A stretch of 64,000 nucleotides of DNA, taken from positions 231,528-295,527 of the forward strand of contig CAWUHX010000287.1 in assembly GCA_963922205.1 (NCBI GenBank), read 5' to 3'. Position numbers and translations under genes: made by a program. How positions within the stretch are numbered: the stretch's first letter is position 1; every line of letters starts with the position of its first letter. The notes beneath the pieces are model-generated. The model was given only the letters and a program-made list of their open reading frames with translations, was not told the origin of the DNA and searched no databases. This document shows, one piece after another, positions 1-64,000 of the stretch. This DNA comes from Romanomermis culicivorax (taxonomy: Eukaryota; Nematoda; Enoplea; Mermithida; Mermithidae).

Positions 1-2950
1 AAGCCTGAAACAAGTTCTCGATACAAAGCCCACCCACTTATATCAAGTTTCTGAAGTTAAGCTGCATCAGAGACTCTTCTGAACTGCAGTTACCTAAGAG
101 TCAGCATAGCTAGTAAGTTAACTAGGAGTTAACAATCAGTACAGAAGAGTCCAAACTCTTCTTTTTGCTACTAAAAAACTTATTGAACTTTCCTGAAATA
201 ACTGTAAGAAAACTTTAGTTCAGAAGAGTCAAACTCTTTTTCTTCTTCCTGAGCTGTTCTTAATATTATCTGAATTAACTTACAGTTGAGTTCAGTTCAG
301 AAGAACCTCAAACAATATCTTGGTACAATGTAAATGAAGATCAACTCTCTGCATGTTAGATGTATGATAGACTCTTCTTAATTGAAGTTGACTCAGGGTT
401 AACTAAGTTAGTTAACTAAGTATCAATGTCTGTTAAGGAGAGTGAAACTCCAATTCTTCTTCTTGATCTCTTCTAGTTGAGAGTTAAGTTCAGTTTCTGA
501 AGGGTCTCAAACAACTGCTTAGTATAATGCCTATATCAAATTTCTGGAGCCTAGCTGCTTGATAGACTTTTCTGAACTGAAGTTAACAGATACTTGATTA
601 GTTAGTTAACTAAGAATTATCTCCAGTTCGGAAAAATCAAACTCTTCTTCTTCTTTAATTGTTCTGAGTTAACTGAGAGTTAAACTCAAGTTCAGGAGGG
701 CCTGAAACAAGTTCTCCATACAAAGCCCACTTATATCAAGTTTCTAAAGTTAAGCTGCATCATAGACTCTTATGAACTACAGTTAACTAAGAGTTAACAT
801 AACTAGTAAGGTAACTAGGAGTTAACATCAGTACAGAAGAGTCAAACTCTTCTTTTTCTACTAAAAAACTTATTGAACTTTCCTTAGAGTAAACTCCAGT
901 TCAGAAGAGTCAAACTCTTTTTCTTCTTCCTGAGCTGTTCTTAAATTTTTGTGAATTAACTTACAGTTAAGTTCAGTTTGAAGAAGCTCAAACAATATGT
1001 TGGTACAATGTCCACAAACAGCAACTTTTTGGAGGTTAGCTGCATGATAGACTCTTCTTATTTGAAGTTGACTCAGGATAAACTTAGTTAGTTAACTAAG
1101 AGTTAACATCTGTTAAGGAGAGTGAAACTTTCTTCTTCTTGATCTCTTCTAGTTGAGAGTTAACTTTCGATTCTGATGGGTCTCAAACAAGCGCTTGGTA
1201 TAATATCTATATCAAATTTCTGGAGCTCAGCTGCATGATAGATTTTCCTGAACTAAAGTTAAAAGAAAGTTAGCTTAGTTAGTTATTAAATTAAGAGTTA
1301 ATTTCAGTTTAGGAAAACCGAACCCTTCTTCTTCTTCTTGAATTCCTCCGAGATAACTGAGAGTTAACTTAAGTTCAGGAGGGCCTGAAACAAGTTCTCG
1401 ATACAAAGCCCACCCAATTGTATCAAGTTTCTGAAGTTAAGCTGCATCAGAGACTCTTCTGAACTGCAGTTACCTAAGAGGTAGCATTACTAGTAAGGTA
1501 ACTAGGAGTTAACATCAGTACAGAAGAGTCAAACTCTTCTTTTTCTACTAAAGAACTTATTGAACTTTCTTAGAGTAAACTCCAGTTCAGAAGAGTCAAA
1601 CTCTTTTCTTCTTCCTGAGCTGTTCTTAAATTTTTGTGAATTAACTTACAGTTAAGTTCAGTTTGGAAGAAGCTCAAACAATATGTTGGTACAATGTCCA
1701 CAAACAGCAACTTTTTGGAGGTTAGCTGCATGATAGACTCTTCTTATTTGAAGTTGACTCAGGATAAACTTAGTTAGTTAACTAAGAGTTAACATCTGTT
1801 AAGGAGAGTGAAACTTTCTTCTTCTTGATCTCTTCTAGTTGAGAGTTAACTTCGATTCTGATGGGTCTCAAACAAGCGCTTGGTATAATATCTATATCAA
1901 ATTTCTGGAGCTCAGCTGCATGATAGATTTTCCTGAACTAAAATTAAAAGAAAGTTAGCTTAGTTAGTTATTAAATTAAGAGTTAATTTCAGTTTAGGAA
2001 AACCGAACCCTTCTTCTTCTTCTTGAATTCCTCCGAGATAACTGAGAAGTTAACTTAAGTTCAGGAGGGCCTGAAACAAGTTCTCGATACAAAGCCCACC
2101 CAATTGTATCAAGTTTTCTGAAGTTAAGCTGCATCAGAGACTCTTCTGAACTGCAGTTACCTAAGAGGTAGCATTACTAGTAAGGTAACTAGGAGTTAAC
2201 ATCAGTACAGAAGAGTCAAACTCTCCTTTTCCACTAAAAAACTTATTGAACTTTCCTGGAATAACTATAAGAACACTTTAGTTCAGAAGAGTCAAACTCT
2301 TTTTCTTCTTCCTGAGCTGTTCTTAATATTATCTGAATTAACTTACAGTTGAGTTCAGTTTAGAAGAACCTCAAACAATATCTTGGTACAATGTAAATGA
2401 AGATCAACTCTCTGCATGTTAGATGTATGATAGACTCTTCTTAATTGAAGTTGACTCAGGGTTAACTAAGTTAGTTAACTAAGTATTAATGTCTGTTAAG
2501 GAGAGTGAAACTCCAATTCTTCTTCTTGATCTCTTCTAGTTGAGAGTTAAGTTCAGTTCTGAAGGGTCTCAAACAACTGCTTAGTATAATGCCTATATCA
2601 AATTTCTGGAGCCTAGCTGCTTGATAGACTTTTCTGAACTGAAGTTAACAGATACTTAATTAGTTAGTTAACTAAGAATTAATTCCAGTTCGGAAAAATC
2701 AAACTCTTCTTCTTCTTTAATTGTTCTGAGTTAACTGAGAGTTAACTTAAGTTCAGGAGGGCCTGAAACAAGTTCTCCATACAAAGCCCACTTATATCAA
2801 GTTTCTAAAGTTAAGCTGCATCATAGACTCTTATGAACTACAGTTAACTAAGAGTTAACATAACTAGTAAGTTAACTATGAGTTAGCGGCAGTTCAGATG
2901 AGGCAAACTTTTCTTCTTCTTTTTCTCTTTCTTAAATTCTTCTTGAACTC
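1..2950. repeat. Higher-order satellite (about 685-bp repeat of three ~228-bp monomers)
   Basis: The block 'GGGCCTGAAACAAGTTCTC' recurs near 3, 700, 1383, 2067 and 2758, giving a period of about 685 bp. Inside each period three diverged monomers of roughly 228 bp share the order 'TCAAACAA..TTGGTA', 'GAGCTTAGCTGCATGATAGACTCTTCTGAACT', 'TTAGTTAACTAAGAGTTAAC' and 'CAGAAGAGTCAAACTCTTCTT' (quoted as separate short blocks). Units starting near 700 and 1383 are most alike, and units near 3 and 2067 are most alike, so a still higher order exists. The array runs off the left edge. No gene is visible in it. Confidence 0.9.
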
Positions 2951-3346
2951 TAATGAGTTGACTGGGAGTTCGAACACAATCAGCCGCGTGTCCTAAAATC
3001 AAACCTCACTCCAGCCGAAATTTGGTAAAAGTTGTAAAAAACTTGAGGAAGGTAGTAGGATTACTATCGAAACGTCCCTTATCCATATTGTTCTGTTACA
3101 TATGTTGTATTGTTGTGTTATATCGTGTGTTATAATAAAGCATTTCACCATTTTGAAGCAGTTGTGCTACAACACAACTCCATGTAATAAATTACTTTCA
3201 AAACCAGCATATCAAAAAATTGTGCTTCTCAAAATTTTATCAAAAACTAAAAAACCAAAAAATACCCTCTCCTTATTTCGCAAATAACAAAATGCCGACC
3301 AATTCGTATTCAGAAAATTTAGGAATAACATCAATCATTTTTCTAA
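2951..3346. other. Spacer, 3' flank of the secreted-protein gene
   Basis: Non-repetitive sequence between the satellite and the minus-strand gene. It should hold the 3' UTR of that gene. I see no clear AATAAA on the minus strand close to the stop and no other gene. Confidence 0.5.
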
Positions 3347-3477
3347 TCATTTTTTATCAGCGTAATATTCTCCGAACTCATCCTCGTCGCCATCCTTGTC
3401 GTCGATTTCGACACCATTTCCATTCACAGAATTTAGATCCTGGTCCGATGATCCATTAACATCACCATATTTGTCTC
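3347..3477 (-). CDS. Secreted acidic protein, exon 3 (C-terminus)
   Basis: Follows a strong acceptor (TTTATTTCTTTCAG) and reads in phase from exon 2 to a TGA at 3349..3347. Encodes the Asn/Gly/Ser linker and the Asp/Glu-rich tail. Confidence 0.75.
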
Positions 3478-3844
3478 CTGAAAGAAATAAAAAAACCTAG
3501 TTTGAAATCAACAGAAAAGCAACAAAAACAAGAAAAAAATAACAAAAGTAATAAAAATAACAAAAAAACAACAAAAATAAAAAAGCCATCCACATCCCCT
3601 CACGTGGTAGATTACCTTCATAAGCAGTATCTTCTTCTTCTTCTTCTTCTTCTCTTTCCTCATATTCTTGACCTTCCATATACGAATCATCATAGTCATC
3701 TTGATGATCTTAACAATTTTCGATCTTACTCATAAACTGCCAGTCGAAAGAAAAATTTCAAATTCACTCACCCGAAGGCACGCTATCTGCGAGGACTGCC
3801 AGGAACAGCAGGAAAAACAAGGTCATAAAAATATAGTTAGCCAT
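3347..3844 (-). CDS. Small acidic secreted protein, three exons (98 aa)
   Basis: Exons on the minus strand are 3844..3772, 3708..3616 and 3477..3347 (73, 93 and 131 bp), assembled from splice signals. Total 297 bp, 98 codons plus TGA. Both introns are phase 1, GT-AG, with a GTGAGT donor for intron 1 and a TTTATTTCTTTCAG acceptor for intron 2. Residues 1-20 form a signal peptide with hydrophobic core MTLFFLLFLAVLA; cleavage is likely near ADS. The mature part is almost wholly acidic, with Asp/Tyr-rich then Glu-rich stretches (seven Glu in a row), a Gly/Asn/Ser linker and an acidic tail ending in YYADKK. No cysteine and no known domain are seen. I do not recognise the family. It could be an extracellular calcium-binding or effector-like peptide, but that is a guess. 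Confidence 0.75.
3616..3708 (-). CDS. Secreted acidic protein, exon 2 (acidic, phase 1-1)
   Basis: 93 bp, phase 1 at both ends, so skipping it would keep the frame. It codes for HQDDYDDSY followed by a Glu-rich tract built from a GAA run. The acceptor TTAAG has a weak pyrimidine tract; the donor is GAAG|GTAATC. Confidence 0.7.
3772..3844 (-). CDS. Secreted acidic protein, exon 1 (signal peptide)
   Basis: Encodes residues 1-24 and the first base of codon 25. It starts at an ATG preceded by 'AAGTCA' and followed by G, and ends TCG-G before a GTGAGT donor. It contains the entire predicted signal peptide. Confidence 0.75.
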
Positions 3845-3860
3845 TGACTTGGCGTTGAAT

Positions 3861-3910
3861 CTGTGATAAATGATAAGAGTTAAAGCGATATTCACCAAAA
3901 TGTATATAGT
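3861..3910 (-). promoter_or_regulatory. Candidate SL acceptor and TATA-like box of the secreted-protein gene
   Basis: On the minus strand the sequence ATCATTTATCACAG ends at 3861, 16 bases before the ATG, and could serve as a trans-splice acceptor. Further upstream ACTATATACA (3910..3901) is TATA-like. Either reading is possible and neither is proven. Confidence 0.35.
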
Positions 3911-4044
3911 TACAGTAACCCAAACTATACAGTTTTGAATATTTCAACATGCGAAAATACCAGTTCTTACACTGTTCTAACAGTTCTTACACATTGACTA
4001 GCCACTCGGCAGCAGTGCCCATCGCAAAGATCTGGGTCTTTGCT

Positions 4045-5545
4045 GCTGACTTGAATATGAAACATCAAATGTACGGGTTCGAAGGAAAGGGCACGACTGC
4101 ACTGCTCGCGCACCATCACACACTATTCGTGGGGAAAAGTGGCGCCTTTGTTGCAGCATCCCTGCCATGTTTAGGCATGCCAGAGCCCCGCCCCCGCCCC
4201 CCTGATAAAGGCCCCATGAAATTGTTATTGCACACTGGGACACAGTCTCCCCACAGCCACCCCTCTATCTGGTTGCAAAATCTGATCCGGGTTTGAACCT
4301 ACGATTTAGATATGAAATATCAAATCTACGGATTTTTGAGAAAAATGTACGACTACGCTCTTCCTGCATTGATCCAGGTTTGGGCCTATGATTTGCATGT
4401 GAAACATTAAATCTACGGGTTTGGAGAGAAATGGACGACTGCACTCAAGGTTTGGGCCTATTATTGAGATATGAAACATCAAATCTACGGGTTCGGAGAG
4501 AAATGCACGACTACGCTGTTTCTGCACCAATTCAGTTTGAGCCTATTGTTTGCCAGTGAAACGTCAAATCTACGGGTTTGGAGAGATATGGACGACTGTG
4601 CTCTATGTTTTGGCATATGATTTGGATATGAAACATCAAATCTACGGGTTTTTCAGAAAAAAGTACGACTATGCTCTTCCTGCATTGATCCAGGTTTGGG
4701 CCTATGATTTGAATGTGAAACATCAAATCTACGGGTTTGAAGAGAAATCGACGACTGCGCTTGCAGTTTGCACCTATGATTTGGATATGAAACATTAAAT
4801 CTACGGGTTTTTGATAAAATGTACGACTACGCTCTTCTTGCATTGATCCAGATTTTGGCCTATCATTTGGAAATGAAACATCAAATCTACGGGTTTGGAG
4901 AGAAATGGACGACTGCGCTCACGGTTTGGGCCTATAATTAGGATATGAAACATTAAATCTACGGGTTTTTGATAAAAATGTACGACTACGCTCTTCCTGC
5001 ATTGATCCAGATTTTTGCCTATGATTTGGAAATGAAACATCAAATCTACCGATTTGGAGAGGAATGGACGACTGCGCTCCAGGTTTTGGCCTATGATTTG
5101 GAAATGAAACATCAAATCTACGGGTTTGGAGAGAAATAGACGACTGCGCTCGCGGTTCGGGCCTATGATTTGGAAATGAAACATCAAATCTATGGGTTTT
5201 TGAGAAAAAAGTACGACTATGCTCTTCCTGCATTGATCCAGATTTTTGCCTATGATTTGGAAATGAAACATCAAATCTACGGGTTTGGAGAGGAATGGAC
5301 GACTGCGCTCGTGGTTTGGGCCTATGATTAGGATATGAAACATTAAATCTACGGGTTTTTGAGAAAAATGTACGACTACGCTCTTCTTGCATTGATCCAG
5401 ATTTTCACCTATCATTTGGAAATGAAACATCAAATCTACGGGTTTGGAGAGAAATGGACGACTGCGCTCGCTGTTTGGGCCTATGATTAGGATATGAAAC
5501 ATCAAATCTACGGGTTCGACGAAAAAAGTACGACTACGCCCGTGG
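4045..5545. repeat. Minisatellite, alternating ~72- and ~87-bp monomers (dimer about 159 bp)
   Basis: The core 'GAAACATCAAATCTACGGGT' recurs near 4303, 4401, 4474, 4559, 4630, 4718, 4788, 4873, 4947, 5034, 5105, 5177, 5264, 5338, 5424 and 5497. Spacings alternate about 72 and 87. The short form continues 'TTGGAGAGAAATGGACGACT', the long form 'TTTTGAGAAAAATGTACGAC' plus a 'CTCTTCCTGCATTGATCCAG' insert. A diverged copy lies at about 4052, and 4140-4290 interrupts the array with GC-richer sequence. The dimer is a multiple of three, so several frames stay open on both strands. I treat it as non-coding. Confidence 0.88.
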
Positions 5546-5880
5546 GAAGAGTTGGAGAATGACCAATGCTGAGTGATATGCCCATGAATTTATAGGCCGA
5601 AAATTGGCGTCGTTTTTATTACACGTCAAACAGCTTCGCAAACGAAAATGAAACATTTTAGAAGCAAAATAAATATGCTTTAGGAACCAAAATTCAGATA
5701 TTAAACAAATAAAATATAAACGCCATAAACACTTTATAAATTTGATCAGCAAGCATATGGATGAACGAACAAAATTTTAAAATTTAAAAATATGAATAAA
5801 TTTATTTATTTTAACAAAAAATGTTGCAATTTAAAAAAAATTAAATAATAAAATTTTTAATTTAATAAAAAAAATTTAAT
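5546..5880. other. Spacer without a recognised feature
   Basis: Unique AT-rich sequence between the minisatellite and the next tandem block. I see no gene, RNA or mobile element in it. Confidence 0.5.
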
Positions 5881-7480
5881 GAAAATTAAATATTAAAAAA
5901 AAAATTTCAAATTTTCAAAATGATTTAAATTTATTTGTGGAATTTCATTTTTCAAATATATATTTTCAATTTAATAAAAATAACTACAAAATTTCTTAAT
6001 CTTTGACTAATATTTACTTATTTGAAAAAAATTCAATGAAAATTAAAAATTAAAAAAATTTTCAAATTTTAAAATAATTTAGATTAATTTCTAGAATTTC
6101 ATTTTTCAAATATATATTTTGAATTTATCAACGATAAGTTAAAAATTTTTGTTAAATCTTAAGTATAGTTAAATTTATTTATTAAAAAAATACTGAAAAT
6201 TGAATATTAAATAAAAAATTTCAAATTTTAAAATAATTTAAATTTATTTCTGGAGTTTCATTTTTCAAATATATATTTTCATTTTATCAACGATAAGTAG
6301 AAAAAATTTTCAAATTTTAAATATAGTAAAATTTATTTATTTGAAAAAATTTAATGAAAATTAAATCTTAAAAAAAGTTTCAAATTTTTAAAATAATTTA
6401 AATTTCTTTCTGGAATTTCATTTTTCAAATATATATTTTCAATTTAATAACAATAAGTTAAAAAAGTATTTAAATTTTAAATATAGTAAAATTTATTTAT
6501 TTGAAAAAATTTAATGAAAATTAAATCCTAAAAAAAGTTTCAAATTTTTAAAATAATTTAAATTTCTTTCTGGAATTTAATTTTTCAAATATATATTTTC
6601 AATTTAATAAAAATAACTAAAAAATGTTTTGAACTTTAAATAAAGTTAAATTTTTTATTTTAAAAAAATTACTGAAAATTAAATATTAAAAAAAAATTTT
6701 CAGTATTTTTAAATAATTTGAATTTTTTTGTGGATTTTCATTTTTCAAATATATATTTTCAATTTAATAAAAATAACTAAATAATGTGTTGAACTTTGAA
6801 TATAGTTAAATTCATTTATTTAAAAAAAATTTAATGAAAATTGAATATGAAAAAAAATTTCAAATTTTTAAAATAATTTAAATTTATTTGTGGTATTTAA
6901 TTTTTCGAACATATATTTTCAATTTAATAGCAATATGTAAAAAATTTACTAAACTTCGAATATAGTTGAATTTATTCATTTAAAAAAAATTTAATGAGAA
7001 TTAAATATAAAAAAAATTTTCAAATTTTAAAATAATTTTAATTTATTTCTGGAATTCTATTTTTCAAATATATATTATCAATTTATCAACTATAAGTTGA
7101 AAAATTTTTTAAATTTTAAATATAGTTAAATTTATTTGTTTTTAAAAAATACTGAAAATTAAATCATAAAAAAAAAATTTTCAATATTTTTAAACAATAT
7201 AAATTTATTTGTGGAATTTCATTTTTCAAATATATATTTTCAATTTGATAAAAATAACTAAAAAAAATTTTAATCATAGAATATAGTTAAATTTATTCAT
7301 TTGAAAAAAATTTGATGAAAATTTAATATCGAAAAAAATTTCAAATTTTTAAAATAAATTTAATTTTTTTAACTTATATTTCGAATTGAAGGAAATAAAT
7401 GAATAATGTTTTAAAAATTGGATATAAATAAATTTATTTATTATTGAAAAAAACTAAAAATTTAATATAAAATTAATTAT
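5880..7480. repeat. AT-rich tandem repeat, about 158-bp period
   Basis: The block 'ATTTTTCAAATATATATTTT' recurs near 5948, 6103, 6259, 6420, 6580, 6739, 6901, 7061 and 7217. Each is followed by 'CAATTTAATAAAAATAACTA'-like sequence and 'ATATAGTTAAATTTATTTAT'. The copies are diverged, so the array looks old. No coding potential. Confidence 0.85.
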
Positions 7481-7519
7481 TAAATTTTCCTTGATTAAAT
7501 TAATATAAAGTTATTTGAA

Positions 7520-10450
7520 AAAATTTCACAATAATTTTTTCTGTTTTGCTTCTTTTCTTTTCTTTTTCTTGTTTTCTTTTTTTTGTGTTTTTAACACTGG
7601 TGTCAAAGTGTTGCTTTATTTTTGATTTCGTTTTTTTTTTTTGTTTTTTTTGTATGTTTTATTTTTTTCTGTTTTACACACTTGTGTGTAACTTTTAGTC
7701 TTTTTTTAATTTCTTCTGTTTTGTTTCTTTATTTTTTCTCTTTTTCTGATTTCTACATAGTCGAGTGGAATTTTTTTTCTTGTTTCTTCTGTTTCATTTT
7801 TTGTTTCTTTTCTTTTTTTGACTTTTACACATTTGTGTCAATTTTTTTTAATTTTATCCTTTTCTGTTTTTTGTTTGTTTTTTATCGTTTTTCACATTTG
7901 TGTCTAATTTTTGGTTTTTTTTGTGTTTTACATATTATTTGTGTCTAATTTTTCCGTTTTTTAAATTTCTTCTATTTAAATTTTTATTTGTTTCCTTTTT
8001 TTGTGTTTTTCACAATAGTGTCTAATTTTCTGTCATTTTTGTAGTTTCTTCTGTTTGGTTTTTGTTTTGTTTTCTTTTTTTGTGTTTTCCACATTTGTAT
8101 ATAGTTTTTTTCTATTTTTTTTCTTATAATTATTTTTGTTTGTTTTTTGTTTGTGTTTTACTCATTTGTATGTTATTTTTTGTCCTTTTTTTCTTTTTTG
8201 TTTTTTTTGTTTGTTTTCTTTTTCTGTGTTTTTCACAATAGTGTCTAATTTCTTGTCATTTTTGGAATTTTCTCTATTTGATTTTTTGTTTGTTTTCTTT
8301 TTTTGTGTTTTCCACATTTGTATATAGTTTTTGTCTATTTTTGTTTCTTATAATTATTTTTGTTTGTTTTTTGATTGTGGTTTATACATTTGTGTGTTAT
8401 TTTTTGTCTTTTTCTTTTTGTTTTTTTTGTTTGTTTTCTTTTTCTGTGTTTTTCACAATAGTGCCCAATTTTTTGTCATTTTTGGAATTTTCTCTATGAT
8501 TTTTTGTTTGTTTTCTTTTTTTGTGTTTTCCACATTTGTATATAGTTTTTGTCTATTTTTGTTTCTTATAGTTATTTTTGTTTGTTTTTTGATTGTGGTT
8601 TATACATTTGTATGTTATTTTTTGTCTTTTTCTTTTTGTTTTTTTTTGTTTGTTTTCTTTTTCTGTGTTTTTCACAATAGTGTCTAATTTTTTGTCATTT
8701 TTGGAATTTTCTCTATTTGATTTTTTGTTTGTTTTCTTTTTTTGTGTTTTCTACATTTGTATATGGTTTTTTGTCTATTTTTGTTTTTTATGTTTATTTT
8801 TGCTTGTTTTTTGTTTGTGTTTTACTCTTTTGTATGTTATTTTTTGTCCTTTTTTTCCTTTTTGTTTTTTTGTTTGTTTTGTTTTCTGTGTTTTTCACAA
8901 TTGTGTCGAATTTTTTGTCATTTTTATAATTTCTTCTATTCGGGTTTTTGTTCTTTTTTTTGTGTTTTCCACATTTGTATATAGTTTTTGTTTGTTTTTG
9001 TTTTTTCTGTTTATATTTGTTTCTTCTGTTTTTTTTTTGTTTTTTTTTTGTTTGTGTTTTACTCATTTGTATGTTATTTTTTGTCTCTCTATAATTTCTC
9101 CAATTTTGTGTTTTTGTCTGTTTTCTTTTTTTGTGTTCTTCACATTTGTGTTTTATTTTCAGCCTTTTTTTAGTGGCTTCTGTTTTGTTTTTTCGTTTGT
9201 TTTTTGTGTTTTTCACATTTGTGTTTAGTTTTTTGTCTATTTTTATTTCTTCTGTTTATTTTTGTTTCTTTTTTGTTTGTGTTTCACACATTTGTATGTT
9301 GTTTTTTTGTCTTTATTAAGTTTTTTCTGTTGTGTTTTTTTCTGTGTTTTTCATAATTGGGTTTAATTTTTTGCCTTTTTTTTATTTCTTCCGTTTTGTT
9401 TCTTTCGTTGTTTTCTTTTTTGTGTTTTCCATATCTGTGTTTAGTTTTTTGTCTATTTCTATTTCTTCATTTCATTTTCGTTTGTTTTTTGTTTTTGTTT
9501 GTTTTATTTTTTGTCTTTTTTAATTTCTTCTTTTTTGTTTCTTGTCTGTTTTCTTTTTTTTTGTTTTTTTCACAATTGTATTTAATTTTTTGCCCTTTTT
9601 TATTTCTTCCGTTTTGTTTTTTCTTTGTTTTCTTTTTTGTGTTTTCCACATTTATGTTTAGTTTTTTGTCTATTTCTGTTTCTTAAGTTCATTTTTGCTT
9701 ATTTTTGTTTGTGTTTTACACATTTGTATGTTATTCTTTGTCTTTTTTTCAGTTTTTTTCGTTTCGTTTTTTTTGTCGTTTGTTTTTTTTCACAATTGTG
9801 TTTAATTTTCCGAATTTTTTAGTTGCTTCTGTTTTGTTTTTTTTCTTTGTTTTCTTTTTTTTGTGTTTTTCACATTTGTTGCAGCTTTTTGTCTATTTAT
9901 ATTTCTTCTGTTTATTTTTGTTTGTTTTTTGTTTGTATTTTACTATTTTGTATGTTTTTTTTGTCCAATTGTTTATTTCTTCAGTTTCGTTTTTTTGTTG
10001 TCTTTTTCACATTTGTGCTTGATTTTTTTATTTGCTGTGTTTTATTTATTGTTTGTTTAGTTTTTTCTTGTTTACACCCTTGTGTGTAATTTTCGTCATT
10101 TTTATTCTGTTCTGTTTTGTTTTTTTTTGTTTCGTTTTTTGTTTTTTACACATTTGTTTTTTTTAAATTTTTCTTGTTTTGTTGTCTTGATTGTTTTTTG
10201 GTGTTTTACACATTTGTGTAGGATTTTATGTTATTTTTCAAATTTTAATTTTTCTTTTTCTTTTTGTGTTCTACACATTTGCGTCCATTTTTTTGTCTTT
10301 TTTTGTTTCTTCTGTTTTAATTTTTATTTGTTTTGTTCTTTGTGTTTTACACACTTGTGTGTAATTTTTCATCTTTTTTTAATTTATTCGGTTTGCGTTT
10401 TATTTGTTTTTTTTTGTGTTTTTCACGTTTGTCTTGTTTTTTCATCAAGT
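7520..10450. repeat. T/G-rich tandem repeat with CACA(A/T)TTGTGT motif
   Basis: The plus strand is nearly free of A and C apart from a recurring 'TTTTTCACAATTGTGT' or 'CCACATTTGTAT' element. Between about 8060 and 8960 a sharper unit of roughly 240 bp repeats several times. Long open frames in this block translate to Phe/Cys/Leu/Val runs and are composition artefacts. Confidence 0.85.
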
Positions 10451-10734
10451 CTACGAAAATAAACGAGAGGAAACGTAATTTTCACCACAAAAAGACACAA
10501 ATTTCTTGAAAAATGGTCAGTTTCTAAACTTTAAATGAAGAACTACCCATTTTTTGCCAATTTTTGTTCATAAATAATATGTATGGATTAATTTTATTTC
10601 AAAATTCTGGAGATAAAATCAAATTGTAGTAATTATTTTTTTGTGTTCTGATCGATCATATGAAAAGCAAGTTTGATGTGAATAAAAGTTTTCACAATTC
10701 AGCGACGATGTACTGTATTTCGATGGAAAAAGCT

Positions 10735-10742
10735 GCGCGTAC
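10735..10742. repeat. Target-site duplication, left copy (GCGCGTAC)
   Basis: Exact match to 14859-14866 on the far side of the element. An 8-bp duplication lies at the short end of the MULE range (usually 8-11). Confidence 0.8.
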
Positions 10743-11128
10743 GGGCAGTGTCTATTAGCCGGATACGGCGAATATAATATTTTATATTTGCAGTATACTG
10801 TTAATAGTGCCTGCTATATAAGACCTACTATTCGCCGTACGAAAAGTACAGTATGTCTCATCTCACTAATTTTTTATTGATATTTCCATCTTGCGGATCA
10901 AATTGCACATTTGTCAGCTGTTACCTATTCAGCCTGGCACATTGCATACAGTTTATGTTTTCAGAATTATCCTGATTTGTGTACAAATTTATTAAAATCC
11001 ATTCGATTTACATGATAAACTGGTCGATATCAATATATGAGGAAACTTTTGTGCACAATATAGCTTAATTTTTCGATGATTTTCAGATGGATTGTTATGT
11101 ACAAGCCATTGAACTTCATAATTTGTAC
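10743..11128 (+). repeat. Left terminal inverted repeat of the MULE
   Basis: Pairs with 14473-14858 over its full length, from GGGCAGTGTC to CATAATTTG(T/C)AC, with a few substitutions and small indels. An acceptor-like GATTTTCAG followed by ATGG lies near its inner end. Confidence 0.88.
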
Positions 11129-11140
11129 AAAATGCTGTAG

Positions 11141-14100
11141 CCGAAGATTATTGACCTGTCCACTGCAGATGCTTCGAAAGCTTCAGTAGCTGGTTCAATT
11201 TTTGGTTGCTTCCAAGATCTCCCCAAAGCCATTGGACGGCTAGAAAGTGAAACTTTTCAGTCATTTTCGATCGAGTCCAGTAAACGTTTTCATAATGATG
11301 AAAAGAAATTTGTTTTTTCGAAGCTTGTTCTACTTTGCAGGAATGGTATTCGTTGTAGGGCAACTGGCATAGGCCTACGACCCAATCAAAGTTATTTCGG
11401 AGCTGTGGGGTGTAGCTGTCATTTAAATATTAATTTCAGTAATGCAGAAAATAAACTGAAAGTCACCCGCTCGAATTTTAAACATAATCACGAAGTTTCT
11501 GAAGAATTATTGTCTCATTTCCCACATAAAAGAAGATTAGATGGAGATGCAAGAGATTTCATTGTAAAAGCAGCCCAGTTGGGAGCTAATGTAAAATTGA
11601 TTGCTGAGGAAATTCGCTCCACTGAACGTAAACAAGTGACTAATCATGATATTAGAAACATCATAGATGCTGCCCGCAGTTCTGAGAAAGCCAATGAAGT
11701 TTCCAAAACCATTTATTTTCTTGAAAATGTGAAAAAGACTGATCCAGGCTCGTATCTCAAAGTTATATCAGACACAAAATCGAATGTTGTGGATATAATC
11801 TTTTTTCAAACTAGTCTCATGCGTCAATGGTTTATCGAATTTTCATCCAGAATTAGTTAGATGGAACTCATCGTTCAAACAACATCAACTATGTTCTTTT
11901 TTTATTCACTACCCTAGATAAGAATCATATCAGTCGCATTGTTGCTGCAGCATTTTTGAATATCTAGTGACATCTTGTTTTGAACAGTTTAAAATCAGTA
12001 ATCAGGATAGCGTAGACAAACTAAAATTGTTGTTTTGAACAAAGATTTTGAGTCCATTAAGGCGGCTCAGAATACTTTCCAGAATGCAACTGTTCTACAA
12101 TGTATGGTTCTTGTTGAGCGAAATTTTAGGAAAATTGTTCGGGAAATGAAGTTTACCCCTACTGATTCATGTGAGATGTGCAAGTCTAATTTGACTTGTA
12201 ACATACCTGCTAAAGCAGTACTGTAAATACATAGCATACTGTATGTGATAAACATTTATTAAATATTATTCATTTTCGTATTTTATCGTCTCAAGGGTGT
12301 CTGGGATTCACACCCAAACATTCCTATAAAATTACGTAAAGTACTTTATTTTGATCCGTTCACACCCCAGTAGCCCAATTAAGATGCCCCAATTAATTTG
12401 CACAAACAGCAGCTGGTCCCCTAGAACCTACACTAAACTACACATCCCATAGCTACCGTAATCCCCCGTAAAAATCGTAAACAACACCTGCACACAGTAA
12501 AATACGTAAAAGCCCTGCCGGACAGTAGTCTCAAGTGTAACGGTAGCGACGGCCCTACAAAACATGTGTATACAGAGAAACCGATACAGGAAGCATGCAC
12601 AGAAGCACCGAGGTGTGGCTAAGCCACCATAAAAAGCAAAGCGAAGCACGGAAAGCATACAGTACCAGGAAAGCATTAGAAAGGCGTGACTAAGTAAGCA
12701 TAGAAAGCAAAGCCAGAAGCGACAATTGGCGGAAGAAGATGGACAGAAGCACGACCTCCCGTGACGCCCAGGGAGTGGCCAGAAACGGCACATAAAAAGA
12801 GAAGCAAAGCGTGATTTTATTATTGTTGTAACTTTCAATTTTTCGACCCCGCGCCCCGTATTTGCAAGCGTTTTTATTTGACCCCTCATTTTTATTTGGA
12901 AGCAGTTAAGCCATTGTTGTACTCGCCGCGTTTATCGTTTATCCTTGTCGTATCAACGTCTCAAAGCAGCCGTCGATTATTGTTAGCCATATCGCCCCGT
13001 ATCACACCCCCGCGCCCCGCTTTGTTCGCCGTAATGTCCCATTTGGTTCAAGTAAAGTGCTTCACACAAAATCTGGTTGTTACAGACTTTACAGAATATC
13101 AAAGAATGTGCATTGATGTTGCTGAAAAGACTATTACACACAAGAAAGTTTGACGTCTTTGATGACAGTTGGACTGAGCTCCTGAATGATAAATTAATCC
13201 CAGGTCGTTTCAAAGAAATTTTCACATCTAACTGGATGAGTTGTAAGGAAATGTGGGCTTGTGTCTTTCGGAAAAATCTCACGACTTTTGGAATTAATGA
13301 TACTAATCAGATTGAAGCACAAAATAAACATATCAAAGATGTAATAAGTCCGTATTCGCAGATGTTGTTATGCGTCGAAAATCTGATAAAATTTATTTCT
13401 ATGCATACGTTCAATGTAAAGCATCGGGAATACGTGGAAAAATGTAAAGGCAAAATTATTTCCAACATTCCTTCATTTGAACAAAAAGAATTTATGATTC
13501 AAACATTTCACCGATTTTGCTGCTTCTAAGCTCAGTGCAGAATATAATTTGTTTCAGAGAGACCTTCGAAAATTTCAGATCATCAACAATGATGGAGCAA
13601 CTAGTGTTTCCAAAACGGATTTTGACTCCAAATATACCATTATACAGGATCGCAAACGTTCTTGCGAATTTTTCTGCCATTTTGAGTTGCCTTGTCGTCA
13701 CATTATGGCTGTTGGAAATTCGAAAAATTTAGAAATATTTGATTTGAACCTTATTTCACGACGTTTACAATGGTTTAAATTCGTTACGTCTGTTCCTGAT
13801 AACTTCAGTCATGATTCATTGTTGGAAAAAATTCTTGAAAATTCTATCGCAATAGGTAGTTCAAAAAATAGAATTTTGTCTGTAAATGAAAAATACAACA
13901 AAATGTTGAAACTAGCCAAGGGAGTTTGTGATGTCTACAGAAAATTAAGTTTCACAGAATTTGAAAAGCAATATGAACAGTTAAAAAAATTTTCAATAGC
14001 CTGAATACATCTGAGCCTATGTCGATGGTTATTTCAAAAACTGATGAACTGGTGGAAAAAAGCTTCGATTTGGAAACAGCAAATGCTGAAACTGATGTTA

Positions 14101-14243
14101 GCATGTCGAAAACTGGAAGCATCGTGAGCGATCTTTTACCATCAGTGTCAAACCACAATGTTGAGACGAGATCTGATGATTTTAGGGAGGCTTCCGAGTT
14201 CAAAAATGATCAAGACTCACCAGATCAGTTACTTTCTTTTTGA
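11141..14243 (+). pseudogene. MULE/SWIM transposase pseudogene
   Basis: Fragments in shifting frames follow the order of MULE transposases. 11141-11860 holds the N-terminal DNA-binding part (CSCHLNINF, then FKHNHEVSEE). 11860-11967 starts DGTHRSNN, the block with the first catalytic Asp. 12035-12226 contains NKDFESIKAAQNTF, the block with the second Asp. 13041-13530 contains the conserved TNQIEAQNKHIK. 13520-14004 contains AASKLSAEYN and a SWIM-like finger near 13663-13701 (CEFFCHFELPCRH). I see frameshifts near 11858, 13145 and 13515 and stops at 11965 and 12224. The 13515 break looks like one extra T. A GC-richer stretch separates the second Asp from the rest. It is most likely non-functional. 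Confidence 0.82.
12250..13035. other. GC-richer segment inside the transposase, unknown
   Basis: About 790 bp with clearly higher GC and C-runs (CCCCGCGCCCCGT-type) interrupting the transposase between its second catalytic Asp block and the TNxxE block. It could be a nested insertion, a captured host fragment or an intron. No terminal repeats, target duplication or recognised protein were seen. Confidence 0.45.
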
Positions 14244-14472
14244 AAACAGCGTAAGATCATGGGTAATGTAAAGGGTTTGACAGAGAAGCAAAGGTGTTTT
14301 CGTAAAAAAAAAATAAATCAACTTAAACTCTCTGATGCAGAAGCCAAACTATTAACTGTGGTGACTTTATTACGGATAATATTTTGAATAAAGTATTGGA
14401 TTTGATCCAACTATTACAACGATTATCCATCTCCACCAACCCAACGTTTGAAAAAACAAAATGGCCGTTTCG

Positions 14473-14858
14473 TGCAAATTATGAAGTTCAATGGCTTGTA
14501 CATAACAATCCATCCTGAAAATCATCAAAAAACTGAGCTATATTGTGCACAAAAGTTTCCTCATATATTGATATGGACCAGTTTATCATGTAAATCGAAT
14601 GGATTTTAATAAATTTGTGCACAAATTAGCGTAATTATGAAAATATAAACTGTATGCAATGTGCCAGGCTGAATAGGTAACAGCTGACAAATGTGCAATC
14701 TGATCCGCAAGATGTAAATATCAATAAAAAATTAGTGAGATGAGATATACTGTACTTTTCGTACGGCTAATAGTAGGTCTTATATAGCAGGCACTATTAA
14801 CAGTATACTGCAAATATAAAATATTATATTCGCCGTATCCGGCTAATAGACACTGCCC
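14473..14858 (-). repeat. Right terminal inverted repeat of the MULE
   Basis: Reverse complement of the left repeat. It ends CACTGCCC immediately before the 8-bp target duplication. Confidence 0.88.
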
Positions 14859-14866
14859 GCGCGTAC
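14859..14866. repeat. Target-site duplication, right copy (GCGCGTAC)
   Basis: Exact match to 10735-10742, directly abutting the right TIR. Confidence 0.8.
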
Positions 14867-15219
14867 GTCCTCTCGGCCACCGTTTTTTCCACATTTGCAT
14901 TATGAGGAAAAAAATCTGGAATAAAATTTTTGAAATCTTTCCACAAATATCAGAATGCTTTAAAAAGTTCAAAAACACTTAAATAAAGGGTTTATGAGCC
15001 TTTTCAAGGAAAAAACGAGGAATTTTTTAAGACGACAAAAAATTTGACCCCTTTCCACCCACCGTTTTTTTCCTCAAATAGGGTCTTTTGAGGAAAAAAA
15101 TTTCGAAATGAGGGAAAAAAATTTTGGGTATGGTTCTCATTGTGGAAAAATTTTTTGATAATTCAAAACTGAAAAGATGCGTTTTGGTGGACTTAAAAAG
15201 CTCAAAATCTCAAAATTTT

Positions 15220-15236
15220 CCGGCGCTTCGCGCCGG
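15220..15236. repeat. GC hairpin CCGGCGCTTCGCGCCGG
   Basis: A perfect palindrome with six or seven paired bases around a CTTCG centre, preceded by AAAATTTT in an otherwise AT-rich region. Partial copies with the same AAAATTTTTCC lead-in lie at 15598-15612 and 15720-15735. Confidence 0.6.
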
Positions 15237-15597
15237 TCATGGGTATAATCATCTTAACTATTTTCTATCAGGCGCGGCCGTTAGCTATCTACTTCAACGT
15301 ACTAATTAATGCTTCACAGTTTCTATCAATTAAGTTGACTCGTTTCATTTTCTAATCGTTAGCAGTCAATTATGTCGCCCAAAATTGTGATTTCTTCTCA
15401 ATTCTCATCAATTCTCTCAATTTTTTCTCTCGATGATTGGAATTTTTTAAACGTTTGCAATCTTAACTTTTGCGTTTATTGAGGGTGAAAATTGAGGACA
15501 TTAATTTAGAACGCGATTTTAAAACATTTGTTTGCGAATTATCTGTTGGAGAGATTTATTTTTCAGCGTTTTAGAATACAAAAACCCGAAAATTTTT

Positions 15598-15735
15598 CCG
15601 GCGCTTCGCGCGTGAATGGGGAGCAAATTACACTTCATCCGTCTGATTTTAATTTATTTCTAAACGTTATAAAGGTTCATTTTCCAGCGTTTTAGAAAGT
15701 GAAAATCTAAAAATTTTTCCCGTGCTCCGCGCCGG
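15598..15735. repeat. Two partial copies of the GC hairpin
   Basis: CCGGCGCTTCGCGCG at 15598-15612 and CCGTGCTCCGCGCCGG-like sequence at 15720-15735. Both follow AAAATTTTTC and are embedded in related ~120-bp flanks. In each, one stem arm has decayed. Confidence 0.5.
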
Positions 15736-16559
15736 ACCAAGAACTAAATACAATTAGATGATTCTAATCGGAATCACAGCAATGTTGATAGCGGATAAAT
15801 TCATGACAACTCTATCGTTAACTTGCTTTATCCGCTCCTATAGAACACCAATATATTCTTCATAAGCTCATTTTGACTAAAATAACCAGAATTTTCTCAA
15901 TTTTTTCTTCATTTTTGCAGGTTTCTGACTAAAAATACAACAAAATGCTTGGGTATGCTCATAGAATGCATAAAAAAGCATCCGTAGCCACATTATAAAC
16001 GTTTTTAAAAATGAGGAAAATTTTTGGAAAATGAGGAAAAAAATTTTGGATCCGGTTCTCATGTGGAAAAAATAAACGGTGCTTTCCACATTCGTAGAAA
16101 AAAGTTCGCGCAAAAAAAACAGTGATTGCTGGAGAGCAATTTTTTTTTTTATTTTCATCGAAAAGCCTTTAAGAAATAAGGAACTAGAAAAAAAAATTCC
16201 GGAAAATCGTCTAATTTTTTTGATGTTTTCAAAATCTCGAGCTTTTTTTTAAAGAAAGCTCGTTTTCAAAGAATTCCTTTCCTTTATGGTTTTTTACACC
16301 AAAATTTTGGGTTTTTGATCGAAAACTGCTTTCTTTGCTATGGAAATAGATGATTTTTCTATCGTTTTTTGTCCGAAAAGTCCTCTTTTGAACGACGAAA
16401 GTGTCATTTTCCATCGTTAAAAAAATTTTTACAATAAATAAAATAGAAATTTGTAATTTTTCAATCAAAAGTTTTTTAAAATATGCTTTCTTTACACAAA
16501 TATTGACCCTATTTCGTTCGAAATAGGTCAATGTGTGATAATTTTTCATATAAAATCAA

Positions 16560-19500
16560 ATCCTAAAACTGATTTTTCACTATTGAATGATCAAAATTGG
16601 CAATTTTTCATCATTTTCCGTGCCAAAAACGCTTTTTGATCATTAAAAAAAATCGAATTCTTACATCAAAATGTCCATAAAATACGATATTTTACGCCGA
16701 AATTCGAAATTTTTCCCTCAAATTTTCATGCTAGAACTGTTTATTGACGTTAAAATAGATAAAAAGATCATTTTTCTTGTCGAAAAACGCTTCTTAATCA
16801 TTAAAAGATGGAAATTTCTTCAAATTTTCACATCAAAATTTACAATTTTTTTACAGATTCTTATTGTTAAACTAATCTTTCGCGATGAATTTGTCAAAAT
16901 TGATCCTTTTTAAATTTTTTGCCAGGAACGCTACCCAATTATCAAAAAATTAAAATTTTTACACCAAATTCGCTAATACAGTATTTTACACAAAAATTTA
17001 CAATTTTTTCCGCAAATTTTCATCGTAAAACTTTTTTATCACGGTAAATAGATTAAAATTGGGCATTTTTCCTTATTTTTCGTGCCAAAAAACGCTTCGT
17101 TATCATTAAAAAATCGAAAATTTTAAAATTTTTACAGTAAAATTGCCATAAAATGGACTATTTTACACAAAAAAATTTTTTGCAAATTTTCATTGTGTAA
17201 CTAACTTTTCGCGATAAATTTTGTCAAAATTTACAATTTTCTGATCAATTTTCGTGCCAAAAAAGCGTCCTTTTCATTTAAAAATTGTAATTTCTGAAAT
17301 TTTTACTCCAAAATTGCTATAAAATACAGTATTTTACACGAAAACTAAAAATTTTCATCACAAATTTTCACTTTAGAACAATTTTTAGGATAAAATGGAT
17401 CAAAATTCACCATTTTTTCATTTTTTCGCGTCAAAAGCGCTTATTATCCTTGAAAAAATCGAAATTTATCAAATTTTTACATTAAAATTGCCATAAAATA
17501 CAGTCTTTTACATCAAAATTTACAATTTTTTTCGCAAATTTTCATCGTAAAACTTTTTTATCGCGGTAAATAGATCAAAATTGGGCATTTTTCCTTATTT
17601 TTCGTGCCAAAAAACGCTTCGTAATCATTAAAAAATCGAAAATTTTAAAATTTTTACAGTAAAATTGCCATAAAATGAACTATTTTACACAAAAATTTAA
17701 AAAAATTTTTGCAAATTTTCATCGTGTAACTAACTTTTCGCGATAAATTTTGTCAAAATTTACAATTTTCTGATCAATTTTCGTGCCAAAAAAGCGTCCT
17801 TTTCATTTAAAAATTGTAATTTCTGAAATTTTTACTCCAAAATTGCTATAAAATACAGTATTTTACACGAAAACTAAAAATTTTCATCACAAATTTTCAC
17901 TTTAGAACAATTTTTAGGATAAAATGGATCAAAATTCACCATTTTTTCATTTTTTCGCGTCAAAAGCGCTTATTATCCTTGAAAAAATCGAAATTTATCA
18001 AATTTTTACATTAAAATTGCCATAAAATACAGTCTTTTACATCAAAATTTACAATTTTTTTCGCAAATTTTCATCGTAAAACTTTTTTATCGCGGTAAAT
18101 AGATCAAAATTGGGCATTTTTCCTTATTTTTCGTGCCAAAAAACGCTTCGTAATCATTAAAAAATCGAAAATTTTAAAATTTTTACAGTAAAATTGCCAT
18201 AAAATGAACTATTTTACACAAAAATTTAAAAAAATTTTTGCAAATTTTCATCGTGTAACTAACTTTTCGCGATAAATTTTGTCAAAATTTACAATTTTCT
18301 GATCAGTTTCCGTGCCAAAAAAGCGTCCTATTCATTTAAAAATTGTAATTTCTGAAATTTTTACACCAAAATTGCTATAAAATACAGTATTTTACACGAA
18401 AACTAAAAATTTTCATCACAAATTTTCACTTTAGAACAATTTTTAGGATAAAATGGATCAAAATTCACCATTTTTTCATTTTTTCGCGCCAAAAGCGCTT
18501 ATTATCCTTAAAAAAATCGAAATTTATAAAATTTTTACATTAAAATTGCCATAAAATACAGTCTTTTACATCAGAATTTACAATTTTTTCGCATATTCTC
18601 ATCGTAAAACTACTTTTCCACGATAAAATAGATCAAAATTCACCTTTTTTTGATTATTTTTCGTTCAGAAAAACGCTTCCTAATCATCAAAAATCGAAAT
18701 TTTCCACATTTTTGCGCCATAGTTGTGGAAAAATTCAGTATTTTACACCAAAATTTAAAATTTTTCACAAATTTTCATTTTAAAACTATCTTTTCGCCAT
18801 AAATTTTGTCAAATTGACCATTTTTTGATCATTTTTCGTATCGAAAAAAACGCTTCGTTCTCACTGAAACATCGAAATTTATAAAATTTTTACAATAAAA
18901 TTTAAATTTTTTTTAGAAATTTTCATCCTAAAACTATTTTTTCACGATAAAACTATCGGAATTGACAATTTTTTGATTTTTTTTTGTACGCTAAAAACGC
19001 CTTCCAATCAATAAAAAAATCGACTTTTTTGAAATTTTCGCACCAGAACTGCCATAAAATACGGTATTTTACACCAAAATTTACAATTTTTTTGCAAATT
19101 TTCATCGTAGAACCAACTTTTTGCAATAAATTTTCTCAAAATTTACTACTTTCTGATCACTTTTCGTGCCAAAAAAACGCTTTTTGATCATTAAAAATTG
19201 AAATTTTTACACCAGGATTGCTATAAAACACAGTATTTTGTCTCAAAATTTGAATTTTTTTCACAAATTTTCATCGTAAAACTAACTTTTCGCGATAAAA
19301 TAGACAAAAATTCACTTTATTTATCATTTTTCGTGCCAAAAAAGGCTTCCTAGTGATTAAAAATCTAAATTTTTCAAATTTTTACGCCCAAATCTCGAAA
19401 AAATTTAGTGTTTTACACGAAAATTTTGAATTTTTTTTCCGAGTCTTCTTGCTGAAACTAACTTTTCGCCATAAATTTTGTCAAAATTTATCATTTTTAA

Positions 19501-20845
19501 AATATTTTTCGTTCCAAAAAATGCTTCCTAATCATTAAAAATTGAAAATTTTGAAATTTTACACACAAATTGCTATGAAATACAGAATTTTACACCAAAA
19601 TTTGAACTTTTTCCACAAACGCTTGCTTATCATCAAAAAATCAAAATTTTCCAAATTTTTACAATCAAATTGCGAAAAAATACAGTATTTTACACCAAAT
19701 CTTGAATTTTTTCACTATTTTTTTCGTTAAACTAATTTTAAGTCATAAATTTTGTCAGAAATTATCATTTTCTGGTTATTTTTCGTGCCAAAAACGCTTC
19801 ATAATCATTAAAAATTGGACATTTTCGGAATTATTTTATCAAATTGGTTTACACCAAATTTACAATTTTTTCCGGAAATTTTCATCGTAAAACTAAATTT
19901 CCGATTTCGTCAAAGTTTATCATTTTTTAAATATGATTCGTGCAAAAAAACCGGTTCCAAATCATTAAATATTGAAATATCTGAAATTTTTACACCAAAA
20001 TTGGTATAAAATACAGTATTTTACAGCAAAATTTAAACTTTTTCCACAAATTTTCGTCGTAAAACTACTTTTTCACGATGAAATAAGTAAAAATTTACTA
20101 TTTCCCGATTATTTTTTGCCGAAAGACGCTTCCCTATCATCAAAAAATCGAAATTTTCCAAATTTTTACAACCGAATTGCGAAAAAATACAGTATATTTT
20201 ACGCCAAAATTTTGCATTTTTCCCTAATTTTCTTCGTAAAACTAATTTTTCGTCATGAATTTTGTCAAAATTTATCATTTTCTGATTATTTTTCGTGCCA
20301 AAAACCCTTTATAATCATTAAAAATGGAAATTTTTGAAATTCCTACATCAAATTTGTTATAAAAGTTGAAAAACACCAAATTTACAATTTTTTCCGGAAA
20401 TTTTCATCGTAAAACTAAATTTCCGATTTCCTCAAAATTTATCATTTTTAAAATATTTTTCGTGCCAATAAATGCTTCATAATCATTAAAAATTGAAATT
20501 TACGGTATTTTACACCGAAATTTAAAAATTTTCTCGGAAATTTTCATCGTGAAACTGACTTTTCGGCATAAATTTTTTCCAAACTTGACCATTTTCTCAT
20601 CACTTTTCGTACCGAAGAATACTTTTTGATCATTAAAAAATCGACATTTTTGAAATTTTCGCACCAAAATTGCCATAAAATACAGTATTTTCGAGCAAAA
20701 TTTACAATTTTCTCGCAAATTTTCATCCTGATACTAATTTTCGCGATAAATTTTGTCAAAAATTACTAATTTCTGACAATTTTTCGTGCCAAAAAATGCT
20801 TCTTAATCATTAAAAAATCGAAATTTTTCAAAACTTTCACAATTT
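16560..20845. repeat. AT-rich satellite, ~175-bp monomers with a ~525-bp higher-order unit
   Basis: A recurring series reads 'ATAAAATACAGTATTTTACA', 'AAAATTTACAATTTTTTCGC', 'AAATTTTCATCGTAAAACTA', 'TTTTTCGTGCCAAAAAACGC' and 'TTCNTAATCATTAAAAAATC'. Three near-identical copies of a three-monomer unit start near 17061, 17583 and 18112. Outer copies are diverged. It ends right at the first INPP4 exon. Confidence 0.87.
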
Positions 20846-20862
20846 TCAATAATTTTTTCAGC
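20845..20862 (+). promoter_or_regulatory. Acceptor directly before the INPP4 ATG, candidate SL trans-splice site
   Basis: ATTTTTTCAG ends at 20861 and only one base (C) separates it from the ATG at 20863. No upstream coding exon was found within the window. An acceptor this close to a start codon is typical of nematode SL trans-splicing. The alternative is an internal exon whose upstream C2-domain exons lie beyond the window. Confidence 0.55.
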
Positions 20863-21090
20863 ATGGAATCGACTTCCGACGGTTTTTCGTTCAAAAATTG
20901 CGACGAATCAACGTCGAAAAATTTAAATTCCAGCCAATCCCGTATTGAAGAAAAGGAAATTTTTTCGTCAAATTTCGATTATTTTCAATCATTTAAATTA
21001 TTATACGATAATTTATGCGTCAAATCGTTCGAATTGCCGACGGGGCCGGACGAAAATTTAAAATGTACAGATATGATGGCCGAATCGAAG
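20863..21090 (+). CDS. INPP4: INPP4 exon 1 (first seen)
   Basis: Residues 1-76. A Ser/Asn/Lys-rich start leads into [18 protein letters not shown] and MMAESK, which aligns with the region just after the C2 domain of vertebrate INPP4. The donor AAG|GTATAT was chosen over a GTAGGT 18 bases further on, because only it continues in frame into the conserved HVP block. Confidence 0.85.
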
Positions 21091-24000
21091 GTATATTTCA
21101 AATTGCTAGGTAGGTCGGATTTGCACCCCATTTTGGAAAATTTGACGCAAAAAAGCCATTTTTTTGTATTATATCACCTAGAATGGGGTGCTAATCCGAC
21201 AGCTACACATAGCCGCTACATCAAAGCAGAAGCCACCTTGTTTGTTATACCTGTATACTTATAACGTTGGTGTATAAAAAGCTGTGGCAATTTTTGTTAA
21301 ATTGACTCACCATGCACCAAATATAGTAGCTATTTGAAAGCACCCGAAATGGGGTGGTAATCCGGTAGCCGTCTTTATCGACACTTTCGGTCTATTTTTA
21401 TTGAATGATGCTGTAGAAAGAATATAAGGAAATGTAAAGGTTATTTGAAATCACCCAAAATGAGGTGCAAATCCGAGTGCTATCCTGAGCAGAACACTGA
21501 CATCAAAACAGAAGCCGGCCTTGCGTGTTATATCCTTCCACATTGAGGTGAAAAGTGCTGTATACTTTTTATGGTATAAATCAATAATCTTTATCTATAT
21601 TTTTTATTGATTGGTGCTGTACGAAGTATATAAAGCAATTTTGAAATCACCCAAAATGAGGTGTGAATCCGAGTGCCACGCTTAACATAGCGGTGACATC
21701 TAAGTAGAAACCGACCTCGCTTGTTAAATATACTTTTAACATTAGTATAAAAAGATATACTTTTTACAGTGTAAATCAATGATTTTGATATATTTTTTTA
21801 TTGATTGGTGCTGTACAAAGTATACAACGATGTATACGCTGGCTTGAAATCACCCTAAATGGGGTGCAAATCCGAGTGCTATGCTGATCATAGTAATGAC
21901 ATCAAAGCAGAAGCCGACCTTGCTTGTTAAATGTAGTTTTAATATTAGTGTAAAAAGTGTTATATACTTTGTACTACATGAATCAATAATATTTCTTATT
22001 GATTAAGGCCATACAAAGTATATAAGGCCTATTTTAAATCACCTAAATTGGGGTGCTAATCCAGTTTCCATGTTGAATATAGTAATGGCGTCAAAGGAGA
22101 AGCTCAACTTGCGTCTTAAAAGTACTTTTAAGTATAATTTAAAAAATATTATATGCTTTATACAGCATAAATCAATAATATTCTTATTGATTGGTGCCAT
22201 ACAAAGTATATAAAGAAGTGTAATGCCTATTTGAAATCACCCAGAATGGGGTGCTTATCCGACTTTTGTGTTGAATATAGTAATGACCTCAAAGGAGAAG
22301 CTGAGCTTGCTTCTTAAAAGTACTTTTAAGTATAATTCAAAAAATTTTATATACTTTGTACAGCAAAAATCAATATTTTTTATTGATTGGTGCTGTACAA
22401 AGTATGGAGAAGTCTAATGCATATTTGAAATGGCCCAAAATAGGGTGCTAATCCGACTTGCATGTTGAATATAGTAATGACATCAAAGGAGGAGCTGAAC
22501 TTGCTTCTCAAAACGACTTTTTAGTATAATTTAAAAAGTGTTATATGCTTTGTACAGCAAAAATCAATAATTCGTTTTATTGATTGGCGCTGTACAAAGT
22601 ATGAAGAAGTGTAATGCATATTTTAAATGACCCAAAATAGGGTGCTAATCCGACTTCTATGTTGAATATAGTAATGATGTCAAAGGAGGAGCTGAACTTG
22701 CTTCTTAAAAGAGCTTTTAAATATAATTCAAAAGGTGTAATATACTTTGTACAGCAAAAATCAATAATTCGTTTTATTGATTGGCGCTGTACAAAGTATG
22801 AAGAAGTGTAATGCATATTTTAAATGACCCAAAATAGGGTGCTAATCCGACTTCTATGTTGAATATAGTAATGATGTCAAAGGAGGAGCTGAACTTGCTT
22901 CTTAAAAGAGCTTTTAAATATAATTCAAAAGGTGTAATATACTTTGTACAGCAAAAATCAATAATTCGTTTTATTGATTGGCGCTGTACAAAGTATGAAG
23001 AAGTGTAATGCATATTTTAAATGACCCAAAATAGGGTGCTAATCCGACTTCCATGTTAAATATAGTAATGATGTCAAAGGAGGAGCTGAACTTGCTTCTT
23101 AAAACGACTTTTTAGTATAATTTAAAAAGTGTTATATACTTTGTACAGTAAAAATCAATAATTCGTTTTATTGATTGGCGCTGTACAAAGTATGAAGAAG
23201 TGTAATGCATATTTAAAATGACCCAAAATAGGGTGCTAATCCGACTTCCATGTTAAATATAGTAATGATGTCAAAGGAGGAGCTGAACTTGCTTCTTAAA
23301 TCGACTTTTTAGTATGATTTAAAAAGTGTTATATACTTTGTACAGTAAAAATCAATAATTTGTTTTATTGATTGGCGCTGTACAAAGTATGAAGAAGTGT
23401 AATGCATATTTAAAATGACCCAAAATAGGGTGCTAATCCGACTTCCATGTTAAATATAGTAATGATGTCAAAGGAGGAGCTGAACTTGCTTCTTAAAACG
23501 ACTTTTTAGTATGATTTAAAAAGTGTTATATACTTTGTACAGTAAAAATCAATAATTCGTTTTATTGATTGGCGCTGTACAAAGTATGAAGAAGTGTAAT
23601 GCATATTTTAAATGACCCAGAATAGGGTGCTAATCCAACTTTCATGTTGAATATAGTAATGACGTCAAAGGAAGCTGAAATTGTTTCTTAAAATGACTTT
23701 TGAGTATAATTTAAAAAGTGTTATATACTTTGTACAGCAAAAATCAATATTTTTTATTGATTGGTGCTGTACAAAGTATGGAGAAGTCTAATGCATTCTT
23801 GAAATTGCCCAAAATAGGGTGGTAATCCGACTTCCATGTTGAATATAGTAATGACGTCGAAGGAGGAACTGAAATTGCTTCTTAAAATGACTTTTGAGTA
23901 TAATTTAAAAAGTGTTATATACTTTGTACAGCAAAAATCAATAATTCGTTTTATTGATTGGCGCTGTACAAAGTATGAAGAAGTGTAATGCATATTTAAA

Positions 24001-27000
24001 ATGACCCAAAATAGGGTGCTAATCTGACTTCAATGTTTTATATAGTAATGACAGCAAAGGAAGAGCTGAACTTGCTTCTTAAAACGACTTTTTAGTATAA
24101 TTTAAAAAGTGTTATATACTTTGTACAGTAAAAATCAATAATTCGTTTTATTGATTGGCGCTGTACAAAGTATGAAGAAGTGTAATGCATATTTTAAATG
24201 ACCCAGAATAGGGTGCTAATCCAACTTCCATGTTGAATATAGTAATGACGTCAAAGGAAGCTGAAATTGTTTCTTAAAACGACTTTTTAGTATAATTTAA
24301 AAAGTGTTATATACTTTGTACAGTAAAAATCAATAATTCGTTTTATTGATTGGCGCTGTACAAAGTATGAAGAAGTGTAATGCATATTTTAAATGACCCA
24401 GAATAGGGTGCTAATCCAACTTCCATGTTGAATATAGTAATGACGTCAAAGGAAGCTGAAATTGTTTCTTAAAATGACTTTTGAGTATAATTTAAAAAGT
24501 GTTATATACTTTGTACAGCAAAAATCAATATTTTTTATTGATTGGTGCTGTACAAAGTATGGAGAAGTCTAATGCATTCTTGAAATTGCCCAAAATAGGG
24601 TGCTTATCCGACTGTCATGTTGAATATAGTAATGATGTCAAATGAGAACCTGAACTTGCTCCTTGAAAGTGCTTTTTAGTGTAATTTAAAAAGTGTTATA
24701 TACTTTGTACAGCAAAAATCAATAATTCATTTTATTGATTGGCGCTGTACAAAGTATGAAGAAGTGTAATGCATATTTAAAATGACCCAAAATAGGGTGC
24801 TAATCCGACTTCCATGTTAAATATAGTAATGATGTCAAAGGAGGAGCTGAACTTGCTTCTTAAAAGTGCTTTTAAATATAATTCAAAAAGTGTAATATAC
24901 TTTGTACAGCAAAAATCAATAATTCGTTTTATTGATTGGCGCTGTACAAAGTATAGCGTCTATGCTTTCTACAGCTGGCTTTCCACGTACCCTTACAAAT
25001 TTTACGTCTTTCGAAATATAATTTTTTCCTATTGCGTAATTTATTAACGGATTTCGAATGCGGTGACGACGATGATGAAAATTTGCGATCGACGAAAAAT
25101 TTACATCTACGACGATTAGATTTTTATTTAAATCGATACGACGAAATTGAACGCTTTTTAATTACGTATTCGGGGCCCAATTTTAAAGCTAGTATTTTAA
25201 AAGAAAAATTTGAATATAGTTTTATAGCGACCAATTTACACATTCAAAGATTTGAAGCATTTACTAGGGAAAAGGGAGTAAGGGATTTTTTTCAAAATTA
25301 AATTTGAAAAAAGTTTTTAATTTTGATTTAAATTTAAATATGTTCCCTAATTTTCAATTTAATTCAATAAAAATTTAATTAATAGTAATAATTCAATTAA
25401 ATGACAATACTTTAATTCATTGATAATTATTCAATTTAATAATAATATAATTTGATAATTATTTAATTTAATAATAATCCAATTTAACAATCATAATTAA
25501 GTTAAATAATAATAATTTAATTTGAAAATATCAATTTAATTCAATAATCACAATTGAATTTAATTATAACAATTTAATTTAATTTAATAGTAATTAAATT
25601 AGTAATAATTTAATTTAGTAGTAGTTTAATTCAAATTTAATTGAATAACGATAATTTTTTTGAATGATAAGAGTTCTATTTAATAAAAATAATTCAATTT
25701 AATAATAACAATTTAATTCAATAAAAGTTTAATTCAATCCAATAAAAATTTAAATTAATAATAATAATTTAATTAATAGTAATAATTCAGTTAAATGACA
25801 ATACTTTAATTCACTGATAACAATTCAATTTAATAATAATGCAATTTAACAATCATAATTAAGTGTAATAATAATAATAATTTGATTTAAAAATATTTAA
25901 ATGCAATAATAAGGATTTGATTTAATAACATCAATTTAATTCAATAATAATAATTTATTTCAATATGATAATTGAGTTTAATTATAACAATTTAATTCAA
26001 TTTTATAGTAATTAAATTAGTAATAATTTAATTTAATAATAATTCAATTCAATAACGATAATTTTTTTGAATGATAATTTTATTTAATAGAAATAGTTCA
26101 ATTTGATCAATTGAATAAAAATTTAATATAATAAATAGTAAGAATTAAATTAAATGATAATGCTTTAATTCATTGATAATAATTTAACTTAATGATACCT
26201 TAATTGAATAGTAATAATTCAGTTTAATAATAATAATACTATATTTTGATAATTATTCAATTTAATAATAATGTGATTCAATAATATCAATTTAATTAAT
26301 GTAATTTAAAAATAATTATTCATAATGTAATTTAATAATGTAATTTAAAAATAATTATTCAGTTTAATAATAATCCAATATAATAATAATAATTCAATTC
26401 GAAAATAATTATTCAGTTTAGTGATAATAATTTAATCTCAAAAGAGTTCTTCAATTTAATAATAATAATATAAATTGATAATTATTCAAATTTAATAATA
26501 TTTTAATTTAATAATCATAATTGAGTTTAATAATAATAATTTAATTTAATAATGTTTAAATGCAATAATAATAGTTTGATTTAATAATAGTAATTAGTTT
26601 AATAATAATAATTGAATTTAATAATCATAATTACGCTTAGTAATAATAACTTAATTCAATAATAATCAGTCAATTTAATAATAATAATTTAAATTAATAA
26701 TCATAATTGAGTTTAATTATAACAATTTAATTTAATTTAATAATAATTTAATTCAACAATGATTTTTTTGAATGATAATAGTTCAATTTAATAAAAATAA
26801 TTCAATTTGAAGATAATAATTTGATTCGAAAGTAATTATCCAATTCAATAATAATTCAATTTAATAATAATAATAATTTAATTTTAAAAAAATTTAATTT
26901 AATAAAATAAAAATTTAATTTAATCCAATGAAATTCAATTTAATAATAATAATTTAATTAATATTAATCATTAATTAAGTGATAATACTTTAATTCATTG

Positions 27001-29024
27001 ATAATAGTTTAATTTAATGATAATAGTCTATTTGAATAGTAATAATTCAATTTAATAATATCTCAATTTGATAATAACAATTTAATTTAATTTAATAGTA
27101 ATCCAAGGTGAAAATAATTTAATTTGATAACGATAACTTTTTTGAATGATGATAATTTAATTTAATAAAAATATTTCAATTTAATGATAATAATTTAATT
27201 GTGAATAATTATGCAATATAATGATAATAATTAGATTTAAAAGTAATCATTCAATTTAATAATAATTTAATCCAAAATTGATTCCTCAATTTAATGATAA
27301 TAATTATTTAATTTGAAAATACATATTCGGTTTAATGACAATAATTTAATCTAAAAGTGATTATTCAATTTAATAATAATAATATAATTTGATAATAATT
27401 TAATTTAGTAATAGTATAATCTAATAATAATTTCATTTAATAACGATATTTTTTTTTGAATGATAATAATTCAATTTAATGAAAATAATTCAATTTAATA
27501 AAAATAATTAAATTCAATAAAAATAATTCAATTTAATGAAAGTAATTATTCAATTTAATAATAATATTTTGATTCGAAAATAATTATTCAGTTTAATGAC
27601 AATAATTTAACCTAAAAATAATTGTTCAATTTAATAATAATGATATTATTTGATAATTATTCAATTGAATAATAATTAAATTTAATAATATTTTAATTTA
27701 ATAATCATAATTAAATTTAATAAAAATAGTTTGATTTAATAATAATTTAATTATTTAATTTAAGAATAATAATTTAACTTGAGAATACTAATTTAGTCTA
27801 ATAATCATAATTGAGTTCAATAATAACAATTTGATTCAGTTTAATAATGATTCAATTCAATAACTATAATTTTTTTGAATGATAATACTTCAATTTAATA
27901 AAAATAAACCAATTTGATGATAATTATTTAAATAAAAATTATAATTCAATTTATTGAAAATATTTTAATTAAGATTGATTATTTAATTTAATAATAACCT
28001 AGTTTAATAATAATAATTCAAAAATTTAAAATTGATTCCTCAGTTTAGAAATAATACTTCAATTTGAAAATATTTATTCAGTTTAATGATAATAATTTAA
28101 TGTAAAAATGAATGTTCAATTTAATAATAATAGTATGATTTGATAATTATTCAATTTAATAATTACTCAATTTAATAATTGTATTGAAGTTCAATAATAA
28201 TAATTTAATTCAATAATATTTAAATGCAATAATAATAATTTGATTGAATAATAATAATTTAATTTAATAGAAAGTTTAATATGAAAAAATTTTGTGGATT
28301 TCGAAAATTTTAAATTTGATTCACGTCTTTTAAAATTTAATTTCGTTTGTTAAATTTCAAATCAATTCAATAGCAATTTAATTTGATAGTAGTGATAAAA
28401 ATAACCAAATAAAAGGTTTAATTGAAAATTAAATTTTTCTCTACTTCTTAAAATTTTCCATTTTATCCGCATTTTTTCTCAATTTAATTTCGTTTTTTAA
28501 ATTGTAAATTAATTTAATGCTAATTTAGTTAGATAATAATAACCATAATTCAACTTGATAATAATAATTCTACTTGATAATGTTAGTGATTTTAAAGAAT
28601 GATCATAATTTGTTTGAATAATAATATTAATAATAATGGTAACATTGATAATAATTTAATTTAATAACGATAATAATGATGATTATTAAATTGTATAATA
28701 AAAAAAATAATAATTCAATTTAATGATAACACTAATAAAAGTAGTAATTCCATTCAATAATCATAATAATCAAGATGATTTGATTTTATAGCAATAATAA
28801 TAATAATTCAATTTAATTATAACATTACCGAAATTAATACTAATTTAATTTAATAATTATGATTATAATCAATAACAATTCGATTCAATAATAATATTAA
28901 TAAAAATAATAATAATCATTCAATTTGATAATAACATTCCTTATAATAATAAGTTAATTTAATAATGACAATAATTATGATAATTCAATTTATTAGCAAT
29001 AATAATGATAATAATTAATTTGAT

Positions 29025-29059
<35 letters not shown>

Positions 29060-32000
29060 TCAGTTTAATAATAACATTACTAATAATAGTACTAATTTAA
29101 TTTAGTAATGATGATTATAATCAATAATAATAATAATAATAATAATAATAGTAAATCAATTCAATAATAACATTACTGATAATAATACTAATTTAATTTA
29201 ATAATGATGATTATAATCAATTATAAAAATAATAATAATAGTGATAATAATTCAATTTAAAAATAATATCATTAATAATAATTTGATTCATTAATAATAA
29301 TAATAATTCAATTCAAGAGTAACATTACTAATAATAAATTAATTTAATTATGACAATAATCATGATAATATAATTTATTAGTAATAAAAGTTGTAATAAT
29401 AATTCAATTTAATACTAACATTTCTTATAATAATACTTATTTAATTTAGTAATGATGATTATAATCAATAATAATAATAATAATACAATTCAATAATAAC
29501 ACTATAATGATAATTCAATTCAAGAATAACATTACTAATAATAACTCAATTTAATAATATTACTAATAATAATAATTCAATTTAATAATAACATCACTGA
29601 TAATAATAATTCAATTTAATATAAACATTACTAATAATAATAATTTGATTCAATAATAATAATAATAATAATAATAATAATTTAATTTAACAATGACAAT
29701 AATCGTGAGGTAATTTAATCTATTAATAATAATAATAGTAATAATAATTCAATCTAATAATAACATTACTAATAATAATTTGATTTAATAACAATACTAA
29801 TAATTCAATTTAATAATATCATTAATAATAATAATTTAATTTAATAAAAACATTACTAATAATAATAATTTGATCCAATAATGATAATAATTCAATTTAA
29901 GAATAATATTGTTAACAAAAATAATTTACTTTAATAGTGACAATAATCATGATAATTTAGTTTCTTAGTAATAAAAATAGTAATAATAATTCAATTTAAT
30001 TATAACATTACTAATAATAATAATTTGATTTAATAACAATACTAATAATTCAATTGAATAATTAAAATAAAAATAATTGATTTTTCATTCTTAAACCAAA
30101 TGGAAAGAAGCATTTACATTACCTCTACTCTAATTTTGATGACGTATGCGCGTCATGTGATGAAAAAATCGATAAATTGAACCCGTAAAATTGATGTTTT
30201 AATTTCTTAATGATTCAGTGAAATCTAAGGTTTCAAGTTCGGCACCTAGAATAGCCAATTTTCGTGTAAAAATTGTTAAACTTTCGGAAAAAATTAGATT
30301 TTCTTGAAAATTTAAGTTAAAAATTTTTTGAAAATTTAAAATTTTGAACTTTTTTAAAAATTGAAAAGTTAAAAATTTTATGAAAATTTAAAAGTTTGAA
30401 ATTTTTGAAAATTTAAAATTTTTAAAGATTGAAAAAATTTTTTTATTTTTTTTTAGAAAGTACGCCACGATTGCGTAACTTGCGGCGCTTTTACGGCCTT
30501 TTCGGACGGCTACGATTCGGGCGGTTATTTTCGGTTGGAGGAAAAATTGAAGGAAAATTTTTTAAAAAATGATAGCCGAAAAATCGTGGCGTCCGATTTT
30601 TCGACGATGGTCGATTTTTTACACGATTTTACCCGCTTTAAACGACGTTTAGACGATTTTTGGTCGATATTTAAATCAAAAAGTTGGATAGAAATGAATT
30701 CGAGTAAATTTTTTTTGAAATTTAATTTTCCATTTTTTTCAATTTTTCAATTTCTGTAAATTTTTTTTTAATTTTCTCGTTATTTTTCTTTTTTCATTTT
30801 TTTCGTTTTTCCTCATTTTTTATTTCTTTCTTCATATTTTTGTCGTTTTTATTTTTCCTCCAATTTTTTTCATTTTTGTTTTCCCACTTTGTTTTTTCAT
30901 TTCTTGCTTTTCATATTTTTGATTTTTTTAAATTTTTTTCCTTTTCTTTTTTGCATTTGTTTTTTCACTTTTTCAATTTTAGGTTTTATTTTTTATGTCT
31001 TTATTTTTATCAATTTTTACCATTTCTTTTTTTCATTTTTTCCGTTTTCTCATTTTGTTTCATTGTTCATCATTTTCTATTTCTTTTTTTCTTTCTTTTT
31101 TTTTGTCTTTTTTATTTCTGTTTTCCTCAATTTATTCTATTTTCGTTTTCCCACCTTTTTTTATTTCTTCCTTTTTATATTTTTTATTTTTTTGAATTTT
31201 TTCATTTTTTTCACTTTTTCAGTTATTATGTTTTTTTATGTCTTTATTTTTAGCAATTTTTACCATTTCTTTTTTCATTTTTTTCCGTTTTCTCATTTTT
31301 TTCGTTGTTCCTCATTCTTTATTTCTTTTTTTCTTATTTTTGTATTTTTTTTTCTTTTTTCCTCAATTTTTTTCATTTTCGTTTTCCCACCTTATTTTTT
31401 CATTCCTTCCTTTTCATATTTTTTATTTTTTTGAATTTTTTTCATTTTTATTTTTTCATTTCTTTTTTTCACTTTTTCAGTTATTATGTTTTATTTTTTA
31501 TGTCTTTATTTTTATCAATTTTTACCATTTCTTTTTTTCATTTTTTCCGTTTTCTCATTTTGTTTCATTGTTCCTCATTTTCTATTTCTTTTTTTTTCTT
31601 TTTTATTTCTGTTTTCCTCGATTTATTCCATTTTCGTTTTCCCACCTTATTTTTTTATTTCTTCCTTTTTATATTTTTTATTTTTTTGAATTTTTTTCAT
31701 TTTTATTTTTTCATTTCTTTTTTTCACTTTTTCAGTTATTATGTTTTATTTTTTATGTCTTTATTTTTATCAATTTTTACCATTTCTTTTTTTCATTTTT
31801 TCCGTTTTCTCATTTTGTTTCATTGTTCCTCATTTTCTATTTCTTTTTTTTCTTTTTTTTGTCTTTTTAATTTCTGTTTTCCTCAATTTATTCCATTTTC
31901 GTTTTCACACCTTATTTTTTTATTTCTTCCTTTTTATATTTTTTATTTTTTTGAATTTTTTTCATTTTTATTTTTTCATTTTTTTCACTTTTTCAGTTAT

Positions 32001-35000
32001 TATGTTTTATTTTTTATGTCTTTATTTTTATCAATTTTTACCATTTCTTTTTTCATTTTTTTCCGTTTTCCTCATTTTTTTCGTTGTTCCTCATTTTTTA
32101 TTTCTTTTTTTTTATTTTTGTTTTTTTCATTTCTTTTTCCTCAATTTCTTTCATTTTTGTTTTGCCACCTTATTTTTTCATTTCTTGCTTTTCATATTTT
32201 TGATTTTCTAAAATTTTTTTCCTTTTCATTTTTGCATTTGTTTTTTCACTTTTTCAATTATTAGGTTTTATTTTTTATGTCTTTATTTTTATCAATTTTT
32301 ACCATTTCTTTTTTTCATTTTTTCCGTTTTCTCATTTTGTTTCGTTGTTCCTCATTTTTTATTTCTTCCCTTTTATATTTTTGTTATTTTTATTTCTTTT
32401 TTCCTCAATTTTTTTCATTTTTGTTTTCCCACCTTATTTTTTATTTCTTCCTTTTTATATTTTTTTGAATTTTTTTCATTTTTATTTTTTCATTTCTTTT
32501 TTCACTTTTTCAGTTATTTTTTATGTCTTTATTTTTATCAATTTTTACCAATTTTTTTCATTTTTTTCCGTTTTCCCTCATTTTTTTTCGTTGTTCCTCA
32601 TTTTGTATTTCTTTTTTTTTTCAATTTCTTTCATTTTTGTTTTGCCACCTTATTTTTTCATTTTTTGCTTCTCATATTTTTGATTTTTTTTCATTTCATT
32701 TTTGCATTTCTTTTTTCACTTTTTCAATTATTATGTCTTATTTTTTATGTCTTTATTTTTATCATTTTTTTCATTTTTTCCGTTTTCTCATTTTGTTTCG
32801 TTGTTCCTCTTTTTTTTATTTCTTTTTTTCATATTTTTGTCTTTTTTATTTCTGTTTTCCTCAATTTTCTTCATTTTTTTCTCACGTTATTTTTTCATTT
32901 CTTGCTATCCATATTTTTGATTTTTTTTCATTTAATTTTTGCATTTCTTTTTTAACTTTTTCATTTATTATGTTTTTTTTATTCTTTTTTCCTGAATTTT
33001 TTTTATTTTCGTTCTCCCACCTTATTTTTTCATTTCTTGCCTTTCATATTTTTGATTTTTTTCATTTTATTTTTGCATTTCTTTTTCAACTTTTTCATTT
33101 TTTATGCTTTTTTAATGTCTTTATTTTTGTCAATTTTTATCATTTTTTCCATTTATTCGTTTTTTCATTTCTTATTTTTTCATTTCCTTTTTTTACTTTT
33201 GCATTCTTTAATTTTTTCATCTGTTTTCATTCATTTTGTTTAATTTTTTCTTTTTATTCATTTTTTCCATTTCTTTTTTTTTTGTTTATCCCATTTCTTT
33301 CTTTATTTTTTACACTTCTTTTTATATATTTCTCCATTCGTTAATTTTTATTTTTCCTCTTTTTTCATGTTTTCGCATTTTTTTTCCATTTCGTGTGTTT
33401 TATTTCTGTTTGTTTTTATTTCTATTTTCATTTTTCTAAATTTTTTCTCTTTTCTTTTATCATTTTTTCATTTCTTTTGTTTTTTTTCTTTCGAACAAAA
33501 AATTTCCGTTTCTTCTTTTTTCCTCTTTTTCATTTTTTGGAATTTTTCATTTTAATCCGTGTTAATTTTTTCTTATTTCTTCTTTTCTTTATTTTTTTCC
33601 TTATTTCTATTATTATTTTTACATTTTTTTATTTGTCAGTTTGTCATTGTCTGAAAATTTCTTTGTTTTTCTTTTCTTTAATTTTTTTGATTTTTCACAT
33701 TTTTTTAATTTGTATTATTTATTTGAATTTGCTTCTTTTCTTTTAAAATTTTTTTTCTATCTCTTGGTTTTTTATTTTTTTTAATTATAAAATTTTAAAT
33801 TTTTTAAAAAAATTTTAAGAATAAATTTTTTTCAGCCCAAATTGAATCTTTCGGCAACGATGTGGAAAAATTTGCCGCCGATTGTAAACAACATTTGATG
33901 GAAAAATACGATTGTAAAGTTGAATGTTTCGATCCTCAATTTTCCGATCTAGACGCCGAATTAGCCTGTTTTACGACTAAAACGAAAAATTTTTCACTTT
34001 ACATTATCGATTTTAAATTTAAAGTGCAATGTGACGTCATCGAAAGGGTAGAAATGACGTCATCGACGACCACCAAGGACGATGTTGTAAAGTTGAAAAT
34101 TTCAACCTGCTCCTGCTGCTCCTCCTCGGCCGAATCTAGTTTACATCAATCGGAAAATGAATCCAAATCTACTTTACACCAATCCGAAAATGCATCCAAA
34201 TCTACTTTACACCAATCAGAAAATGAATCCCAATATACTTTACACCAACGCGAAAATTGTTCCAAATCTACTTTACACCAATGCGAAAATGAATACAAAT
34301 CCAGTTTACACCAATCGACGTGGAATATTTTACATAGATTGGACGAAATTTTAAAATTAATAGCCGATAATTATTTAATTAAATTTTTAAAATCTTTACA
34401 AAAAGAAGAAGCGTTAATTAATTTATATTACGATTTAATCAATCGACTTAATTGTATAATTAGTCAAGGATTGACGGCCGTTATTTGCTGTTTATTACAC
34501 GAAGTTTACAACGGATCGGCGACGACCAATTCCACTTTACAAAAATGGAAAATTTGCGGCCCGTTGATTACTGTACATTCGTTTTTGTCGTGTTACCACG
34601 AAGAAAAAGGTGTAAACAACTTTGTAAAAATTTTTGTAAAAAAAATTGTAAAAAAATTTTTGTGAAAAAATTGTAAAAAAAATTTTTATGAAAAAATATC
34701 GAAAAATTTTGTAAAAAAATTTTGTGAAAAAAGTAAAAAATTTTTAAAAAATTGTAAAAAATTTGAAACAAATTTTATGTGGAAAAATTTTGTAGAAAAA
34801 AGAAATTTTGAAAAAATCTTTAAAAAAATAGAAAAAAAATCCGTTAAAAAGTTGCTATAGAAAAATTGTAAAATGTAAAACAATAAAAAAAGTTTAAATG
34901 TGTAAACTTTGTCAAAAAATTGAAAAATAATTTGTGAAAGGATTTGTAAAAAAATTTAGTAAAAATAATTTTAAAAAAAGATAACAAAAATAAATTTGCG

Positions 35001-38000
35001 TAAAAATTGTAAAAAAATTTTTGTGAAAAAAATGTAAAAAAAAATTTATTAAAAAATATCGAAAAATTTTGTAAAAAAAAAAAAATTTTTTGTGCGAAAA
35101 GTAAAAAAAAGTTGCCAAAAAAAATTCAGAAAATTGTAGAAAAAAATTTGTAAAAAAATTGAAAAAATTTTATGAAGAAAAATTTTGAAAAAATCTGGTC
35201 AAAAAATAGAAAAAATCCCTGAAAAAGTTGCTATAGAAGAATTTTAAAATGTAAAACAATAAAAAAAAGTTTAGGGGAAAAAAATCGTGTACTTTGTCAA
35301 AAAATTGAAAAAGAATTTGTGAAACGATTTGTAAGAAAATTTTGTAAAAAAAAATTGTGAAAACATTACAAAAATGAATTTTCATAAAAATTGCAGAAAA
35401 ATTTTGCGGGAAAATAAAAAAAAATTAGTTGAAAAATGTAAAAAAATTGATAAAAATTTTTGCGAAGAAATTTTTAAAAAAATAAATTGTCTATAAACCC
35501 GGAAAATCGTGAAAAAATTTTGTAAAAAAACTACAAAAAATTGTAAAAAATAAAAAGAAATTTTATGAAAAAATTGAAGAAAAAAATCTGGTCCAGAAAT
35601 TTGAAAAAAAATCCGCAAATAAATTGTGGAGAAAAATTGTAAATAAATTAAAAAGAAGAAAAAATTAAAAAATTGTCAAAAAAAATATAAAAAAATTGTA
35701 AAAAGATTTGTAGGAAAAGTTTAAAAAATCGTTTGAAAACGTTAGAGAGATTGTAAAAAAATTTTGTAGAAGAAATCAAAAAAAAAATTGTGAAAAAATA
35801 TTTGGGGAAAATTTATTTTTTAAAAGAAAAGTTCTCCCAAAATTTATTATTTTTCACGTGAATTTATGAATTTTCATGGAAAAATGGATTTTTTTCAAGA
35901 AATTTGCATAAATTTCCAATTTTCTTTGTTTTATTTTGCGTAAAATTAAATCTTTTATTTAACATTTTTTTTGTGATATAGAATTCAAAATTTTCAATTG
36001 AAAATTCAGCTTTTTTCACAAAAATTTTCTTTCTAAAATGGAAATATTTCCAAGTCGTTTCTATAGCGAAAAAATTAAATTTTCGTGTAAAAATTTGCAT
36101 AAATTGTTTTTCATCCGTTTAAAATTAAATTTTTTCAAAATTTTTTAACTTTGTTAGGTAAAATTGAAATTTTTCATGAAAATATTCAGTTTTTTTCCAC
36201 GAAATTCTTTCTAAAATTGATCATATTGGTGGATTTCCACCAATTTTTTTCCGACAAAAAATTCAAATTTCTTGCTAAAATTTGTATAAATTTCAAATTT
36301 AAAAAAAAAATTTCAAAAATATGAATTTTTTTCAATTTCAAATTTTAAAAAAAAATGTAATTCTAAACTTTTCAGGTATGATCGAGGACTTATCCGAAGC
36401 TTTAACTTCAATCGGACGCAATTGTCGTTTTCGATTTTTAAAATCATTTTCTCAATTGGACGATATTTGCCAACCATTAATCGACGGAAAAGGCCCTTCG
36501 AACGGCTTGCAAATTACGTTACCTTTGAACCGGAAATTATTCCGAACCTTGACCGACGACCGCGATCCGACTTTTTCCGACCCCGGAATTTGGTTCAAAG
36601 TGAGAAAATTTAGCTTAGGCTTATGCTTAGGCTTAGGGTTAGGGTTAGACTTGGGCTTAGGCTTAAGCTTAGGCTCAGGTTTAGGCTTAGGCTCAGGCTT
36701 AGGTTTAGGCTTACACTTAGGCTTAGGCTTAGGCTTAGGCTCAGGGTTAGCGTTAGACTTGGGCTTATGCTAAGGCTTAGGCTTTGGCTTAGGGTTAGAC
36801 TTGGGCTTATGCTTAGGCTTAGGGTTAGACTTAGGCTTAGGGTTAGGCTTAGACTCAGATTTAGGCTCAGGCTTGGGGTTAGACTTAGACCTAGGCTTAG
36901 GGTTAGGCTTGGACTTAGATTTAGGCTTTGGTCTGGGGTAAACTTGGGCTTAGGCTTAGGCTTAGGCTTAGGGTTAGACTTAGTCTTAAGCTTAGGGTTA
37001 CGGTTAGACTTAGGCTTGGGCTTAGGCTTAAGTTTAGGCTTAGGCTTATGCTTAGGCTCAGAGTTAGACTTGGGCTTATGCTAAGGCTTAGGCTTTGGCT
37101 TAGGGTTAGACTTGGGCTTATGCTTAGGCTTAGGCTTAGGGTTAGACTTAGGCTTAGGGTTAGGCTTAGACTCAGATTTAGGCTCAGGCTTGGGGTTAGA
37201 CTTGGGCTTAGGCTTAGGCTTAGACTTAGGGTTAGGCTTTAGCTTAGACTTAAACCTAGGCTTAGGCTTGGGCTTAGACTTAGACCTAGGCTTAGGGTTA
37301 GGCTTGGACTTAGATTTAGGCTTTGGTCTGGGGTAAACTTGGGCTTAGGCTTAGGCTTAGGGTTAGACTTGGGCTCATGCTTAGGCTCAGGCTTAGGCTT
37401 AGGCTTTGACTTGGGCTTATGCTTAGGCTTAGGCTTAGGGTTAGACTCAGGCTTAGGCTTAGGATTAGGCTAAGACTTAGATTTAAACTTAGGGTTAGGC
37501 TTAGGGTTGAGCTAGGACTTAGATTTAGGCTTAGGCTTGGGGTTAGACTTGGGCTTAGGCTTAGGCTTAGACTTAGTCTAAAGCTTAGGGTTACGGTTAG
37601 ACTTGGGCTTATGCTAAGGCTTAGGCTTTGGCTTAGGGTTAGACTTGGACTTGGGCTTGTGCTTAGGCTTAGGGTTAGACTTGGGCTTATGCTAAGGCTT
37701 AGGCTTAGGCTTAGGCTTTGACTTGGGCTTATGCTTAGGCTTAGGCTTAGGGTTAGACTCAGGCTTAGGCTTAGGATTAGGCTGAGATTTAGATTTAGGC
37801 TTAGGGTTAGGCTTAGGGTTAGGCTTAGACTCAGATTTAGGCTCAGGCTTGGGGTTAGACTTGGGCTTAGGCTTAGGCTTAGACTTAGGGTTAGGCTTTA
37901 TCTTAGACTTAGACCTAAGCTTAGGCTTAGGCTTGGGCTTAGACTCAGACCTAGGCTTAGGGTTAGGCTTGGACTTAGATTTAGGCTTTTGTCTGGGGTA

Positions 38001-41000
38001 AACTTGGGCTTAGGCTTAGGCTTAGGCTTAGGGTTAGACTTGGGCTTATGCTTAGGCTCAGGCTCAGGCTTAACGTTAGACTTTGGCTTATGCTTAATCT
38101 TAGGCTTAGGGTTGGACTCAGGCTTAGGCTTAGGGTTAGGCTGAGACTTAGATTTAGGCTTAGGGTTAGGCTTGGACTTAGATCTAGGCTCAGGCTTGGG
38201 GTTAGACTTCGACTTAGGCTTAGACTTAGGGTTAGGCTTTAGCTTAGACTTAGACCTAGGCTTAGGCTTAGGCCTTTGTGATTAGGATGGAATTTGAACA
38301 AAAATGTGAGAAAAAAGGTAATTCTTTTCGATTGAGAGTTCAATTTTTTTCTGAAAGTAATCTGGGCTAATTCTTCTTGAAATGAGGAAAAATGCATTTT
38401 TTCCAAATCGAACATTCGAATTTTCAACGCAAATTAATGTAAAAATGCACTTTTTGCATGAAAAATTCACATTTTTGGAAAAAAAGTTTGAGGAAATTCA
38501 GATCGAAATGCCGGTTGAAATGAGATTTTCCTAGGGAAAATTTAGTAAATTAATGTCAAATTCAGAAAAAAAAATGTAATTTTTTCATTAAAAATTTCGA
38601 TTTCTTTCTCAAAAATTAAACTGAATTTCGGGTCAAAATGTAAAGAAAAATGTTATGTTTGTGGGGGGAAATCCTGAATTTTCGAAGAAAGTTTGGGAAA
38701 AATGCGATCGAAATTCGAAAAAAGTAGGTCTTTGATTGGAGTTTTTGGGTTTTTCTCAAAAAAATTATTGAAAATTGGCGTCACAATGCAACAGAAATGC
38801 AGATTTTCATCAAAAATTTTCGAAATTCAGACCAAAATGCAGAAAAAAAGTGAAGTGTTATCTTCGAAAATGTTTATTTTAAAAAAAATTTCGAAAAATC
38901 GGATCAGAAGGCGGAAAATTGTTACTTTTGCCATGGAAAATTATATTTTTTGAATTTATTTTTCTAAAATTCTTTTTTGAAACATTTTTCAAAAATTTTT
39001 TTCCATAAAATATACACCGAAATTTTTAAAAATATTTCGATCAAAAATTAATTTTTTGTGGAATTTACATTTAAATTTAAAAAATGTGTATTTTCGATTA
39101 AAAATTTTAATTTTTTAATTTTTTTTGAAAAATTCACATCGAAATTTTCAAAAAATTTAATTTTTGGATCAATAATTTCAATTTTTAATTTTTTTTGTAA
39201 AATTTACATCGACATTTTAAAAAATTATATTTTTTGATAAAAATTCTAATGATAGAAATATTTCTTCTTCTAAATTTTACACCAAAATTTAGAAATGTAA
39301 TTTTTCGAGCAAAAATTTTAATTTCCGAATTTTTTTTGTCGTAAAATTTACGTCGAAATTTGAAAAAAATTATATTTTTCTATTTGAAAGTCTAACTTTT
39401 GTAATTTATTTCCGTAAAATTTGGACCGAAATTCAAAAAGTGGAATTAAACGATTGGAAATTTTAATTTTTTTAGAGTGTTTTTTAAATTCACATCGACA
39501 TTTTTAAAAATGCTTTTTTGAATCAAAAATTCAAATTTTCAAAAATTTTTTTGTAAAATTTACAAAAAAAAATTTTTTTTTTGTTTTTTTCAGATTTTCA
39601 AATTTTTTTCAATTTTTTTTTAGATTCATCCGGTTCTTTTCACCGTTGGACTAAATTACGAAGAAACTTTAGCCAAAACTATGGGCGGTTTAAATTTAGA
39701 AAGGCAATTAAATCAACGAGCTTTGGAACATTACGAATCGTACGTTAGAAAATTTTGCGCTCATTTTTCGGACGAAAATTTGGAAAAAAATTTACAAGTT
39801 AGTAGCGAATTTTGCCGAAAAATTATTTTTTTCCCGAATTTTTTTCTTAAAATTTTAGAATTTTTAAATTTTTCTCCCAAAATTGGAAATTTTTTCCGAA
39901 TTAATTTCTATTTCGAGAATTTTCGCAATTTTGTTGGAAAATTCTGGGAATTAATAACAAATTCAGTGTCAAAATACTAAAAAAGTAAATTTTATAGGAC
40001 AAAAAATGAGGAAAAAATTTTAATTTTCATTTTTTTCCGCTTTTATTCCAAAAATTTTGCCCACATTTTAGAATTTCGGCTGAAAATTGCTTGGAGTAAT
40101 AGCGGATTTAGCACCAAAATTTTAATTTCAAACGAATTTGAAAAGACAAAAAATTAGTCAAAATTTTAATCTAGTTTTCATTTATTGGCGTGATCTCTCA
40201 TTTTTTTGATCGGTCAGCACCCGAAAATGTGTGCAAATCCGGTTGCTATTGACAAGCGGTGACATCGAGGCCGATTTTTCACATAATAAGCACCCGAAAA
40301 TGTGTGCAAATCCGGTTGCTATTGACAAGCGGTGACATCAAGGCCGATTTTTCACATAATAAGCACCCAAAAATGAGTGCAAATCCGGCTGCTTAGAAGC
40401 TGGGACAACAGTGCAGTTTTTTGAGTCAGCAACAGAAACATCAAAGCAGCTTTTTCTGCACAATTATCACCCGAAAATGTGTGCTAATCCGGCTGCACAA
40501 GTCGGCGACATTAAAGCAGTTCTTTGGCACAATCAACACTCAAAAATGTGTGCAAATCCGGCTGCTTAGAAGCAGCGACAACAACGCAGTTTTTGAGCTA
40601 ATAGTGGAAACATCAAAGCAGCTCTTTCTGCATAATTATCACCCAGAAATGTGTGCTAATCCGACTGCATAAGTGTAGTGACATGGAAGCAGTTTTTTGC
40701 ATGATCATCACCCAAAAATGTGTGCGAATCCGGCTGCTTAGGTGTGGCAGCATCAATGCAGTTTTTTGTGCAGTCAGCACCCGAAAATGAGTGCATAGCC
40801 GGCTGCTTACGGGGGGGAAGCAACATGAATGCAGTTTTTTGAGTCAGCAGCGGAAACATCAAAGCAGCTTTTTCTGCATAATCATCACCCGGAAATGTGT
40901 GCTAATCCGACTTCATGAGTGCAGTGACGTGACATCACAGTAGTTTTTTGTGCAGTCACCACCCGAAAATGAGTGCAAATCCGGTTACACAAGGGGGCAA

Positions 41001-42448
41001 TATGAAAGCTGTTTTTTTGCACAATCAGCACCCAGAAATGTGTGCGAATAAGGCTGCAAAAGGGTGGTGACATCAAAGCTGGGTTTTAGGTGCTGGCAGA
41101 GCCGATTCCTTTGCACCCGAAAATGCGTGTCAATCCGGTTGTCTAGAGCGGCAACATAAGAGCAGTTTTTTGGGTGTGGCAGATAAGACCATCTTTTCTT
41201 TGGTCAGGGTCGGCGACATCAAAGCAGTTTTTTTTGGGTGGCGACTACGTGGGCGGAGTTTGAGCTATATGGGCGGAGTTTGTGTGCAAAATAAGAAATT
41301 TTCATTTTTTCAGACTTTATTGGACAATGTTCACTGGAATTTAGCTCAAAATTGTTCGAAAAATGTTGAAAAATTTTCAAGTTTCACGTTTTTTGCAGGA
41401 TCATCACCCGAAAATGTGTGCAAATCCGGCTGCATAGTGGCGGCAACATCAAAGCAGTTGTTTCTGGGCAAAGTTAAAAACAGTTCTTTTGTGGGTCAAG
41501 GGCAGTAAGCAGATTTTTCTGCACCCGAAAATGCGTGCAAATCCAGGATGCCTAGGGGCGGTGACATAAGAGCAGTTTTTTGGGTGTGGCAGATAAAACT
41601 AGTTTTTTATTGGTCAGTGCGGCGACATCAGAGCAGTTTTTTTCGGGTGGCGAGCTATGTGGGCGGAGTTTGAGCCAAATGGGCAGAGTTTACCTATTTG
41701 TGGGCGGAGTTTGCGTGCAGAATCCTAAATTTCCATATTTTTCAGATTTTATTGGACGATGTTCGCTGGAATTTAGCTCAGAAATTATTCAAAAATTTTG
41801 AAAAACTTTTAATTTTCACGTTTTATGCAGGATCATCACCCAAAAATGTGTGCAAATCTGGCTGCATAGTGGCGGCAACATCAAAGCAGTTGTTTCTGGG
41901 CAAGGTTAAAAACAGTTTTTTTGGGTCAGGGGCGGCGACATCAAAGCAATTTTTTCAGGTGGCGAGCTACGTGGGCGTTAGTTTGAGTCGAATGGGCGGA
42001 GTTTACGCCAAATGGGCGGAGTTTACCTATTTGTGGGCGGAGTTTGCGTGCAGAATCCTAAATTTCCATATTTTTTCAGATTTTATTGGACAATATTCGC
42101 TCGAATTTAGCTCAAAATTGTTCAAAAAACGTGGAAATTTTTCAATTTTCGCGTCGTCTAAATTTTTTACTCGCCGGTCAAATGATCCTATGTTGCAAGA
42201 GCGGCAAAGATCGGACGGCCATGGCCGTCAGTTGCGACCAAACGGAAATTCTTTTCGAACGAGGTCTAGCCCCTTCTAGCTTTTCGCGCCAGAAAATTTT
42301 GGACGCCGTCCGCACGTCTGGGTCTCGTTTGGAAAATACGTTGAAGAACGTTGGCGCCAAACGTTACGCTTTTACGCATTTACAATTGTCGTTTATGCCG
42401 CAAAATTACCGGCCGCCAAAAGGCACGTACGGAAAAGGTCAAACTTGA
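20863..42448 (+). CDS. INPP4: Inositol polyphosphate 4-phosphatase (INPP4 type), seven exons, 772 aa
   Basis: Exons 20863-21090, 24975-25277, 30457-30703, 33836-34609, 36376-36599, 39624-39797 and 42080-42448 total 2319 bp in one frame, ending TGA. The family hydrolyses the 4-phosphate of PI(3,4)P2 to give PI(3)P, mainly on endosomes, and damps PI3K/Akt signalling. Family blocks occur in order: MAESKLAFHVP (exons 1/2), [10 protein letters not shown] (exon 2), [12 protein letters not shown] (exon 4), [10 protein letters not shown] (exons 4/5), [10 protein letters not shown] (exon 6), and the CX5R site [10 protein letters not shown] (Cys 689, Arg 695) followed by [14 protein letters not shown] and [11 protein letters not shown] (exon 7). 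Vertebrate INPP4A/B are about 920-980 aa. The missing part is the N-terminal C2 domain, so the product is either short or incompletely seen. Confidence 0.9.
21120..24960. repeat. INPP4 intron 1 satellite, 197-bp hairpin monomer
   Basis: Fills nearly all of intron 1 (21091-24974). Each monomer contains ATGACCCAAAATAGGGTGCT, AATCCGACTTCCATGTT, GTCAAAGGAGGAGCTGAACT and a hairpin whose arms are ATACTTTGTACAGC and GCTGTACAAAGTAT around an AATCAATA...TATTGATT inner stem. Two adjacent monomers, at 22577 and 22774, appear identical. Copies left of about 22400 are more diverged. The last hairpin ends about 18 bases before the exon 2 acceptor. Confidence 0.92.
24975..25277 (+). CDS. INPP4: INPP4 exon 2
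   Basis: Residues 77-177. Acceptor TTTCTACAG, donor GGGA|GTAAGG, phase 0 at both ends. It carries [10 protein letters not shown], then [19 protein letters not shown] and ATNLHIQRF, one of the clearest INPP4 signatures. Confidence 0.88.
25330..30060. repeat. INPP4 intron 2, AAT/TTAAT-rich low-complexity array
   Basis: Most of intron 2 (25278-30456) is built from short units such as AATTTAATAATAATAATTCA, with scattered TTTTTTTGAATGATAAT blocks. There is no stable long period. The last 400 bases (30060-30456) are non-repetitive with nothing recognised. Confidence 0.88.
30457..30703 (+). CDS. INPP4: INPP4 exon 3
   Basis: Residues 178-259 and the first base of 260. Acceptor TTTTTTTTTAG, donor TCGA|GTAAAT (phase 1). 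Encodes [20 protein letters not shown], matching the 'GAPAAHCQGFKSGGL' region of vertebrate INPP4, then a charged helical stretch. Confidence 0.82.
30720..33780. repeat. INPP4 intron 3, pyrimidine-rich tandem array
   Basis: Intron 3 (30704-33835) is T-rich with recurring 'TTTTTATGTCTTTATTTTTA', 'TCAATTTTTACCATTTCTTT', 'TTTTTCCGTTTTCTCATTTT' and 'TTCCTCAATTTTTTTCATTT'. A unit of about 245-260 bp is recognisable from about 31000 to 32520. Open frames here are Phe/Ser/Leu runs. Confidence 0.88.
33836..34609 (+). CDS. INPP4: INPP4 exon 4, with internal 11-aa repeats
   Basis: Residues 260-517, the largest exon. Acceptor TTTTTTTCAG, donor AAAG|GTGTAA, phase 1 at both ends. The first part is weakly conserved. 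The middle holds a Ser/Cys tract and five LHQxENxxKST repeats. The last third ([12 protein letters not shown] to [12 protein letters not shown]) matches the conserved helical region before the phosphatase core. Confidence 0.87.
34141..34316 (+). repeat. Coding minisatellite, 33-bp unit, about 5.3 copies
   Basis: Units start at 34141, 34174, 34207, 34240, 34273 and 34306, each beginning TTACA(T/C)CAAT. They translate to an 11-residue [11 protein letters not shown]-like repeat in frame with the phosphatase. The region is variable in INPP4 proteins, so expansion is probably tolerated. Confidence 0.9.
34610..35820. repeat. INPP4 intron 4, A-rich repeats
   Basis: The first two thirds of intron 4 (34610-36375) consist of 'TTGTAAAAAAATTTTGTGAA'-like units of about 20-25 bp, and a ~440-bp stretch near 34850 is echoed near 35220. 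The remainder (35820-36375) is AT-rich without a clear repeat. Confidence 0.8.
36376..36599 (+). CDS. INPP4: INPP4 exon 5
   Basis: Residues 518-592. Acceptor AACTTTTCAG, donor CAAA|GTGAGA, phase 1 to 0. Starts [13 protein letters not shown] (vertebrate counterpart MLEDM/MIEDM) and ends near DPGIWFK. The TTAGGC array of the next intron begins about 12 bases after the donor. Confidence 0.87.
36613..38276 (+). repeat. Interstitial telomere-like TTAGGC array in INPP4 intron 5
   Basis: About 1.66 kb of hexamers, mostly TTAGGC mixed with TTAGGG, TTAGAC, TTGGGC, TCAGGC and TTATGC, all with the G-rich strand on the plus strand. TTAGGC is the nematode telomere repeat. The array starts about 13 bases after the exon 5 donor and ends abruptly at GGCCTTTGTGATT. 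Variant hexamers recur in groups, which suggests amplification of larger blocks after seeding. Open frames reading LGLGLG are artefacts. Confidence 0.93.
38277..39623. other. Rest of INPP4 intron 5
   Basis: AT-rich, with loosely repeated 'AAAATTTACATCGAAATTTT' phrases after about 39000. No gene or element is seen. Confidence 0.6.
39624..39797 (+). CDS. INPP4: INPP4 exon 6
   Basis: Residues 593-650. Acceptor TTTTTTTTAG, donor ACAA|GTTAGT. Encodes [20 protein letters not shown], the counterpart of the PVLFNVGINEQQTLAERF signature, then [17 protein letters not shown]. Confidence 0.9.
40200..41560. repeat. INPP4 intron 6 satellite, CACCCGAAAATGTGTGCAAATCCGG core
   Basis: The core CACCCGAAAATGTGTGC followed by AAATCCGGCTGC repeats roughly every 65-110 bp from 40210 to 41540, linked by 'GACATCAAAGCAGTTTTTT'. 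It is clearly related to the intron 1 monomer core (CACCCAAAATGGGGTGC, AATCCGA, then GACATCAAAG). In the right part it is interleaved with exon-like copies and GGGCGGAGTTT repeats. Confidence 0.88.
41314..41388 (+). pseudogene. Exon 7 partial copy 1 (pseudo-exon)
   Basis: After TTTTTTCAG it reads [17 protein letters not shown] in the exon 7 frame, against [17 protein letters not shown] in the true exon. Homology stops before the catalytic motif and the satellite core takes over. The frame stays open to a stop at about 41508. Confidence 0.82.
41746..41821 (+). pseudogene. Exon 7 partial copy 2 (pseudo-exon)
   Basis: After ATTTTTCAG it reads [19 protein letters not shown], clearly the same segment with more changes. 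It shares the upstream 'CAGAATCCTAAATTTCCATA' with the true exon 7, so this copy and the real one are the closest pair in flanks. Confidence 0.82.
42080..42448 (+). CDS. INPP4: INPP4 exon 7 with the catalytic CX5R motif
   Basis: Residues 651-772 and the TGA at 42446-42448. Acceptor TTTTTTCAG. The P-loop CKSGKDRT has its nucleophile Cys at 42194-42196. Vertebrate INPP4 has Ala where this has Gly. The exon continues to the family C-terminus ending GTYGKGQT. The first ~75 bases are duplicated twice upstream as exon-like copies. Confidence 0.92.
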   Translation: MLLDNIRSNLAQNCSKNVEIFQFSRRLNFLLAGQMILCCKSGKDRTAMAVSCDQTEILFERGLAPSSFSRQKILDAVRTSGSRLENTLKNVGAKRYAFTHLQLSFMPQNYRPPKGTYGKGQT

Positions 42449-45090
42449 CGATCATATTTGAAAATTGACACGAAAAAAGTTTCTCTGCGGTGTAATTAGT
42501 TGTTGAAATTTTTTTCCAAAAAAAAGTAAATTTATATTTCCTTGGATTATATGCTGTATCTAGTAGTTAATCGGCAAGTGTTTATTGTTGATCCAGTTGC
42601 TGCTATGTTGATTCACTTTACTGTAGAAATTGAATTACTATCGATTTTTTTCTTGTACGTCGCTGTTTTTCTCTCTCAGAAAATGTCGGATTATTTATTG
42701 GTGGTTGTTTGGTTGGTGGAAAAAAATATTGGGCATGTTTCTCGTTGCCGAAATTCCTTTCGAGAAACTTTGATAACCAAAATTTTACTTTTCGCAAAAA
42801 TTTTTTAGTAAATTCGTGTTCAGAAAATGCAATTTTTGACGAGAAATTTTTTTAAATTACTCGTTTTTTATCGAAAATTCTAATTTTTGGAAAAAGTTCG
42901 CTAAAATTCGGTCGAAAATTTTAATTTTTTCCCAAAAAAAATTAATTTTCGATGGAAAATTTCAATTTTCTTTGCTGAATTTTCTACAAATTTACGTGGA
43001 AAATGTATCGAAAATTTTAAATTTCCGTTCAAAAAAAGCAAACGAATTTCGATAATAAAAAAAGCAAAAAAAAGGAAAAAACTCGAAATTTAGCAAAAAA
43101 AGTGCGAGAGTAGCAAAAAAGACAGAAAAGCAAATTTTGAATACAAAAAAAGCTAAAAAACAAAGAAAAACAGAAATTAAAAAAAATGCACGAAAATCAA
43201 AATTTGACAGAAAAACGGGTCAAAAAGTGGCTGTAAATTTGGAAAAGAAACGAAAAAAATCAATTTCGAAGATGAAATGAAGAAAAACCGAAATATAAAA
43301 AGCAAAAAATGAAGGAAATCTGGCATGAAAAGTTAAAAAAAACTATTTTTTTCTTTTTTCCATATTTTCCTATTTTCTACTTTTTTCAATTTTTACTTTT
43401 TACATTTCATCGTTTTTTTACTTTTTATTGTTTACTCTTCTTTACTTTTTTCATTTTTCCAACTTATAATTTTTTTGTCTGGATTTTTTATTTTTTTTCT
43501 TTACCTTTTACTTTACATTTTGTCTACTTTTTAGTTGTTTTTTCATTTTTTTACATTTTTCGTCTATTTTTGATTTTCATATACATATTTCTACTTTTTA
43601 CATTCATTTATTCCTTTTTTCTTTTTTTGTTTTTTTCTACTTTTTTCTGAATTTTTTCTACAGTTTTCGTTTTTCAAATGTTCACTTCTTCTAAATTTTT
43701 AATTAAATTTGTTTTAGTTTTTACATTTGTTATCTCTTTTTTCCTATTTTTTACTTTTTTTCTTTTCTTTCTGCTTTATATACATTTTTTCTACTTTTTA
43801 CTTTTTTGAATTTTTATTTCGTTACTATTTGTATTTTTTGTTTACTTCTTTCTATTTGTAGACTTTTGGCTTTTATTTATGTACTTTTCATTTTGTTTAC
43901 TTTTTACATTTTATTATTTTTTCTATTTTTCTTTACTTTTTATTTTGTTCTACTTTTTGGTTTTTTTACTTTTCATTTTTTAACTTTACGTTTTTGTTAA
44001 ATTTTTATTTTTACTACTTAAATTAATTTTTTTCACTTTTCTTCATTTCCAATGTTTCTTCTATATTTACTTCTTACGTTTTTTGAATTTTTATTTTTCC
44101 TTGCTTTTTATTTGTCCTTACTTTTTCACTTATTATATTTTGTTCATTTTTTTTAATTTTTCCCTTTTTGCTTTTTACTGTTTACTTGTTTCTTTTTAGT
44201 TTTTTGTTAACTTTTTACTTTTATTTATATTTTTTACATTTTTCGTCAACTTTTGCTATTTAATCATACACTTTTCTTATTTTTTTATATACATTTTCAA
44301 ATTTTTTTTTACATAATTTCGATTTTTTTGTTTTTTACAATTTGCTTTTTCTTTCTTTACTTTTGTTCACTTTACATTTTTTTACTTTTTTGGATTTTTT
44401 TTTACTTTTACTTTTTTTAAATTTTACATTTTTATTAATTTTTTATTTATATATTTTTACTGTTTACATTTATTTTTTCTGTTTTTCTCTACTTTTCGTT
44501 TTTTCACTCGTTTTTCGTTTATTTTTATTTTTACATTTTTTTATTTTTTACTCTATTTTTCTATACTTTTGTTTAGTTTCTACCTTTTCCACTTTTTACT
44601 TTTTTGGAATTTTTTTTTCTTTTTTGCTACTTTTCTTTATTTTTTCCGCTTTTTAAATTTTGTTATACTTATCCTTTTTTAAATTTTTACATTTTTTTAA
44701 CTTTTGATTTTTAATCATATTTTTCATTTTGTTTTATTTCTTACATTTTCTTTTTCTTCTCCACTTTTTTTACTTTACATTCTTCTACTTTTTTAAGTTT
44801 GTTTGAATTTTTTCACTGTTTATGTACTTCTACTTAGTTTTTAATTTTTTCAATTTTTATCATTTTTGTCTACTTTTTATTTTTATTTACATTTTTTCTT
44901 TTTACATTAATTATTTTTTTCCTTTTTTAGATTAATTTTTTTTTAATTTTTATTATTATTCTTTTACTTGTACATTTATTTTTTTACTTTTTTCATTTAT
45001 TTTTTTACTTTTTACATTTATTTTTTTACTTTTACATTTTTTTTCTTCTTTTTTCTACTTTTTGGTTTTTTTCTACTCTTTTTTTGCTTT
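42449..45090. other. Spacer between INPP4 and SLC36 genes
   Basis: The first few hundred bases should be the INPP4 3' UTR. An AATAAA lies near 43051. 42880-43330 is A-rich. From about 43340 to 45090 the plus strand switches to a T-rich pyrimidine tract with 'TTTTTACTTTTT' and 'TACATTTTT' repeats that runs to the SLC36 acceptor. No gene is seen. Confidence 0.6.
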
Positions 45091-45103
45091 TTTCAGCTTC
45101 TAT
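45087..45103 (+). promoter_or_regulatory. Acceptor just before the SLC36 ATG, candidate SL trans-splice site
   Basis: CTTTTTTCAG ends at 45096 and the ATG lies 7 bases on (45104). The preceding kilobase is pyrimidine-rich and non-coding. This mirrors the arrangement at INPP4. Confidence 0.55.
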
Positions 45104-45263
45104 ATGTCCAACGCCGACGGCCCCCAAAATCGCCGAGATCAACGTCCCGACGAGGCCGAATCGTCGCCGCCCGACGACGAAACGCCGTTGAATCCGCTGG
45201 GTGATTTACGCGACGGCGATTCCATGATCAGCCCGCACCGGGCTTTGATGGGCCTTTTGAAGA
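45104..45263 (+). CDS. SLC36: SLC36 exon 1
   Basis: Residues 1-53 and the first base of 54. The N-terminal tail is rich in Asp, Glu, Pro and Arg (RRDQRPDEAESSPPDDE) and leads into SPHRALMGLLK. The donor AAGA|GTATGG lies within a 10-bp sequence repeated at the start of exon 2. Confidence 0.87.
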
Positions 45264-48200
45264 GTATGGTCGGGCGGCGCCCGTAGCTGTAATTTGGGGG
45301 GGGGTTGGGGACCCCTACCCCCTTGGGGGTGACGCTATACCCCCCCCCCAAACTCGAACAAATTGGCAAAAAACGGTTTTTTGGGAAAAATTTTTTAAGG
45401 TTTTTCGACCCTCCACCACAAAAAATTTTTTCGGAAATTTTGGGACCCGGATAATTTTGGACCCCCCACCCTGAAACCCACCCTGAAAATTTGCCCCCCC
45501 TCCCCCCCCCCAATTGGTCGGACTTCTTATAGGTATGGTCGGACCCGGTTGCCTCTCGTTGCCCTACGGTTGGCGCCAGGGCGGTTTGGCCTCGTCGTTT
45601 GTGTTGTCCATTTTTATAAGCCTACTAAATTTGTATTGTTCGTTCCAAATGATCAAAACGGCCCAATATTTGTGTAAAATGTAAGTTTTTTTCAATTTTT
45701 TTTCTGTTTTTTTGCTTCTTTTTTATTTTTTTTTTGCACTTTTTTATTTTTCGCTTTTTTTCTGCTTGTTTTCGCGTTTTTCCTTTTGCTTATTTTGTAC
45801 AGTTTTTCTGCAATTTTTCTGTTAGTTTTCTACTTTTTTCTGCTTTTTCCTTGTTTTCTTGCTTATTTTTTACTTTTTTCTAGATTTTTTTATATTTTTT
45901 ATGTTCTACTTTTTTCTGCTAATTTTTTCCTGTTTATTTTCCCCCTTTTTGTGGCAATTTTGCGCTTTCTTCCCGTTTTTTTTAATTTTTTACTTTTTTT
46001 CTTTTTTTAAACTGTTTATTTTTCTTATTTTTTCTGCTTTCAGTTCATTTTTCATATTTTTCTGTCTATTTTCCCCATTTTTTGCCTTTCCCGTGTTTTC
46101 TTGCTTATTTTTTACTTTTTTCTGCTTTCTGTCTATTTTTCCGTTTATTTTCCACTTTTTCTGTTTTCGTTTTTTTTTTGTTTTTTTTCAATTTTTCCGC
46201 TAATTTTTTTCTGTTTATTTTTCTTTTTTTTACTTGGAATTTTTTGCTTTTTCTTTAGTTTTTTATTTTTTACTTTTTTCTTTTTTCATCTTGTTCATTT
46301 CTCACTTTTTTCTGCTTATTTTCGGCTTTTTCCTTTTTTTGCTTATTATTTATTGTTTTCCTGCTTATTTTTCTATTTTTTCTGCTTTCTGCTCATTTTT
46401 CATATTTTTCTGTTTGTTTTCTACGTTTTTCTGCCTTTTCCTCGGTTTCCTGGTTATTTTTTTACTTTTCTCTGCTTTCTGATTATTTTTTCCGTTTATT
46501 TTCCACTTCTTTCTGTTTTTTTCACTTTTTTCGGCTCATTTTTTTCTGTTCATTTTTCCTTTTTTCTGGCAATTTTTGGCTTTTTCCTTTTTTTGCTTAT
46601 TTTTTATTGTTTTCCTGCTTATTTTTCTATTTTTTTCTGCTTTCTGCTCATTTTTCATATTTTTCTGTTTGTTTTCTACGTTTTTCTGCCTTTTCCTTGG
46701 TTTCCTGGTTATTTTTTTACTTTTCTCTGCTTTCTGATTATTTTTCCGTTTATTTTCCACTTCTTTCTGTTTTTTTTCACTTTTTTCGGCTCATTTTTTC
46801 TGTTCATTTTTCCTTTTTTCTGGCAATTTTTGGCTTTTTCCTTTTTTTTGCTTATTTTTTATTGTTTTCTTTTTTCATCTTGTTCATTTCTCACTTTTTT
46901 TGCTTATTTTCGGCTTTTTCCTTTTTTTGCTTATTTTTTACTGTTTTCCTGCTTATTTTCCCCTTCTTCCGCTTTCTGCCTATATTTCATATTTTTCTGT
47001 TTATTTTTTCTACTTTTTTTCTTTTTTTTACTTTTTTCTTGTTAGTTTTTGTTTTTTTGTAGTTTTTTGCTTATTTTTTACTTTTTCCTGTTCATTTTTT
47101 CCAAATTTTTTCTGGCTGTTTCGGCTTTTTTCCTTGTTCAAATGTTTAGTTCTTACTTTTTTCTGCTTGTTTTTGGCTTTTTTCCTTGTTCTTTTCTTGC
47201 ATATTTTTTACTTTTTTGTGCTCATTTTTTCCTTATTGTTTTTTTTCGGTATTTCGCTCATTTTTTTGCTTTTTCCACCTCATTTTAGTTTTTTTTCATG
47301 TTTTTTGCTTATTTTTACTTTTTTGTTGCTTATTTTTTCCTTTTTTTGCTGTTTTTCCTGTTTGTTTTTCCTTTTTTTTGTTTTTCGCTTTTTTCTGCAA
47401 TTTTTTTTTCTTTTTTTTTGCTTATTTTTTACTTTTTTTCCTGCTTATTTTTGGCTTTTTCACTTTTTTCTGCTGATTCTTTCTTGCTTATTTTTCACTT
47501 GTGTTCTGCGTATTTTTAGTTTTTTCCTTTTTCCACTTTTGTTCTGCTCATTTTAAGTTCTTTTCCTTATTTTTCAATTTTTTATTCATTTTTTCTGCTC
47601 ATTTTTTCCTGTCTGTTTTTCATATTTTTGTGCTTATTTTTAGTTTTTTCCTTGTTTTTTGTTTTTTGTTTTTGTTCTTTTTTGCTTACTTTTCCTTTTT
47701 TCTTCACCTTTTTTATTTTTTCCGGTGTTTTCGCTTACTCTTTCTTTTTTACTTTTTTGTTCTCATTATTCTCTTGCTGTTTTTTTTCTCACTTTTTGCT
47801 TTTTTTCGTTCTTCCGTTGCTTACTTTTTTCTTTTTACTTTTAAAAAATTTGTTTTTTCTCTTCTCATTTTTTTCTTGGATTTTTATCTATTTTTTCAAA
47901 TTTTAATTTTTTTTCTTTTTTTTTGTTGTTTGTTTTTTTTGTTAATTTCACTTTTTACTTTATTTTGCCTTTGATTTTTGTTTTATTTTTTTCAAGTTTC
48001 TACCATTTTCGAAATTTCTTCTATTTTTTTGCGTTTTTATCAATTTCTTTTTTATTTTTCTGCCGAATTTCTTTTTTTCTCCTTCGTTTATTGTCGAATT
48101 TTTTCGCAAATTTGGTTTTTCCTTTCGCTTTTTTTCTCTTTTTGTAAATTTCACTTTTTACTTTATTCTGCCTCTGATTTTTGTTGTTTTTTTCAAGCTT

Positions 48201-51200
48201 TTATCATTTTCGAAATTTGTTTATTTTTTGCCTTTTTTAACACTTTTTTACTGTTTTTCTGCCGAATTTCTTTTTTTTCTCCTCCATTTATTATCGAATT
48301 TTTTGCAAATTTAGTTTTTTTTCATTTTTTTCTTGGAATTTTATCTTTTTTCCAAATTTTAATTTTTCTAATTCTTCTTGTTTTTTTTTCTCTTTTGTAA
48401 ATTTTTCTTTTTACTTTATTCTGCCTTTGATGTTTTTCAACTTTTTACCATTTTCGAAAATTTTTTTTTCGTTTTTAATCACTTTTTTACTTGTTTCCTG
48501 CCGAATTTCAATTTTTTTTCTCCTTCATTTATTGTCGATTTTTTTGCAAATTTTTTTTCTATTCTCCTTTTTTTGATTTTTATCGTTTTTTCCAAATTTT
48601 AATCTTTTTCTGTTTTTTCTTTTTTTGTAAATTTTGACTTTTTACTTTATTTTGCCTTTGATTTTCGTTTAATTTTTTTTCAAGTTTTCACCATTTTCGA
48701 AGTTTATTAAATTTTTTGGCATTTTTTATCACTTTTTTACTGTTTTTTCTGCCGAATTTCTTTTTTTTCTCCTCCATTTATTGTCGAATTTTTTGCAAAT
48801 TTGGTTTTTTTCATTTTTTCTCGGATTTTTATCTTTTTTTCCTAAGTATAACTTTTCTTTTTAGTTTTTTTTTGTAAATTTCATTTTTAACTTTATTCTG
48901 CCTTTTGTTTTTTGTTTTGTTTTTTTTTCAAGTTTTTACCCTTTTCGAAATTTATTCAACTTTCTTGCGTTTTTTATCACTTTTTTACTGTTTTCCCGCC
49001 GAATTTAAATTTTTTTCTCCTTCATTTATTGTCGAATTTTTTCGCAAATTTGAGTTTTCTTTTTCATATTTTCTTGGATTTCATTTTTTCCAAATTTTAA
49101 TTTTTTTCTTTTTTTTTTGTTTTTTGTAAATTTCACTTTTTACTTTATTCTGCCTCTGATTTATGTTTTTATCATTTTCGAAATTTATTTCATTTTTTTG
49201 CGTTTTTTATCACTTTTTTACTGTTTTTCTGCCATATTTCAATTTTTTTCTACTTCAATCTAGTCGAATTTTTTGCAAATTTGTTTTTTCTTTTTTCATT
49301 TTTTTCTTGCAATTTTATCGTTTTTTTCAAAATTTTAACTTTTTCTGTTTTTTCTTCCAATTTTTTGTTGTAAATTTCTATTTTTTGTATAGTTCAAATC
49401 GAGAATCGTTGGATTATGGTCATTTCGCCAAAAAAGTTTTCGACCACGGCCCGTCGGATCGCCTAAGACGAAAATCCAAAACGATCATGTATATAGCCAA
49501 CGCGGCCAATATTTTCTACCAAATCGGCGTTTGCGCTATACAAATCGTTTTTATGGCCACCAATTTACAACAAGTACGAATTTTGTAAACTTGAAAAAAT
49601 TGAAAAAAATTTTTTTTTCCAAAAATTTGAAAAATTAAATTTTCAATTTTTTAAAAAAGAAAAAATTTTTTTACGACGAAATTCACACTTTGAAAAACGG
49701 AAAAAAATCAATTTTTGACCAAAAATCCTTCAAATATTTATTTTTTACACAAAAAAATGTTTTTTTTTCTACAAAATTTATCACGGAAATGTGCCAATTT
49801 TCTACCAGAATTTTCCACATTTTCGCCAAAATATCTGATTTTTCAACAACATTCTTCAATTTTCTATGAAAATTGCCTAATTTCACATCGAAATTTGTCA
49901 ATTTTCCCACTTTTCCATTAAAATTTTCTAATTTTCAATATTTTTCATCGAAATTCCCATATTACTGTCAAAATTTTCAGATTAACTTTGAAAATTCACC
50001 CATATTTTATCGTAAATTTTCAATTTTGTAATCAATATTTGCCAGTTTTCTATCAAAATTTGCCTATTTTCATTGAAATTTTCTAAATTTTCCATGAAAA
50101 TTTCTCAATTTTTCTATTAAAATTCCTCAATTTTTCATCAAATTTAGCATATTTCTGTCGAAATTTAATCAGTTTCCATCAAAATTTGCTAATTTTCCAG
50201 TGAAAATTTCAAAATTTTCTATCAAAATTTTTCAAATTTCATCAAAATTTTCCAACTTCCTATCGGAATTTGCTTATTTTCCATCAAAATTTTCCAAATT
50301 AATATCAAAATTTTCCAATTTTCTATGGAAATCATCAAATTTTCTTGCGAAATTCTCTATTTTGCCAATTTTCTATCAGAAATGTGCCAATTTTCTATCA
50401 GATTTTTTGAAATTTCCATCAAAATTTGCTAATTTTCCATCAAATTTTCTATGAAAATTTCCCCTTTTTCTATCAGAAATTTCCAAATTTGCATCAAAAT
50501 TTCAAATTTTTCACCAAAATTTCCAACTTTTTCACGATAATTCCCTAATTTTTCATCAGAATTTCCCATTTTCGATCGAAAATTTTTTATTAAAATTTGA
50601 GAATTTTTCAACAAAATTCAGGAATTTCCATCAAAATTTGCTAATTTTTGATCAAAATTTGCTAATTTTTGATCAAAATTTTTCAATTTTTCATTAAAAT
50701 CCTCAAGATATCTACGAAAGTTCACCATTCTCTATCAAAATTTGCCACTTTCTTATCAAAATTTGTGTCTAAATATTTCAATTTTTCATCAAAATTCCAA
50801 GTTGTTGTGTCCAAATGTGCCAATTTTTCGGCAAAATTTTTCAATTTTCCATCAAAATTTGTTAATTCTTCATTAAAAATTTCAAAATTTGTATCAAAAT
50901 TTTTTAATTTTTGATCAAATTTTCGGAATTTTTCAGTAAAATTTTTTCATTTTTCATCCAAATTTCTAATTTTTCTATCAGAATTTACCAATTTTCTGTC
51001 AAAATGTGCCAATTTTCTATGGAAATTTTTCAATTTCATATCAAAATTAATGCATTTTTATCAAATTTTCTGAATTTTTCGGCAAAATTTTTCATGTTTC
51101 TGTCAACCAATTTTCGTCGAAATTTGCCGATTTTCCATAGAAATTCTCTGGATTTTTATCAAAATTTGTCAATTTTGCATTAAGTTTCTGCAAATTTTCA

Positions 51201-54200
51201 TCAAAATTCGTCAACTTTCCATTCAAATTCTGCAAATTTTAATTTTTTATATAAAATTTTTCAATTTTATATCAAAGTAAATGCAATTTCGATCGAACTT
51301 TCTGAATTTTTGATAAAAAAAATTCCGAATTTTTTATAAAAAATCTCCGAATTTAACATCAAAATTACTGATCTTTCTGTCAAAATATGCGAGTTTTTCA
51401 TCAAAATATTTCCATTTTCTGTTAAAATTTCAAATTTTTCCATAATAATTTCCTATTTTTTATCAGTATTTTTCAATTTTCGATGAAAATTTTTTTTATG
51501 AAAATTTAAGATTTTTCCAACAAAATTTAGGAGTCAGCGTCGAAATTTCAAAAAATTTTCATCAAAAGTTTCTGAATTTTTCATCAAATTTTCTGAATTT
51601 TCTTTAAAAATTCGCTACTTTTTCGTCAAAATTTCTGAATTTTGAATCAATTTTTTTTTAATTTTCCATCCAAATTTCTCATTTTTCTATCAGAATTTAC
51701 CGATTTTCTGTCAAAATGTGCCAATTTTCTATGGAAATTTTTCAATTTCATATCAAAATTAGTGCATTTTTATCAAATTTTCTGAATTTTTCATCAAACT
51801 TTCTTATCTTTCTGTCAAAATTCACCAATTTTCTGTCAAAATTTTCCAATTTTGCATTAAAATTTCCCAAATTTTTATCAAAATTTGTCATTTTCCTATC
51901 AAAGTTTGCCAATTTTATGTGAAAATTTCAGAATCTTTTAATCAAAATTCTTCAAATTTTTGTCAAAATTTCCTATTTCTCTGTCTAAGTTTGCCGATTT
52001 TCCATCAGAACTCCTCATTTTTGTGTCCAAAATTGCCGATTTTTCACCGAGTTTTTCAATTTTGTATCAAAATTGGCCAATTTTTCATTAAAATTTTCCG
52101 AATTTGTATCAAAATTTCAGAATTTTTCATGAAAATTTTTCGGTTTTCATTAAAATTTTCGAATTTTTCATCAACATTTTCAAGTTTTCTATCAAAATTG
52201 CACATTTTTCTGTCATAATTTGCAAATTTTTAATCAAAATTTTTAAATTTTCTCTTAAAATTTCCAATTTTTGCATAAAAATTTACCCCAATTCTCATCA
52301 GAATGTTTCAATTTTCGATCATTATGTTGAATTTTTTATCAAAATTCAGGAATTTTTCAACAAAATTGAGTTTTCCGTCAAAATTTTAAAAAATTTTCAT
52401 CAAGATTTGCCAATTTTTCAGCAAAGTTTTGGAATTTTTCATCAAAGTTTCTGAATTTTGAATCAATTTTTTTTTTAATTTTCTAACAGAATTTTTGAAT
52501 TTTTCATCAGAATTGCCAATTTTCTATCGAAATTTGGCAATTTTCTATGAAAAATTTTCAAATTTCTATCAAAGTTAACGCATTTTTGATCGAATTTTCT
52601 GGATTTTTGTCAAAATTTTCCAATTTTGGAATAGAATTCTTGGAGTTTGTATCAAAATTTTCCAATTTTGTATTGAAATTCCCCAAATTTTTATCAAATT
52701 TTTCATTTTTCTACCAAAATTTGCCAATTTTCTGTGAAAATTTCTTAATTTTTTATATTTCTTTGTCCAAGTTTGCCAATTTTCTATCAAAATTGGTCAA
52801 TTTTTCAATAAAATTTTCCAACTTTGTATCAAAGTTTTAGAATTTATCTAAAAAAGTTTCCAAATTTGTATCAAAATTTTAGAATTTTTTGAATTTTTCA
52901 TCAAATTTGTCCAATTTTTCATAAAAATTTAGCAATTTTTTGTCAAATTCTCTGAATTTTTTGCCAAATTATCTGATTTTTTATATCAAAATTCTTCAAA
53001 TTTTCTCAAATTTCCCATTTCTCTGTCCAAGTTTGCCAATTTTCTATAAAAATTTGTCAATTTTTCACTAAAATTTTCCAACTTTGTACCAAAATTTCAG
53101 AATTTTCCAATAAAATTTTCCAAATTTGTATCAAAATTTTAGAATTTTTCGAATTTTTCATCAAATTTTGTCCAGTTTTTCATAAAAATTTAGGAATTTT
53201 TTGTCAAATTCCTCTGAATTTGTTGTCAAATTATCCGAATTTTTATATCGAAATTCTTCAAATTTTTATCAAAATTTCCAATTTCTCTGTCGAAGTTTGC
53301 CAATTTTCTATAAAAATTGGTCAATTTTTCACTAAAATTTTCCAACTTTGTATCGAAATTTCAGAAATTTCCCATAAAATTTACCAAATTTGTATCAAAA
53401 TTTTAGAAGTTTTGGAATTTTCCCTTAAAATTCCCGAAATTTAAATCAAAATTTTACAATTTTTCTTAAAAATTTTCCAAATTTGTATTAAAATTTTAGA
53501 ATTTTTCGAATTTTTCATCAAATTTTTCATAAAAATTTAGGAATTTTTTGTCAAATTATCTGAATTTTTCATAAAAAAAAAGTTTCAAATTTTCTTTTTT
53601 TACAGATCGTCGAAAGTTTCGAAGGGACATCCAAATTGGATATGCGCCTTTACGCATCGATGATCCTTTTGCCTTTGATTTTCGTCAATTTGATCCGCGA
53701 ATTGAAAATGATCAGCATTTTGGCCGCTTTGGCCAATTTGATTCTACTTTTCGGCTTGATTATCATTTTACAAGCTTGTTTTTTGCAACAACCCAATCAA
53801 TTGTCCCGGGTTAAATTGGGCGCCAATTTTTTCGACACCATGTTATTTGTTGGAACGGCCATGTATACTTTTGAGGGGCAAGCTGCTGTAAGTTTTTGTT
53901 TTACTTCGTTTTTTTTGTTTATTTTTCACTTTTTTCCGCTTATTCTTTCTTTATTTTTTACTATTTTCTTTTTATTTTTCACTTTTGTCCAGTTATTTTT
54001 AGTTTTTTCCTTGTTTTTTTTTTCTTTATTTATTCTTGATTTTTTACTGTTGTTCTGTTTTTTCTGTTTATTTTTCCCTTTTTCCTGCTTATTTCTTCTT
54101 TTTTCCATGTTTTCTGTTTATTTTACCCATATTTTTCACTTTTTTCTATTTATTTTCAGCTTTTTCGTGGTTATTTCTACTTTTTTCCATGTCTTTTGAT

Positions 54201-57200
54201 TTTTTTACCTATTTATGCTTTTTCAATTTTTTCAGTTTATTTTTCACTTTTTTCTACTTATTATTTCTTTATTTTTTACTATTTTCTTTTTATTTTTCGC
54301 TTTTGTCCAGTTATTTTTAGTTTTTTCCTTGTTTTTTTTTCTTTATTTATTCTTGATTTTTTACTGTTGTTCTGTTTTTTCTGTTTATTTTTCCCTTTTT
54401 CCTGCTTATTTCTTCTTTTTTCCATGTTTTCTGTTTATTTTACCCATATTTTTCACTTTTTTCTATTTATTTTCAGCTTTTTCGTGGTTATTTCTACTTT
54501 TTTCCTTGTCTTTTGATTTTTTTACCTATTTATGCTTTTTCAATTTTTTCAGTTTATTTTTCACTTTTTTCTGTTTATTTTTCACTTTTTTCTACTTATT
54601 ATTTCTTTATTTTTTACTATTTTCTTTTTATTTTTCACTTTTGTCCAGTTATTTTTAGTTTTTTCCTTGTTTTTTTTTCTTTATTTATTCTTGATTTTTT
54701 ACTGTTGTTCTGTTTTTTCTGTTTATTTTTCCCTTTTTCCTGCTTATTTCTTCTTTTTTCCATGTTTTCTGTTTATTTTACCCATATTTTTCACTTTTTT
54801 CTATTTATTTTCAGCTTTTTCGTGGTTATTTCTACTTTTTTCCTTGTCTTTTGATTTTTTTACCTATTTATGCTTTTTCAATTTTTTCAGTTTATTTTTC
54901 ACTTTTTTCTGTTTATTTTTCACTTTTTTCTACTTATTATTTCTTTATTTTTTACTATTTTCTTTTTATTTTTTACTTTTGTCCAGTTATTTTTAGTTTT
55001 TTCCTTGTTTTTTTTCTTTATTTATTCTTGATTTTTTACTGTTGTTCTGTTTTTTTCTGTTTATTTTTCACTTTTTTCTACTTATTATTTCTTTATTTTT
55101 TACTATTTTCTTTTTATTTTTCACTTTTGTCCAGTTATTTTTAGTTTTTTCCTTGTTTTTTTTTCTTTATTTATTCTTGATTTTTTACTGTTGTTCTGTT
55201 TTTTCTGTTTATTTTTCCCTTTTTCCTGCTTATTTCTTCTTTTTTCCATGTTTTCTGTTTATTTTACCCATATTTTTCACTTTTTTCTATTTATTTTCAG
55301 CTTTTTCGTGGTTATTTCTACTTTTTTCCTTGTCTTTTGATTTTTTTACCTATTTATGCTTTTTCAATTTTTTCAGTTTATTTTTCACTTTTTTCTACTT
55401 ATTATTTCTTTATTTTTTACTATTTTCTTTTTATTTTTCACTTTTGTCCAGTTATTTTTAGTTTTTTCCTTGTTTTTTTTTCTTTATTTATTCTTGATTT
55501 TTTACTGTTGTTCTGTTTTTTCTGTTTATTTTTCCCTTTTTCCTGCTTATTTCTTCTTTTTTCCATGTTTTCTGTTTATTTTACCCATATTTTTCACTTT
55601 TTTCTATTTATTTTCAGCTTTTTCGTGGTTATTTCTACTTTTTTCCTTGTCTTTTGATTTTTTTACCTATTTATGCTTTTTCAATTTTTTCAGTTTATTT
55701 TTCACTTTTTTCTGTTTATTTTTCACTTTTTTCTACTTATTATTTCTTTATTTTTTACTATTTTCTTTTTATTTTTCACTTTTGTCCAGTTATTTTTAGT
55801 TTTTTCCTTGTTTTTTTTTCTTTATTTATTCTTGATTTTTTACTGTTGTTCTGTTTTTTCTGTTTATTTTTCCCTTTTTCCTGCTTATTTCTTCTTTTTT
55901 CCATGTTTTCTGTTTATTTTACCCATATTTTTCACTTTTTTCTATTTATTTTCAGCTTTTTCGTGGTTATTTCTACTTTTTTCCTTGTCTTTTGATTTTT
56001 TTACCTATTTATGCTTTTTCAATTTTTTCAGTTTATTTTTCACTTTTTTCTACTTATTATTTCTTTATTTTTTACTATTTTCTTTTTATTTTTTACTTTT
56101 GTCCAGTTATTTTTAGTTTTTTCCTTGTTTTTTTTCTTTATTTATTCTTGATTTTTTACTGTTGTTCTGTTTTTTCTGTTTATTTTTCCCTTTTTCCTGC
56201 TTATTTCTTCTTTTTTCCATGTTTTCTGTTTATTTTACCCATATTTTTCACTTTTTTCTATTTATTTTCAGCTTTTTCGTGGTTATTTCTACTTTTTTCC
56301 TTGTCTTTTGATTTTTTTTACCTATTTATGCTTTTTCAATTTTTTCAGTTTATTTTTCACTTTTTTCTGTTTATTTTTCACTTTTTTCTACTTATTATTT
56401 CTTTATTTTTTACTATTTTCTTTTTATTTTTTACTTTTGTCCAGTTATTTTTAGTTTTTTCCTTGTTTTTTTTCTTTATTTATTCTTGATTTTTTACTGT
56501 TGTTCTGTTTTTTTCTGTTTATTTTTCCCTTTTTCCTGCTTATTTCTACTTTGTTCCATGTTTTCTGTTTATTTTACTTATATTTTTCACTTTTTTCTAT
56601 TTATTTTCAGCTTTTTCGTTAGTATTTCTACTTTTTTCCTTGTCTTTTGATTTTTTTACCTATTTATGCTTTTTCAATTTTTTCAGTTTATTTTTCACTT
56701 TTTTCTGTTTATTTTTCACTTTTTTCTGCTTATTGTTCTTTTTTTCGCCTGCTTTTTTGCTTATTTTTTACTTTTTTCTGTTTTTTTCCTGTTTATTTTT
56801 CAATATTTCTTGCTTATTTTCAGTTTTTTCTTTGTTTCCTGCTTATTTGTTCTTAGTTTTCAACTAATGTTCTGTTTATTTTTACTTTTTTCTGCTTATT
56901 TCTACTTTTTCCCATGTTTTCTGCTTATTTTACTTTTATTTTTCACTTTCTTCTTCTTATTTTCAGATTTTCCCTGGTCTTTTGCTTTTTTACCTTTTTC
57001 TGCTTTTTTTCTGTTCATTTTTCACTTTTTCCAATTTATTTTTCAGTTTTTTTGGTTTATTTTACATTTTTCTGCTTTGCTTTTTATTTTTTTCTGTTTA
57101 CCTTTCACTTTTTTCTGCTTATTTTCAGTTTTTTAGCTTGTTCTTTGCTTTTTTTTTCTTTTTATCTGTTTATTTTTCAATTTTTTCTGCTTTTTTTTGT

Positions 57201-60200
57201 TTTTTTTAGACTTTACTATTATTCTGTTCTTTTCTTAATTTTTTCTGCTTATTTTTTAGTTTTTTCCTTGTTTTTTTCTTATTTTTTCTCCTTTGCTTTT
57301 TCTTTATTTCTTACTATTTTTCTATTTATTTTTAAATTTTCTCCCGTTTATTTTCAGTTTTTTCCATGTCTTTTTTGCATTTTTATTCTCATTTTTTACT
57401 ATTGTTCTGTTTGTTTCTGTTTATTTTTCACTTTTTCTGGCTTATTTCCAGTTTTTCCTTGTTTTCCTGCTTTTTTTTTACTCTTGCCTGCTTTTTTCTG
57501 TTTATTTTTCACTTTTTTCCGCTTATTCTTTCTTTATTTTTTACTATTTTTCTCTTTATTTTTCACTTTTCTCCAGTTATTTTTAGTTTCTTCCTTGTTT
57601 TTTTTCTTTATTTATTCTTGATTTTTTACTATTGTTCAGTTTTTTTCTGTTTATTTTTAACTTTTTCCTGCTTATTTCTACTTTTTTCCATGTTTTTTGC
57701 TTATTTTAACCTATATTTTTCACTTTTTTCTACTTATTTTCAGCTTTTTCGTGGTTATTTCTACTTTTTCCATCTCTTTTGATTTTTTTACCTATTTATG
57801 CTTTTTCAATTTTTTCAGTTTATTTTTCACTTTTTTCTGTTTATTTTCACTTTTTTCTGCTTATTTTTCTTTTTTTAGCCTGTTTTTTTGCTTAATTTTC
57901 ACTTTTTTCTGGTTTTTTTTCCTGTTTATTTTTCAATTTTTCCTGCTTATTTTCAGTTTTTTCTTTGTTTCCTGCTTATTTATTCTTAGTTTTCAACTAA
58001 TGTTCTGTATATTTTTACTTTTTTCTGCTTATTTCTACATTTTCCCATGTTTTCTGCTTATTTTACTTAGATTTTTCTGCTTATTTTCAGATTTTCCCTG
58101 GTCTTTTGCTTTTTTACCTTTTTCTGTTTTTTTTCTGTTTATTTTTCACTTTTTCAAATTTATTTTTCAGCTTTTTTGGTTTATTTTGCATTTTTTCTGC
58201 TCGTCTTTTTATTTTTTCTGTTTACCTTTCAATTTTTTCTGCTTTTTTTGTTTTTTTTTTAGTTTTTACTATTATTCTGTTCCTTTTTTTTCTCTGCTTA
58301 TTTTTTACATTTTTCCTTGTTTTTTTGTTTTTTTGCTCATTTTTTGTCCTTTGTTTTTTGTTTATTTTTCACTATTTTTCTATTTATTTTTAAATTTTCT
58401 CCCGTTAATTTTAGTTTTTTCATAGTTTTTTTTGCTTTTTTTTTCTCATTTTTTACTATTGTTCTGTTTGTTTCTGTTTATTTTTCACTTTTTCTTGCTT
58501 ATTTTCAGTTTTTTCGTTCTTTTCCTGCTTTTTTTACTCTTTCCTGCTTTCTTCTGTTTATTTTTCACTTTTTTCCGCTTATTCTTTCTTTATTTTTCAC
58601 TATTTTTCTTTTTATTTTTCCATTTTCTCCAGTTATTTTTAGTTTCTTCCTTGTTTTTTTCTTTATTTATTCTTGATTTTTCACCATTTTTCTTTTTTTC
58701 TGTTTATTTTTCAATTTTTTCCGTTTATCTTTCAGTTTTTTGTTCAATTTTCACTTTTTTCTGCTTATTTTCAGTTTTTTAGCCTGTTTGCTTATTTTTT
58801 CTTTTTATCTGTTTATTTTTCAAATTTGTCTGCTTTTTTTGGTTTTTTTAGACTTTACTATTATTCTGTTTTTTTAATTTTTTCTGCTTATTTTTTAGTC
58901 CTTTCCTTTTTTTTGTTTTTTTACTTATTTTTTGTCCTTTACTTTTTATTTATTTCCTACTTTTTTTCTGGTTATTTTTAAGTTTTCTCCCGTTTATTTT
59001 CAGTTTTTTCCTTGTTTTTTTTTTGCTTTTTTATTCTCATTTTTTACTATTGTTCTGTTTGTTTTTGTTTATTTTTCTCTTTTCCTGCTTTTTCCAGTTT
59101 TTCCCTTGTTTTCCTGCTTATTCTTTCTCTTTCCTGTTTTTTTCTGTTCATTTTTCACTTTTTTCTGCTTATTTTTATTTTTCCTTGCTTTTTGCTTATT
59201 TTTTTTGCATTTTGTCTGCTAATTTTTCTGTCTATTTTTTACTTTCCTGCTCATTTTTATTTTTGTTTTTGCTTATTTTTTCTTTTTTATACTTTTTTCT
59301 GTTTATTTTACTTTTTTTCTATTTATTCTTCGCTTATTTTCTGCATACTTTTACTTTTTTTCTTGTTTTTTTGCATATCTTTCTTTAATTTTTACTTTTT
59401 CTCTGTTTTTTCACTTTTTTTGTTAATTTTTTCTCTAGTGTTTACTTTTTTGTGCTTATTTTCAATTTTTTCTTGTTTTTGTGCTTATTTTTTCTTTAGT
59501 TTTCACTTTTTCCTGCGTACTATTACTTTTTTCCTTGTTTTTTGTCATTTCCATTTCTTGTTTTCTTGCTAATTTTTCTGTTTATTCTGCTTATTTTTTC
59601 TTTTTGTTTAGTTTTCACTTTTTTCTGTTTACTTTTCCTTTTTTCCTTGTTTTTTCTTTTTTGTTCTTTTTGTTCACTTTTCTTACTTTTTGTGTTTATT
59701 TTCTAGATTTTTTCCTTTTTTCCTTGTTTTTTTTCTTCTTTTTTTTTGTTTTATATTGTTTTTTTTGTTTTTTCTTTTTTTTCATTTCTACTCTTTTTAC
59801 TTTTCATTGTTTTTTGTTTTTCTTTTTTTTCATTGTTCGTTTTCTTTTTATGTTTTTTATGTTTTGTTTATTTTTTCTTCTTCTATTTTTTGTTTTTCCT
59901 CTTTCTCTTCTTTAATTCTTTTTCCTATAGTTTCTTTTTGTGTTTTTTGTTTTTTCTTTTTTTTACTTCTACTCTTTTTACTTTTTATGTTTTTTTTTGT
60001 TTTTCTTTTTTTTCATTGTTCGTTTTCTTTCTATGTTTTTTATGTTTTGTTTTTTCCATTTCTTTTTTTCATTTTTCTCTTTTTTTTAATTTTTCTTTTT
60101 TCCTATAGATTCTTGTTGTCTTTTTTGTTTTTCTTTTTTCTATTTTTTTCTCAATTTCAGATGTTACCCATCGAAAATAAATTACGTAATCCTCAAGAAA

Positions 60201-60336
60201 TGACGCAAAATTGCGGCGTTTTGCCCGCGGCTATGGGTCTAGTGTCGGCCATTTTCCTCTCGTTGGGATTTTTCGGCTACGTGGCTTTCGGCGATCAAGT
60301 CCAATCGACCATCACCTTGAATATGCCCAGGACGCC
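45104..60336 (+). CDS. SLC36: SLC36-type proton-coupled amino-acid transporter, five exons seen, 3' end outside
   Basis: Exons 45104-45263, 45533-45680, 49393-49573, 53606-53887 and 60161-60336 give 947 bp in one frame, about 315 residues. The family symports small amino acids with protons at the plasma or lysosomal membrane and, in animals, feeds amino-acid signals to mTORC1. The first ~45 residues are a hydrophilic acidic tail. Then come ALMGLLKSMVGPGCLSLPYG (TM1), a hydrophobic TM2, LDYGHFAKKVF, TM3 ending ATNLQQ, MDMRLYA-like DMRLYASMILLP (TM4), TM5, VGTAMYTFEGQAAMLPIENK (TM6 and loop), and TM7 ending STITLNMPRTP. Family members have about 450-500 aa and 11 TM segments, so roughly four TM segments lie beyond the window. 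Confidence 0.92.
45264..45532 (+). other. SLC36 intron 1, short GC-rich intron flanked by a 10-bp direct repeat
   Basis: 269 bp, unlike every other intron here. It begins GTATGGTCGG and the same ten bases begin exon 2 (45533-45542). It is C/G-run rich and contains an inverted repeat TTTGGGGGGGGGG (45292 region) / CCCCCCCCCCAAA (45341 region). It ends CTTCTTATAG. Confidence 0.85.
45533..45680 (+). CDS. SLC36: SLC36 exon 2
   Basis: Residues 54-102 plus two bases of 103. Encodes MVGPGCLSLPYGWRQGG (end of TM1) and a hydrophobic TM2 (SSFVLSIFISLLNLY). Donor AAAT|GTAAGT, phase 2. Confidence 0.9.
45681..49392. repeat. SLC36 intron 2, pyrimidine-rich arrays
   Basis: Left part (to about 47900): T-rich with 'TTTTTCTGCTTATTTTT' units and a ~250-bp duplication (46379 and 46630). 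Right part (47980-49380): about six copies of a ~240-bp unit containing 'CATTTTCGAAATTT', 'TTTTTCTGCCGAATTT' and 'TTTATTGTCGAATTTTTTCG'. Long Phe-rich frames are artefacts. Confidence 0.85.
49393..49573 (+). CDS. SLC36: SLC36 exon 3
   Basis: Residues 103-163. Acceptor TTTTTGTATAG, donor ACAA|GTACGA. Encodes the LDYGHFAKKVFDHGP loop, a basic RLRRKSK stretch and TM3 ending MATNLQQ, close to the family's LADNLQQ. Confidence 0.9.
49574..53605. repeat. SLC36 intron 3, short 'TTTTCTATCAAAATTTGCCA' repeats
   Basis: From about 49790 the intron is a long, irregular array of 20-25-bp units close to TTTTCTATCAAAATTTGCCA, with occasional larger duplications (for example near 50990 and 51700). No gene is seen on either strand. 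Confidence 0.85.
53606..53887 (+). CDS. SLC36: SLC36 exon 4
   Basis: Residues 164-257. Acceptor TTTTTTTACAG, donor GCT|GTAAGT, phase 0 at both ends. Encodes TM4 (ASMILLPLIFVNLI, then RELK), TM5 and the start of TM6 (FVGTAMYTFEGQAA). Confidence 0.92.
53888..60160. repeat. SLC36 intron 4, recently amplified T-rich higher-order array
   Basis: The block 'CTTTTGATTTTTTTACCTAT' recurs near 54191, 54508, 54846, 55332, 55649, 55987, 56305 and 56643. Spacings of 317, 338, 486, 317, 338, 318 and 338 give near-identical copies. The 21-base difference is one extra 'TCTGTTTATTTTTCACTTTT' subunit. From 56660 to 60150 the copies are older and irregular. Confidence 0.9.
60161..60336 (+). CDS. SLC36: SLC36 exon 5 (last in window)
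   Basis: Residues 258-315 plus two bases. Acceptor TCTCAATTTCAG, donor CGCC|GTAAGG. Begins MLPIENKLRNPQEM, the VLPLENxMK signature, and ends TM7 with GYVAFGDQVQSTITLNMP. The frame runs into TAA two bases past the exon end, inside the intron. Confidence 0.92.
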
Positions 60337-60359
60337 GTAAGGGGGCGTTTTTTGGTGTA

Positions 60360-63035
60360 CTGTAAAAGTCGTCACGTGGGCAAAAAGGTAGATCACGTGA
60401 TGTATAGTCAGAAAAAATGGATATTCTCAACGAATTCACGTGACCAAAATTATTGGGGTATAGATCACGTGATTTGTGTATTCAGAAAAATCGATATTCT
60501 AGATAGAATCACGTGACTAAAATTAACTGGAGTATAGATCACGTGATCTGCATTGGAAAAATCGATATTTCAAACGGAATCACGTGACTAAAATTATTGG
60601 GCCATACATCACGTGATCTGCATTGAAAAAAATCGATATTCTAATCAAAATCACGTGACTATAATTGACTGGAGTATAGATTACGTGATTTTTCTTTCAG
60701 AAAATCGATATTTTAGGCGAAATCATGTGACTAAAATCGATAAAAGTACAGATCACGTGATCTACATTGGAAAAAATCGACATTCTAATCCAAAATCACG
60801 TGACTATAATTGACTGGAGTATAGATCACGTGATTTGTCTTTTAGAAAATCGATATTTTAGACGAAATCACGCGACTAAAATCGACAAAAGTACAGATCA
60901 CGTGATCTGCATTGGGAAAAATCGACATTCTAATCAAAATCACGTGACTATAATTGACTGGAGTATAGATCACGTGATTTGTCTTTTAGAAAATCGATAT
61001 TTTAGGCGAAATCACGTGACCAAAATCGATATGAGTGTAGACCACGTGATCTGCATTGGAAAAATCGATATTTTAAACGGAATCACGTGACCAAAATTAT
61101 TGGACTATACATCACGTGATCTGCATTGAAAAAAATCGATATTCTAATCAAAATCACGTGACTTTAATTGACTGGAGTATAGATCATGTGATTTTTCTTT
61201 TAAAAAATCGATATTTTAGACGAAATCACGCGACTAAAATCGATAAAAGTGCAGATCACGTGATCTACATTGGGAAAAATCGACATTCTAATCAAAATCA
61301 CGTGACTATAATTGACTGGAGTATAGATCACGTGATTTGTCTTTTAGAAAATCGATATTTTAGGCGAAGTCACGTGACCAAAATCAATATGAGTATAGAT
61401 CACGTGATCTGCATTGGAAAAATCGATATTTTAAACGGAATCACGTGACTAAAATTATTGGGCCATACATCACGTGATCTGCATTGAAAAAAATCGATAT
61501 TCTAATCAAAATCACGTGACTTTAATTGACTGGAGTATAGATCATGTGATTTTTCTTTTAAAAAATCGATATTTTAGACGAAATCACGCGACTAAAATCG
61601 ACAAAAGTACAGATCACGTGATCTGCATTGGGAAAAATCGACATTCTAATCAAAATCACGTGACTATAATTGACTGGAGTATAGATCACGTGATTTGTCT
61701 TTTAGAAAATCGATATTTTAGGCGAAATCACGTGACCAAAATCGATATGAGTATAGATCACGTGATCTGCATTGGAAAATCTATATTTTAAGCGAAATCA
61801 CGTGACTAAAATCGATAAGACTACAGATCACGTGATCTACATTGGAAAAATAGATATTCTAGATAGAATCACGTCACTAAAATTGATCAGAATATAAATC
61901 ACGTGATCTCTATCCAAAATAATCAATACGACGAAATCACGTGTCTTAAATTAATCGACGGATATATAGCGTGATCTATATTCAAAATAATCATTATTTC
62001 AAACGAAATCACGTGACTAAAGTTGATACAAGAATAGGTCACGTGATCTATATTCAGAATAATCAACATTTTTGACCAAGTCACGTGACTAAAATTGATT
62101 GAGTTATAGATCAGATGATCTTTATTCAAAAAAATCGATACTCTAATGGAAATCACGTGATCTACGCTCGAAAAAAACCAATATTTTGGACAAAATTACG
62201 TGATTGAAATTGACTGGAGTATAGATCACGTGATTTGTCTCCGAAATAATCAATATTCACCGAAAAATCACGTGAGTGGAATTTTATGGATTTTATATCA
62301 CGTGATATCAATCTAAAATAATCAATATTTGAGACGGAATCACGTGACTAAAATTGATTGTACAAAAGATCACGTGATTTCTATTCAAAATAATCAATAT
62401 TCCAGACAAAATCACGTGACCAAAATCGACATTAGTATAGATCACGTGATCGGTATTGAAAATAATCATATTCGAGACAAAATCACGTTATCAAAATCGA
62501 TTGGAATATCAATCACGTGGTGTGTATGCTTCAAATAATCGATATTCTAGACCGAATCACGTGACTAAAATTAATCAAAGAATAGATCACGTGATCTATA
62601 TTGGAAAAAATCGATATTCCAGACGAAATCACGTGACCCAATCCGAGTATGGTAGAAATCACGTGATCGTCATCCGAAATAATCAATATATTAGACTGAA
62701 TCACGTGACTAAAATTGATTAGCGCATAAATGACGTCATCTTGATTCCAAAAATCGATATTCTACGTCAAATCGTGATCTGTTTCCAAAATAACCAATAT
62801 TCTAGACGAAATCACGTGACTAAAATCCAAGAATGAATTGATCACGTGATCACGCGCCATAAATTCTATAGTTGCCAATATTAGATACGTATAATCACGT
62901 GATCGTAAAATCTTGATCACGTGATCAATTGACTAGTACTCCGATCGATAGAAACTTTTGACATCATGTGATCAAATTTTTATTCTAAGTCACGTGATTA
63001 ATAAATTTTTTGTCACGTGATCAAGTGACGTAAAT
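60360..63035. repeat. SLC36 intron 5, E-box (CACGTG) satellite
   Basis: Monomers of about 70 bp carry two CACGTG sites each, one as ATCACGTGATC and one as ATCACGTGAC, separated by 'TGCATTGGAAAAATCGATAT' and 'AAATTGACTGGAGTATAG'. I count about 60 CACGTG by hand. Between 60760 and 61800 a larger unit of about 358 bp is repeated almost exactly. Variant sites (CACGCG, CATGTG, TACGTG) also occur. Confidence 0.92.
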
Positions 63036-63055
63036 AAATTTCGAAAAGAATTGAT

Positions 63056-64000
63056 CACACTTCTGTCCAACTTTGAACAAAAATAACTTCGCGAAAAATG
63101 AACGTTCGAAATTTTAAATTATATTTTTGAATAGATCTTAACAAAATCTTTCGAATGATACCCAGTTTGATGAGTTTTTGATCAGAAAAAAATGATCATT
63201 GGGGTTTGGTCAAACCCTGGAAAAGTTTGATAAGCCGTAAATCGGTCAAAAATGAAGATTCGAAATTTCAATTTATATTTTTCAATAGTTCTCAAAGAGA
63301 TCTTTCGAATGATATCCAATTTGTTCAGTTTTCGATCAGGAAAAAATTGGTCATTGGGGTTTGGTCAAACCCCAAAAAGTTCCAACTAGCCGTAAATCCG
63401 TCAAAAATAGAGATACCCCATTTTGGATCATATTTTATTTTTGAATAGATCTCAACGAAATCTTTCGATTGATACCCGATTTGTTTGAGCTATCGGTCAG
63501 GAAAAAAATGACCATTGGGGTTTGGTCAAACCCTCAAAAACTTTGACAAGCCGTAGATCGGTCAAAAATGATGACACAACATTTTGGATTGTATTTTTGA
63601 ATAGGTTTCAACGGGATCTTTCGATTGATACCCAATTTTTTGTGTTTTCGGTCAGGACAAAAATGACCATTGGGGTTTGGTCAAACCCTCAAAAACTTCG
63701 ACAAGCCGTAGATCGGTCAAAAATGATGATACAAAATTTTGGATTATATTTTTGAATAGGTTTTAACGATATCTTCCGAATGATACCCAATTCGATGAGT
63801 TTCCGATCAAGAAAAAAATGACCATTGGGGTTTGGTCGGACACTCAAAAACTACGTCAAGCAATAAATCCGTCGAAAATAGAGATGCAACGTTTGAAATC
63901 ATATTTTTGAATAGGTTTCAACGAGATCTTTCGATTGATACCCAATTTGTTGAGTTTTCGATCAAGAAAAAAATGACTATTGGGGTTTGCTCAAGCCCTC
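63056..64000. repeat. 157-bp satellite with GGGTTTGGTCAAACCC, running off the window
   Basis: The block CATTGGGGTTTGGTCAAACC recurs near 63197, 63353, 63510, 63667, 63824 and 63978. Monomers also share 'AGCCGTAGATCGGTCAAAAA' and 'TCTTTCGATTGATACCCAAT'. It lies within the same SLC36 intron and continues past the end. Confidence 0.9.

Follow-up and report, generated by a model that had tools for sequence, protein, structure and literature searches.

The question raised by this locus is how an intron can come to interrupt a coding sequence and leave the protein as it was. The 64,000 nucleotides of Romanomermis culicivorax DNA that we analysed, referred to as the window, carry exons of an SLC36-type amino acid transporter gene, and a sequence-only reading had taken the first intron of that gene to be a recent, introner-like insertion. 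We think it highly probable that a small inverted-repeat element did insert in an SLC36 coding exon and formed a coding-neutral intron 1, with an insertion that is older and an anatomy that is somewhat different from those first proposed.

Intron 1 and its boundaries

The ten bases GTATGGTCGG that drew attention to the locus are present twice, at 45264-45273 and 45533-45542, both on the + strand and nowhere else in the window. The sequence has the form of a GT-AG intron here as claimed, but the extent of 45254..45542 given to it starts 10 bases early; the intron is predicted to be 45264-45532, and sliding the cut within the GTATGGTCGG repeat gives no alternative GT-AG pair. It has a GC content of 52%, against 24% in the next intron (45681-49392). 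The features, all on the + strand, are as follows.

45104..45263, +, coding part of exon 1, with the ATG at 45104; it ends AAG A in phase 1, the extent is from translation and the PAT1 alignment starts inside it
45264..45532, +, predicted intron 1, GTATGG...TTATAG, 269 bp; its removal restores frame and homology
45264..45268, +, host GTATG, the predicted 5' splice site, outside both element and target duplication
45269..45281, +, 5' copy of the target duplication, GTCGG[GCGGC]GCC, to be compared with GTCGGACC
45282..45537, +, element copy, 256 bp, of the older CTTC-type subfamily
45282..45292, +, 5' terminal inverted repeat CGTAGCTGTAA; the family version is CATACCTGTAA
45494..45511, +, C-rich tract by the element 3' end, a candidate polypyrimidine tract
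45527..45537, +, 3' terminal inverted repeat, TTATAG then GTATG (family version TTACAGGTATG); the AG acceptor is inside it and its last five bases open exon 2
45538..45545, +, 3' copy of the target duplication, GTCGGACC, encoding V G P
45533..45680, +, exon 2, Aa_trans 6.2e-11, the first 5 bases being from the element
49393..49573, +, exon 3 of the same SLC36 gene, within the joint Aa_trans match
53606..53884, +, exon 4 in the extent put to Pfam, 93 codons from TTTTTTTACAG followed by ATCGTC, Aa_trans 1e-7; the end is provisional

Read without splicing the SLC36 frame gives SMVGRRP and then a stop. Removal of 45264-45532 joins AAG A to GT ATG GTC GGA CCC to give LLKSMVGPGC, and the statement that excision with one copy of the repeat kept restores the frame and KSMVGPGC is borne out, as the Aa_trans and PAT1 alignments both continue over the junction. 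With the exons joined, the peptide has a Pfam Aa_trans match at 2.5e-23 (residues 42-163) and a match to human proton-coupled amino acid transporter 1 (PAT1, 9v3t_A) at 4.6e-11 that is free of gaps at the junction.

The ten bases had been taken for the target duplication, and this part of the earlier proposal does not survive. The GTATG at 45533-45537 is assigned to the element because the family ends in GTATG (the 11-base end is exact in 46 of 55 copies), and the duplication proper is of 8 bp, GTCGGACC. The GTATGGTCGG repeat is on this reading made up of five coincidental bases, the host and element GTATG, and five bases of the 8-base duplication. The 5' copy of the duplication agrees with GTCGGACC at 7/8 positions if a 5-bp insertion is allowed, and at 4/8 ungapped. 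The 3' boundary of the intron thus lies 5 bases inside the element end and the 5' boundary 5 bases ahead of the duplication, with the length given by 5 bases of host GTATG, 13 of 5' duplication with its insertion and 251 of element minus its last five, for a total of 269. The earlier assignment of the AG to the insert and of the GT to the host was correct: the AG is inside the element inverted repeat, and the GT is in the host GTATG.

With regard to the rest of the gene, TTTTTTCAG is found at 45088-45096 of the window, 8 bases upstream of the start codon, and the SL1 leader (22-mer, up to 1 mismatch) has 0 occurrences in the assembly. The later introns (45681-49392 and 53909-57207) are long and extremely T-rich on the coding strand, and have tandem repeats within them, for example one with a 338-bp unit.

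The element family and the origin of the intron

The genome searched has 359,112,060 bases in 595 contigs. Queries with the insert and with its last 71 bases had 45 and 40 matches listed genome-wide respectively, the focal locus being among them in both cases, while the first 72 bases of the intron matched only themselves, which fits a decayed 5' end and a search tool that skips common words. The 26-base 3' end at up to 2 mismatches occurs 9,535 times in the 359-Mb genome (reversed control 0), so that sibling copies of the kind suspected at the outset are there in thousands, and the bare 11-base end CATACCTGTAM, taken as an exact match, occurs 16,955 times (reversed control 257).

We took a sample of 66 loci (L002-L008, L011-L069) picked by 3' end or similarity, and some of the conservation of the 3' end among them therefore stems from that choice; neither the 5' end nor the duplication played a part in the picking. 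From these there are 55 distinct copies with both ends and a target duplication of at least 7/8, which is 8/8 in 35 of them. The 5' end is exact in 43 of the 55 and the 3' end in 46, and lengths are 165-638 bp with 48 of the 55 under 250 bp. The family has the termini CATACCTGTA...TTACAGGTATG and makes a target duplication of 8 bp. At the 5' end the copies commonly read CATACCTGTA(A/C)TTGGGG, and at the 3' end ...CCCCAACTGGTCGGA(CTTC, CCTC or GGTC types)TTACAGGTATG, and the focal copy reads from CGTAGCTGTAATTTGG... through to ...GACTTCTTATAGGTATG. Read outwards, both ends have a C-tract followed by TTACAG and then GTATG, and resemble the SLC36 gene's own acceptors, which are TTTACAG and TATAG. 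The family is short and has terminal inverted repeats, target duplications and a high copy number, as in MITEs, the absence of coding capacity being judged from length alone. The focal insert scores 81 against the subfamily consensus, and 300 dinucleotide shuffles of it have a mean of 26, a standard deviation of 4 and a maximum of 47, so that the likeness exceeds chance. The claim that the intron is a transposon insertion in a coding exon is upheld. Rfam gave 0 matches in the window.

There are also related families that end in TTACAT or TTACAC and then GTATG, and so are without the AG acceptor (L070, L076, L079, L083, L086, L088, L096, L101, L106 and L051). One copy of this type is nested within the 638-bp element of L051.

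The hAT superfamily makes 8-bp target duplications of the form nTnnnnAn, and the P superfamily also makes duplications of 8 bp. The pooled duplication consensus in our family is nTYnnRAn, with T2 at 51% and A7 at 50%, and this fits hAT, though it is not exclusive to hAT. The hAT domain is abundant in the genome, with 150 scored of 1,837 candidates, and in a search for an autonomous partner TTACAGGTATG (up to 1 mismatch) was present in 0 of 20 3' flanks of 824-851 bp fetched from those 150. We therefore do not file the element as hAT.

We suggest that the intron arose as follows, by a mechanism that we regard as strongly supported. A non-autonomous DNA transposon with an 8-bp target duplication would have entered one SLC36-type coding exon of this clade I nematode, duplicating GTCGGACC. 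Host GTATG would have happened to stand directly before the target, and the element itself ends in TTACAG and then the same GTATG. The spliceosome would use host GTATGG as donor and the AG of the element inverted repeat as acceptor, so that the element GTATG takes the place of the host GTATG in the mRNA, with coding length and sequence unchanged. Later drift would account for the 5-bp insertion in the 5' duplication and for the decay of the 5' inverted repeat. Both the splicing of intron 1 and the order of these events are what we infer from the present state of the locus. From 110 pooled flanks we estimate that a target has GTATG immediately ahead of it with a probability of about 0.0008. Its presence here must be put down to survivorship, with presumably only the coding-neutral insertion having survived.

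Other copies of the family as possible introns

A family of about 10,000 copies, in which both ends are ready 3' splice sites with an exon-like GTATG, could be an animal intron generator, and many further introns of this nematode, now decayed past recognition, may then be derived from it. We see this as unlikely. If true, landing just downstream of a coding GT in the right register would give a near-neutral intron. The corresponding explanation for the locus itself, that the family is a genome-scale introner in a nematode and the focal copy one of many, we also hold to be unlikely, although its copy number and the likeness of its C-tract and TTACAG-GTATG ends to the gene's acceptors both speak for it.

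The focal register, GTATG-N8-end, is found 77 times genome-wide against about 14 expected from flank composition. The 77 comprise 15 face-to-face pairs (30 matches) and 47 singles. In the pairs exactly 8 bases separate two facing element ends, as at C3:925187-925216 and C4:217178-217207, an arrangement suggestive of two insertions with a target copy in common, in the order TSD-element-TSD-element. We read 40 of the 47 singles, and 18 of these lie directly against the end of another element. Of the other 22, several have a host repeat in common (L072 with L109, L073 with L074, and L077 with L080). AGGT five bases before the target, the donor register, is present at 92 sites, but 41 of these are AGGTATG, 30 of them in the face-to-face pairs, and the remaining 51 compare with about 71 expected, so that outside AGGTATG there is no enrichment and this counts against a genome-scale introner. 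The far element end was found in 25 of the 40 that we read from the 51.

Judging the same-register copies mainly by visual inspection, GC and open frames, we found a convincing host coding exon in none of the 80 read (40 of 47 GTATG, 40 of 51 AGGT), the survey covering recognisable copies in the focal register. Within that scope the many genic copies acting as introns that the term introner-like implies were not found in the samples and counts made. Twelve same-register pieces were put to Pfam, namely L093, L094, L098, L099, L104, L192 (which joins L104), L112, L124, L126, L127, L134 and the opposite strand of L192. L093, L094 and L099 may speak for a genome-scale introner: ahead of the donor each keeps a frame open for 41-48 codons, a possible host exon, the best Pfam E among them being 0.077. 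L104/L192 was considered as a second case of the focal geometry and rejected: its other strand matches an endonuclease-reverse transcriptase weakly (E 0.045, short of the cut-off) and it probably lies in a LINE. L126 resembles a retroelement by eye and had no Pfam match.

For 58 complete copies with long flanks there are 47 open frames of at least 45 codons that span the empty site, but the empty-site frames of the four copies put to Pfam (L045, L051, L005 and L006) had no match. The L051 frame is of 179 codons, and keeping both element ends would shift it; a frame neighbouring L045 matches reverse transcriptase weakly (2e-4, short of the cut-off). A further 20 places were fetched and 10 have complete copies, with no Pfam match for the two of their crossing frames that were put to Pfam (L189 and L172). 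A target preference for GTATG was also considered, and none was seen outside the 8 bp in the 110 pooled flanks.

Age of the intron and comparison with known cases

In the case of the focal copy an insertion in coding sequence remains much the best reading, but the sequence-only reading had called it recent, and there the evidence points the other way. Identity to the consensus of an 8-member sample of its subfamily is 76% over 189 columns, against 85-92% for the 8 sampled siblings, and copies of the most numerous subfamily (64 of 101 aligned) are at 86-98%. By this comparison the focal copy is old, and the perfect ten-base repeat is no measure of age because one of its copies encodes protein and the donor lies in the other.

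It is very unlikely that an older intron was already at this position and that the element landed inside it. Such an event probably did occur elsewhere: at L031 about 16 bases separate the end of the target copy from the first codons matched in an ANF_receptor exon (1.7e-16), and the family copy there probably went into an intron that was already present, or landed at its border. At the focal locus, however, removal of the element and one target copy would leave just the 5-bp insertion in the 5' duplication, and with the intron fully accounted for by element and host bases there is no space for an older one. A paralogue also lacks an intron at the site. An Aa_trans family search of the assembly gave 11 exons, and besides the focal gene one covers the intron 1 position, at C62:1128376-1128501, where it is uninterrupted and reads KALLTLAKGFVGTGCLSLPFAWKQGG, with Aa_trans 3-44 in one frame; the match runs into a TAA that we read as an intron start after GGLW. 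Intron 1 is thus absent in 1 of 1 paralogues that cover the site. The proposal that the position might be ancient in nematode SLC36 genes was addressed to this extent, in one paralogue from the same genome, and there the position is free of an intron. On a comparison of one paralogue in the same genome, we favour gain as more probable than loss in the paralogue.

It is just as improbable that the SLC36 gene is dying and the insertion a plain disruption of it. The unspliced reading does have an early stop, but exons 2-4 are open and match Aa_trans, as does a C-terminal exon (330-407) on the same strand 3.7 kb beyond the window end, and the gene therefore looks intact; in a dying gene the exact GT-AG restoration would be a coincidence without explanation. 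Finally, that the GTATGGTCGG pair is a product of tandem duplication or break repair, with the likeness to the repeat coming from common C and G runs, is extremely unlikely. The insert is indeed of low complexity and 24% diverged from the consensus, but it aligns with the family over its whole length, termini and interior alike, and shuffles that keep dinucleotides never reach its score.

We thus treat intron 1 as a well-resolved single transposon-born intron, of slightly unusual anatomy and of a kind already known. The introners described by Gozashti et al. (2022, PMC9860276) are like it in being non-autonomous with inverted repeats and target duplications, in keeping coding length, and in taking one splice site from the element and the other from the host; ours differs in being one genic case, in having the donor outside the duplication and in leaving five element bases in the exon. 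The Aureococcus introners (PMC9860276 Fig. 2F) also have an 8-bp duplication and element bases in the exon, 4 compared with 5 here, but those elements contain both splice sites and bring a gain of 12 bp, whereas our case has no net change, the host donor being located 5 bases ahead of the target. Amoebophrya introners are the subject of PMC7789003, and papers on tunicate (PMC13326754) and human (PMC12124190) are cited alongside this literature.

Introns from transposon insertion are given in the review PMC3443670 as 35 events in Oryza, Drosophila, Oikopleura and Zea. As in the focal case one insertion makes one new intron, but in the precise model presented there AGGT is duplicated on both sides, and at our locus the element end supplies the second copy of the motif. 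With Caenorhabditis, PMC9169325 has 168 gained introns with source sequence identified for none; these gains are like ours in being in a nematode and leaving the flanking coding sequence unchanged, and differ in that here the source family is identified. No prior report of this intron was found by title and start of abstract in one open-access literature collection.

A transposon terminus that replaces identical host bases means that a duplication lacking a splice site can still yield an exact intron. Maize Ds is said to have provided a case of an intron from transposon insertion (Giroux, 1994), and Tc1 was reportedly found to be spliced from C. elegans pre-mRNA (Rushforth and Anderson, 1996), in fresh mutant insertions and imprecisely. 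In both Tc1 and the present case a nematode DNA transposon would be removed by splicing, but ours is an exact intron in an assembled genome. The sources of gained introns in nematodes are seldom traced. At this locus the source and its target, the splice sites and the effect on the coding sequence can all be followed at single-base resolution in an animal genome.

The predicted splice is directly testable as RNA-seq exists, its reads having been mapped to assemblies for gene prediction according to the v2 assembly paper for Romanomermis culicivorax (PMC10879605), which also gives a repeat content of 68.2%; there is an earlier genome paper of 2013 (PMC3890508).

There are some further observations on the window and genome. 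Nematode cuticle collagen N-terminal domains have 50 matches in the genome, which, like the TTAGGC-type array at 36613-38273 of the window, indicates a nematode. At 42062-42445 of the window, on the + strand, there is an open frame containing YRPPK that had no Pfam match for the piece tried, and which resembles the terminal part of an inositol polyphosphate 4-phosphatase. The nematode telomere unit is TTAGGC, and at 36613-38273 of the window there is a degenerate 6-bp GCTTAG array (TTAGGC register) of about 277 copies with 72% match, which is telomere-like and interstitial.
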